NCBI RefSeq assembly: GCF_947623445.1
Contig: NC_135245.1
Location: 19,103,501-19,167,500 of the forward strand
Source of the DNA: Clavelina lepadiformis
Lineage: Eukaryota > Chordata > Ascidiacea > Aplousobranchia > Clavelinidae
Direction of reading: 5' to 3'
Length of the DNA: 64,000 nucleotides
Shown piece after piece: positions 1-64,000 of this stretch. Position numbers and translations under genes: made by a program. The notes under the pieces are model-generated. The model had not been told where the DNA came from and ran no database searches. It saw only the letters and a list, made by a program, of their open reading frames with translations. Each line of letters starts with the position of its first letter. Within the stretch, counting starts at the first letter, position 1.

Positions 1-529
1 CAGAAAGATACGTAATCAGTGGATGAGAGAAATACTTGGCAGATTGCTAATGCTTTAAACCTTCAAAATAGTAGGTACCGGTGCCCATAAAATTGGTGCT
101 GAGAGAGAGAATTTATTGTTATTGTATTACACAATACAATTCTACACAATTGATTGGTGTGGGGCAGCGAAAAAACCTCTCGGTCACCCAGGTCAGTTGC
201 CCCTTAAAATGGTTGATTTTTAAACGCTATGTTACTTAGCGTAATATAATTATAAACCTGAACATGTGCCAATTTTACAGGTATCACCGATTCATTTTAG
301 TAGTAAGGCTTATGGAACTATGACAGTGAGTCAGAAAATACAAGATGAGAATTACAGACCACCCAACCAGTTTGAAAATATGAACCTTATTTGCTGTAAT
401 ATTGCTTGTTGTACTTCTGCATGGTGATGGTTTCAGGAACTGATTTTGATCATGCTAAATGATGAATGACATCAATATAAAACTACCAGTCCGACATGCC
501 AAAATTTGGTTGTATTAAGAAAGACATTA
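1..529. other. No gene recognised
   Basis: AT-rich DNA with stops in all frames. I see no exon, RNA gene or clear repeat here. Confidence 0.4.
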
Positions 530-973
530 CACTAGGCGATATAGCTGCTTATTATGATATTAAGGTGAACTTGTTTTGCTTTTATTTGTAACTAACTTTT
601 ACTTATAACTTGTGTGATTCCCAAACTGCGTGCCGCCACAGATTCTCAGGTGTGCCGAGAATCTTTTTGGAATTTTGGAAAAGAACTGTGTAAATATTTA
701 AAATAAGGCATGTAGACAAGCATATGCGACTTAAAAGCGCTCTAACTGCTTCAATAGCTGATAACTAAGCACATGTCCATCCAATAAGCACATCCATTGC
801 ATTAACACCTGAAAATAAATTTTTTTAAAGCAACTTTTTTTATTTTGTACGTGTGCCGCGAGCATTTTATAATTTTTCTAGTGTGCCACAAGCTGAAAAA
901 GTTTGGGAACCACTGCACTAGGCGATAAAACTGATTGTTATGATATTAAGGTGAACTTGTGTTGCTTTTATTC
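530..973. repeat. 58-bp direct repeats flanking a hAT-type MITE
   Basis: About 58 bp starting with CACTAGGCGATA occurs at 530-587 and again at 916-973, including the shared run ATGATATTAAGGTGAACTTG. The second copy begins exactly where the MITE at 611-915 ends. A hAt target duplication is normally 8 bp, so this longer duplication probably reflects a local tandem duplication before or with the insertion. Confidence 0.75.
611..915. mobile_element. hAT-type MITE, degenerate left end
   Basis: The right end reads AAGTTTGGGAACCACTG, the reverse complement of the common hAT terminus CAGTGGTTCCCAAACTT. The left end keeps only ATTCCCAAACT and is otherwise worn. The subterminal GTGTGCCGCGAGC and GTGTGCCACAAGC stretches are typical of hAT MITEs. 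No coding sequence is present. The next eight bases, CACTAGGC, recur at 530-537 rather than directly beside the left end. Confidence 0.65.
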
Positions 974-1135
974 GAGATACGTAGACAGCATGCTTACACT
1001 TTTTGTACTTTTTAAGAGATCGTAGATCATCGAGAACAGTTCAACAACTCTCCGGCAATCCATAAGCTAAACTTTACATACCGATGTACCAATACCAAGT
1101 AGGCAACTTGTCATCGAGCTTTTATCTGTTTTCAG

Positions 1136-2147
1136 GCAGAGTCGGCAAGAGTTTTGCTTCATGCACGGTGCCTTTTCATCATAGCTCTCAAAAGATCGGA
1201 GTTTACCGGATTCATTCATTTCATGATAAATCAAGAAGCCTGGAAGATTTTTGTTATGTGGAGACGGACTCTGGTGGGTTTATGGTGGGAGACAGTGTGG
1301 TATGACCTGATATTGCAACAACTCTCCTGAATCAAGTTATATTCAACTTAATTTTTGCATATTCTTAGCTAATTCAATGAAGAATGGACGGTTCGGTCAG
1401 CTTCTACAGAAACTGAAAAGGCTACAAATTTGGTTTTGGCAACATCAGTGGACAACAACAACAGCAGTAGGTGCGTTTGCTTTTTGATTTTTATGTTGAT
1501 TAGATGAAATGTATGTAAAAAAATAATGTGTTACAGATCAGAATATGACTTTGCACTTGTATCTATGCGCAGGTCTTGAAACATTCATGAAATAACAAAT
1601 ACAGCCGGCTATAAACTTCGCATCGATATGCAAGATTTTAAAAACCAAAAGAGATTTGCGAAACACAGGTTAACGACATTATTAAGTTTTGCCTGAGTTA
1701 TACGAATACGTTTATCGATGTATTTAACAACGTGTTTTTGTAGTGAGTTTAATGTTGGTTCAGAAGCAACCCATTGAACATTATACATAGATGGTTACTT
1801 GGGCACTGCAGGTAACATTATTTTCGATCCTGTTTAACCTGCTTGGTTAATAATATTTTGTCAATACAACCCTGCATGGCAACTTTCTTGCACTGCAGGC
1901 GATAATCTTTTACTGGCATAGAAAGATGAAATTTTTCATCTACGATTCGGACAACGACCCAAAACGGCAAGAAAATTGCAGTTTCCAAAGCGCATGGTGG
2001 TGCTATGCGTACCAGTATGGTATCTTCAACGGCAAGTATCTCCCTGGTCGCCATGTAGACAACTACACGTCTTGTTACTCCTTGAAGATGGTTGAGATAA
2101 GGATAAGACCTACGTCAATTCAAACATATAGCCGGCTTCTGCAGTAA
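1136..2147 (+). pseudogene. Fibrinogen-like (FBG) domain gene fragment, broken
   Basis: Five exon-like blocks match the FBG exon set of the intact genes downstream: 1136-1284 (GVYRI and a DSGGFM motif), 1369-1470 (IQ-R-MDGSVSFYRN, FGFGNISG), 1573-1668 (GYKLRIDMQDF), 1744-1811 (FNVGSEATH, GYLGTA) and 1899-2147 (YDSDNDPKRQENC, AWWCYA, FNGKYL, EIRIRP). Intron phases 0, 1, 2, 1 agree with the intact genes. It is not functional as read: the second block has in-frame TGA codons at 1378 and 1414, the fourth has one more, the third block is one base short of its 97-base counterpart, and the last block changes frame before its YDSDND motif. It faces opposite to the 13-35 kb FBG genes. No upstream CCP, TIR or membrane exon was recognised. 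Multiple sequencing errors are an alternative but would be needed in four of five exons. Confidence 0.75.
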
Positions 2148-3430
2148 TAGTCGGAAAGTAAGATTTTTGTCAACTCATAAAATTAGAAGTAGAAAAGATG
2201 GAGTCGACTTTAACGTGACGCTTTCGTTATAAATTGTGTTATTAGTTGCCGCCACTGTTGCTTTGATTTTTTCTACTGTCTCATATTTACCTTCCATTGA
2301 CTACATGGCTTTTAGTAAAAGCATTTATTAGGCCGTGTTTGTTCGTTCATTGCATATTTTACGTCTTTTTCGTCTTGGATTGCGTTTGTCACCGATGGAC
2401 AAGCAGGACTTCTTCAGCCAGTGTTGCGGACGTGTCGCCATGCAGTTGATCCTTGAAAGTCACTTAACTGGACCGTCACAACTCACAACCGAACCTGCTT
2501 TTATGACGTAACTAATTGTCTTTCTTGGTTCAACAGCTACTGTTTGAGTTTTTGTTTTTGATTCCAACATGTGAGCAAAAATACGCACTGCGGAAATATT
2601 TGACGCAAAAGTCTTTGTTGCTATTCCAATGATACTTCAACAAATATAGGCAATTCGCCCACACACAGCTATCACAACAGGGCTTGCCCGAGATTTAAGA
2701 CGAGATCACGCCTATACTAAGTGTAATTTAAACAGGATTGCCGTTAGTCATTCATCTCGCAATGTGAATTTACAGAGAAAGATCTAAACAACAAGTAGAT
2801 TTACATTTGCACGAGCTACTTACTCTAACCTGATATTATCAAAAACATCTTACCGACAAGATGACGTCATATCCGCTTCATATACTCCAATTTTTTAAAA
2901 CGCTTTTGCCAGTAACTTTTAAACGAAAAAAGCAAAAATTTATAAATATTTTCGGAATCGACCTATTTTCTCATTACCAAATTTTTATCTAACAAAGATG
3001 TCTGTGTAGGCTAATGTAAAATAAACCACGTAGATTCCCCGCAGGCGATTTCGATTACAACTAGTCAGCTTATGAAACTTGTCTTACAGGTAGTTTAGTT
3101 CTACGTACGGAAATAAACGACATGTAGTTTCGTATAATTTTGTTGTGCTTTAGGCCGTTCCTCATCGGTTTGACGTAAGCTCTCAGCATTTGAACAATAC
3201 AACAAGAGCAATCTTCTGATGAAATCTGCTTGCATATATTTGTCCGTTTCTGTTTGAGACGACGGAGGCCGCATTGGCACAGGTGAGATGATAACGAAAA
3301 AAAACTCAGGTAAATATTCAACGTAAACTAGGCCTACTATTCACACCTTTCAATGACAACAAGAAAGACAGGCTAAGTCGCTGATGTACCCATATTTCCA
3401 AACTGAAGTTATTCAGTTAACCGAGATCTC
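2148..3430. other. No gene recognised
   Basis: Only short unconvincing reading frames. Two short stretches (near 2861 and 3040) resemble parts of the fucosyltransferase-like genes downstream, so some of this may be worn duplicate sequence, but they are too short to annotate. Confidence 0.35.
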
Positions 3431-3435
3431 TCGTT

Positions 3436-3740
3436 ACCACCGAAGGACGACATCCGTGCGGTCATTAACATGACAGCATCTTACGCGCTTCATGTATTGA
3501 CTTATCGCTCCGTAGAAATAATGGCAAAGAGAAAAATTCATTTTCTTCGGTTTCAAACTTGTCAAATATCTGCAGAATTCCGTACAATGGCTTGCATTCG
3601 GCCGTTACAGACTCCGTTTATTTACCAGCCTGCGTTACTGCAGCAGCTGAGAGCTATGTTAATGCAATCATAGGCAACAGGGAATATGTTTCTCTTCACT
3701 GGAGGTATAATGAGGATGACTTTTTTTAGACCAGGACGAA
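3436..3740 (+). pseudogene. O-fucosyltransferase-like last-exon remnant
   Basis: The DNA closely follows the first third of the last exon of the two intact copies downstream: GACGACATCCGTGCGGTC at the start, CTTATCGCTCCGTAGAAATA, and GGCAACAGGGAATATGTT near the end. The frame is lost after about 45 codons and a stop follows. The rest of the exon, including the C-terminal motifs, and exons 1 and 2 are absent. This is a truncated third member of the tandem array. Confidence 0.85.
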
Positions 3741-4673
3741 ATACGTCGATGATTTTGTCTTCAAAAATCTCCTCGTATACGCTGTAGGCGATAGGTCTAT
3801 AGATGATAGGTATATATATATTATAAACGGACACAGCGCAGTTTAAGGTCGCTCATTTTGTAGACATTGAAGAAGTTTCAGCTTGGCATTTTTGCTTTCC
3901 GTAACTTGATTGGACTTGATTCAGATTTTAGTTGCTTCAGCTTCACTCCCGTCCCATTAATAAGATGACCTGGGAGGTTTCTCAGACACGTTTCGACTTG
4001 ACTTGAGTTTCAGGAAGCATTAATTCAAAAGAAACATAAGTTATTTATGGAGTACCGACCTCTGTTCCAGTCAACGTGATGCCACAACTTTTGAAACAGT
4101 CTTTCTTAGAATGAAATAAACCAGATAGCTTCCTATATGGCAAAGTATAACTTATATATAAAGCTAACTTAGAGTCGATATAGGCTTATACGGGGAACGC
4201 TGGAAGGAAATGGAGACTCCATTTTGTATCTTCGTTACGTTTGGTAAAAGTATCATTAACGTTTGTTTGCTATCAATAACACCATAAAATATTAAACATG
4301 GTGATATGATGTGATAACTTATATCCTCGGGTTGAGGAATGTTTTTGCACGACTTAAACCCATGTTATGAACCAGGAATATGGTGCACATCATTCTTTAT
4401 TAATAGACCTGTGTAATATACTAAAGTATATATGCAATATAAACTACTATGTAGGCCTATCTATCCATTCGCACTCGAACAAGATCTGGTAATCATAATC
4501 ATCTATTAAGGTATTATCTAGGCATAATAAATTTTATATGCTTATCAAAGCGGCTCATTGCTTAAACAATTAATTCGTATAGCGTTCTTGAAAAGTTTTA
4601 TTTGAAGGGGCCAGTATAGGATAGAGATAGCAAGAGAGAGAAAGACTGATTAGCCCATCCACAACGCAAGTTT
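3741..4673. other. No gene recognised
   Basis: Region between the remnant and the promoter of the first intact fucosyltransferase-like copy. No exon, RNA gene or repeat could be supported. Confidence 0.35.
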
Positions 4674-4712
4674 TTGACGTATTGCAGTCATTATCACGTG
4701 TATGGTCGTAAA
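4674..4712 (+). promoter_or_regulatory. Conserved upstream block with CACGTG E-box, copy A
   Basis: A 39-bp block, 38 of 39 bases identical to 9283-9321, lies about 380 bp before the start codon of the first fucosyltransferase-like gene. The surrounding non-coding DNA is far less alike, so the block appears to be under constraint. It contains CACGTG at 4695-4700, a palindromic E-box of the kind bound by bHLH-ZIP factors. A regulatory role is inferred. Confidence 0.5.
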
Positions 4713-5090
4713 ACATATTAAACTTCGCAAAGGAACCAAGTGAATGTGACATTTAAAAACTGACTTAAATATAAAAATGAATTTTATTGTCGTACGCTTC
4801 GTGCGACAAACAACTCAAACAAGCTAAAGCCTCAGCTGCTTGATGAGACTAAAGAACTGTTTCAAATGCTTTTGTCCTTTCAGCAACGCTCAGATTGGTA
4901 AATACCTTAAAACATAAGCACATTAAACATTAAACGAGCGTGATTTGCTGACAGTAGTGTGCTGCTTGGACTGAGGTAACATTTACACCAATGTAGACCC
5001 ATATCTGAATTATGTTATTATTTGGTTTCGTTATAAATAGATTTCTTGTGTTGCTTTACAGACCTGATACAGGTTTAGAATTGCTTCATA

Positions 5091-8000
5091 ATGAAAGTGA
5101 GGTTGATAAAGCAGTTAAGACGACTGAAACGCCGGGCTATATCTATAGCGTTGGTTTTAGCCTGTACAGTGTTCATGTATAAACACATTCTAATCAATAA
5201 CGCCCGAAATCTAGTGGTACAACTTGATTCTAGAACCCTCTTTGAAAATCATCTCTTCCAGTCAGACATCATGGGAAATAGCAGGTTGGTGAAAGATGTC
5301 GTTGTTTCCAAAGATCCACTAAAGAAGACAAACAATACCCCAGCAGATAACCAAGAACGTGCTTATCAAGGAAAGGTTTCCAATGAAAACGAACTTACTC
5401 AAACAAAGTCTGTCAATTGCACTTTATGGGAACCTTATCGGGATGACTTAATCACCCCATTTTCTACTCGGATAAAACTCAATCCAAGTAGATTCCTATA
5501 CCCAGGTTTTTATGGAGGTCCTAACAACCAAATTATGGGCTTGCACCAGTCAATTTATGTCGCAATTCGCCTGAATCGGTGAGCAGTATGCATTTAGTTT
5601 AATTTATATAGACAACTAAGGAAAATGTATATTTTTTGTAGTAATATTTTTTTGGCATACAGACTGGTCAACAGACTAGAGCTTGGTAGTCAAACTAGAA
5701 ATAATTCATATTTTTGATATGGAGATATAAAGCACTGATTTCACGAATTCTTTTTTTTCTCTCAGCTGCTCTAAATTTGAAAATATATACCCGTTGACTT
5801 AGTATTCTATACGGTGTAAATATTGGCTTAACAGCGAAAAGATCACTCCGTTGCTAAAAATATTTGGCAAAACGTGAATTATTTTCTGTCACTCTTTCAG
5901 TAAATGTGACTTTAACTTTATTTAACCTAAAACCAAATAAACAGAAACGTATAAGCATTTAATTGTCTGCATCTGCACTATCAATTACATCTTTGGTAAC
6001 CCATTCGCACTACTTTAACGCGCCAATTGAAACTTTTTCTTTACTTATTATATCAGTAAGATTAGATTTCTCCGATTTTTGTTGCAATCAAGATCCATAC
6101 CCACATTCCCAATCAATATTTATATCATTTTATTCTTCTATAAAATTTTCTGCAAAGTTTCAAACAAATTCCTCATGTAGGGCCCTTATTTTGGCTTTCA
6201 AAGCTGACAACAAAATAACTAAGAAAGATTGTCTGCCAAAAAATCACACTCCATAATTACATTTTTGAAATTTACATTAAATGTTCTCAATGTTGTCTAA
6301 TCATTTACTCTCTGTTGTAAACATAAACCAAAAGAAGTTATGAAAATCCAATGAAATCAATACAAATGCAATATCAGTTTTAAACTAAATTATGAATTTT
6401 GTAAATTCTTTTAAAATTTTCTTAATTAAAAAGATGAAAGATCAAATAAATTTGAACAAATTTTAACATGAACTCAAATGAATTTTAATCACGACATTTA
6501 TAAAATTTAAAAGAAATCCAAAGAAACTAAAAAAGTTTTATTATTATTGAATAAAACAGTATTTTGCCGTATTGTTTCTATTACCATAACAGGGCTGCAG
6601 GCAGCTGCTTTATAAACATAACCGCAATAAATGTTGTTTTATACATCAACAACATATTGACATTTTGAAATGCAAGCAAGTTAAGCGAAAAGTACAGTAA
6701 ATTAATCTAAATACACGACTCGCTTTTTGTGGTAAATGTGATGTGGAAATTATTGGAAAGAAATTGATAAATGATAAATTCCTGAAAAATAGAATACAAA
6801 AATTTGTTAACTTTAAGTATTATATTTAAACGTTTTTTTAAATACTTTAACAAGATAATTTGTTTTATATCAAAATATATCTTAGAGATTTTATTTTATT
6901 ACCAATTGTAACCTCACAAAAGCAAAATCATAGATTGGTGCGTATAACTTATACAAAGCACCGAAAGCATATGAAATAGGTTGAATTTTCTTTGCAGGAC
7001 TTTAGTGGTTCCAAGGTTCTACACACATCCATACACGTTTGGAAAAGTCGAAATTGTTCCTGCATTTCAACGAATTAACATCCGACGTCTGTGTTCGTTC
7101 GTAAGCTGCATTTCAATTGAGCAATTTCGCAAAACTTGCCGGGGAAAAATGGACGTCATATTTAAAGTACGAAAGCTGATGTTTGCGTGACACAACTTTT
7201 CGTTAATTATACCTGACATGAAGTTGTACAGCAATCAGAGGTACATATTTATGCACAAAATATAGTTGGCAGGAAATATTACTCGATAATCTTACCAGGT
7301 GTTTCAAAAATGTTTGCCAAGATCGCTATGAACAGCCCACCGGTTGTTTCTGCGTACCTTGACGGGCCCTCAGGCAATTTCGATGCAAGTGAAGTCGTCA
7401 GACAATTAGTTTTATCTCATAAGCAATCTACGATTGTAATTTTGTACCGGCCTTTAACTATTCGAAAAAAACGTTATCTGCTATATAAGACTGCTTGAAC
7501 AATTCACTGAACAGTTTAGGCCCCTGATAACTAGGTAAAAATCACCCGCAGGCAATTTCGGTATAGCTAGAATTTTGTAAAAATTGAGTTTTGATATTCT
7601 TCAACTATTATATGATTGATAACAACAGCACCGTCAAGTATTGCTTTCTAAATTTTACCCAACGTTTAACGCGTTTTCAGTAGGTCAATTTGACACAAAG
7701 CTACCAACTTTGCCACAGATACAAGCCTAATAACAAACTTAATGTGATCGAAATCTTTATTTTTTTATCTATTTAAATTTCAGGCAAGAGAAGTGACAGA
7801 TCAACAAACGAAAAAGTACGAAAGAGACACAGAGATGAATATTTTACAAAAATCTGATAACGACGAGGCAGACAAGTTGAAACTATCTCAATCCGCTCAA
7901 TCCGCGCTTTTGACATATCCCGACTCGAATCAACCGATTCGTCATGATTTATGGTTATCGCCAAACGAAGACGACATCCGTGCGGTCTATAACACGACAG

Positions 8001-8749
8001 CATCCTGTGCGCTTCATGCGTTGACTTATCGCTCCGTAGAAATAATGGCCAAAGGAAAAATTGCTTTTCCTTTGCTTCCGAGTGCATCAAATATCCATAG
8101 AATTCCGGACGACGTCTTGTATTCGGCCGTTACAGACTCCGTGCATTTACCACCCTGCGTTACTGCAGCAGCTGAGAACTATGTTAATGCTATCATAGGC
8201 AACAGGGAATATGTTGCTCTGCACTGGAGGTATAATGAGGAAGACTGGTTTAAGCCATGTCAGCGTCCGGAGAGGAAACCAGTGTGCGAGGCTTTGAAAA
8301 AAATTACTCCGCAAGATGTCGCCCATGCTATCGTCAACAACCTGCCGCCCTTGCAAAACAATGCTAAATTGAGAGGACGTTTGCCGGTTTACATCGCAGC
8401 TCCTCCGAGTTTGAAAGATTTTAAGCTTGAAATTTTCTCACATATGGAGCGACTTAATCCTTCGCTTGAAGCTGTTTCGGTTGACTTGGAACAATATTTC
8501 GAAAAAACCGGTCTTGTACAGTGCTGGCAGAAAGCTGATTGGGTTAGCCACGATGACGTCATATCCTTAATTGAAATGGAGATCGTGAGAATGAGCAGAT
8601 ATTTCTTCTACTCGATTAGGTCAAGCTGGTCAGCAAATATCCGACCGCTTCGGTGGGAATGGAAAGATGGGAATACAGATAAACTTTTTGAAGCTTCAAT
8701 TTTTGACTTAATCACAAATGCGAAATCCGGACTCACCCCGACGGCTTAA
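5091..8749 (+). CDS. O-fucosyltransferase-like type II membrane protein, copy A
   Basis: Three exons, 5091-5578, 6998-7166 and 7784-8749, give 540 residues in frame. A short basic N-terminus is followed by a hydrophobic span at about residues 17-34 with no cleavable signal, the usual type II Golgi layout. The motif GGPNNQIMGL runs across the exon 1-2 splice into LNRTLVVPRF, the first conserved motif of the O-FucT fold. The last exon has YVALHWRYNEEDW (the HxR donor-binding motif), VYIAAPP, and a C-terminal SRYFFYSIRSSWSAN block matching the family's last motif. From family knowledge it would transfer fucose from GDP-fucose to a protein in the secretory pathway; acceptor and residue are unknown. 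It is not clearly POFUT1 or POFUT2. It is tandem with copy B, which has identical exon lengths. Intron 1 is about 680 bp longer here and very AT-rich. Confidence 0.85.
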
Positions 8750-8938
8750 TCTTCATTGGTCTGGTTTTGCTTGTACACTAAGAGCAACAAGGCTGTTCAA
8801 CTTGTTTCTATTGAGTAATTGGCAAATATTTTGCGAAAATCTAGAAACACCGTATATCGAGATGCATTCTGTAGCACAGGAGACAACACGAAGGGATTTT
8901 GAGATGATTACTGTAAAATCGCGAAAATAATTCCATTT

Positions 8939-8944
8939 AATAAA
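8939..8944 (+). promoter_or_regulatory. Poly(A) signal AATAAA, copy A
   Basis: First AATAAA after the stop codon of copy A, about 190 bases downstream. Confidence 0.45.
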
Positions 8945-9282
8945 TTTGCACTGACAAAACTTTCTTATTGATATTTTTAATTGGGAAAATTTTGCACAGA
9001 TAACGTTATACTTTCGATTCTAAATCAATGCATACACTTCGGTTACATTCGTTTTGTGGTGTTTTACGCAATGTTGAATGATATTTTTGGTTGACAGCAT
9101 AATGAAAACATCTGCCTATATCTTGTAAATTGAAAAGTTTTGATTTATTTCTTCTAGTTGGTCCAGTCGGTTTACCAATTAATAATTCTAACCCTGTCAA
9201 ATACCGAATGGTTTCATTTGAAGAGATTAGTAGGTTATAATGTAGATAGCAACTAACACCAGCTCATGTATAATGCAGGTTA
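8945..9282. other. Spacer between the two fucosyltransferase-like copies
   Basis: No exon seen. The right edge enters the duplicated promoter block. Confidence 0.4.
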
Positions 9283-9321
9283 TTGACGAATTGCAGTCAT
9301 TATCACGTGTATGGTCGTAAA
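9283..9321 (+). promoter_or_regulatory. Conserved upstream block with CACGTG E-box, copy B
   Basis: Partner of 4674-4712, 38 of 39 bases identical, with CACGTG at 9304-9309 and about 360 bp before the copy B start codon. Similarity to the copy A upstream region continues patchily up to the gene. Confidence 0.5.
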
Positions 9322-9682
9322 TTGTATATTAAATCTTGCAAATGAAATAACTGAAAGTGACATTCGAAGACTGACTTGGATACAGATACAAATTTCTATA
9401 TTTCGCGCTAACTTGTGTAAAAAACATCAAAGCTTCCAAAATTTAACAGCAAAATCTAATCCGCTTGATGGCGCTAAATAACTGTTTCAAATGCTTCTGT
9501 TCTTTCAGCAAAACCTTAATTATTCGTTTTAACGTACTTGATTAGCTGTCATTAGTATAATGCTAGGACTGATATAACATTAAGGGCAGTATATTTGAAG
9601 AATTTTTCAGTTAGCATTTGCGTTAAAAGTAGCTTTATTTTGTTGTCTTACTGAACTGTTGCAGGTTTACTGTTGCTTTGAA

Positions 9683-12601
9683 ATGAAAGTTAACTTGATT
9701 AAACGTTTAAGACGGTTGAAACGCCAGCTTAAAATTATAGCGATGGTTTTAGCCTGTTCATTGTTCATGTATAAACATATAATAACTACTAGAAGCAGAA
9801 AGTTAGTGGCACACCTTGATTCTAGAAGCCTCATTAAAAATCAGCTCTTCCAGTCAGACATCATGGAAAAAAGTACGATGAAGGAAACCCTGTTTTATTT
9901 CAATGAGTCGTTAAACATAGAAAATATCACCCCTGAAGATGACCAAGAACGTGCTTATCAAGGAAAGGTTTCGAATGAAAACGAACTTACTCAGACAAAT
10001 TCTGTCAATTGCACGTTATGGGAACCTTATCGGGATGACTTAATCGCCACATTGCCTTCTCGAATACAACTCAATCCAAGTAGATTTCTATATCCAGGTT
10101 TTTATGGAGGTCCCAACAACCAAATTATGGGCTTGCTGCAGTCAATTTATGTCGCAATTCGCCTGAATCGGTGAGCAATATACATTAACTTTTTACATGT
10201 ATCAAAAAAGGCTTTTGTGCTGGCATTTTCGTTGCATTAGGCTGGTCAACGAGCAATTTTGAAATTTGATATTGAGACTTCAGCCCTTAAGTTTAAAGCT
10301 GTACCGTATACAGTATATTGCAGATATTGATTTAACATCAAAAATACCACCTACTGTATGTGCTGTAAAAATTTTTCGCAAACCAATTACGATTTGCTAA
10401 CAATCTTTCCATAATTTCGTCCTTGTAGTTATGTAAATAACTTAAAACAGAATAAACAGAAAAGTAAGCATTTATGATCTGCATCCACATAACTAATTGT
10501 GGCTGCAGCTATTTGGACAAGATGTAGTGAATATTCCAACACCAAAGCCAATGTCGATTCTACATGAATGAAGTTGAAATACCTGCTGCTATACTGTGCC
10601 TATCGTACACGTTGATGTGTTACGTTACAAGTGACTAAAACGAAAAGTTTTTAACCTAAAATAACAAGGGATTTTTCTGATATTAATTGACGTGGAAAGT
10701 TTCGAAAAGTAATTGATAATTTATAACTGTGTGGATTCAGTAAATTATATTTAAACGTTTCTTCTTTGGTTTAATTCGAGTTTGCTGTATCCGTATACAC
10801 CTTACAAGATTTTATTTCAACATTAAACCTAGCCTCGCAAAAGCGGATTCATGGATTGTTGCATCACTTGAAAAGGACAACGACGTGAAATATGTTGAAT
10901 TTTCTTTGTAGGACTTTAGTGGTTCCAAGGTTCTCCACACATCAGTACACGTTTGGAAAAGTCGAAATTGTTCCCGCATTTCAGCGAATTAACATCGGAC
11001 GTCTGTGTTCGTTCGTAAGCTGCATTTCAATTGAGCAATTTCGCAAAACTTGCCGGGGAAAAATGGACGTCATTTTTAAAGTACGTAAGCAGTTGTTTGC
11101 GTGGATCTACCCAATAACATTTAATCGTTTTCTTTGATTTCAAATATTACCATAGCCTGAAACGTATGTTTGTAGACAAAGTATAACTGTAGGCCTAAGT
11201 TGTTTTTGTCGTTATATTGCTTGTATGTAGTGAAACCATGTAGTTGATATTTTAAGAACTGTCGCCAAGATCAATGGACAAAGCCCCCGGCTAATGTGAT
11301 GTATATATAATCAAGTATTTGAAGTACAGTCACAAAACCGCTTTGGTGGCAATTAACCATAAGTAATTCAACCGCAAACATCTTTCACAAAAGCAAAGCC
11401 GTTTGAAACTCATATTACTGTGATCTACACGTACACTATATAATTATGACAGCAAACAATGGCATCATCAAGTAATGTCGTCAAATTGCCTTCGCCACGC
11501 TTAACAAGTGAATTTTGTCAGTTTGATAAAATTATTAAATTCATGCTTTAACTATATCGGGAGAACAAACCACAGTGGCTGCAAACGAAATCAACACAAT
11601 AGCAATCTCAAAATATTTGTCAACGTTCGTTTCAGGCAAAGGAAGTCACCATTCAAAACGTGGAAAAGTACGAAAGAGACACAGAGATGAATATTCTACA
11701 AAAACCTGATAACGACGGGGCAGACAAGTTGAAACTATCTCAAACCGCTCAATCCGCGCTTTTGACATATCCCGACTCAAGCTACGTGATTTCACGTGAC
11801 CACTGGCTACCATCAAACGAGGACGACATCCGTGCGGTCTATAACACGACAGCATCCTGCGCGCTTCATGCATTGTCTTATCGCTCCGTAGAAATAATGG
11901 AGAAAGGAAAAATTGCTTTTCCTTTGCTTCCGAGCGCATCAAATATCCATAAAATTCCGGACGACGTCTTGTATTCGGCCGTTACAGACTCCGTGCATTT
12001 ACCACCCTGCGTTACTGCAGCAGCTGAGAACTATGTTAATGCTATCATAGGCAACAGGGAATATGTTGCTCTGCACTGGAGGTATAATGAAGAAGACTGG
12101 TTTAAGCCATGTCAGCGTCCGGAGAGGAAACCAGTGTGCGAGGCTTTGAAAAAAATTACTCCGCAAGATGTCGCCCATGCTATCGTCAACAACCTGCCGC
12201 CCTTGCAAAACAATGCTAAATTGAGAGGACGTTTGCCGGTTTACATCGCAGCTCCTCCGAGTTTGAAAGATTTTAAGCTTGAAATTTTCTCACATATGGA
12301 GCGAATTAACCCTTCGCTTGAAGCTGTTTCGGTTGAATTGGAACAATATTTCAAAAAAACCGGTCTTGTACAGTGCTGGCAGAAAGCTGATTGGGTTAGT
12401 CACGATGACGTCATATCCTTAACTGAAATGGAGATCGTGAGAATGAGCAGATATTTCTTCTACTCGATTAGGTCAAGCTGGTCAGCAAATATCCGACCGC
12501 TTAGGTGGGAATGGAAAGATGGGAATACAGATAAACTTTTTGAAGCTTCAATTTTTGACTTAATCACACACGCGAAATCCGGGCTCACGTCATTGGTTTA
12601 G
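9683..12601 (+). CDS. O-fucosyltransferase-like type II membrane protein, copy B
   Basis: Exons 9683-10170, 10912-11080 and 11636-12601 encode 540 residues; all three exon lengths equal those of copy A. I chose the ATG at 9683 because it aligns with the copy A start; the frame stays open a little upstream behind a possible 5'-UTR splice acceptor. Motifs are the same: membrane span at about 17-34, GGPNNQIMGL, LNRTLVVPRF, YVALHWRYNEEDW, VYIAAPP and SRYFFYSIRSSWSAN. The N-terminal stem (about residues 40-115) differs substantially from copy A, while most of the last exon is about 97-98% identical, with roughly 210 bp without a difference. This looks like a tandem duplicate kept similar over its catalytic part. 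Same inferred activity as copy A. Confidence 0.85.
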
Positions 12602-13434
12602 GCCTAATCGTTATCATTACCAGCATGCTCGCTTAAATGGCAAGATTGTTAATCAAAAATCTTGTTTCTATGAAGTAATTCGCAAGGATTCTGCGAAAGT
12701 CTAGAAATATCTTACATCGAGATATGTTTGCGAACAACAGCAGACAACACGCAGACCTGACCGATGTAAATTTGCAAATGTTGTGGAACTGACAAACATT
12801 TATCGATGATTTCTTAAGATCAGTGATTTTTTTTTGTATAACGGACCTCTTAGTTATAAATCAAAGTTTAGTGACGTTTGTTAACTGATGTCTTTATCTG
12901 ATTTGAAGCATGATTTTTCGTAGTACTTGCCCATATTCGTTGTTTGATGCTTCTGGCCCGCGTCACTTAGCGCTTGACGTCATTTTAAAAGGTTTCTACT
13001 TTTTCAAGTTGATCAGCCGGTTTTACAATTAATATCTCCAACACTGCCTATTGCTGTCAACGTAATAATGTTACAATTGTTGAATACTATACGTTAACTA
13101 AACGTATGTTTGTGATGGTACTTTACGTAAATATAACTTAAGATTATCCTGGAAACCAGCAGTATTTCAGGTATAGTATTTCAGGTGGTGTCCAAGGCAT
13201 TACTCTTCACGTTTTGTTTTTTATTTTTTGTTGAGTCATTCGGGATAATACACAAAGTTATACGGTGAAACATGCTTAATGTTGTATAACAGTGCTAGCC
13301 GGTTCAAACATTTATATATTAAGTATATACCCAACTTCAGAATTAAAAGTTCGTAGTAGCATTGTGGCGTAAACAATTTCAGTAATGTATTTACATGTGA
13401 ACGAGAAGCTGGAATAGCTGCCAGAGCAAAAAAT
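12602..13434. other. Convergent intergenic region
   Basis: Lies between the 3' ends of copy B (plus strand) and the CCP-FBG gene (minus strand). A minus-strand AATAAA at 13220-13225 could serve the CCP-FBG gene, 210 bases past its stop. No gene seen. Confidence 0.4.
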
Positions 13435-16211
13435 TCAAACAATGGATTGGCGCCTTATTTTCATTGACGCTGTTTTGAGAGAGTAATTGCTTCTCCATGG
13501 CAGCCAGGCCACGCCACCTTTGTTGTCATGCGCGCCACGAAGATATTCACCGTTAAGGTTGCTGGCTCCACTGAAACAGGCCGCGTACCACCAAGCGCCA
13601 CCATACTTCACAGCACAATGTGTGTTGCTTGACCCATCGTTGTCTCTGTCGTAGGTGGAAAAGGGACGTCCATTCAATCGTCCCAAACCGTCACCTGAAT
13701 AAAATATATTTTATGGTCAGTTCGTTGGCGCTTGGATCAAATTATGATGAACTTGTGGTGAATTATATCAGTGAGACGACTTATGCATTCTTCTACTATC
13801 CTTTTCGTTTTGAATTGGTAAACTGAAGTGCTTGCAGACAATTGTACAATGAGTTGTTTTTAATGGTCCAACGCTATATCAAGTATATAGCCTAGTAAAT
13901 GCTGTGTAATTTGGCTCACTTGGGACAGGAAATTCTGATCGTATTATGCAAATGGACACTATACCAGACTTGGTACAAATAAGAATTTTGTTGACTCTGT
14001 TATGGACTGACGTCATTTGTCGCTTGGCAAGAAAACAAGCGAAAACACCGAAAAGGCGAAGTAACTATTGAAGAATGACGCTTCGGACGCTAAGCAATCG
14101 CTAGCAAATGCAATGAACCAGTGCGTGGTTCGACGAAGTTAATAAGAAAAAATATCACTCTGAAGCGGGTGATAAACAGATTAAAACGGATATTTTATTT
14201 TGAATTATTCCGGACCGCAAAAATATGGTCATAAAAAGTGGCTGGCTTATAATACCAGTGGATTAATTATTTGGTGTCTACAGTCACTCACAGCATACCT
14301 GCATTTCCTGAAAATCCACCAACGCTAAGCGAGTAATTGGTAGCGGCCGAATTTATCTGGAAATATCTGAAAAAGGTCCGGTAGTCAATCAATAAAAGGT
14401 CAATAAACCACTGCAGTGTAGTTTAGGCTGCTACCCGTTTCTTCAGTGTGCGTACCTATATTTAGCAAATCTTGTCAGGGAGAGGAAATCCCCCAAATCG
14501 ATCCTGAGTTCGTGAGGCGATGCAGTGGTGATACGATGAATATTTTCAAGACCTTTACAAGACAATCTTTGTTAAATGAATTCACTAGAATCTTTGATGC
14601 AATGCATGGCGATGTGGTAGTATTACTGTGTCGACGTTTTTGTACTGCACGGTGGTAACCTGATCTACTGAAAGAAAACTTAAAAGGCTATCACTTAAAT
14701 TAGGATGTTGATGATGCTGTCAAATAGGCCATGGTAATGACTGTAAAAAGAATTTTACTTTGCTTCGAAGTTATTTAAAAGAAACTATTGTAAAAAATCT
14801 GTTGAGTTTTTGCGTTGACTGGGTGTTTCTAAGAATTATGACAAACGAACAAAGACCGATCACCTATCCAGTAGTCGTCGTCGGGGTCTCCGAATCCTAT
14901 GACGTAGTTGTTCCAGCCCAAGTAGAAATCTTGATTTCCATCCAAACGTCTCTGGATTACCTGAAGTGTTTAACACCGGTTTAACCATCCACGTTCAGCA
15001 TTGCACTCGATATTCTTAACAGTTATTGCCAAAGCAAATGACGTTGTTTAAGGACTTACGTCCCAGCCTCCATCGTCCGTGTCTTGGTCGCAATATATAT
15101 CGAATCCTGCTCCCCCGAAGGGATAAATTTTATAGACCTTGCTCTGTGAGTAACCGGCCCCGAGTAGTTCCAGACATGATTTCGGTCGAATATCTAAATA
15201 TGATGAAGCATATAAGTGTTTTGTACTGGACACTCTTATGTCGACTGGATGTGTAGTCCCACTTAAATATTTAGAAGAAAATGTGGCAATGGAATGGTCA
15301 GGTCGACTTAGGTCTACCTTGCAAACACCGGGGGGCTTTATTCCCTTCTCCCTGCCAGGTGCCATTTGACAAACAAGTAACGTAGTGTCCGTGGGTGAAG
15401 TTGTAACCATCATTGCATGTGTACTTGACGGTGTCCCCGGCAATAAACGGCCTATTCTGGTCGGTTGAGTTTATTAGAGTTGCGTACCTGACAAGTGGTG
15501 GATCTGCACAACCTAAAATGGCGGAATTGTGGTAAATCACAGGAATCGCCAATACCTTATTACTAGCATCACTTAAGAACTTTTCTGAAGATTATACACA
15601 GTTTTAAACGTAGATCACTTCTTCAGAACCATTTTTTTTTGTTTACTTTGTTTATATTTACAATCTTAAACTGCTGGTGGTCAAGCCTATGGTTTATGAA
15701 GATAAGGATATAACCAATCTATTCAGTGGAACATCCACAAATCTATTTCGCCATGCTTTAACCTTTAGCTCAGGTTTTTGTACGTCGTATTGTTTCTCAA
15801 GTGTCCTTTTACGTACAAGTGGTGACGTTAAACGTTTATTTAATCATAATGGAGAGCATACCTTTGAGGCACATCGGGGGGTGTCCCGTCTCCCAAGTCC
15901 AACTTCCATTCACTTGACAAGTGACAGAGTTGGACTGATCCAGGTGGAATCCTTCATTGCATTGATACTGGACCCTATCACTTTGTAGATAAACTGGAGG
16001 AGGCTGATCTTGTATTGTGCCTTGCTTTAACGTTGGTGGCGCCGAACAAACTTAAGAGAAGAGAACGTTTAAAGTAATTACGTTTGTCTTTTCAACAATC
16101 ATAACTTATTTCTCACTTCGAATAATTGGGACTTTTAGTTAGTTTTAGCTTGGTTAGTAATTTTAAAACTACTCTTGGGTTAATATTTTGACGCAAGTTC
16201 TGATTAAAATT

Positions 16212-16257
<46 letters not shown>

Positions 16258-17297
16258 GAGACAGAGAGAAGAGAGAAAAAAGAAGAAAAACAAAACACCA
16301 ATAAAGGGAGACGAGAAATGTAGAAAACTGAATGTTTACGAATCTTTATAACTTCACTAACTTTTTTTGCATTCCGGGGCTTTTTGCTGATATTTCCATC
16401 GCCACAAACCGCTTTTGTCACACACAGATGTATTGGATCCCACAAGCTTGTAACCGCTCGTGCATGTATAAGGAACATCTTCATTGACGAAATACATCGG
16501 AAATCTGTGACGCACTCCTCCATTTTCTAGCGTTGGTGGCTGGGTGCAATCTTTAAATATCATCGATGTCAAAACTTTCATGCATGACTTAATGTGCTTG
16601 CGTTAGCCTAAAGCTGATGAAATGAAATTATGCTTTAAAAGGATGCAGCCGAAACCTACTTGATGATTCACCATTCAAACGAGCTGACGAGGATGAATAA
16701 GGCTGTGGGGGAACCTAGAACAAGAAAAAGTTTTCTAGAATATATTCAAAATTAGACGTTTTTCTAAGGCAAGCTGTTACAATAAAACCAATTTCTCACA
16801 TTTGTGGCCAATCGCTTAACTCAGCCAACTCACAAAGCTTATCGTGCTTAATAATCTAAATGAGCTTAAGCCGATTCATGCTCACTTGGTGGCGAGTGAG
16901 CACAACAGCCAATACAACAACCAGAATAGTTATCATAATCGCCATCAAGAGAACCACAAACATAAACTTCATTCTCTTGCTGCATAACTTCTTAGAAAAC
17001 CGTAGTCCTCCTGCGTCGGCTAAATGTAAAACACATAATTTGATTTGCAAGTTACTAATGATGGTATTCTAACTATGGTTATAAACAACTATAACTGTGA
17101 ATCTGTTTGTGCCATTTTGGTTTTGTTTAGTTTTATATATTTGTTAGAATCTTTCGATTTCGAACTAACTTACGTAATTACGTTTAAATATAGACTAAGC
17201 TGGTTGAAAGCATGTTTTTTCCTGCGTAATACGTACAGATTTGGCTGGGTTCTTGTTGAACTTCATCCACTTGAGACCGGTAAGCAAAAGATTCCAT
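13435..17297 (-). CDS. Type II membrane protein with three CCP (sushi) modules and a fibrinogen-like domain
   Basis: Eleven exons in descending order: 17297-17237, 17019-16886, 16714-16660, 16550-16362, 16050-15862, 15512-15318, 15193-15060, 14960-14864, 14552-14456, 14366-14299, 13694-13435; 492 residues. There is no signal peptide. A short N-terminal cytoplasmic part ends in basic KKLCSKR, then a membrane span at about 38-62. Three CCP modules at about 84-146, 147-209 and 210-274 are each one exon bounded by phase 1 introns and keep the four-Cys plus Trp pattern. The FBG domain (275-492) has IYCDQDTDDGGWD, YDRDNDGSSN (calcium-loop-like), GAWWYAAC and NLNGEYL. CCP and FBG modules commonly bind glycans, microbes or complement-like ligands, so an immune or self/non-self surface receptor is inferred. 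No intracellular signalling domain is visible. It lies head-to-tail with three TIR-FBG genes. Confidence 0.88.
16213..16275. repeat. (GA)n microsatellite
   Basis: An uninterrupted AG run followed by ACAGAGAG and AGAGAAGAG imperfect units, in intron 4 of the CCP-FBG gene. Confidence 0.95.
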
Positions 17298-19357
17298 GTT
17301 AAACTTGTCCGCAAAATCCCTTAAAGCTTTGCCTGAAATACATCCCGTAAATACAATGTGCTTGATATGATCAAAACAGGAGTACATTAAAAATATAATA
17401 TTTTCTTGTCTTTGTCTGCAATTGTTGTAGAAATTTCAAAATATATTCACTTTTTACACGCTTTCTTTCCATTATATTTTTTCTTTGAATTTTACAGCCT
17501 AACTTTAGTTTGAACTGTTGCTTCCTTGGAATTGCTAGTTTCTATTTGGCTTGTCATTTTCTGAGCTGCCAACCCATCATAGGTACAATAGATGATTGGC
17601 AGGCATGTTTTTATCGGCGACGCTACGTCATAATAAAGCTTGCTCGATCTAGAAACATTACTTGTAAACATGACAAAATTTTTTGCAATCAAATATGTAA
17701 AACGTGATTTATTCGTCGGAAATAGAGGCTGCGCAGAAAATGTCATTATGCAGCACATTCTAGAAACTCAGCCAAGACATATTAATAAATGTTACTTATA
17801 GATTTGGCTATTACTAAGTCATCAGGTTATTAGCAACATAATGCCATTGTTGCCATTCGAAATTGGGTTCTTCGAGAAACTTGTAGAATGGAAATGATAG
17901 GAACGATCAGTTGTCTGAACGTCATCCAATCGTTATGCAGTATTCCAGCTATCTCTAGAATCTTTCACATCTTTGGCTTGTCTTACGCCAACACAGAACT
18001 AACTACTGTCTTACTTGTACGAAAATTTCATCTAACAAGTTTGTAATCTTTTCTTTTTTGGTAAGACAAGTTTTCGAAAAATAGTTGTTCAGAACCTTTG
18101 ACAAAAAGATCTGCTTTAATTATTATCACAATCTGCCACTAGATGCTTGCCAGCAACCGGTTGCTTCGTGATAGCGGTGGAACAAATCCTTTAAGTTTTT
18201 TGTGTCTTTGTTTGAGTAAACTTTTGACTTATCTCAATTTAAGTTCACTAAACTTATTCATTTCAGTTCATTTACACACGATTACGTGCACTGCGTATCA
18301 CCTCAATCTTTCATGGTTTGAAGAACTTTTCTAATCTTCAAACATACTTTTGATCTTGCTCTTTCCAAGTATGTACACACTGAAAATAACAATAGGTGGC
18401 GACAGATGTACAAAATTATTGACAAAAACCTCCCAGGCGCTGCATGAATAGGCCTTTAACGGGATATAGCTCAGCATAGTAGGAAACTTATTTGACAGCG
18501 TGACAAATTACTCTTAATTAGAAAATTTTGTTCATAACGAAAACTGAAAGCGTGACTTGCGCTCCGGAAATAAAAGTTGCAATCTCAAAGAAAATTAAAA
18601 ACGTTCATTCAAAGATTTTGAAGTAAATTATCCGCCACCTAATATTTGCAAAAAAGTCTGATATCGTAAAATTTGTAAAAGAGATTTTATTCAATGAAAA
18701 AACATACACCAAAACCAATTTACATAAAACCAAAACCATTTAAAACCAGGCGTCGATCGTGTTTGGAATGTTAAACAGTTGCAACGCGGTCATCTGATAC
18801 CTCGATACTCAAACCTAATCTCAAACTCCAATTATTTAACATGACCCATTAATGAACTTGGTAGCTTACCCGTCTTCAAACCAACACGCAGTAAAACGCT
18901 CATCAGAGGTTTTTTGTTTAAGGCTTGATGACCTACTGGCTATAGTTTGATATTATACGACTCAGCATGGTCATAGCTGGATGTATTAAAATATGCTACA
19001 AACATGAAAACAAGGACATTACGAGATTGTTATCCAATTTTTAATTTTCGTTTACATGATACCAAGATATATGGATCTGATGTCGCAAGCACATTGCTGG
19101 GAGTCCAGGGCTTTGTGTTGTCGTTCAGTCAGTTTAAGAAATAACCGAGTTTGATTGCCGAATTCATAATGGCTAATCAGCAGGAAGCGTACCGTTGCCG
19201 AATGAGTTTGTCGAATAGCATGAATTTGATATACACGCTGATCACATTATGAACCTTTTTGGTTATCCACATGATTCGCTTAATCAATAATTTCAGAAAT
19301 TCAACATTTGTACACATTCACAACCACGTAATGATTTGCTTTCAAAATGGTTTAAAC
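17298..19357. other. Intergenic, no gene recognised
   Basis: Between the 5' end of the CCP-FBG gene and the 3' end of the first TIR-FBG gene. It should contain the former's promoter and the latter's 3' UTR. Short reading frames show no family resemblance and I see no repeat. Confidence 0.4.
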
Positions 19358-22300
19358 CTATCCCGTTCTTGGTCGGATTTTCATTTCGCTGCTAACGAGA
19401 TTGGAAGACCCAATTTCGAAATGTAAATCATATCTTCCGTTCAAGTTGGCTCTGTCGCTTAAAAAAACACAGTCCCTGTACCACCACCCCCCTTCTTCAC
19501 TCTCGGCGCAATTTCTGGAACTTTCCATGTCGTTTTCGAGGTCACTTGTAGAAAATTTAGTGTTCAAAGCATTCTGCATGAAGTTGGGAGTACCTGAAAG
19601 AAACTTTGTATCAGCGAGAGAGTCGTGATAATAAGGATAATGGTCGGGTGTAAGGTTCAACGATTGCAGACTATATTAAACATGTCGTTACTTAAGCGTC
19701 AAAGCCAACGTTTACTCAAATAACCGAAGTGTAAATAGAAGAGGCCATGATTTAGCTATATTTAACCACAAAGTAACCATGTCATATAGGTAACACTTTT
19801 TTATATACCTGTGGACCCTGAAAATGTTCCAATCGAAGTGATCGAGAATTCGGTGCTCAAATCTCCTACCACGAACGAGCTGCGGAAACAATTTCAATCG
19901 CTTATTCAATTAATGCGTCAAACATAAATACGTATTTTGAATTTTGTGGTTACAAAATGAACCTGTATTTTGCGTCACCGCGTTCAGAGAAAATACGCTT
20001 CACAAAATCTACTCTAAGCTCTTGTACGCCACCACTGGTCATTGTTGAAATTAGGTCCAATCCTGCGAAAAAAAATTGTTGTTGTCAAACCAGTAATTAC
20101 GTTTTGTTTTTTTGTCTCTGTCAAATTTTTCCCTATTTTTTGAAGTTGTATACTTTAAATGTTCATGAAGTGCCGTAATATACTGTATATAGCTTTATTT
20201 GTCGCCAAATTTGAATAGAGCCTATAATTCTATCTTTACCTTTGTTATATCAACATTGTAAACAAACCAAAAGCATTGAAATAAGACCAACAAAAGTTGG
20301 AATACGACTAACCGCGTAATTAGTAAAGCGTGGAAAACATAACAAAGTTTTTGTTTTGATAAAATTAATCAAACCATCCAGAACTTATTCCTCTGTTTTC
20401 TATTTCTATTTTCTATTACTTATTATTCTATTTGTCTGATATTACTCTGTTCCTGATACACAATCGCGTCTCGCTTAATAAGCAAACCACCTACCAAGCC
20501 AATGTTCACCACTTGCACTTCCAAACCCACTTCTGTAATCCAGCCAAGGTCTGTTGAAGTTCAGTGAACCGTCAAATCGTCGTTGAATTACCTGGTTTAA
20601 GCAAAAAACACTAATTGGAAAAGATGATACGCTTTGGTTCTTGTTTTACAACTCGCTTCAAAAGTAGCCTAACATACAACATACTACATTTCTAACTTTA
20701 ACTATCAGTTGAATACGTGGCTAAAAGCATTGTATACGATAAGATGCCCATTTTTAAAGTTTTTTCGAGTTTCTAAAATAAAACGACGTAACGCGAGCAT
20801 TCAAGCGTGAAATTGGTCTTACCGTCCAACCACCCCCGTCTCTCACTTGGTCGCAATAAACTTGGATTGGATCAGAGATTGGGTAGATAGTATAAACACC
20901 ACTTGTATCGGAGCCAGACGTGTAATGATCTCGACAAGATCTTGGTAGGTCTGTAAATTATCATTTCTTTTACTGAACGAACATGTACTATAAGTTTACT
21001 ATATAAGAACGTGTACTACACTAATAACTGTAATTGTAATTAAACTATAACAAAGTAGAATATTACTAATTCTGTAAAATATATATATTTTCATCATACT
21101 TTATCTACATATAACCGATATACCTGAATTAGCTGCTGGTGTCGAATTGGAATTTGTGGTAAGATTGGGATTAGCGTCAGCTGCTGTTCCTATGAACCCA
21201 AAGTATCCACCAACGGCGGCGCCAACAATTGCAAGCAGAAGAAGAAAGACGAGCAAACATATTTGCTTGCGGTGTTTGCTGCAATCTAAAAATAACAGCA
21301 CATGCAAACGCCCAATATCTTTGTAGAAATATATAAAATTCTGTGTACAGCACAAGATACACCAACATTTTGTATTATACTCACAATTGGTCCCAATCGG
21401 TGTTGGAGTACGATGGGACGGCGTGCTTTTTGTACTTATCAAAACGTTTGGCATATTCACTTGGTATAATAAGTTGAAAGAAAAACGTTTCGTCAAGATT
21501 AAATGTAAACTTTTGCCGCCTACGTTCTTCTCAGATGTTTTTGCACAAACTTTTGTACAAATCCAACTTTGTATGATTTCTAGAATAATATATAGTCTCA
21601 CCAAATAACAAATAATTTTCAAAGACTTACCCGAATCAATGGATTTGCTGCAAAGCTCTTTAAAGATTGAGTCAAAACTTTTACCGCTTGTGAAATCGTG
21701 ATAAAGTTGCCCAGCCGTCACACAGTCTGAACAAAACGGAATAAATTATGAAAAAAGCCTTTGCCAACGACAAATAAAAACTTTGTTCCATCGTTAAAGC
21801 TAAAAAAAACACACGAACTTAAAAACTTTTCCGGTTTAAAGTTTTTCTCAGTGTAAATGGGAACGATCGGAATTTTCAAATCTGCTGCCATAGAGGCTTC
21901 TCTTTGACAATTTTCACTTTCTTGATATTTCCTTGACACAAATATAAGAACGACGTAGGCGTTACGAACTGCCTCGTCCATTTGATCATAAATATTTTTT
22001 TTCATATATTTGATGTCGATCCAAACTTTATATCCACGATTCTCCAACTTTTCATAGATCTGCAAAATCAAAAAGAAATAGAAACACAGCAGGTGCCAAC
22101 CAATTATAAGTATGCCTTATTTTCCGACTGAATTCTATTGCTCTAAATCATACTTATGTATGTCTTAGACTATAAAGCCACAGGTCACTTAATTTGAAAC
22201 AGAAAAAAATTACAGAAGTTATAACTTTGAAATTTCTTGACATTTCCTAAAGTTTCCTCCTTTAGTTTCAGCCGCACTTTCAAAAATAGATCAAGAAAGA

Positions 22301-22599
22301 TAAGGTTAAATGACACAAACTATATGCTATATGAAGAAACTTTTACTTTTTTGGCCAAGTTTTTTGATTCCCAATTGTAACTGATCATGACGTGTTTGTC
22401 GTCGTTACTTGCTTTTGGTTGTGATGAGGGTGAATTGGTTCCTACAACCTACAACAATCCATATTGTTGGTTACCACAATAAAAACTGCTAAACAACTCA
22501 AAAAATAACTGAAATAATTTAAACTCAAATTTTAAACCAAAAGTTTTAACTCACAGACAAATTCTCGTTGCTTGTAATTTGGTCGTCTGCTTGATCCAT
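19358..22599 (-). CDS. TIR - membrane span - fibrinogen-like receptor, copy 1
   Basis: Ten exons in descending order: 22599-22555, 22448-22347, 22059-21819, 21726-21631, 21285-21124, 20950-20823, 20591-20495, 20062-19963, 19879-19809, 19593-19358; 425 residues. The cytoplasmic TIR domain (about 34-155) opens with [11 protein letters not shown], continues [20 protein letters not shown] and [17 protein letters not shown], and ends LYHDF. A basic SKHRKQ precedes the membrane span (about 169-193), so the protein is type II with the TIR inside. A short stalk with NXT/NXS sites leads to the FBG domain (about 216-425): [61 protein letters not shown] and EMKIRP. FBG lectin domains recognise acetylated or other glycans and TIR domains signal by assembly or NAD cleavage, so a pathogen or allorecognition receptor is inferred. 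E103 lines up with the catalytic Glu of SARM1-type TIRs. Confidence 0.88.
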
Positions 22600-24184
22600 A
22601 TTTTTTGCAGATATTCTACGAAAATTTTGATCTATTCTCAGTCCTGTTGTTGCTAGCAACCAATTTTGAGGAATTATTGCGATCCTTTCAACAAAATTCT
22701 CACCGTCAGCCTTTCGTGGAACTTGTTCTTCGTCTGCGTATGTCTGAAGAGTTCAAAATAATTCAACGTCTTTGTTTTGCGAGCGCCTGCTTGAAATAAT
22801 GCGCGGGAATTATTGTGCAAGTGCCGGTGACTTCTTTTTTTAGTTTTTATCCGAAGCTTTCCTTTAGCCTTATACGCATGAGCAGTTTAAGCTTTTCCCG
22901 AACAAAATTACAAGCTTAACTTGACGGTTCAATGTTCACCGAGCTGTTTAACTTTATTTTTCTCAAAAGCACGGCCCATATCAGCTCCAGCGATTGCAAC
23001 AAAAGCAAATCGAACAAAGGAACTTGCTTTAGACTTTGATGCGATATCCAAAAACACCGATGTGAAGCTGGTTATTGTGGCAAGCCTTGATTCAACGAGC
23101 TTAGAATGCTATCTCAGTTGCGCGAATCATGATGATGATGATAAGATGTGACCAGAATTCCAGAATCCAAACTTTTAAAATCAAAATTTGTCTTTTCCTG
23201 GTCTTCTGAAAATAGGCCATAAACGTCTTCATGGTAACGCTTTTCCTATAGCAAATGAGCTAACTTGCCCCAAACAATTATGTGGTACTGTTTAAAGTTG
23301 CATGAATTTCGAAAAAAACCTGTTTCCAACTTTTTTTATGTTTTTCTTTGGTTTATGTTGCACAATAAACTACATTTTGTCCTTTAACCGTGCTTTTAAT
23401 GGAAACTAACCGCCTTTACAGGCGTAACCTTCTCGCCGGTGCATGCTTTCTCAATTATGACGTAATTGATGCTAAAACACGGGCCTTGCAGTAAACTAAG
23501 AATAACTTGAAACTTCAATATAAATCAACACGCAATGAATTAGCATATCAATTAGCATATTAGCATATCACAATATTGATGAGAGAAGCAGAAAAATAAA
23601 GCGATTAGCACTTAACCTACTGGTCTATAATTAACGATTAATTATTCGTAATTATGTGAGCTTTTTTCTCTAAATTTGATCCAAATCATTCCATGATGAT
23701 GCCAAGCTTTGTCCATTGCACGTTAAAGCTTCGGATTAATCGCATTGTCATGCTTAAAGCACATTGGGTTCCAAATCTGACGATAGTGACCGTCAGTACA
23801 AATGTGGAACAGCGAATCACAAAACAACATGATTAGCCACTTGGTGTTGACAAAGAGTAGTTGAGACTTCATTGTACACTTCATGGTCCAGCGCTATATC
23901 CTCGTCACACGTCACGTATTGTAATTTTTCATAAAAGTTCACCAGAACGCGATATGTTTCGAGATATTTATATTGAATGACAAATTTTCAAAGGCACATA
24001 TTCACATGAAAATGTCAATTTACAAAATAAATGCTGAAAGAAATAAACGAATGGAATATCGTTTATGCAAACCCGAATATGTAATAACCCGTTGCATACA
24101 CCATAGAGTCAAGCATACACCAGAACAGCAGCATAAAATCACACGCACAATCATTGAAATGTCGCTTGCTTCAAACCGTTTTGT
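22600..24184. other. Intergenic between TIR-FBG copies 1 and 2
   Basis: Contains the copy 1 upstream region, with two short blocks shared with copy 2 (given separately). A plus-strand frame at 22921-23151 has no recognisable domain and no partner exon. Nothing else seen. Confidence 0.4.
22788..22897 (-). promoter_or_regulatory. Conserved upstream blocks of TIR-FBG copy 1
   Basis: TGCTTGAAATAATGCGCGGG at 22788-22807 matches 27863-27882 at 18 of 20 bases, and the 25-base block at 22873-22897 (core ATGAGCAGTT, then AAGCTTTTC) matches 27991-28015 at 23 of 25. The blocks are in the same order upstream of both genes, about 190-300 bp before the copy 1 ATG and 240-390 bp before the copy 2 ATG. Either a shared promoter or residual duplication similarity. 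Confidence 0.4.
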
Positions 24185-27100
24185 TTAAATATCAGCCTCG
24201 GTTCTTGGTCGTATTTTCATTTCGCTGCTGATAAGATTGATGGAAGCAATTTTAAAATCGCGGTGATAAGCTCCATTCAAGTTGGCTCTACTGCTTGCCG
24301 AACTGCATTCATCGTACCACCACCCGCCTTCTTCACTCTCCGCGCAATTCTTGGTACTTTCCCTGTCGTGATCAACGTCAAATGTGGAAAATTGTTGGCC
24401 CCATAGGAGTTGTATGAAGTCGAGAGAAATACCTGAGAAAATTTATTAAATTGATTGAATCATGATTAAAAGCGCGGTTATTTCTTTTAACATTTACAAA
24501 AATACCTTGAACATTATTATGAAAGCAACATCTATATAGATTTTAGCTTGTAGTACAATAAATACTATTATGTTTGCAACAATATTGTACTTATCGATCT
24601 TCAAACCATACCAATCACAAAGCTTGACCATACCTGTGGAAAGAGTGGAACACGTGTCGATGCCAGTGACTGCAAATCGAAAGCTTAAGTCACCAACCAC
24701 AAATAGGCTGCAAAAAAAACAAGGAAAATCCTTCATTCAATGAATAGGTCAAGGAGCATTAAAATTCTGAAATTATGTGACCAAGAACATTAACCTGCAT
24801 TTCATGGAACCCGGTTCCGATAAATGACGCCTCACAAAATCTATTCTGATTTCTTGACCACCACCACTAGTCATAGCGGATATAAGGTCCAGCCCTGCAA
24901 AACAATTTCTTTATGTTGATTATTATATAACTGCAGTGTAACTATTATTAGTCATCTAAATCATGATTTATTCACGTCCATATTTTTTGTTTTTATAATA
25001 AGATGTCCATGAATCGAAAATAAATCGTCATTTTATTGTCACGCTAAAAAACGTTTCGGTTAACCGATAATTATAATGCGCAGGCTATAATTTGTATACT
25101 TATTATATGCTTAGCTTGTCAGTACCGAGCCAATGCTCGCCGCTGGCACTTCCAAACCCTTCAGTGTAATCCACCCAAGACCTGTTGAAATTTTCTGAGC
25201 CATCAAATCTTCTCTGAATAACCTGGTTTTAAGCAAACAACACAATGGAAAATTTAACATTGGTTCGTTATTGTTCTTGCTTACAACTCGCTACGAGTGT
25301 TCGGGTTTAGTGTAAGACGACCCGGTTGAATAATTACGGATATAAATAATATTACAGGCGATGGACTCGGGAAAAGACTGTCTTGTTTATGTTTAAAACA
25401 ATCTTTGAATGATATAGGTGTCTTTAACATCTGTACAAAATCTTTAAGATGGAATCTAAAGGATATTTTAAATATTGCAAAAGAGAAGCGTGACCATTCA
25501 AGCGTGAAATTGGTCTTACCGTCCAACCACCGCCGTCTCTCACTTGGTCGCAATAAACTTGAATTGGATCAGAGATTGGGTAGATAGTATAAACACCACT
25601 TGTATCGGAGCCAGACGTGTAATGATCTTGACAAGAATTTTGTCTCACTACGATATTAAATATGTTTTTCGCAATTTCGTTTTAACAAACAAGACACTAT
25701 CACTCTAAAGTCTAAATACTCTAAATTCCAAGATACACCACTAATATACAGCATACATATATGTACAGTAATGACCATATTACAGTATATTTTCATCCAT
25801 ACAGTCCATTGCACCTGAACTAACTACTGTCGTTGAATTGGGAATTAGTTGATTGTCACCGCCAGAACTCGTTCCTATGAACCCAAAATATCCACCTACA
25901 CCGGCGCCAACAATTGCAAGTAGAAGAAGAAAGACGAGCAAAAATATTTGCTTGCGGTGTTTGCTGCAATCTAAAAGTATCATCTAGCATTTAATTAACA
26001 ATTCAATCCAGTTCAATTTTGACGTCATAAATATGGCTGAAGTCTTACAATGTCTTTCTTCCTGCCTTCGCGAATCATGGCTCTGCTTTACTTTTGGTGA
26101 GATTCCCAGTGCTTTATCTTGCCCCTGTTTCTTTTGATCTGATAAAGAAAATTTTTTTCAAATTTAGGTTTAAAGTATTGTACTGTGCATGTGACTGCTT
26201 TATATCCGCCTGGTAAAGTTTCCAAGTTGCGAATGCAATGGTGTATGATGGAATATAGCTTACAAACGTTTGTGAACTAAATGCATAAATGTTTACAACA
26301 TCAAATAATGTATATTTAAAAACTTTAAACTTTGCGTTATATTCGACATTTACATTCGAGAAGCAGTTTTTACAAAGTTTACTATAATATGTTCATACAT
26401 CTTTGAGCTTCTCGTAACAGTTGCAATAACTTTAAAAGACTTACGTGATTCAATGGATTTGCTGCAAAGCTCATCAAAGTTTGAGTCAAAGTTTTTGTCG
26501 TTTGTGAAATAGTGGCGGAGTTTTCCAGCTGTCAAAAGTTCTGAACAACACAAAACAATTTATAACAAAACCGTTATTGTCAGAAACAAATAAAACATTG
26601 TTTCGCGATAATTAGCAAAATTAACTTTCCTACTTAAAAACTGTTCCGGTTCCAAATCTTTCTCAGTGTAAATGGGAACGATCGGAATTTTTAAGTCTCC
26701 TGCAGTGGACGCTTCCCGTTTACAATTTTCACTTTCTTGATATTTCTTTGACACAAATATAAGAACGACGTAGGCGTTACGAACCGCCTCGTCCATTCGA
26801 TCATAAATATTTTTATTCATACATTTGATGTCGATCCAAACTTTATATCCACGTTTCTCTAACTTTTCATAGATCTGCAAAATCAAAATGAAAACATATA
26901 AATATGAGCAAAGACTAAATGCTTACCACAATCAACTTCCTATACATCGGTTCACTGCGAAGGAATTTTACTTTTTTGGCCAATTTCTGAGACTCCCAAT
27001 TGTAACTGATCATGACGTGTTTCTCATCGTTATTTGCTTTTGGTTGTGAGGAAGCGGGATTGGCTTCATTAACCTAAACAATAAAGGTTTAAAAATTGAA

Positions 27101-27625
27101 ACATCATAACCTTATATGAGTGGTTCTCAATCGGGGTGCCATTTGCGTTTTGCTAGGGTGCCGCGAGCTATTGCAGATTAGTCCAGGGAATACGGTAGCA
27201 TGCTTTGATGTTATTTTGAAATCATATGCTTTTATTATGCCATAATACCGGAGCTATGTTTGAGGTCACAAATGTTATGCACCGGTACTGCAGTTTATTT
27301 TGTGTTTTTCAAAACTGTTTTTAATGTAGAATTTTGATTTCAAACTTTACTCCTAAATTTGGTTTCAGTCGATGCGGAAACTTTTAGGTTCGACTGTGGG
27401 TGCCGCAAAATCTTTTTGTTGTTTGCAGAGTGATGAGAGCCACAAAAAGATGAGAACCACTTCCTTATATAGCACAAAATATAAAGTCAAAAGTTTACAT
27501 TATAAGGTCGGTCACAACGATTTAAATGCTGAACAGCTGATAAGGATAATCAAAACTCAAAACCTGTAACTCACAAAAAAATATTCCTCGCATATATTTT
27601 CTTCTGGATTCCTTTTTGCAGACAT
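24185..27625 (-). CDS. TIR - membrane span - fibrinogen-like receptor, copy 2
   Basis: Ten exons in descending order: 27625-27575, 27073-26972, 26874-26634, 26540-26445, 25970-25815, 25647-25520, 25222-25126, 24894-24795, 24707-24634, 24432-24185; 430 residues. Same plan as copy 1: TIR (about 36-157) with [22 protein letters not shown] and [17 protein letters not shown] (E105 at the putative NADase position); SKHRKQ then the membrane span (about 172-195); short stalk; FBG domain (about 216-430) with the near-identical [13 protein letters not shown] exon, then [16 protein letters not shown]. The last exon is much more divergent (TFDVDHDREST, GGWWYDEC, NLNGAY, EMKIRP) and has extra C-terminal residues. 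The first exon is unrelated in sequence to that of copies 1 and 3 and lacks an acidic MD start. A hAT MITE sits in intron 1. Function inferred as for copy 1, with a different ligand face. Confidence 0.87.
27118..27462. mobile_element. hAT-type MITE with 8-bp target duplication
   Basis: The ends read GAGTGGTTCTCAATC and GATGAGAACCACTT, inverted to each other and close to the common hAT terminus. CCTTATAT flanks both sides (27110-27117 and 27463-27470), an 8-bp duplication as hAT elements make. GGGTGCCGCGAGC and GGTGCCGCAAAATC lie inside. It is 345 bp long with no coding capacity, in intron 1 of TIR-FBG copy 2. Confidence 0.85.
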
Positions 27626-27862
27626 GCCAGATTATAATATATCCACCATTCTTCTTATGCTTGCTCCAATAAATGACAAAAAACGTCTTAGCCTATCGAT
27701 TCTTGATAACTTCTACAAAACTTGCAAACCAAGTTTTAAGGCCTGTGCATTCTCGTCAGCAAGTTTTAAACCTATTCGAACTATAAATTTTCGTCTCAGT
27801 TAGACCTATATTTTTACGAATCTCAAATAACCTGACTTTCCTGCTTTAATCCGCGTGACCAG

Positions 27863-28015
27863 TGCTTGAAATAACGCTCGGGGGTAAAGTGGGTTTATTA
27901 CCATGACTTCTACTTTTTGTAAGTTTAATTTAATTTTTTTTCCTCAATAATCTGGTATTGTTTCCAGAGATGTATTTCAGTATTGTAACCTACGTATGAG
28001 CAGTTCAAGCTTTTC
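27863..28015 (-). promoter_or_regulatory. Conserved upstream blocks of TIR-FBG copy 2
   Basis: Partner blocks of those at 22788-22897: 27863-27882 and 27991-28015. No equivalent was found upstream of copy 3. Confidence 0.4.
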
Positions 28016-30123
28016 TTTATAGTTTCTCTACCTTCCTATTACATGCATTGCTTGCTATATTACTAAAGCTTCCTACTGCCCTCGATCAAAACAATTATAG
28101 GGTACCCAATACCCGAAAAATTATAGGGAGTACGTACTCCAACGTAGTCATCTTTGTGCTCTTTATAATTAAGATTCCCTTTCATTTTAAGGATTATTCA
28201 TTTCTAAAGCTCATCCAGAATAAAATGTCGCGGTGGCAAAATCAATCAAAAGTTCATTACTTTTATAAACGCTTTTGTTTGTTTTTTTAAAATTGCACCA
28301 AAAGTATCCTCAAAATCCAAATAACAAGTCATTGAAACCAGAAGAGTATAAAATCTATAACTGCTTACTGTAGTTTGAGAATGAGCACACGACAACTTTA
28401 ATATCAGAAGATCACCACGATTATTATGGCGATTCCGGTTATGACAATTTCTTGACAAATCGATCCGAATCTTTCGTTTTGAATTAAAACGTTCCTTGAT
28501 CAATGGTTTTGTTGAAATAAAACAAAACTTTCGTTTCGAACTTGATCGAATTGAAAAACTGAAATCCTTTAAATTCAAAAATTACTCAATTTCATTTTAG
28601 CTCAAATTAATCCAGAGGTTATATAACGGTCTAAATCCGCGTTTCAATGTTGGAATTATTTTGCTGGAATTGGTCGCAAAACACAATATAAATTGTTATT
28701 ACAGTACAGATCGCTGCTTGCTTCTCTATTCTTGTGCTTGGTTAAGTTCGGTGAGAAAGTGACCCGTCACGCTGGAAAAGTTGTTTCAATTTTTGCGCCT
28801 AATAGAGAGAATAGGGGTAAATATCAACCCAAAGTTTTATTTGGACAAAGGAAAAATGTGAATAAAGCTTTCGTCGCGACGGCGGCTTTAAGACGAGTCA
28901 ACATAATCCTGGCTCAACAAAAAGGGAATAACCTCTTCTTTACTTTCGAGCGGGATTACAGAAAGATGCGCGGGTATTCTTAAGATTTGAGCACTTATAA
29001 GACCTGAGTTTTCATATACGCAGGTTAACCAATGGTATGGTCATATATCAAAGTTCTTTTACAAAGTCAACACAACATCGTCATAAGCGAACAACACAAT
29101 AGAAGATAAAAATTAAATTAAATAGTTGCTAAAAAATAGAAGCAAAAAGCTTCTACAATAAAGCGACCGCGGCATAAACAATAGAAAATCTCGCTCGTTT
29201 ATCTAAATTTTATGACATGACCTAAAGTAACCTGGAGACGAGATAGACGCAAAAAACTTTTTCATGATTGGCGCTAGACCTACCACATTCTTTCAAATAT
29301 AGACCGCCCTTAATTGTTTATAGTGTAATCCGCTCTCGTAACAAAAGCCACCCCAAGAATTATTTTTGAGCTTAAAGCGGTGTTGAAACCCGTAGTTCAC
29401 CAAAATTATGCCACACAATCCGTAGTAAGAATACGCAAAAAAATGTTGGCAGTACAAATTACAAGTGAATAATATTAAATCAAATAATACATTCCCATAA
29501 GGATGGACATTTTGTAAGATTTGTGCATTATGGTGTACCTTATAAATTAATATAATTAAACTTAAATTATGTTAACTTAATATGCATTACTGCTGTATAG
29601 CGGCTAAAATAATATGAACCGTTTAAGTAGACGAAATTAATAAACGTGAGTCGCGGCACATGTTCAAGGAAATAGGGAAAGTGTTTTAATGTAATAAGTA
29701 GAATCACTTCGATGTTAAAACGCCGCCAGCACTTTTAGCCTAAAGTTAAAGCACTAAAAGGCTAAACTGAAACTTACAAGAAAAACTGAAACTTAATTCT
29801 TCCAGGGCGAGTAAACAAAGAAGAGCAAACGTATATCTCGGATTGCGTTTTATGAATAAGTTGCTATTGCGTTGCAAACACTCAATAATCACTATAATTA
29901 TAACTATTAAGATGTGGTTGGGAGGTGCAGAAAAGTCCTTGAAATCGTCTGCAGTATTCAGTAAAATTATTCATATAAAATATAAAATTATTCACTATAC
30001 CCATAGCTTGCATGGCAGTGACGTGACATGCTTCATGGGGTGTCAAGCATTGATATACTTTGAAGGAAATTTCATTTATTATTAACAATGGTCCAAGCAT
30101 ATCTGATTGGTTAAAATTATTGT
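28016..30123. other. Intergenic, no gene recognised
   Basis: Between copy 2 and the 3' end of copy 3. A frame at 28693-28983 lacks a good ATG start and resembles nothing I know. No repeat seen. Confidence 0.4.
30075..30080 (-). promoter_or_regulatory. Poly(A) signal for TIR-FBG copy 3
   Basis: AATAAA on the minus strand, 44 bases past the copy 3 stop codon. Confidence 0.5.
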
Positions 30124-33100
30124 CTAACGGCTGGTCCGGATTTTCATTTCGCTACTAACAAGAATGGAAGAACCAATTTCGAAATGGAAATAATATTCTC
30201 CGTTCAAGTTGGCACTGTCGCTTGTAAAAATACAGTCCCTGTACCACCACCCGCCCTCTTCAATCTCCGCGCAATTTCTAGAACTTTCCATGTCGTTTTC
30301 GACGTCACTTGTGGAAAATTTGGTGTTCAAGGAATGATCCATAAAGTTGGGAATACCTAAGATATAAACACCATTAAGAAGAGTAAAAAATGAAATTTTA
30401 AAGTAGGTTGTGTTATACAGGACAGTGGAGCACAAACTGGTGAATATCATTATGTTTTAACTCATCCAAAATGACCCTTAAAATCATATAAAGTCTATAC
30501 ATATAATCTAAAATATAAATGAAATATAAATATCTCTATAAAATCTTCTTAATATACCTGAGGACCCCGAAAATGTCCCAACGGAGGTGATCGCAAATTC
30601 AGTGCTTTGATGTCCAACCACAAATGTGCTGCAAAAACACAAAGAGGAAAGAGTTAAGTTATTTGAGTTATCTTTTGTTCAACTAATTCGTCGATGAGAA
30701 CATTCATACACAACGATATAGATAACAACGTTCGTAGTTTCCAGCCCAAAAAGAAGTCGCATTCTTTTCTGGACGCACAAGGAACGTGGACAAATCATGA
30801 CTTGACATTTACAAGCAGCAATGCTGACAACCAACTGTAGCGGACAAACATTAAAAAAGTTCCCGTGGTCCCAACATCGGTTTCCGCTTGTCAATGCTTG
30901 CAAACTCATGACACCAGTTCCAAGTATGTCAGAGACGTGATGGAACTTAAGAAAGGCGAACTGAAAGCCGCTATAGCTTAAACTTTTGTAGCAACGAGTC
31001 GGCATCAGACATGTTGCCAGTATGCACAGAGCAAATAACAAGCGTAAAACCAAAAAAGGTAAGAAAAACAAATACTGTGTCGGCAGCCTTCCCCTGATAA
31101 CAGTAAGAATGCAAAAGGCCCGCTCAAGGTTTAGACAAATGGGACGCCTGTTCTCTTCTGTGAATATGAGTGAGTGAATAACACCGAGTTGTTATCGAGC
31201 AAGTGGTTCGAAAGGTCAGGATCACTTCAGTGTGGCTGGGAGTAGTTAAAGTAACCCTGGACCGATTGCTCACGTACTGCCGACACCTTGAGCCAATAGG
31301 CATGAAAATCACGCCTCGGGCCGCCTTGATGACATAGGGGCGCTGGTATTTTTACTCTGCTCTTCGTACAGTAGCTTTGACAATAGCAGTCTACTTCGCT
31401 GCTCGTTACAGCACGGTAACATCGACACTGTCATTAACGGTGTCTTGTGTAGGCTAACGTATGTTGTGACTGAATGTCAGCGTCTTGCATCACTGGAAAA
31501 CTTCCCGATTCCTCCAACCAGCGGGTCTTGATCGCGAGAAAGCTCTTTCTTTTGTTTTTCAGGCGACCAATCTGTCACACTCGCCCCATTTAAAGCTTCT
31601 TGCTTCACCAAGTAAGCAATTCCAACAATTAAGACCGAGACAGCCATTTGAGCCGGCGCATTGCAATTGTTCAGGTGCAGCTCGTTGGTCCAGCCATAAA
31701 ATGATGGCAGAGTGGCATGGAAGTCCTGCCGGATTTTGCAATTTTACTTTCGACGCTGTATCTCACTTCAGCATCGGACTATCGCTGTACAGAACAGCCC
31801 GGATGGCTGCGGATTAACCGACGTCGATTGATTCCGCTCAGATCCTTGCAAGTGTTTGGTGGCAAACTTAGCGGCTTGTGAGTGTGGTGCGGAGGAGGAA
31901 ATCGCAGATCATATTGACTGTTCCATCTACTTCGTACTTCAGAGAATACATGACCGGCGGCTTTTAGATGATATCACGGGCCAGCACCAGCTGCCCGAGC
32001 CATTCTGTATAGTCCGGGTTGTTGAAATGCATTGCTCACATGACGACGAACGGTGATATGTAGAAATACAATGAACAACAAAATTCAACCTGTATTTCGC
32101 GTAACCATGCTGGGAAAACAAACTTTTCACAAAATCTATCCTAAGCTCTTGAAAGCCAGCTCTTGTAATTGCGGAAATCAGGTCCAGTCCTATATAAAAA
32201 TTGTGTAAAATAATACAATTAATGCTCTATTTAATGGAGTACTCAATTATATACTTTCATTTATTTATACCAAGCCAATATTCGCCACTTGCACTTCCAA
32301 AACCTCTCCTGTAATCCAACCAAGGTCTGTTGAAATTCAGTGAGCCATTAAGTCTTCGCTGAATTACCTGGTTTAAGCAAAACTTTCGGGCAATTTAGAT
32401 TGAAGCTGCTCGTTTTCTTGTGCTTGTTGCATAATTCAGTGAATGAGTGAATGAGTGTGTGAGTATTAGTATTGGTAAGTCTGTATACCATGTACAGCAA
32501 TTGCATTAGTTAAACTTACAGTAGGCCTATATTATACATAGCAACTGGTAAAAGAATTATGCACACGTATTTCACAATGTACTTGAAAACACTTTGTTGA
32601 AATAGTTTAATCTTTTTTTAAAAAAATTTTATGTATAGAACTGAGGAAAGGAAAAAGTGTCAAGTGCGACCATTTCAACATGAAACGTGTTGGTCTTACC
32701 GTCCAACCACCGCCGTCTCTCACTTGGTCGCAATAAACTTGGATTGGATCAGAGATTGGGTAGATAGTATAAACACCACTTGTATCGGAGCCAGACGTGT
32801 AATGATCTTGACAGGATCTTGGTAGGTCTGTAAATAATTTCGTTCGGTTTAAGACGATTTAATGTCAAGAACTTAGTAAATTACCCAGTATAACTTTAAC
32901 CAGTACAGTATAGCCTAACGCTTTTGGTCTTGCAGAATTTATACATCAAAATCTTGATACTTGCATCAAGCAGTAGGCTATCATCAATGGTTTTGCGTAA
33001 GTTGATAAATTCATATAAATTGTTTTAATTCTAACTCGAGTTAGGCCTATGGTTGACTTTATACAATCTAAGCCTATTAAGCCTATACAACATATCTTGC

Positions 33101-35296
33101 ACGTTACAAAGTAGTCTAATGTTTTTCCAAAAGTAGCTTGAAACTGGGTCAATACCCGGGCTTGGAGTAGTTGATTCCAGGCCCGTAACAGTATTCGACC
33201 TTGTGTGTGCTAATTCCGTCGCATTTTGCACTTCTCCAATGCCAGAGCTGGTAGTTGTTGTTGATTCGGGGCTTGCATTAACAGTGGGCGTTGCTGACGC
33301 ATCGGTTTGATTGCTAGGATTCAAAATTCCAGCCACGTAGCCAAAGTAGCTTCCGACCGATGCCGCAACGATTATAAGTAGAAGAAGAAAACCTAACGCA
33401 GTCATTCGTCTGCGCAGTTTGGAGCAACCTGAATAAAAGTACGCGTGGTGGAAGAAAACCAGCATTCTTCTTGGCTAAAACATGAGTATGAGGAAATCAT
33501 CCAACAACAGAACTATAGCCTATATAAAATAGGTCTCAGTGTTAATTTATAAGGTACAGTATGCTGCGTGGTTTCACTTTTAATCCCAAAAAGTCTTCGT
33601 AAAATATTCACTTGGTTCTTCTTTTGTGTGGCTTGTACAACTGCATTTTCGTCAGAATACATATGATCTGAAAATGTATGAAATAATTAAAACAGTTTAA
33701 TAATGGTGCAAGATCTTATAGAAAGCTTTACTAACAGCCCACAAAAGGCTATACCTTTTAAATTCTAGCGACAGTTTAGACCAGAGCAAATACGTACAAA
33801 AAGTAAAGAATTTTCAATAAAAATGTTTGGCTATCATGTGTTCAAGAAGTTTAAGTCAATTTAATTAACCGAGAAGTTTTAAGGCTACTTGAGTTTATAT
33901 TTTAAAGATATGTTGGATTGAAAGCATAGAATTATAAGATAACCAAATTGAATCACGACAATGTGTCCACATCAGTTCATAAACATTTAACAAATATAGA
34001 ACATAGGCCTAAGCTTAAATTTTATTCAAGGAGATAATAAAAAATTATTCAATTTGTATAGTCTCGACATAACTATAGTGAAAAGTACGCTAATCTTGTT
34101 AGATTGACTCCCGTTGATTGACAAACTAACTTGTTTTATTTTACATTTTTTTAAACACTAAATATATTCTGCAAGTAGCCTTCATGCTAAAGTGAAGATT
34201 AAAGTTATACGAAGTAATGAGGTACTTACAGGAATTGATTGCCTTGCAGAGTTCCGGAAACTTTAAGTCAAAATCTTTCTCGTTTGAAAAATCGTGATAG
34301 AGTTTTCCAGCAATCACACATTCTGAACGAAGTGTAAGAAAATACAAGACACGTTTTCATTTTCTTACAAATGTCAAAGTTTTTTTTACGAGTTAAGTTA
34401 CAATGGACTAACTTAACAATTTTTCCGGTTCAAAACTTTTCTCAGTGTAAATGGGAACGATCGGAATTTTCAAATCTGCTGCCATAAAAGCTTCTCTTCG
34501 ACAATTTTCACTTTCTTGATATTTCTTTGACACAAATATAAGAACGACGTAGGCGTTACGAACTGCCTGGTACATTTGATCATAAATATTTTTCTGCATG
34601 TATTTGATGTCGATCCAAACTTTATATCCACGTTTCTCCAACTTTTTGCAAACCTAAGAAAACAGAAGAACATATGAAAATCAACACAATACCTTTGAAT
34701 GCTGTTGTCAAAATGCCAATTGTTGTATAAAATGTCGTCACAAGCTTTTACTTTTTTGGCCAATTTTTGTGATTCCCAATTGTAACTGATCATGACGTGT
34801 TTCTCGTCGTTTCTCGTTGCTTTCGGTTGTGAAGAAGTTGGGTCGGCTTCAATGACCTAATAAATAGATTTACAGTGAGGGAACAATCTTTTCTGCAAGA
34901 GCTTGTACTTGGATCTTAACGTCGGAATAATTCGAACCATGTAGTTAAAATCGTACAAATTGCAGCAATATTTCAAATTTTGTTTTATACTTTATGCTAT
35001 TCCATAACCCAAACCGTCGTAGATATATACCAATAAAATCAAATTTATCAACAAATATTGTATTTGGCGTCCTTTTGCTGTCCCTTGTATAGTGGGACTA
35101 TTCAGTTGTACGTATTTGTAGGTATTTGTACGAGTTCTTCTGTACAGCGCAAACTGTTTATCATTGCAATGCTATAAATAGAAAACATATAAACACCTTC
35201 TTACAGCTAAATGCTGTTTCACACAAAACTTACGGTTATTGGACCTAGGTCCATATATTCGTTGCTTGTGGATTCATCGTCTTCTGATGAATCCAT
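30124..35296 (-). CDS. TIR - membrane span - fibrinogen-like receptor, copy 3, with long Ser/Thr-rich stalk
   Basis: Ten exons in descending order: 35296-35234, 34856-34752, 34653-34413, 34322-34230, 33428-33156, 32827-32700, 32367-32271, 32189-32090, 30628-30558, 30356-30124; 467 residues. The acidic N-terminus MDSSEDDEST is followed by NEYMDLGP, a possible SH2-binding tyrosine site. TIR at about 42-160 has [22 protein letters not shown] and [17 protein letters not shown] (E110 at the putative catalytic position). Basic SKLRRR precedes the span (about 176-199). The stalk (about 200-258) is far longer than in copies 1 and 2 and rich in Ser, Thr and Asn, as in mucin-like spacers. FBG (259-467) has the shared [13 protein letters not shown] exon, [41 protein letters not shown] and EMKIRTSR. 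Intron 8 is 1,461 bp, against 83 bp in copy 1, because of an insertion. Confidence 0.88.
30690..32050. mobile_element. GC-richer insert in intron 8 of copy 3, probably a LINE fragment
   Basis: Roughly 1.3 kb, more GC-rich than its surroundings, fills an intron that is tiny in the paralogues. A plus-strand frame at 31856-32056 reads ACECGAEEEIADHI, resembling the Cys-rich tail of many non-LTR retrotransposon proteins (CxCG...DHI). No full reverse transcriptase, terminal repeats or target duplication were recognised and the edges are approximate. Family assignment is weak. Confidence 0.4.
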
Positions 35297-36180
35297 TTGT
35301 TGGAGAGAATCAGTGTATTAATTATTCACAGCCCTAAGTGTTGTAATTTGTAAGCTGCTTCTTTCAATGAGAAAATAAAAATGGCCTGTTATGTGACATT
35401 TAGATAATGAGAAACTTTCTTCACCCAAACGATCACATTCTTAATGACTGCATGTAAACGTTTCGTGGTGTTGCTTGTAAACATTCACCAAATCTGAAAT
35501 CTAAAGTTGAAAATTTCAGTTTCTTGCTCAAATCTTCTCTGCCCATATTTACTACTATATGTTATTTGTAGCTACATGGTCTTTTATTCATAAAGATGTT
35601 CAATCAATTTTAGGTACTCAACAAATTAATTTTTAGGTACATATCTTCATCAATTCATTATCTTAAATGACTGCTGCGTCTCTGCTGTGCAGGTGATCAG
35701 CTATCTTGCTGAATCAGGTTACTATACAATGCACGTACAGTGTACATCCACTCATACCAATCAGCGTTTTAAGAATTCCTGTGTTGATATGCGTTGTATA
35801 AACATGACAAATAGTTGTGTCACTGTTGCAGGTATTCTGTATTAGGTTTAATGCACGTAATGTCAACTAGCATGCAAGCAGACGCGCCATATGCGCTTTA
35901 GCATTGCACAAACAAGATGAATGCACGCATGGCCATACATTCGTGTACGTTAGCAGATGTGACTGCAAAGTCGCGGCGCCAAACCGGGGTAAGAATTGTG
36001 AATCAGAAGCAAATTGTAATATCCGCGTGTGATGTAACAGAACAACTGTAATATATGTAGGGTGCCTTTATGTATTACAATATTTTGCCGGGCTGTCAAG
36101 CGTGTTCTTGAAAGGCAAAACTTCCTCTTATTGCCATGAGTTCAAACAGTTCTGTTCGTTAAAGATTGCCTAAACTTTCC
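35297..36180. other. Upstream of TIR-FBG copy 3, no gene recognised
   Basis: Should hold the copy 3 promoter. No exon or repeat was seen. Confidence 0.4.
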
Positions 36181-36300
36181 CATTTTCATTTCGTTACTAA
36201 TGATATTGGAGGAAGCTGAATGAAAACCGAAGACATAAGTTCTATTCAACTTGGCTCTTTCGTTTAGAAAGAAGCACTTTTTAACACCACTCTTTCTTAA
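36181..36300 (-). pseudogene. Remnant of an FBG last exon
   Basis: The plus-strand text TTTTCATTTCGTTACTAA, then TTCTATTCAACTTGGCTC, follows the reverse complement of the TIR-FBG last exons (compare 30133-30240: TTTTCATTTCGCTACTAAC and TTCAAGTTGGCACTGTCGC). The conserved block coding for NLNG and EMKIR is still traceable, but the frame is lost and no other exon of the gene was found. It suggests a fourth TIR-FBG-type copy once lay here. Confidence 0.6.
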
Positions 36301-37036
36301 AATGTACATGCTGTTTGTTTTTATGTTACTTCGACCACCGAAAAACTCGTTTGATTTACTAAGTTGGCTTCAAGCTTCAGTTGGCTTCAAGCTTCAGTTG
36401 GCTCGTTTTGACAACATGAAATCGTCTTTATCTCTACATCGGTTAAAGTTTTTATTGTATTTTCATCCTTCTCAACGGTAAAATTGTTGAAACAAACAAT
36501 CTAGAATTTCTGTTGATCCATACTTAGGCCTATAGCTTTGCCAGCAATTAGGCGCATGGCAGACAACTAAGTAATTAAAATAAGCATAAGCTATGCAGAA
36601 AATTTTTAGAAATTTAAAACATATGAAGTTTGGTTTGCTTATGCTTGGTAACATATTTCGATCATTTCCAGTTTAATCAATTTTGTTACTATAATAGTAA
36701 TTATACTATATAATAATTATATGACAATCAACATTCGTACGCAAATATTCAAAAGTACTGTAGGATAGAAATTATACTTTGACATTTTTTTATATTGCAT
36801 ATTACCTACAACTATACTTTCCAGTTTGGGATGCCGTTTCTGTAGAATGTGTTTTGGCCCATCAGTTAAAAGAAATCTATCTAAACGATTTGAAAGACGT
36901 TTTCTAACTCGCTTTGCCGTTGTCTTCTATAAACAGCAAGCTTAAACTGCTGACAGTTGAGTCGATGTATTCAGGTAAAAGACAGACAACCGAGCAGCTG
37001 AATCGTTCAGCACCTTTGTGAAGTGACAATGTCCTT
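36301..37036. other. Upstream region of the myosin light chain gene
   Basis: No gene. A 17-bp unit (TTGGCTTCAAGCTTCAG) is duplicated in tandem at about 36364-36397. CAGCTG at 36995-37000 and CAGTTG near 36954 are E-boxes suitable for a muscle bHLH factor, close to the TATA box. Confidence 0.4.
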
Positions 37037-37045
37037 TATATAAAA
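37037..37045 (+). promoter_or_regulatory. TATA box of the myosin light chain gene
   Basis: TATATAAAA lies about 120 bases before the start codon, placing transcription start near 37067. The two E-boxes are 40-85 bases upstream. Confidence 0.55.
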
Positions 37046-37160
37046 AAAGTCGAAGTGCTTCTTGCCATTAAGTCAGAGTCACTGTTCCACGATTACAATA
37101 GCATATTGTTCGATTAAACTTCTGCAAGTCTTTTAGACGTTTTACGAACCAACCAGAAAA

Positions 37161-38783
37161 ATGGTAAGATAAGCTAAGACTAAGTTATTACTTCTTTTGT
37201 GTGCTGCAACATTAGCCTATGTGACACATGAAGGTTTTGAAAACTAGGCATTTGGAACATTGAGGATGCAAAGGTCTTTTTTAGACACTGCGACGTGAAA
37301 TAATTGTACGCCAGTATTATTTTAATAGTAATTAGCATTTTCACAGTCACTGTTCTTTCTAGGCCGGTGGACGTAAAGGCAAAAAGGAAGGAGGCAAGAA
37401 AGCCCAGAAAGCGACATCAAACGTCTTTTCAATGTTCGATCAGAATCAGATCCAAGAATTCAAGGAGGTACAAATTCCCGAAACTGTACTCGGTATTAAC
37501 TGTAATAATCAAAGATTAATTTACGTTGAAGTGAGTTTAATTCCGTACAAGGCCATGCTAAGTATTTTCTACTTCACTTTTTAGGCGTTTTCCATGATCG
37601 ACGCCAACCGCGACGGTTTCATCGACAAAATTGATCTGAAAGACACCTACGCTTCTCTTGGTTAGCGCTTGCTTAAACAATACGATAAATAACTTTAAGA
37701 AACAATTAGGCTTACGGAAGTAAAAAAGAAAATTGATCCCGAAGGCTGAAGGGTTTTAGTAAACATGTTCTTTTATACTTTATTTATAAGAAAAGTCTTA
37801 GCAGTTTGTTTAGTAAAGTTTCTTTATTTCAAACTTTCAAAGTCGCCTAATCATTTGGTAAAATCTTACAGGCATCAGAGACGTGAAGATGGAGAAATTA
37901 GAAGCGATGATTTTGGAAGCTCCAACAGCGATCAACTTCACTGTTTTCCTTAACATGTTGGCCGACAAACTTCATGGTAGGCTGAGAGAAGAACAAAACT
38001 TGTTGAAAAAATAAATTAATTAATTATTTAATTGATAAATAAATTAACAAATGTTTAAAGACTTTTCCAAAATTTGCGAAACCATGTTCAATAAATTTTT
38101 TATCCAGGCACCGACCCTGAAGACACCATTGTTCAGGCTTTTAAGCTCCTTGATCCCGAAGGGAAAGGAATTCTTCACAAGGATTAGTGAGTAAAATTTC
38201 TATCCTGTCTTAACTTAGTTATGTAGCCGATTTAACCAACTAATCATAACCTAACTATAGAATGTTGATGTAGTCTAGGCTTGCATTTGAAGCATACGTG
38301 TGCTATCAATTAGTGATAGGCTATAGCCTATTAGCTTATTTATAGCCTAGGCCTATTATATAGGTTATAGCCTATTATATAGGAATAGCCTATTATATAG
38401 GAATAACTTATTATATAAGTTATAGCCTAATAGCTTATTTATAGCCTATTTTTTTTTCTATTTTCAGCCTCTCCCAACTTCTTATGACCCAAGCCGACAA
38501 ATTCACAAAGGAAGAGGTTAAATTTTGCGCACTTTTTATAACTTTTTAATAACGTTTAAACTAAGTTACACACCTATCGTCAATGCCCTAAACTAAACAT
38601 TAAACTTTTTATTTAAAAAGATTAAAAGTCTAACCGTATTTTACCGAGATAAAAAACTAAGTGTTAACATATTTTCCTCTTTAGATCGACCAAATGTTTG
38701 AAATCGCTCCGATCGATGTTGCTGGAAACCTTGATTACAAATCTCTCTGTTACATCATCACCCACGGCCAAGAAGAAGAATAA
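37161..38783 (+). CDS. Muscle myosin regulatory light chain
   Basis: Seven coding exons: 37161-37163 (the ATG alone), 37363-37467, 37585-37660, 37872-37976, 38108-38186, 38468-38516 and 38685-38783; 171 residues, about the size of chordate MYL2-type light chains. A basic Gly/Lys N-terminus leads to [10 protein letters not shown], where the Thr-Ser pair is the kinase target site of the family. EF-hand 1 is intact ([12 protein letters not shown]) and should bind divalent metal. Later motifs [16 protein letters not shown] and NLDYKSL, then ITHG near the end, match sarcomeric regulatory light chains closely. It binds the myosin heavy-chain neck and tunes contraction. A compact promoter with TATA and E-boxes fits muscle expression. 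The symbol is left blank because orthology to one vertebrate MYL gene is not shown. Confidence 0.96.
38315..38450. repeat. Imperfect tandem repeat of TATAGCCTATTATATAGG-like units
   Basis: Units such as TATAGCCTATTATATAGG and AATAGCCTATTATATAGG repeat through most of intron 5 of the myosin light chain gene, with TAGCCTA and TAGGCTA giving local inverted symmetry. Confidence 0.85.
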
Positions 38784-38825
38784 TCATACTAAAATTAGTA
38801 ATGGAAAATCCAAATGTTTTTCCCT

Positions 38826-38831
38826 AATAAA
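38826..38831 (+). promoter_or_regulatory. Poly(A) signal of the myosin light chain gene
   Basis: AATAAA 43 bases past the stop codon. Confidence 0.7.
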
Positions 38832-39241
38832 GCAAATATTAATTGCATAAAATTGTCTGTATTAAATCAGCGTCAATAAATTTGCTACCCTTTTTAATTT
38901 TTTCGGTTTATAACTTGTCGTTTTCATTAAAACAAACAAATTTTGTCAATATAATATAGGTATTTGCTTGCTACGCGATTAAAGTTAGAATGCAGACATA
39001 TTTCTTTAACTAGAAATATAAAAAAATAGCATATTATAAATAAAACAATACCAAGTAATCTTTAGATAAAAGAACGACACAAGTCAGTTTATTGGATGTT
39101 GCGCTGTACGATTTCGATGTGAAATCAGCTGTTGCAACGTAAACAAAACGTGACGTAATTGGGGCGTTCTCAAAAGTTGATTCAAGCGAGATTTGAAATG
39201 ATGAATGAATGACGTAGTTTTTGTTTTTGCACGGTGCAGTA
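38832..39241. other. Intergenic, promoter region of the SLCO gene
   Basis: Includes TGACGTAA near 39150 and GACGTAG near 39210, which are CRE-like. No gene. Confidence 0.35.
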
Positions 39242-42200
39242 ATGACGAGTAGCAGTAGTAGTTTGTCCTATGATGAACTAATAAACAACTCGGACCACGA
39301 GACCTGCGGCTTTGAAGTTGGCTGTAACGCTAAAAGAAAAAGGTAGCAAAGTTTTACTGCATATTTTCTGGATTGGAAACTAGCCTATGGCAATTTTTAA
39401 CGAAAATTTGCTTTAGCAAGGACACAAATTGTGACGTGACAGCACGCATTGAAGCCTCAATTTGTATGATTTCGTTATAAATTTGTGTCCAGATGACCAA
39501 ATTTGCCTTTGTTAGGCTAGAAATTTAGTATAAATGGGGTATGAATGCTCGGCACTGGAGTTGCATTGGTGACAACTAACCAGTAAAATCGTAAAACCGC
39601 CATTTTTCCACTCTGGTATCTTGATGGACTAATTGTTAGGCCAATTTTTAGTGCTGTGTTGTGATTTTGATTGCAGTTATTATTTCATTCAAATTTGACT
39701 GTGACTGATAATTTAAGTTTGCAGATTAAGCTAAAATGCTTAATAAAGGATTCTATTTTGGATTTTAGATTTCCATTCAAATTTTTGCAGTGCTTTGCTA
39801 CTCCAAAATACGCGTTGGGATTTCTATGTTTAGCCAGTCTCGGTCAAGGTTTTGTTACAAGTGGGCTTTTAAGTGTCGTCATATCAACCTTAGAAAAAAG
39901 GTACGTGATCTAGAAATAGATTTTGAAGTTATCTACTGACTTATTCACGTCGACACAAATTACACCTACTGATAGCTGCTGCCATATTTTTTATTTTAAA
40001 AAAAATGCAAACAAATTTTCTCTGCCTTCTAATTCTTTTTGAACCGTTGGTTTACAAAAATTTTGTGCCAACTCAAGCCTCAAAAGTTCCAAGTTCCTCA
40101 AAAAAAAAAATAAATATATTGTTTTGGTGAAGAACAGGTTATCATAAGACAAGCATGTGTGCGAATTGTCATTTCTCATTGAAAAGAAATCATGTGTTTT
40201 TGTCTTATTTATTGTTCATGGTATATCCTCTGTGCAAACATAGTTTCATGATAATGCGAAAGCAAATGTTTACTTGATTATCAAATGTTTTGCGCGTTGT
40301 TATTTTTTTACTCTTTAATCCATAAAGGTTTATAGCAGGGCCCAGGGGTGTGCAACCTTTTGTACAAGAGGGCCAGATCCCAACAACTGGTTGAAACCGC
40401 GGGCCACACCTTTAATTAACATACACGTAGTTAAAAGCACAAAATCAATAACAGTTTCTTTCGTTATTGGTCTTGTGACTTTATTAGGGGTTATCTCCTT
40501 GCAGAAATATAAGTTAAGACGCAGGAATTTCTAAAGAAAACTGCAATTTAAATTTATTGTCACACCCGCTTTAAACGAATTCAGTGAGAAATTTGCAACT
40601 GGCTCATTTTCCCGACGACTTTTTCCAAATTTGCTTCAAAGGAAGTGCTAGCAATTCGAAGTCCATTTTCCAAGTGTTCGTCTGTCAAAACCGATCGATA
40701 GGGGGATTTCATGAAGCCCATTTTGGAAAAAAATTGTTCGCACAAATACGTCGAGCCAAAAAGTGCCGAACTCACACTTCATTTTAGGGCACATTTCTTG
40801 TGCAATATCCATAATGCACTGCTTCACAAAATTGCCGTCAGAATACGGTTTCATGCTTTTAGCTATTCTTAGTGCAATTAAGTAACTGCACCGGACTGCT
40901 TTTTCGCTATCACTGTGCATTTTTCGAATCATCAAACGTTGAATTTTTAATTCTTCCTGCAGTTGCTTTACTTTCAGCTCTCTGTTATGTCCAGCTAGCT
41001 TTCCATAAACATCTTTAGAATGCATTGTCTTGTAGTGTCGTTTAACGTTGCACTCTTTTGTAGCATTAACAGTTTGCTTGCAAATAAGACATAAAGGCCT
41101 TTTATCTGTATTTTCAATGAAGAAGTACTCAAAAGTCCATCTTGTCTGAAACATTCGATTCTCATCCTTCAACTTTCTCTTTTTTGTCTGCTGCAAATTT
41201 GCTACAAAATTAGCCATTGCAGAGTGATTAGTAAATCTCATATATATTACAATTATTTGCAGAGTGAAAAGTTTGTACCTGAAAACCAGTTTACAGTAAG
41301 TCAGTCATTTCAAGGTGCTAGTTAAGACTGTGACATACTTTAGCTACTGTATCTCTCAGACTATTTACTAATTGCTTAACCTTCAATTGCCCTTTCTTAC
41401 TTATTTAACAGCGTCTACATTTTCCTTGAAATGCTAACTGCTCAGCAATTGACATCTTTGTGAATTGCGTTCTTGCTTTGCACAAGCTAGCCGTTAGGCC
41501 AGAGGTCGGGAACCTATGGCTCGCGAGCCAGATGTGGCTCTTTTCATGACGGCATCTGGCTCGCAGATAAATCTAAGCTGGCATTTCTTAGCTCGATTGT
41601 TACGAATAAAACTTTTTCTGTAATTTTAAGTCGCAATAACAGTAAGAAACATGTTATTAAAGAGTAAATTCAGGCATTTACCGTAGTCTAAAGTTGTTGG
41701 TTTTGCTTAAAAATGCACACGTTAGTTGCATTAATTGTTGAAAAATATTATATGGCTCTCACGGAAATACAATTAAAAATATGTAGCTTTCATGGCTCCC
41801 TTAGCCAAAAAGGTTCCCGACCCCTGCGTTAGGCCCTAATCGTCTGTCTGTGACGCAACAATACCCTAACGGTTAAGGTATTGTTACGTCACAGACATTC
41901 AGCCAAGGTTTGATTCAGCACTGCAAGGGGATTGGAATTGATTGCACATAGCAGACTAAACTAAATTAAAACTCGTTTCGCGGGCCGCACACCGTTCAAA
42001 ATTGTCACTTCTCCGCGGGCCGCATATTTTTCCTTTGCGGGCCGCATTTGGCCCGCGGGCCGCGGGTTGCACACCCCTGGTTTATAGGAATAGCTGTTAT
42101 TGTTAGTTCTTTGGTTCATTTAAACTGTACCTCATGTGTGATTTACTTACCTAGGCCAGGTAAACCTATTAATAATTGTTTTGCAGATTTCATTTGCAGA

Positions 42201-45200
42201 GCACAGAGACTGGATTTATCGCCAGCAGTTATGACATTGCGTCATTCCTATCAGTCCTTTTTATAACTTACATTGGCGGCAGAGGCCACAAACCCTTATG
42301 GATTGGATGGGGCATCTTTTTATTGGGTTTAGGGTCATTGGTATTTACTCTTCCACATTTCTTGGCACCCACATACAGCTTTGGGGTAGTCGAACACAAT
42401 GTTTGTAACGCAACTACATCAAACACAGAGTGCACTGTTTCTGGCTTGAGATATTACATGTAAGAATATTATTTCTTTAACTTGAAATGGTTTATGTATT
42501 TTCATGTAGATAGTCTTTCCATAAGCATTATACCATTTACAGTTCATATTTTCAAGAACATTTGCATTAATGCCCTGAATTACTTTAATTCAACTTTATA
42601 TGTTGTGTTAGGTCATTCTTTATCATAGCCCAGCTACTACATGGTGCTGGTGGAACTACACTTTTCTCACTAGGTGTCACGTATCTCGATGAGAATGTTC
42701 CTCAAGCTCATTCTTCACTGTATCATGGTTAGAATACGCATGCATGTGCACTAACTTCATCGACAAAATACTTTAGAATAATTCACAGCGACCTTGAACG
42801 TGTCTTAGGCTCAAAATGCAGTGTTTGTTATGTATTTGTTTTCTTGGCATGGTTGTTGTGGTTGCAGCAATGTAATTCAAAAAATATTTTCAGGTCGAAA
42901 AATGTTTTGAAATTAGTAATACTTTCAGGTATTTATTTTGCCTGTAGTGTGTTGGGTCCAGCTTTTGGATTTTTACTCGGAGGAAGGTTTTTAAAAACTT
43001 ACACTGACATCACAACCAGGTATGGCAAATCATTGTAAGATGCAGTAAACATAAAATAGCTGATAACCATTAAATGAAGCATCCTAAACTACAGTTAGCC
43101 CCAAACCCTAAACTAATTAATAGGATTAATCCTATCTTATTAGGCTGCAGCCGCATTATCATTAACCATTTTGCTTTTTTTGCTTCTAATATGAAGTGTG
43201 TCCATCACAGAAGACAGCTCCTTATGGATTGGTGCTTGGTGGTTTGGCTTTCTCATTGGGGGCATTGTTATTATTGTTATGTCCTTTCCAATACTGATGT
43301 TTCCAAAACAGCTTCCAGGCACTGCTGGTCTTAGAGTGAACAGGGAGACTGAAATGCACCAGGACAAAATGGCCATACAAGTTGCTTCAGATAACTCATT
43401 TGGTCATAGGTACTTTGTAATGGTTCGCTGTGTATCAGTCATTTCCTTTGCCAATGTGTGCATTTGATACTGACATATGATACATATAAGCATTTTTGAA
43501 CAACACTTTGTGTTGGGATGGATGACTGTTCAGTGTTGGAATCCAGAACTTGTCATCTCCACTAAAAATATTGATTTTATTAATAGGTTTTACAAACCAT
43601 GGCAGCAAACCATTTTGAAATACTCTAAAATACAGTTAGCACAAACCGGTGCAAATTTCGCCACTGACAACAGAATAAAAATTACGGTAATCGCCTGTCT
43701 TTTTACTCAGGATTTTTCTTGTATTTTTTTATGACAGGCTGGGTGATGTTTGGCGAAGTGTTGTTCTTCTAATGAGGAATCCAACCTACTTGATGGTATC
43801 ACTTGCAATATCCTTTGACGCTGGCTTGGTGTTATCACTGACAACATTTGGTCCAAAATACCTTGAATCCATGTTTGGTGTGACGCCTACAGAAGCCGCA
43901 TTATATTTTGGTAGATAATTTTGTGAAGAAATACTAGTTGCAGATTGTAAATGTTTAAAGTAACAATTATAGTCATCAAATATCACATTACCTGTTTAAT
44001 TAAACTTGTCCGCTTATACACAGTACATGATTTTAGTGCACTTTACATGCTAAATGTCATTGTAACATTTTTAACGAATATTTCAACTGTTGGATGGAAA
44101 ACCTCATATCTAAAAAAACAATTGAACAAATAAATAAAATTCTTAACACTAGGAGTGCTGGCAATACTTGCGGGAGCATCTGGACAGCTGATTGGTGGTG
44201 TGGTGGTGACAAAAGCTAAATTAACAGTTTCTGGAATGTTGAAATTCTGTGCGCTGAGCAGTGCGGTAGCTGCTTGTACAACTGCCATTTTCACAAAGAC
44301 TTGTTCTGACACAAGTATGTTACTTTACCTTTGTAATTTTTAATGGTTCTTCTTGTTTTTTTCTTCATTGAGTTTTACTGAAATATAAATGCAACATGGT
44401 GGGCATATGCGAACCATCTAGGTTGGATAATTCCAATAAAATTCCTAATTACTATTCTGACTTCATAGAATTCAACCTACTTTATCTATTCTAAACCAAA
44501 AATCGCTTCTTCAACAGAGTTTGCTGGTGGTACAGTGCCTTACCCGAAAAATATGAACGCGACATTGTCACCTTACAATCATACATCATCATGTAATGCA
44601 GGATGCCGTTGTGACACTGATGCATATGACCCCATATGTGGAAAAGATGGTATCACCTATTATTCGCCGTGCTTTGCCGGCTGCACGAGTCATACTAATG
44701 CTCATGGAACAGAGGTTATATTATTTCTATGCTTAATTGCAACAAAAATTTATATTTAATATATATTTAAATAATAATTTATATTATTATTTACTGTAGA
44801 TAGTTTCATCTTGTTTCTTTTTTTCGTTGATTTCAATTTTTTCCAGATATTTTCTCAAACTGTACTCTACTCTGTGTCTGCAGGTCTACAGCAACTGTTC
44901 ATGCATCGCCAGTAACATAGCCACAGCAGTACAGGGAAAATGTAACAACCAAACGTGCCATTCTTTACCATTGTTTCTTGCAATATTTTTCATTGCCATT
45001 TTTGCCACTTTTCTACCTGGAACACCAGCCATACAAGCCATTTTAAGAGTAGTGCCTTTTACGCAACGATCTTTTGCAATCGGAATAAAGGTAAAATGCA
45101 ATCTTGAAATATTTTTAAAAGCACAGCAAACAAAAACTAGTGTACTTTTTAAACAATAATGAATCATTACGATCCTCCATTGATGTAGATAAATATTACT

Positions 45201-46022
45201 CAGCTATATTTAAAACTTCCGCTGGGTTTCATTAAAAGGAAAAGTAAGAAACCAATCCTTAACTGCACATTACTGCAGTGCAACAAACTATCTCTTATTA
45301 ACTAACAAACTCCTATAAACCACTTTAAATAATGTCAGTATATGTGTCAAAAGCTAACAGAGTTTTATTCCTCAGTTCGTCTTTGTACGATTAGTTGGAA
45401 GTATTCCTGGGCCAATCATATTTGGAAAGGTTCTTGATCTCGCCTGTGTAGTGTGGAGCACTGAATGTGGGAATAGAGGTTCGTGTGAGCTCTATAAGAA
45501 TGAGAACCTTGCCTCCCATATGGCAACACTGATTGCAGTCTTGAAAGTAAGTTTTCACTCACTGCCAAGTTTACAAAAAATTTCTATGAATTTAATGATT
45601 TTATGAAAACTATAACTGCAAATAAGACGTTTATATAAAACATCATCACAATCTGTCACTGCGTATTTAACTTTTAAAGAATTTTCTTTGCTTATTGCAG
45701 GACTTGTAGCTTTGTAAGTCAAGTGTCATTCTTACATTGTTTTTGCCGTAAAAATTTCATTACTTTCTGCTGATTTCAGTTACTGGTGACATTCCTGCTC
45801 GTTACTGCCTGGCTGGTTTACAAACCTCCACCAGAGAGCGCTCTTGATGCCGTTGATCAAGTTTCATTCACCAGAACAATCGGCGACAACAATTTCGGAC
45901 TCCCAACAGCTCACGGTGCTGGAGGTGGCATAGGCGAAGTTGTGAGACAAAGAATTACAAACACAAAATACGATTTTGTTTCTTATAAAACTCTCCGTGA
46001 AGAAATTGATACTGATATATAA
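39242..46022 (+). CDS. Solute carrier organic anion transporter (OATP/SLCO family)
   Basis: Twelve exons: 39242-39342, 39769-39900, 42187-42459, 42612-42727, 42929-43019, 43197-43409, 43738-43910, 44153-44314, 44518-44714, 44884-45090, 45376-45546 and 45780-46022; 692 residues, normal for the family. The first helix region reads FLCLASLGQGFVTSG, then STLEKRFHLQS. The OATP superfamily signature is present as LWIGAWWFGFL (about 247-257). The large extracellular loop (about 421-515) holds a Kazal-like Cys-rich module with CNAGCRC, PICGKDGITY and SPCFAGC, plus NXT/NXS sites. VGSIPGPIIFG and the Cys/Trp-containing VVWSTECG follow. Such proteins exchange organic anions, bile salts or steroid and thyroid hormone conjugates across the plasma membrane through 12 helices. 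The subfamily cannot be decided by eye. Intron 2 carries nested hAT elements. Confidence 0.95.
41500..41826. mobile_element. Second hAT MITE nested inside the first
   Basis: The ends read CAGAGGTCGGGAACC and GGTTCCCGACCCCTG, inverted to each other with one mismatch, and CGTTAGGC flanks both sides (41492-41499 and 41827-41834). It is 327 bp without coding capacity. Paired GGCTCGCGAGCC and related blocks lie just inside. The nesting shows it is younger than the enclosing element. Confidence 0.9.
41846..41896. repeat. Near-perfect hairpin
   Basis: GTCTGTGACGCAACAATACC at 41846-41865 pairs with GGTATTGTTACGTCACAGAC at 41877-41896 (19 of 20), leaving an 11-base loop that is itself partly symmetric. 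It lies inside the older hAT element, 20 bp from the nested MITE. Its origin is unclear; a tiny MITE or subterminal structure is possible. Confidence 0.8.
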
Positions 46023-47513
46023 TGGCACTGATTACGAGATTTATAAAGATCGCACTTAATATACAAACCAGTGCCTCATGTGCAATTCATTAAGTTTTGT
46101 TTTGTACTTTGTTGAAACAGGTTTCGTATGTAATGATTTCTATGTTTTTTTTTTTAAGGTCATGTGATGAAATGAATTATTTTTTTGTGGTTTGCTACGC
46201 TGCATTTATGCAAGTTGTTGACCTATGCATGCCATTACATTTGTGATTTTCAGTATTCTTTTCAAATTTTGTCACTAGATGTGCACGTATCAGAATTGGA
46301 ACCTAAGCTTACAAAAGACATGATAATACATTCTTGTAGAATTTTTTGGAAAAGTTAAATACTAAGTTTTCAACTGGCAAAAGTTTCATGGAATTTTCCC
46401 TGCTGCAAATATTTCCTAAGTGAACAATTCTAGGCATCATATTGGGGCTTGCTGTCTGGTTTCCACCACGTTTCTCGGTCTTCCTAGTTATTTTGATTTT
46501 ATATTTTGTGACTAATTTATATCTTATAGTTGAAAAGTTATCTGCAAATTGTTGAAAAGTTAAAGCCTCTTTTGTTTGCAGTTTCAACCTTCTACTGCTT
46601 ATTGTCATAAACTGTTGTATTTTGTCTTGAATTACTACAAACACCATCAAATTTCTGATTGCAGGAGATTTATTGAACATAGAAACGTTTTTAGGATAAT
46701 TGACTGCAAAACTTTTGAATCATTTTTATTTCTTGCTGCACGTTTTATTGGCAAATTGTATGCTTTTGATTTAATGGTTGACCTGCTTCTGGCGCCTTGT
46801 GGCCAAGCATGCAAAAGATCATTTAGTATTTGTGTAAGAAAGATTGTCATGCAAAGTTGGGGCGATTATTTCTACCAAGTAGCTAAACAAGCATTCAGCT
46901 TGAATTAAGTAAATGCGATTATTATTGATGATAAACATAACGATTAATTCAGTCCACATCAAAATCGTTTGTTGACACAAAAGTAATTGAACGGCCCATT
47001 GCCTGCAAAAGCTGTTTAAACGAAAATAAAACAGTATTTTTTCCACACAAGCATGTCGTAGTTCTAGCATAAAAATGACGTATGTTTTATGTCTGTTGAC
47101 TGTGAAAGCGGTTAATGATTAAAATCTACTTTATAGGCAATTGGTTACTAATTAATTTGCCTGAACCGATGAGAAAATTTAACTGCAGAGAGCTTTATCT
47201 GTACATCACAACCAAGTTGAGGAGTTTATGTTTTGATATGAACTTTTTGCTCGATCTAAATGTGTAATCTAAATGAGTAATGCGCTGATAAAAGTATATA
47301 ACAAAAAATTTGTTGTGCGTTAAGGTTGGTTACCACAAATGCAAAATGGTTTCCAATTCTTTTTTTATAAACAATGTCGAAGGGAAGGGAAGTGGAGTAT
47401 AGAAAAAAAATTTATTCAATATGACTCGAGGGTGAACGGCCTATTCAATCGCACCAGTTGACCTTCATTTTATAAGTGCAGTTTTAACTAAAAGCTTGCT
47501 AACAATTTCTTGC
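46023..47513. other. SLCO 3' region and intergenic DNA
   Basis: Overlapping short frames on both strands at 46300-47070 have no recognisable product. Nothing else seen. Confidence 0.4.
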
Positions 47514-47570
47514 GATGTCACCAATTGCAGCCTGCTTTTTTTGAATTGCACCTTGCAATTGGTGACGTCA
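47514..47570. promoter_or_regulatory. Hairpin with CRE palindrome upstream of DHDH
   Basis: GATGTCACCAATTGCA and TTGCAATTGGTGACGTC are inverted to each other around a short loop, and the right arm ends in the full CRE palindrome TGACGTCA (47563-47570), about 180 bp before the DHDH start codon. A CREB/ATF site is inferred; it could also be a MITE relic. Confidence 0.4.
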
Positions 47571-47751
47571 AATTGGACAACATACTGTTTTGTTTTTATC
47601 ATAACTGATAAAGATTTTTATCATAGCACAACTTATCTTGTATCTTTCTTTTAAAAACTGTTTTTACAGTTAGCTTAGCTTAAATTGTGTTAATGATTTT
47701 TGAAAATTATTTGTTGGACTTTAAGAGTGGTTATTAAAAATCATTATTGAA

Positions 47752-50700
47752 ATGGCTTTAAAATGGGGCATCTGTGCAGCTGGAAAAATTTCAAATGACT
47801 TTGTTCTGAGCTTAAATGCTTTATCTGATGCTGATCACAAGGTAAGCTGTATAAACTAGGGTTTTAATTTTTGTAGATTCTTTTTGTGCATATTTTTAGA
47901 AATAATGGTGACAGCCCAGATTAGAAAGCTTGCCCAGCCCGTTGGGGATAAAAATGAGATTTAGTATACAAGTGTACAACCAGATGACGTCACAATTTGA
48001 GTTGCTGGATCTAGTATATAAAAGCATTCTGTGGTTGTGCACTTGTATACTGGACCCAAAATTAAATTTTGCATATAATGGCCATTCTTTCATCTTGTTG
48101 TGCAAGAGATTTCTCACCCAAAACCAGCAAACTTACCAATCTGGGTGATAGCCTGTTCATTATTAATTAGAGGTTTTTCTTTGTCTTTATAATTGTTCAC
48201 CTAACAATGGATGCAGGCTGCATAGTATATTCTGATAAAGACTATACAATAGTTGCAAACTGACTGATTTCTGTGTTTTTGTGCAAGTTTCTTTTTCTTC
48301 TATATATATATATATGATACAATATTACTCGCATTCATATCATCGTATGCTAAGTGTCTGTTATAACAGCATTGCCTGCTCAACAGTGCGTATAGTTTCA
48401 CAAAATTGAGTTATGTTTTTACCTTCTTGTTTGTTATACAAAACACTGAGTTAAATCGTTGCAACACTAAACTAACACTCTTCTGCGAAATGTAGTTTAT
48501 TTTGTGGAATGCTTTGGTAAAATGCTAATTGTTGACATGATTTTAAGATTTGTAATATCTGTGCATTTGTATGTGGTATTCCAGAACATCTTGAGTTTGT
48601 CAACTGTTGTTTTTTTAATTAGATTTGTGCTGTTGCTGCAAGTGATCTTGGTCGTGCGAAGGCATTTGCAAAAACCCATAATATACTTAAAGCATATTCA
48701 TCATATGAAGAGTTGGCTGCTGATAAGGATGTTGGTACGAAGATGTTTTAGAATTTTAATTGTGTTGTTCTTTAGTATCAATTGTTATTGTGTGAAGCTT
48801 CTTATAATATTGATGCTTTAGTGCAGTCTTTACTGGAATACACCAAGAGATTGAATACAATGGACGTCACGATGCAATTAGTGTTGAATATAACTGACAA
48901 TTCTTATGAAACTTACACACAATAATTAATAATATACTAGAGTTACATCCAGTATAATGGATATATTTGTATAAGTAACAAAGTTACAGTTATAAACGCT
49001 TGGCATAACTTATGTAAACATGCTCTTGTGTGTATTTTATCTTCTCTAAAATTGCCAAGTAACTGTTCAACTCTTTCCATACAATGCAGATGTATTTTAA
49101 ATGCAAACTACTGTATGTCTGCTCTTGGTGCACGTTGCCACTTTCACCAGTTTAAAACTGGTTATCGCTTGCCTGGCTGCTAATTCGGTTACTTGTTCAC
49201 TGTTCAAGTGGCTTTCAATATCGGTTTGGTTTTGCTGATAAATAATTCTGCGCTAAGATACCCTAAACTATATTCACTGTACACACTATGACTATAATTT
49301 CTGAGATTTCACTCTAGTACAAGTTTTTTTTATCATTTAGGTATTGTCTATATTGGGAATCTTAACACGCAACACTTTTCTACCACAAAGTTGATGTTGT
49401 CTTCGGGAAAGCACGTACTTTGTGAAAAACCACTGGCTGTCAATGTGAATGAAACAAAGGCTTTATTTAAGATTGCTAAAGCAAAGAATCTATTTTTGAT
49501 GGAGGTTTGTATCCATAACATATCGGTGTATCCAATGATATTTCTACATACGTACTGGTAGTTAATCTAAGCAAGCATAAGAGCACATTTCTTACAACAA
49601 GCATAAAACCCATTTTCAACTAAGGATGGGCATTTTATGAAATTGAGGCAGATTTTGTTCACTGTGCAAAGTATGATCACTACTCTGTATGAAGAACTGC
49701 AATTTGCATCAGAAAATTGGAAAATGGTTAATGACAGCGTTTTTGCCGTTGAAGCACCCGAAGCCTTTGAACACGTTATCAGTATTAAATACAAATGGCA
49801 TCTCACCACCATAAAATAGATCTCAGCTTGAAGTACAAATTATGCAAATTCACAACATAATTGTAAGCAAATTGGCTGACAACGTTGTAACTAAATCCAC
49901 TAAGCGACTAAGATATATTGTATACCTGGTTGAAACATTAAACTTCAAACATCATTGCCTGCAGTTGTTGGTCCATCTAAATTTTAGGTTATTAATAAAC
50001 TGTGCAGCAAGAATTCTTTGCTGTCAAAATGACACTTACAAAAGTGAAAAAGAACGTGTTAGTGGCTGCCAAGAACGAAAACCAACGTAGATGGATTGTT
50101 TGAAAACAGCAATAATAACTGTTAAGCTCGCTGTACATGCAGCCAGCTGCGTGGCCCCTAAATCACCCAGTGCCTTGATCTGTTTCTTATAGGGGGTCAC
50201 CATTTAAAAAAGTTATAAATGTCAAAGTGAATTTATCTCTAAAGACAAGTTGGAGACTTACTTAATTTTCCACCATAAACAGCATTTTGAATATACAATG
50301 TATTTCTGTTTGATTTTTATGGAGCTACGTAATCAGTGCACATCCTCTTTTACATGCTGTTTATATGATTTGTATTATCAAGGGCTGTATAGTCGATACC
50401 AAAACCTTCGATTCCTCTTTTTTGGTGCCATGACTCCAACTCTGGTTATTGAGCGTGATCATGAAGCGTGTATTTTCTATTCTATACATGGCATTTAATA
50501 CCAAGCGATTATGAACTTTAAACTGAAAACACATCAAATAAGATGATAAGAGAGATCACAAGAGACGAGACGAATGTTTTTATACAATTGTATTCTGTAT
50601 TATGCTTAACGAATTTTAGTGAATTATCCATGGATATTTTGTGATGACTGTTTAGGCAATTTGGAGTCGCTGTTTTCCAGCGTATCATAAGGTGCAGGAA

Positions 50701-53505
50701 TTGCTAGATTCGGACGTCATAGGAACTGTGAATCACGTACAAGCACACTTTGGCGAAGTTTTTGAACCTATAGCGCCTCGTATACTTTCCAGAGATCAAG
50801 CGGGAGGCGCATTGTTGGATAGAGGTCGGTAGACACTTGTGGCGATTTTAATTTTTGCCGAATTTATAACCGAATCGCAAAACCAATCGAAATTCAAAAC
50901 CTCAACCATAAAGCTATAATTTCCTCAATTTTTTGGTATGTTTTCTAGTGCTACATTGCACTAAGCAAAGAATCATATACGCCACATTTTAAATTTTTTA
51001 TACAATTCATATTTGCATCTTGGCTTTTAATAAGGTACCCTTGTTGCGCAAGACATTTAAATGAAATTGAATAAGATAACAGGTGCTATATATTTGAAAG
51101 TCTGTGTGGTTGCGCCACCGCTTGACAAGAACACTCTGAAATCACACATGTTCGGCCAGAGACAGTATTTAAGTTTTATGCTATTTTGTAATTCTGCGCT
51201 TGGGCATTCTGCTAACACAAACAATAAATCAACAAATTTTAATAAAATCGGCGATGCTGACACATAATTGCAGATTTTAAATCATTGAACGTTCAATCAA
51301 GTCTGTGTTTATGCAAGAAAGTGAATTTATACTCCCATGCTGTATTTGCCCTGGTGATAAAACACAATTTTATCCCTGGAAAACAAGTGTTAACCACAAA
51401 TCGAACTATGTTAGTGTCACTAAAACGATAATTGATTTTATCCCCTGTGACAGCATAAGACGAAGTGTTTAATTTCTAAGAGATTTGATATTTCATATCT
51501 CATATCTTCAACACTGAAGTACAACTTTACTTGATTTTTACAGGAATTTATCCAGTGCAGTTTGCTCAGTTTGTTTTCAAAGAAAAGCCTTTGAAGCAGA
51601 GCTCCCATGCCTCACTGACAGAGGTATGAGTATAAAAACTCGATGCATAACAAATTAACCTTGTCACTTTCTGTTCTATGTAGAATGTAGCTGAAATAGT
51701 TTCAACAAGTTTTTTATATTTGTTTTCCAACATATTTTCAGCAACGCATTTTAAATTCTATGGATTTTAAGCTGTTTTCTTTTGTCTGGATATATATTTT
51801 TGTAACTCATGAATATACAGTATGTAACACATGAATGTTTTATCATTTGAGCTACTTTCTACAAACGCATGCTCCAGAGATGAACTCATACCCTTGCAAC
51901 CATAAATTTGATGAAACATTAGAACAAAGTGTGAATGCTAAAACGTTTTCAGAAAACAAATCATGTTCATAAACATGCATTGTTAGGATACAATGGGTTA
52001 CTATGATTCACTGAATGCTTTAAAATATGTGTTTTTAGACCGGTGTTGATGAGACTTGTCACATCTTCTTAACTTACTCAAATGAACGAACGGCTTTTGT
52101 CAGCACATCATTTGTGGCAAATTTCCCAAATGAGGCTGTAATTTGTGGTACTAAAGGCACCATCAAGGTAATTTGTATCAAATAAATGTCATTAGGCCTG
52201 TATTAGATAGACTTAAAATTTTGAGGGTGTTTTTGAATGATTTTATGTCATTTCAAACCTAAAGTGGACAACCTAGACCCATAGCATTGTATCGGTTTTA
52301 TACCTTACGGTTAGTTTTGTTGAGTATTGTGGAAGATGATGTGTTTGAATTGCAGTAAGGCTTCATCACTCATCTTTAAAATGGTGCTGTGTTTGAAAGT
52401 TACCAGAAAATAAAATGCTCACAGACAGTATCAAAACATTTATCATATCTTCAACGAAATTTCAATGATTAATTACAATTCACTTTGCATAAGTCAATTT
52501 GTAACATTGATAAACTGTTACATAGGTCTGCTTTCCACTTTGGTGCCCTAACAAAGTTGAATTGATCATCAACTATGGTGAACCTGAAGTGTTTCAATTT
52601 GACTTACCAGCAAGACCTACATATGCCGATTACAACTTCAGAAACAGCGAAGGTTTGCAGTATGAGGCTGAAGAAGTCAGGAGGTGCATAAATGAAGGTA
52701 CAGCTTCATACTATTACTAATTACTTAGGTTTAAACAATAAACCGAATTATGCATGCTAGAATGGACGTGTAAGAATCCATAGTGAATAGGGGTCGCTCA
52801 TGCAAAATTCGGTTATTCAGATAAAATAGGGGGCGCCGGATCGACTATTTTTTCCAGGGGGTGTGAGGTGACAAATGAATACAGTAGTTTACTGTATTGC
52901 ACTCATCAAGTGATTATTCTCTTCACGCTTGTTAGCGCTGTTATACCACATGGCGGTGGTGTCAACTGTCAACTGAATTATTTTTGTAAAAATGTCAAGT
53001 TAAAAGTAAGGTGATTGTAACAAAATCTGAAACAACAGCTAAACTTGTTCGCCAGCTTACAGCTAACTAACACATAAAACACGACGTTTACGGTAGGAAG
53101 ACCACTTGGCGAATCACAGGAGTGACGTGGTCAAGGCAAAACAACATGGGTACACAAACGGGAAAAGTAGATTTCATTACAGGATGGAGTCATGCTTCAT
53201 TCGTTATGATGTTTCTGTTATTAATTTAGATAATTTAGGCTGTGGTATTTTGGTATCAGCTAAGTATTGTGTAATAGATACGTATTTCATACCATACAAC
53301 ATGGTAGTTATTAAGATTCACAGTCACCTCTAAGAAATATTTTTTGTCTAATAAACACTTTCACCTTCAAGGTTTGATTGAAAGTCCACTTGTCACTTCT
53401 GAGATGAGCATTGGTATTGCCCAAATTATAGAGAATGCTCGCAAGGAGATTGGATATTCCCTACCGCAGGACGATGTTGACTGTGATGAACAAAGTGTTG
53501 TGTAA
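47752..53505 (+). CDS. DHDH: Trans-1,2-dihydrobenzene-1,2-diol dehydrogenase (dimeric dihydrodiol dehydrogenase)
   Basis: Eight exons: 47752-47841, 48623-48734, 49341-49504, 50656-50824, 51544-51623, 52039-52167, 52526-52697 and 53372-53505; 349 residues against about 334 in mammals. The N-terminus [10 protein letters not shown] is the Rossmann dinucleotide-binding start of the GFO/IDH/MocA family. CEKPLAVN contains the family's EKP motif, with catalytic Lys at residue 97 by my count. IWSRCFPAY follows, and [14 protein letters not shown] carries the conserved Tyr (about 181). NADP(+)-dependent cytosolic oxidation of dihydrodiols and D-xylose, or reduction of dicarbonyls, is known for the family. 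Introns are long for the window and one holds a MITE. Confidence 0.95.
47912..48147. mobile_element. Small MITE-like inverted-repeat element in DHDH intron 1
   Basis: An inner pair, AGTATACAAGTGTACAACCA (47961-47980) and TGGTTGTGCACTTGTATACT (48031-48050), matches at 19 of 20 in inverted orientation. An outer pair, CCCAGATTAGAAAGCTTGC and GCAAACTTACCAATCTGGG, is inverted with several mismatches. No coding capacity. The superfamily and target duplication were not resolved. Confidence 0.55.
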
Positions 53506-55632
53506 TGCTGTATGTAATGGAATTACATGACTCGTGAAAATCCACTGAAATTTTTTCGATTTTGCAATTTCTTTTCACATAGCCAATACTGTATGTAATT
53601 AATGTGCAATTTTTAATAAAATTAAACGAGTTCCGAAAAGTAGTGAAATTGTATTGTATTGTTTATTTTTCGCCATTGCATGTGGGTAACGAAAAGTATG
53701 GCGGTAGCCTCGTTGACTGGTCAAACAAGAAATACGGTCACAAACTGTCAATAACTGTGCAATGCACAATATACAACTATGGCGTGTACGACAGCTCGCT
53801 TATGTCGCATCAGTGACGTTTTAAGTGTTTCTGAAATAAAAATGTCAGCATATATTCTACGCAGCCTATATAAGTAAATAGCGATTAAGTCCTTGCGTCG
53901 CTTCAACAGATCTGCTTTTTCTTTGATGGGCATTTGTACTGTAACAAACTAATCGTCGTAAAAATTTTTAATTAGGTCTTTCGTTTATTTCTCTAAACAT
54001 GATTTCTTGCTAACGTAATATTACAGTGGTTATCGCCATATTTTTAGACCAACGTCGTTATTTTTTACTCGGACGAACATGTCAACTAGGCATGTTGTTG
54101 AATCCAGTTTAGCACTTAAAAACATTTCGTGTCAAAATTCTAGAAAATTTACTGAAGCAAATGCCTCAATGCAGCTACAGCCGAGTTTTAGATACTTTAA
54201 CATTCCAACCGTTTTCAAAAGACACAGTATTCAAACATCCTAGCTTCATTTCAGTTGAGTACCACAAACAAAACACGATATTTATGTGTTTGTTTATAAT
54301 CAATGCCTGAAGCAAATCGATCAGATGTCGTATTTAGCTGCGCATATGAGCGCTCCAGATCGAACTGTGTACCTCCGGATACTTCAGCAGGGCCGTGTTT
54401 GCTGGCGCACGCTTCAGTGTACTGCACCGCGTTCGACAGACGCGAACAGCGCGTCAACAGGGATATTGCAGGTTCTGTATCTATCTTTATATTGACCTCC
54501 ATTACCAATTCATGAATACGACAATCTTGTTCGTAGCTCATGACAATTAGAGCCTGCTGCATAAGAGCCGGAAATGCTTGAGAACAATCATTGACCTTGT
54601 TTTGCAAATCTTACATGCTGATGCATAGTTACTAGGGATGAGTCGATACCAAACCCGAATAGATTGGCCGAATATCGCCTGTGTGAAAGATCCGAGCGAA
54701 CACAAATATTAACAATGGCGAACCCGAGTACAACAGCCTACTTATAAACTTATCGACTTTGGTAAGACATGGTGATCTATTTTCTTGCCTAAGCTAAACT
54801 AAAGTCAACATTTCTAATTAAAGGTCATTTACGTAAGCATTTTGCTGTTCTAATCGCCGTTTGGTCATTCATTTGTAGCGATTACGTCACGTTACAAGCA
54901 ATATTTGTAAACTTTTTGATGATATATTGTCATTTGGTGCTAAAACAAATATATTCTGGGTTCGTTCGGAGCGACCTTTATGATATTCAGATTCGCACAA
55001 ACCCAAATAATTGTTCTAGCGGCACATTTCTGAATTAGTTGTCCAGCATTTAAATACTTTGCTATGAAGTTGTAAGTGTAGCATATGCTTTGTTGACATT
55101 CTTGTATGAAAATCTCTTTGTGCATGAGATTTCTATGAAAGCGTAGGTAGCAAAAAAGCCACTTAGGAGAAAGAGCGTTGGACAGCGACAGGTCTTATAG
55201 GCTAGTATGAATTCACGTTTAACAACTATTAGGTGTACGATGCAATATTTGAGTTTAAGTTTAAGTGATGTAGGATGTAAAACCTAGTTTGTGAATCATT
55301 TACTGACAAAATCATTACCGTCAGACTGGTGGCCTTGTAGGAGTGGAGTGGCAACAAATCAACGACTAGGCCTAGCCTACGTGGTTAATCTCTTAATGGT
55401 GACGGAACCTGTTTACTGTTGTTAAAAAGTTGGCAGTTAGGTTAGGAGAATGATTGCGGCAAGCACGATCTGTTGTTGAAAACTGCCGTATTTTCTAGTT
55501 GGGGATTTAGGTTAGTTTGTGTTGCTATCGTATAGCGTAACGTGTATATGTCTTATCACTTTTTGTTTGTTTGGAGTTTTTACATTTGTTTTCTTTTACA
55601 TTTTACTGTATAACTTCCGCTTAACTTTCTGT
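53506..55632. other. DHDH 3' region and intergenic DNA
   Basis: AATAAA at 53615-53620, 110 bases past the DHDH stop, is the likely poly(A) signal. Between about 54636 and 54985, ends resembling TAGGGATGAGTCGATACC and degenerate inverted copies of CCGAATATC and GATCCGAGCGAAC suggest a worn hAT MITE. No gene seen. Confidence 0.4.
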
Positions 55633-55661
55633 GGGTCATTTCATCGTAACAGGGACATTGG

Positions 55662-55815
55662 TTGGAACCACCATATTTTTTTATTTGCTTAAATAATTCT
55701 ATTCAATATTCAAGATGAATGGTGAAAACTTGACGAAAATTGAATTAAATCGCCATTCATCTTAGAAAAGTAAATAGAATCATTTAAACAAATGAAAAAT
55801 CTAAGGTGGTTCCAA
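55662..55815. repeat. Palindromic mini-element inserted in the transposon's terminal repeat
   Basis: TTGGAACCACC at 55662 and GGTGGTTCCAA ending 55815 are the tips of two arms of about 60 bp each, with AATTCTATT and AAGATGAATGG recognisable in both. The centre is about 30 bp. It interrupts the outer terminal repeat of the 55.6-58.1 kb element, so it is the younger insertion. Confidence 0.75.
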
Positions 55816-56183
55816 AAGTTAAAATTTTTTTTCCTATTATAGTCAAGTGGGGCAAAAAAATGCAAAATTGACAAACTTTTGATTTTCTCGCTAAAAAATG
55901 GGCCAAAAAGTCAAGTTTTACCCTCTATTGATCAATATTAATATTCCATTGATGTATACAAAAAATTGGGACATTATGTTTATTCTTTTTATTTTTATCG
56001 AATATTTTGTGTTGCTTTTTTTTCCCCAGTGTTTGGGGCAATAAAAACCATGCTCGGGGTAAAAAAAAACAATCAATTTCGACAGCAAATTTTGTTTATT
56101 AAAAGCAACACAAAGCAGAAGAAATAGCAATATATACAGATGAGGATGAAACTGTAACATCTTGTTCAAACAAACAAAAAAGT

Positions 56184-57059
56184 TTATGCATTATGAAGTC
56201 CATATTTGCTTAGGAACACAAATTTTTCTTTCACTTCCTCTTCTTCGGCAAAACCAAAATATGATTTTGCACGTCCGACAGAAGTTAACACTGCGGTTGA
56301 AGGACCCCAAAAACAATTTTCAACGGTGACTATATCTATGTCTTCCTTTGTTTGCCAGTCCCAATACAGTGCATCTTCTGAAGTTGATTTCTTGTCCCAA
56401 AACTTAAATTCAGCTTGCTCAATTTTTCCATCAACCTCGTCTCTGAAGACCTTCAGAAGTTTTCCCCAATAATATGTTTTTGGCTTCTCCCAAAACACTG
56501 CAAAGTACTTTCCAACTTGCTTTTTGTTTATTTCCAATTTAAATGTTCTCTTTTCTTTCTTCTGTTCGTTTACACTTTCTTCAGTTACATCTCTTCTCTC
56601 TTCCTCTACATCTTCCATTCTAACAACTGTGTCTTCTCTTGTTTTGTCATTCATTTCTTCAGATTCATCGTCAGACTCTTCTACCATCTCATCCTCTGTA
56701 TCTACTCTCCTCATGTCTTCATCCATTTGTTTTTGAATTTCCCGCTCCATCCTTCTTTCTATTTCTTCCTCCTCCTCCAAGTACAGTGAATTTATTTCTT
56801 CATCTTCGTCTGCGTTCCTTTTCCTTCTCCCAGCTTTTCTCCTTTTAGCAATTGTTCCATTTGCTTCAAAGTTTTCAACTTGCTCGTTAAATTCTTCATT
56901 TGTTAAAATGCTTCCATTCATCTTCACTCTTTTTTCTTTTTTCTTCTTGTCATTTGTTTGTCGTCCCCTTGATTTTAACACAGTTTCTATCGAAACCGAT
57001 TCATCTTTTGACACAAGCCGTATTTCATACTTCATCCCTTCGGGAGCATGAAGTTGCAA
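56184..57059 (-). CDS. Transposon-encoded acidic protein with C-terminal SH3-like region
   Basis: A 291-residue frame. The N-terminal 90 residues include basic KKKKEKR and RRKAGRRKR stretches (possible nuclear localisation or DNA contact). Residues about 85-170 are Glu/Asp/Arg-rich and likely coiled coil. The C-terminal part reads VGKYFAVFW, YYWGKLLKVF, LYWDWQTKEDID and CFWGP, a small domain often found near the C-terminus of pogo/Tc-type and related transposon proteins. No DDE catalytic core was recognised, so an upstream part may be missing or spliced from 57060-57830. It belongs to the enclosing element. Confidence 0.5.
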   Translation of the reverse strand: MQLHAPEGMKYEIRLVSKDESVSIETVLKSRGRQTNDKKKKEKRVKMNGSILTNEEFNEQVENFEANGTIAKRRKAGRRKRNADEDEEINSLYLEEEEEIERRMEREIQKQMDEDMRRVDTEDEMVEESDDESEEMNDKTREDTVVRMEDVEEERRDVTEESVNEQKKEKRTFKLEINKKQVGKYFAVFWEKPKTYYWGKLLKVFRDEVDGKIEQAEFKFWDKKSTSEDALYWDWQTKEDIDIVTVENCFWGPSTAVLTSVGRAKSYFGFAEEEEVKEKFVFLSKYGLHNA

Positions 57060-58061
57060 CTCATTGATGATGTCCTTTGTTGTTCTGATCCGTGATTGTA
57101 CTGTGGTGCTCGTCGACGGTGTGGAAACAGCTTAAATGTTGCAGATTGATGAGGTGGATGGCATTTCTTCCACATTACTTGACCATTCAGTTTCCTGTGG
57201 ACTGGTCTTTTCCAAAATTGGATTGCCTTCTTCATCGTTTGGAGAAACACAATGCTACCAGGACTGGTTAAACTACTACTGAACAGAGACTTCTGAAACT
57301 GGTAAATGCTTACAAGAAGGTTAAGCTTTTGAATAGCTATTTGGCAGGAGTTCAACAAAGTGGAATGGTACATAAATCAATTAACTACAAAGAACAACAC
57401 AAAATGATTGGAGAGTAAAACTTAACGCTTAACTTCACTCGCTTAACTTAATTTCAAATGAATCATCAGTACATTAGGATTAATGTATTTACTAGAGATC
57501 AGGAAACTGAGACAATGCAAGTAAAGCATTAAAGTGCTAGTTTAATTCCTTATAGCAACCAAAATCGTTCTAAAATGAAAGTTATTAAAGATGGGGTAAA
57601 AAAAAACAAGCACTGGGAAAATAAAAACAACTGTTTTTTTTTGCCCCAACACATTGTGTAGTTTTGGGGTAAAAAAAGACAACATAGAATAGAATGAAAG
57701 GTTAACAGCAATCAAAATTGAAGTACTGGAGTACAATCATACTAAAATATCATGTAGATACACATAAAAAGATTGTGATTTTTAACCATCGTTTTCGATC
57801 CACTAAAAGTTTAGTAAAGAGCAAAAAAAGTTTTTTTGGACCGTTTTTGGGTAAATTTAGTGATTTGCATAGTTCCTGAAGAGTACTTACCTCTAGACCT
57901 GTATTGTATGTTAAAAAACTATGCAAATAAATGATGTTTCTAACCATGCAAAGCTTTTTCAAAAAAATCATTCTTAGGGGGAGTTGGGGGGGCTGTCCTT
58001 TTTTACCCCAAGTACCCCTATGTTTTTTTTTGCCCCAACTGACTATATAATGAAATGACCC

Positions 58062-59516
58062 TCATTTGTTAAACTGAGTGTTTTGGCTGGTTAGCTGGTA
58101 AACTGTTGAGGTTTAGCACAGAAAATGTATCTTAGTATATAGGCCTACAGAACTTAGCCGGACAAGTGTTTTCTATAACATGGTGCATATAACGTTTTAA
58201 AAAAAGAAATCGTAGTTAGCCTATTTTATCTTCATCAATAGACTACATAGGTGTTCAACAATAGAAACTTCCGTTTTGTTGCTTTATTAAAAGACTTACT
58301 TGTAATCATTGTATTGAACTCCACTGAATATTTAATACCTGGTTGTATTGAAATTGCTTGGATATTTGCCAGTGCTGGTTTCTGTAATTTGTTTCTTTAC
58401 AAGCCAACCTGGCAGGAATAATAGGTCAATTTTTCAATTTTAAACATGGAAGATGATTTTACGATCCCAATACATGGTAAGAAAAAGCATAACAAGCTCA
58501 GTTTACTATCGCAATAGTATATATATATGTTTATGTAAAGTTGGTTATGTGGTTTAATTTTGTATACCAGTGTGTGCCCATATAAAAAAGCTTAATAAAC
58601 TTGCAAACTCTGCAAACCATTGTGTCTTATATAACTTGGTTTATGCTTTTCTTTTGACTAGGGGGTCAAATAACCTTTTAAAGTCAAATTACCTCACCCC
58701 CTACTTTCCAAGGAGAGTGGTATTTGGTTTACTTAAGTAATATATTGTATATTACATATTGTTGTGTTGATTTCACATACTCGTGTATTTATAAATTTGT
58801 GATTCACTGATTAAATGTAGGAACAGATAGATGACGATCGCCTGGTGATATATGCATAATTCATTATTACCTATATACATTTCCTCTGTCTGAGTCTCCT
58901 GCATTTATTTATGATATAGGCATACCTGTATTTCCTCGTTTTTGACACACCTTTATATGTAATTTTGTTAGGTTCTACTATGTTATATAATACATTAGTA
59001 TTATTTCTATTATGTATACGGTATACTTTTAAGTTTCTCATGTCAAACATTTCGACTAGCGATGGGATGATCCCAAGTTTTTTAGTGATTGCAACACCAA
59101 TAAGGTATTACATTAAACTTATTCTAATTTGTAACATTTAAAAATTTCTGATTTCCCTCACAGCTTCTATACATGCAACCTCCTCATAATGCTTTTCTTT
59201 AACATTACGTTGTTTCCCGACTAGGCACACGTGTGAATTTAGCTCTTGCAAAATTTACCTAATTTGAGGGTGCTGAAGTCGAATCTGGCGTTATTTTGTT
59301 TCTATCACGTCACGTTTTTGAGATAATATATATGTTCATTATAAAATATTACTGCAAATTAGAAACTGTCTTGAAATGTAGAGGTTGTTTTAATCAAAAC
59401 GGCTGGAACGTTTAATCATGCAAAACACGAACACAAAGCCTCGAAATCATTTAAAAAACATTACTAGAAATCAAACGTTGAACAATCCATTAAATGATAC
59501 AAAAATCCCACAATCG
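58062..59516. other. No gene recognised
   Basis: AT-rich with TATATATA runs. A short frame at 58446-58476 followed by a good donor could be a first exon, but there is no second exon to support it. Confidence 0.35.
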
Positions 59517-60607
59517 TTATGAACTGAAAAATTTACGCTTTAATGGCTTTCGTTTGTGAGTAGTTGTGTAACTTTCTCTCTTCAAGTTCCAGCAGTAAAC
59601 TGCCATCATGTGGCAGTCCCATCGGCCCTGGTAACACTCTTCCATAACTCTAATGTTTTGGTGAAAGCGCTCACCTTGTTCTTCACTGACGTCCCGAAGG
59701 TTTTCAGGAAAGTAATCTAAATGATTTTTCAGAAAATGTGGCTTTATGCTAATATTGCATTTCATTTCTTGCATGCTGGACAACATTTCTTTTGAGAGGT
59801 CTCGATAATTCTCTGCCTTTCTGTTGCCAAAGAAGTTTTTAATGACTAAAGAAAAAGCATTCCAAGCCCTTGCTTCAACTGTGTTCATTGATGCTGCAAA
59901 ATTTGGATCTCTGAGCAGCTGCCTTATTTGTGGGCCACTAAAATCTCCCACCTTTTTCTTTTCTCCACTAAGACTTGGGAAGGCTTGGCAGATGTACTTG
60001 AAGCAATCTCCAGTGTGATCAAGGGCCTTAACATATCATGCTGTTTCCTTGCCCCAAGTTTGATGTGAAGTGGCGGTAGGATGATCTTCTTGGTATCCAC
60101 TAACGGGTTATGAATGATATTTTTCTCTTCAGGTGTTAAACTACTCCTTTCTGGCAACTTATCTTTTATCCAATGTTCATCTTTGGCTCTGTTATCCCTG
60201 TAACAAAGAAAACAAGGGTATTTGGTGTAACTTCCTTGTTGTCCTAGCAGAAAGTTCATCATTTTTATGTCTACACATATCCTCCAGCCATGATCATTGT
60301 ACTTCGTTGCTTCCAGAACATCCTTATCGTTTTCATACGTCTCTTTGAGTGTCGCAGAATGTCCTACTGGAATCGATGCATGTTTATTTCCATTGTGAAG
60401 TAACACACACTTTGAGGCTTTGTTCATAAGCAGATTTAGCATGGTAAGCACACATGTTAAGTTAGTACGATAAGCAGGGTAGTTACTTCCCTCCCCCGTA
60501 GCGCCACCACTGCGGTTTACTGAAGAGCAGGGTACTGTCACAAAAAGCATTGGCCCATTAAGTCTCCAAGGCAGCCGAGGTTTCATCATAGGTAATTTCA
60601 TTAACAA
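59517..60607 (-). mobile_element. Repetitive transposase-like protein family, broken copy
   Basis: Minus-strand coding matches a protein family found in many copies in invertebrate genomes. Recognisable motifs in order are NDHGWRICVDIKMMNFLLG, YPCFLCYRDNRA, LPPLHIKLG, GPQIRQLL, HLDYFPENLRDVSEEQGERF and YQGRWD. The pattern of conserved Asp, Cys, His and Glu is consistent with an RNase H-like transposase, but I cannot name the superfamily. The coding lies in two overlapping frames, so this copy looks broken. Terminal repeats were not identified. Confidence 0.6.
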
Positions 60608-61333
60608 TAATTGAGCTGTTGCTGTTATACGCTCACCGTACCGCCACTAACAAAAGTCAAAAATTGATCAATTTATGAAATTGGGCTAAATACACAGCGA
60701 CAAAAAACTGATGTGATAGAGCAATTCTGAGCTCAGAATTGGATACAGCAACCAAAACTTAGCCCAAATCAGTCATGAAAGTTCATGCCCCAAAAAAATG
60801 GTTTTGTTTTTGTAGACCAGTGTAATATATAGAACAAGAATAACTTAAATAGGATAGATATTATAAAGTTTGTTAATGACTTGATTCTAATTTGTCTTTT
60901 ATTATCAAACACAGTTTTTGTCTTATTTCTGAATCTGATTACTTATACAATGGTCTTGTATCAGATTTCTATTGAACAATAGTGTTCCGAAAATTGAGTG
61001 GAGATGAATTTGATGGGGCATGATATTTTGGCATTTTAAGAATTGAGTCATTCCATGTATAATCAACCAATTTTTTTAAAATTTGTAACCACTACTCTTG
61101 GATTTTGATAATTTCAATATATGTTATAGACCTTGGAAAAAGCCGAAGATTAAAAAAAACATTTTGAAAATATCTCCAGGCGTTTTCGAGTTATTCAAGT
61201 TTGAAATTTTCGCCACACGATGGCTTTTGGCTAGTGAGCACTGGTCACGCTTTATGATTTTCTTTAATATCTTTATTTCTGAAGGTAGAATAATGAAACA
61301 AATGTTGAATTTACCATTTTTGGGGTCAAGGAA
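60608..61333. other. Probable flank of repetitive elements
   Basis: No gene. The inverted repeat on the right may begin within this stretch, because its partner arm is cut by the window end. Confidence 0.35.
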
Positions 61334-61744
61334 TTCATTTAAGCACATAAAAAACCTATATCACACCTCCTTCATGGAGTAAATTAAGTTTTTTCATTAA
61401 TGTCAAAGTTCAAGTTTACGATGCAATTACAAAAATAGCAATCGCATTGGAAACATAATTTTTGCACTTTTGTGTAGCATGGTTCATGTATTTTCATGTA
61501 TCCAAAAATTGGAAACTTGTTTTTTGTCCTTTAGGAATAAAGTTGGTTTTAACAGCAAGCACTATTCTTAAGATTCTCATAAGATATAAAATGCAGATTT
61601 GAGCAATATCGTATAACTGGTCATGCATATATATGCAAGGTTGCAATTCCAAGGCACCTACTGCTAGTGTTTAAAGATTATTCACCAAAAACATTAATTA
61701 CTGCCTGCTAAAGGTGCACTCTGAGAGAGGTTACAGTAAATTTG

Positions 61745-62590
61745 AGTTCCTTTTTTGAACTTGAATTTTGCCTACTCCTATTTTGATTCTTATTATTTTA
61801 TTATTATTATTCTTACTATTATTTTGATTTCATTTATGTATGAAAATGATGAATTTGCCCGCCTAATGCCTGGAATTAAAGATTATGTAAGTGTTTCCAA
61901 AAATTTTCATAAGCAAAAGAAGCTCATTTTGTGCAATTTGAAGGAATTATATGCCACATTTTGTGAAAAATATCCCGAGCTGAAGATTGGATTCTCAAAG
62001 TTTTGTTCACTCCATCCCAAATGGTGTGTCCTCGTATCGTCCAAAGGCACTCATTCTGTCTGTGTGTGTGTATCCAACATCAAAATGCAATCATTCTGGT
62101 TGCTGCTGCCAACAACAATGAAACATACAAAACATTGATTGACAAAATAGTGTGCAGCACGGAGAACAAAATGTGCATGTTGCATCGTTGTGAACAATGT
62201 CCTGGGTCTCAAGCACTAGAAGGCTTTAGGCTTGGACAGTATGATGAGAAACTTGATGATGAAGTCCAATGCCAATAATGGAAGTCTACAGACACGATGG
62301 ATCTTATCACGGGGTTAATGATAAGATTTGAATAGATTCAAGAAATTATAAGAGTTTTGGATGACCTTACAAAGCATTCATTCATAGCTAAATGCCAATC
62401 TAGATACTTAAACTCCAGAAAGAGTTCTTTAACAGATGATACTTGTGTGATTTTGCTGGATTTCGCTGAGAATTACACTTTTACAATCTAAGATGAAGTA
62501 CAAAGCTATCACTGGAACCAGCAGCAATGTACAATCCACTCCGCTGTTGTGTATTATATGCAAGATCACATCTGGTCAGATGTAGGTCTT
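61745..62590 (+). mobile_element. Transposase-like element, plus-strand copy
   Basis: Coding of a widespread repetitive family: ENDEFARLMPGIKDYVSV, LILCNLKELY, KIGFSKFCSLHPKWC, KMCMLHRCEQCPG and LLDFAENYTF. The motif order is that of a DDE-like transposase family common in marine invertebrates; superfamily not assigned. It is truncated and meets an inverted copy near 62580. It looks broken in several places. Confidence 0.6.
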
Positions 62591-63575
62591 TGTAAGCTAG
62601 CTGTCTTAACCAGTCGTTTAACAGTACCTCCAACACCATCACATGGAGATTTCCCGTGACTGGTTGCAAAAAAGGACCAACACGCTTCCTGGTTGAAATC
62701 ACACTTGTGACGGCACAGATTCAGCATATTTTTATAATTTTTATACTGTCCAGCGCGACCGTCCGAGAAATATTCAACTTTAGTAATGGTGCTGGACAAG
62801 CTTGGAATCAATGCAGTGAGTTTGTACAAAAGCCCATGCACAAAAGCTGTCTCATGTGTTAAGTCATCTGAAACAATGCAAAATGACTGTTGGTATCATC
62901 TGTTAAAGAACTCTACTGGAGTTTAAGTATCTAGATTGGCATTTAGCTATGAATGAATGCTTTGTAAGGTCATCCAAAACTCTTACAATTTGTTGAATCT
63001 GTTCATATCTCATCATTAACACCGTGATAACATCCATCGTGTCTGTAGACTTCCATTATTGGCATTGGACTTCATCATCAAGTTTCTCATCATACTGTCC
63101 AAGCAAAAAGCCTTCTAGTGCTTGAGACCCAGCACATTGTTCACAACGATGCAACATGCACATTTTGTTCTCCGTGCTGCACACTATTTTGTCAATCAAT
63201 GTTTTGTATGTTTCATTGTTGTTGGCAGCAGCAACCAGAAGGATTGCATTTTGATGTTGGATACACACAGACAGAATGAGTGCCTTTGGACGATACGGGG
63301 ACACACCATTTGGGATGGAGTGAACAAAACTTTGAGAATCCAATCTTCAGCTCGGGATATTTTTCACAAAATGTGGCATATAATTCCTTCAAATTGCACA
63401 AAATGAGCTTCTTTTGCTTATGAAAATTTTTGGAAACACTTACATAATCTTTAATTCCAGGCATTAAGCGGGCAAATTCATCATTTTCATACATAAATGA
63501 AATCAAAATAATAGTAAGAATAATAATAATAAAATAATAAGAATCAAAATAGGAGTAGGCAAAATTCAAGTTCAA
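62575..63575 (-). mobile_element. Transposase-like element, minus-strand copy
   Basis: Same family as 61745-62590 in the opposite direction, starting with ENDEFARLMPGIKDYVSV and continuing through KMCMLHRCEQCAG to a more C-terminal part absent from the plus copy: VEYFSDGRAGQYKN, CWSFFATSHGKSPCDGVGG and TVKRLVKTASLQRP. The stretch around the DFAENY motif is missing here. Broken copy. Confidence 0.6.
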
Positions 63576-64000
63576 AAAAGGAACTCAAATTTACTGTAAC
63601 CTCTCTCAGAGTGCACCTTTAGCAGGCAGTAATTAATGTTTTTGGTGAATAAATAATCTTTAAACACTAGCAGTTGGTGCCTTGGAATTGCAACCTTGCA
63701 TATATATGCATGACCAGTTTTACGATATTGCTCAAATCTGCATTTTATATCTTATAAGAATCTTAAAAATAGTGCTTGCTTTTAAAACCAACTTTATTCC
63801 TAAAGGACAAAAAACAAGTTTCCAATTTTTGGATACATGAAAATACATGAACCATGCTACACAAAAGTGCAAAAATTATGTTTCCAATGCGATTGCTATT
63901 TTTGTAATTGCGTCGTAAACTTGAACTTTGACATCAATGAAAAAACTTAATTTACTCCATGAAGGAGGTGTGATATAGGTTTTTTATGTGCTTAAATGAA

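Follow-up and report, generated by a model that had tools for sequence, protein, structure and literature searches.

Cell-surface TIR signalling in animals is known chiefly from receptors of the LRR and Ig types, whose TIRs are of the TLR class. In the Toll-like and IL-1 receptors a recognition domain outside and a TIR in the cytoplasm are linked by one membrane span. We know of no SARM1, plant TIR-NLR or bacterial TIR NADase that has a membrane span and a lectin head. Ficolins are secreted proteins with a fibrinogen C-terminal (FBG) domain, and FIBCD1, to our knowledge, has no TIR. FIBCD1 is a vertebrate receptor with a type II anchor and a C-terminal FBG (PMC9994688), and its acetyl site is given as Cys414, His415 and Tyr431 (PMC10825690). 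The ascidian v-Themis and molluscan FREPs are described as secreted or coat proteins, and the cited accounts do not mention a TIR where they describe them (PMC7018956, PMC10903818). The TLR-like TM-TIR proteins of Hydra depart from the LRR format and have a membrane span with a TIR in the cytoplasm (PMC8260672).

The window examined here is the whole analysed stretch of 64,000 nucleotides from Clavelina lepadiformis, a colonial sea squirt. It holds three tandem genes, A, B and C, each of which encodes a TIR, one membrane span (TM), a stalk and an FBG. The locus runs from where gene A's stop codon ends (19358) to the ATG of gene C (35296). The features, with exon models backed by Pfam for the three genes, are:

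22599-19358, minus strand: gene A, ten exons, 425 aa, TIR-TM-FBG
21631..22448 (22448-22347, 22059-21819, 21726-21631), minus strand: gene A exons 2-4, TIR module, end phases 0,1,1
21124..21285, minus strand: gene A exon 5, membrane span with Cys and basic residues next to it, and a short stalk that carries N-glycosylation sequons
19358..20950, minus strand: gene A exons 6-10, fibrinogen C-terminal domain
27625-24185, minus strand: gene B, ten exons, 430 aa, TIR-TM-FBG; its first exon is the least certain
26445..27073, minus strand: gene B exons 2-4, TIR module
25815..25970, minus strand: gene B exon 5, membrane span and stalk
24185..25647, minus strand: gene B exons 6-10, FBG domain, the last two exons of which (9-10) have diverged
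35296-30124, minus strand: gene C, ten exons, 467 aa, TIR-TM-FBG, with a longer stalk and a 1461-base intron 8
34230..34856, minus strand: gene C exons 2-4, TIR module
33156..33428, minus strand: gene C exon 5, membrane span with a stalk rich in Ser/Thr
30124..32827, minus strand: gene C exons 6-10, FBG domain
36181..36282, minus strand: fragment like FBG exon 10 (tblastn against gene A, E 5e-5), probably a decayed further copy
13435..17019, minus strand: neighbouring gene, 3' part only, with a membrane exon with a basic N side, three Sushi domains and an FBG
about 16714-16672: small extra exon of the neighbouring gene, between its membrane and Sushi exons, seen by eye

An earlier note on this DNA proposed three in-frame genes of ten exons with these protein lengths, and this was borne out. 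All 30 exons were placed in frame, every one of the 27 introns has GT-AG ends, and the three genes share one series of exon-start phases (0,0,0,1,1,1,0,1,2,1). The weaker points are the gene A exon-3 donor, which is a poor GTTCGT, and gene B exon 1, where the upstream ATG differs from that of the other copies. The domain architecture in that note stood as well. Pfam finds TIR_2 (PF13676) in all three proteins at 79.7-82.8 bits against a curated cut-off of 28 (E 3.6e-23 for A, 2.2e-22 for B, 3.3e-22 for C), and Fibrinogen_C at 144.5-162.6 bits against a cut-off of 22 (E 2.7e-45, 5.6e-42 and 1.6e-47). The same scan gave TIR and FBG families alone, with no LRR and no NACHT. A Kyte-Doolittle scan finds one hydrophobic segment in each protein. 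The 15 residues on its TIR side carry a net charge of +2, +3 and +5, against -1 on the FBG side in each, which agrees with the note's type II anchor. In this topology the N-terminal TIR would lie inside the cell and the FBG outside.

This arrangement resembles FIBCD1 in its type II span and C-terminal FBG. It resembles the Toll-like and IL-1 receptors in the single span between a recognition domain and a TIR that would be cytoplasmic. However, here the TIR is N-terminal and an FBG takes the place of LRR or Ig. The Hydra proteins differ too, since they appear, from the account cited above, to use separate LRR proteins for recognition, whereas the window genes have recognition and TIR in one chain.

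One can imagine that these are recent pseudogenes or an assembly artefact. The low dS in exon 6 between copies, which suggests gene conversion there, would fit that. Against it, all ten exons are open in every copy, and the assembly is built from HiFi reads with a QV of 67.4 (PMC10884593). The dN/dS between copies is also far under 1: 0.27-0.38 for the whole CDS, 0.23-0.33 for the TIR and 0.20-0.37 for the FBG. We find either scenario very hard to credit. Substitutions between copies are enriched at third codon positions (p 3e-5, 5e-8 and 6e-4). This excess, together with the dN/dS of the whole CDS, means the gene models are not due to chance. By the same measure the TIR and FBG halves are both under purifying selection.

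A different objection is that each copy is really two transcription units, with exons 1-4 giving a soluble TIR-only protein and exons 5-10 a type II FBG receptor of their own. A membrane-Sushi-FBG gene without a TIR does adjoin the locus. Intron 4 has an in-frame ATG upstream of the membrane exon in all three copies, so a TIR-less form could start there, and AATAAA/ATTAAA motifs occur in intron 4 of B (one) and C (five) but not A. The upstream ATGs, however, lie at different positions, 56 (A), 4 (B) and 12 (C) codons before exon 5. In every copy exon 4 has no stop ahead of its GTAAGT donor, and the exon 5 acceptor is canonical and at the same phase. In gene A the end of the TIR (exon 4) and the membrane exon (exon 5) even sit within one open frame of 214 aa with intron 4 retained, since that intron is open in frame. 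The whole unit also occurs three times in conserved order. We consider the two-unit scenario quite improbable and each copy probably a single TIR-FBG gene.

The class of the TIR matters for what the receptor might do. The gene A TIR scores 82.8 bits with TIR_2 and 22.9 bits with the Pfam TIR family. A profile of eight TIRs searched against the PDB gave 20 distinct sequences at E<=1, with a weak best E of 0.0014. These were Cat1, RPS4, RPP1, an ADP-ribosyl cyclase TIR, TIR-APAZ, SARM1/tir-1, a TIR domain protein and C3HR3_4r; none of the 20 is named as a TLR, IL-1R or MyD88. Single-sequence searches were also weak (best E 0.022 and 0.036), and at E<=10 a single window TIR matched 23 distinct sequences, several of them not TIRs, again with no TLR, IL-1R or MyD88. 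The genome also has a TLR-like TIR exon, which served as the control; its matches included TLR1 and TLR2, both at about 1e-13, as well as MyD88 at about 1e-4. Judged by these searches, the window TIRs are not of the TLR/IL-1R/MyD88 class, which is a further difference from the Toll-like and IL-1 receptors. It follows that a comparison with LRR or Ig TIR receptors tells us little about the downstream pathway. The nearest solved relatives of the TIR profile, by weak matches, are SARM1, plant TIR-NLRs and bacterial TIR NADases. The window TIRs weakly resemble NAD-cleaving TIRs.

The Glu of a C-x-x-E motif is kept in all three window TIRs and at all 27 related loci, where exon 3 was located by tblastn; 26 of these 27 also have the Cys. 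In the profile search this motif lines up with its counterpart in RPP1 and RPS4, whose catalytic Glu are reported as E164 and E88 (PMC7282519), although this chain numbering was not matched to the alignment. It must be noted that the genome's own TLR-like TIR (SAWCQYE) keeps a Glu at this position as well, and that TLR4 and MyD88 TIRs are reported to have no NADase activity (PMC7282519). The Glu alone is therefore no proof of an enzyme. AlphaFold on TIR exon 3 alone, as contiguous window translations of three copies, gave a pLDDT of 49.9 and a pTM of 0.37 and lends no support.

Alternatively, the fusion protein may be made while its TIR has no enzymatic role and serves as a scaffold for MyD88-like or other TIR adaptors, in the manner of Toll-like receptors. 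The genome holds a TLR-like gene (L001) in which both LRR and TIR frames occur, which makes an adaptor pathway probable, and TLR TIRs are likewise positioned under membranes. The missing TLR, IL-1R and MyD88 matches at E<=10, where the genome's own TLR-like TIR matches strongly, and the large excess of the TIR_2 score over the TIR score in gene A argue the other way. We give the scaffold somewhat less than an even chance, and slightly favour NAD+ cleavage over adaptor recruitment as the output of the TIR. In its fullest form the enzymatic case would have NLR-type TIR exons fused to a type II FBG receptor in an ascidian lineage, with ligand binding by the FBG clustering NAD-cleaving TIRs under the membrane, so that recognition leads directly, with no adaptor in between, to loss of NAD+ or to a signal carried by a cyclic nucleotide. 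We offer this as a tentative proposal that is rather unlikely to hold in every part.

The FBG half clearly belongs to its family, and FIBCD1 is among its PDB relatives (4m7f, E 4.2e-38). It is also altered. The usual C-terminal stretch is absent in all three proteins, whose Pfam match ends at 189-190 of the 221 profile positions; in the adjoining membrane-Sushi-FBG gene it extends to 219. There are four Cys in A, four in C and six in B, which would fit the two disulfide pairs of the family. At the place corresponding to ficolins, Ala comes next after the Cys in these FBGs, and the loop ahead of NLNG is longer than in ficolin-1 by four residues, which are inserted behind the last Cys. Both features differ from FIBCD1 too. 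By comparison with ficolin-1 these changes fall where ficolins bind acetyl groups. Since this region is altered and the C-terminus is shortened, lectin function is not assured.

The altered pocket and short C-terminus could mean that these are decoys or dead ends, lectins that are expressed but signal poorly and serve in adhesion, uptake or competition. The exon 10 relic at 36181-36282 also shows that the cluster has undergone turnover. However, the TIR is about as constrained as the FBG by the dN/dS ranges given above, which is unexpected for an unused tail. We think a decoy family is unlikely.

Both halves have relatives elsewhere in the genome. The neighbouring gene is probably a type II membrane-Sushi-FBG gene and is likely a relative of the FBG half of genes A-C. 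Its FBG exon phases, worked out from exon lengths, are 1,0,1,2,1, the same as in the three genes, and no TIR match was found there. The membrane exon itself (exon 5) has 3 matches in the whole genome, which are genes A, B and C. On the TIR side, the same genome has a large TIR-NACHT array at C4 0.7-3.4 Mb, where TIR exon 3 is 51-55% identical to the window TIRs. In the one unit examined the TIR exon boundary phases are 0,1,1 by eye, as in the window genes, but a NACHT frame (E 1.2e-14) follows instead of a span and FBG. An LRR-like frame in this unit was seen by eye and had no Pfam match. The TIR_2 module also occurs in kinase-TIR loci. On this distribution the TIR exons of genes A-C are part of a shuffled TIR_2 module.

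The 27 loci were taken from 76 matches for comparison. The tree of TIR exon 3 from these loci and the three window TIRs has 21 distinct rows out of 30. It places genes A, B and C in one clade with support of 100/99, but 14 of 18 inner branches are open and the bootstrap is not settled, and these 21 rows do not indicate which TIR family was the donor. The TIR exon at locus L045 (C5) has an in-frame stop.

We argue the most likely route is that an FBG receptor acquired TIR exons through exon shuffling and was then duplicated. TIR_2 exons of the kind seen in TIR-NACHT and kinase-TIR loci would have been inserted into the gene of a type II FBG receptor, on the 5' side of its membrane exon, and duplication of this fusion would then have given rise to the three tandem copies. 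The outer FBG head may bind a surface ligand. Several receptors would cluster on binding, which would bring the inner TIRs together and start a signal, either by NAD+ cleavage or by recruiting TIR adaptors. We are fairly confident in this reading of the three genes as copies of a shuffled, single-pass type II receptor, with ligand-induced clustering as a working model. The sequence itself shows the continuous reading frames, the two domains, the one span, the purifying selection and the exon phases common to the genes and both parental classes, while the topology, the direction and order of shuffling, the binding, the clustering and the output are inferred from it. With v-Themis, the FREPs and the ficolins they share a domain used in self/non-self or immune recognition, and an immune or allorecognition role is conceivable for them.

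The earlier note knew of no described receptor joining FBG to TIR. Full-text searches of open-licence papers on TIR with fibrinogen or FBG turned up no protein with both in the accounts consulted, which agrees with the note within that scope. Since relatives of both parental exon sets persist in the same genome, the origin of this receptor is directly testable. If an FBG head and a NADase-like TIR do work together in one type II chain, this would be another route from outside recognition to TIR signalling in animals.

The earlier note claimed three ten-exon genes encoding proteins of 425, 430 and 467 aa. Minus-strand reading of the window (C6:19103501-19167500) with scripted exon joining bears this out for all three genes (A, B and C). 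Every one of the 27 introns is GT-AG, and the copies have matching exon phases. Exon 1 encodes a short hydrophilic N-terminus, and the remaining exons have the same assignment in each gene:

Exons 2-4: TIR domain
Exon 5: membrane span and stalk
Exons 6-10: FBG domain

The proposed layout of a TIR, a single span with a basic TIR side, a stalk and an FBG also holds. Pfam matches both TIR_2 and Fibrinogen_C in each protein, and a hydrophobicity scan finds one strongly hydrophobic segment apiece. C-S-K and basic residues come before this segment, and the stalk after it carries N-glycosylation sequons. The scan finds no signal peptide-like hydrophobic stretch at any N-terminus. By the positive-inside rule, the basic residues before the span, together with the lack of such a stretch, support a predicted type II insertion. 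In gene A the frame stays open through intron 4, and therefore the last TIR exon and the membrane exon lie within one 214-aa frame. At the start of intron 2 of gene B (window 26971-26927) a second, stronger-looking donor lies 45 bases downstream in phase; its use would put 15 extra residues within the TIR.

One can imagine a second promoter giving a TIR-less membrane-FBG form, beside or instead of the fusion. This is possible because an in-frame ATG precedes exon 5 by 56 codons in A, 4 in B and 12 in C, and intron 4 of B and C contains poly(A)-like motifs, although that of A has none.

The fused reading frames are constrained. Nei-Gojobori dN/dS (A-B, A-C, B-C) is 0.31, 0.27 and 0.38 for the whole CDS, 0.32, 0.33 and 0.23 for the TIR, and 0.24, 0.20 and 0.37 for the FBG. 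Exon 5 is less constrained (0.51, 0.34, 0.74), and exon 1 (2.00, 0.24, 0.59) is too short to judge. All three pairs have an excess of third-position changes. The far lower dS of exon 6 (0.07-0.15) than of exons 7-9 (0.83-1.92) points to gene conversion in exon 6.

Both halves have relatives in the same genome. A TIR query has 76 matches genome-wide, including at least 29 on chromosome C4 (0.71-3.42 Mb) and 18 on C5 (22.5-23.9 Mb). In one C4 unit (loci L043, L044), read by eye, the TIR covers three exons with end phases 0, 1, 1, as in A, B and C, and is followed by a NACHT (E 1.2e-14). For at least 25 of the 29 TIR exons on C4, a same-strand NACHT match lies no more than 5 kb downstream. C4 0.3-3.7 Mb holds a large array of TIR-NACHT (NLR-type) genes, with LRRs seen by eye only. 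On C3 (L047, 23152000-23161999) this TIR exon module comes after protein kinase frames, with a Ras-like frame farther along. Since these TIR exons occur with NACHT and beside kinase frames, the set in A, B and C appears to be a shuffled module. The TIRs of A, B and C form one clade in a tree.

The membrane exon has three genome matches, A, B and C themselves. FBG exon 10 has 42, with a sharp fall after the three genes from E 1.2e-24 to 1.2e-9. A neighbouring gene shares the FBG exon phases 1,0,1,2,1:

Window 17019-13435, minus strand: membrane exon with basic N side, three Sushi domains, FBG

We argue that the simplest history would be a local FBG receptor acquiring a 5' TIR module at a phase-1 intron, with the fused gene then duplicated in tandem to give A, B and C; the direction of change is one we infer. 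Exon shuffling is most likely how the architecture was built. FBG-like pieces also lie at window 1159-2111 (+), with stops within the match, and 36181-36282 (-).

Elsewhere in the genome, FBG frames are paired with opposite-strand REJ (polycystin-1-like) frames 2.9-6.0 kb apart. The partner is present for 7 of 7 FBG matches on C5, 7 of 8 on C9 and 3 of 4 on C3:

C5, 22.46-23.58 Mb: FBG and REJ frame matches
C9, 12.92-13.27 Mb: FBG and REJ frame matches
C3, 23.14-23.53 Mb: FBG and REJ frame matches
Locus L046, 4691-5428 (+) and 1412-3142 (-): FBG/REJ pair read directly; the partner frame matches PKD and REJ

These look like at least 17 self-sterility pairs of v-Themis/s-Themis type. Ciona is described with three (PMC7018956). 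The 18 C5 TIR exons are interspersed among such pairs; in the copy read (L045) the TIR is interrupted by an in-frame stop, and some 4.4 kb downstream lies a Kelch-like frame. In the window, similar tandem genes at 5079-8746 (+) and 9599-12598 (+) have weak, below-cut-off O-fucosyltransferase-like matches. Nearly identical, inverted open frames at 61746-62135 (+) and 63216-63584 (-) are probably arms of an inverted repeat or mobile element.

The closest solved relatives of the FBG are ficolin-1, ficolin-2, tenascin-R and FIBCD1. The Asn-Cys-Ala of ficolin-1 is retained. In A and C an acidic position in what we take to be the calcium loop is Glu rather than Asp; the segment from the last Cys to NLNG is four residues longer, and the domain has a shortened C-terminal stretch. 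The ligand has likely changed, or is none of ficolin type.

By sequence, the TIR is of another class than that of Toll-like receptors. With a profile built from the three window TIRs plus five relatives in the genome, a PDB search gives 20 sequences at E<=1 (best 0.0014). They are Cat1, TIR-APAZ, SARM1/tir-1, a TIR domain protein, one named C3HR3_4r, and plant RPS4, RPP1 and an ADP-ribosyl cyclase TIR; TLR, IL-1R and MyD88 are absent from these 20. They are also absent from the 23 sequences, several not TIRs, that a single window TIR finds at E<=10. L001, a TLR-like gene in this genome that has Pfam TIR and LRR frames, served as control: its TIR exon matches TLR1 and TLR2 at about 1e-13, and MyD88 at about 1e-4. 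Matches to the bacterial defence TIRs bSEFIR (E 1.1e-8), ThsB (1.8e-8) and ThcB4 (4.9e-8, far below its cut-off) are in keeping with the same broad class and add no weight. All three window TIRs have the Glu of C-x-x-E, as do 27 of 27 related loci, and in the alignment it falls on the corresponding Glu of RPP1 and RPS4. Two things count against an easy NADase conclusion: the TLR-like TIR of this genome has Glu there too, and NADase activity is reported to be absent from the TIRs of TLR4 and MyD88 (PMC7282519). For these reasons NAD cleavage is only slightly favoured.

The earlier note knew of no described receptor of this kind. In agreement, the portions consulted of the literature on TIR with fibrinogen/FBG or TIR/NACHT/NLR/tunicate name no TIR-FBG protein. 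Amphioxus has 28 counted TIR domain combinations, 20 of them specific to it (PMC2575513), and an FBG combination may be among them. Allorecognition in Clavelinidae had not been studied, according to a 2020 review (PMC7344649). The receptor architecture of A, B and C is real and intact-looking, and apparently undescribed. Its novelty is that of a variant on known receptor kinds, and the interest lies in the putative signalling of these receptors.
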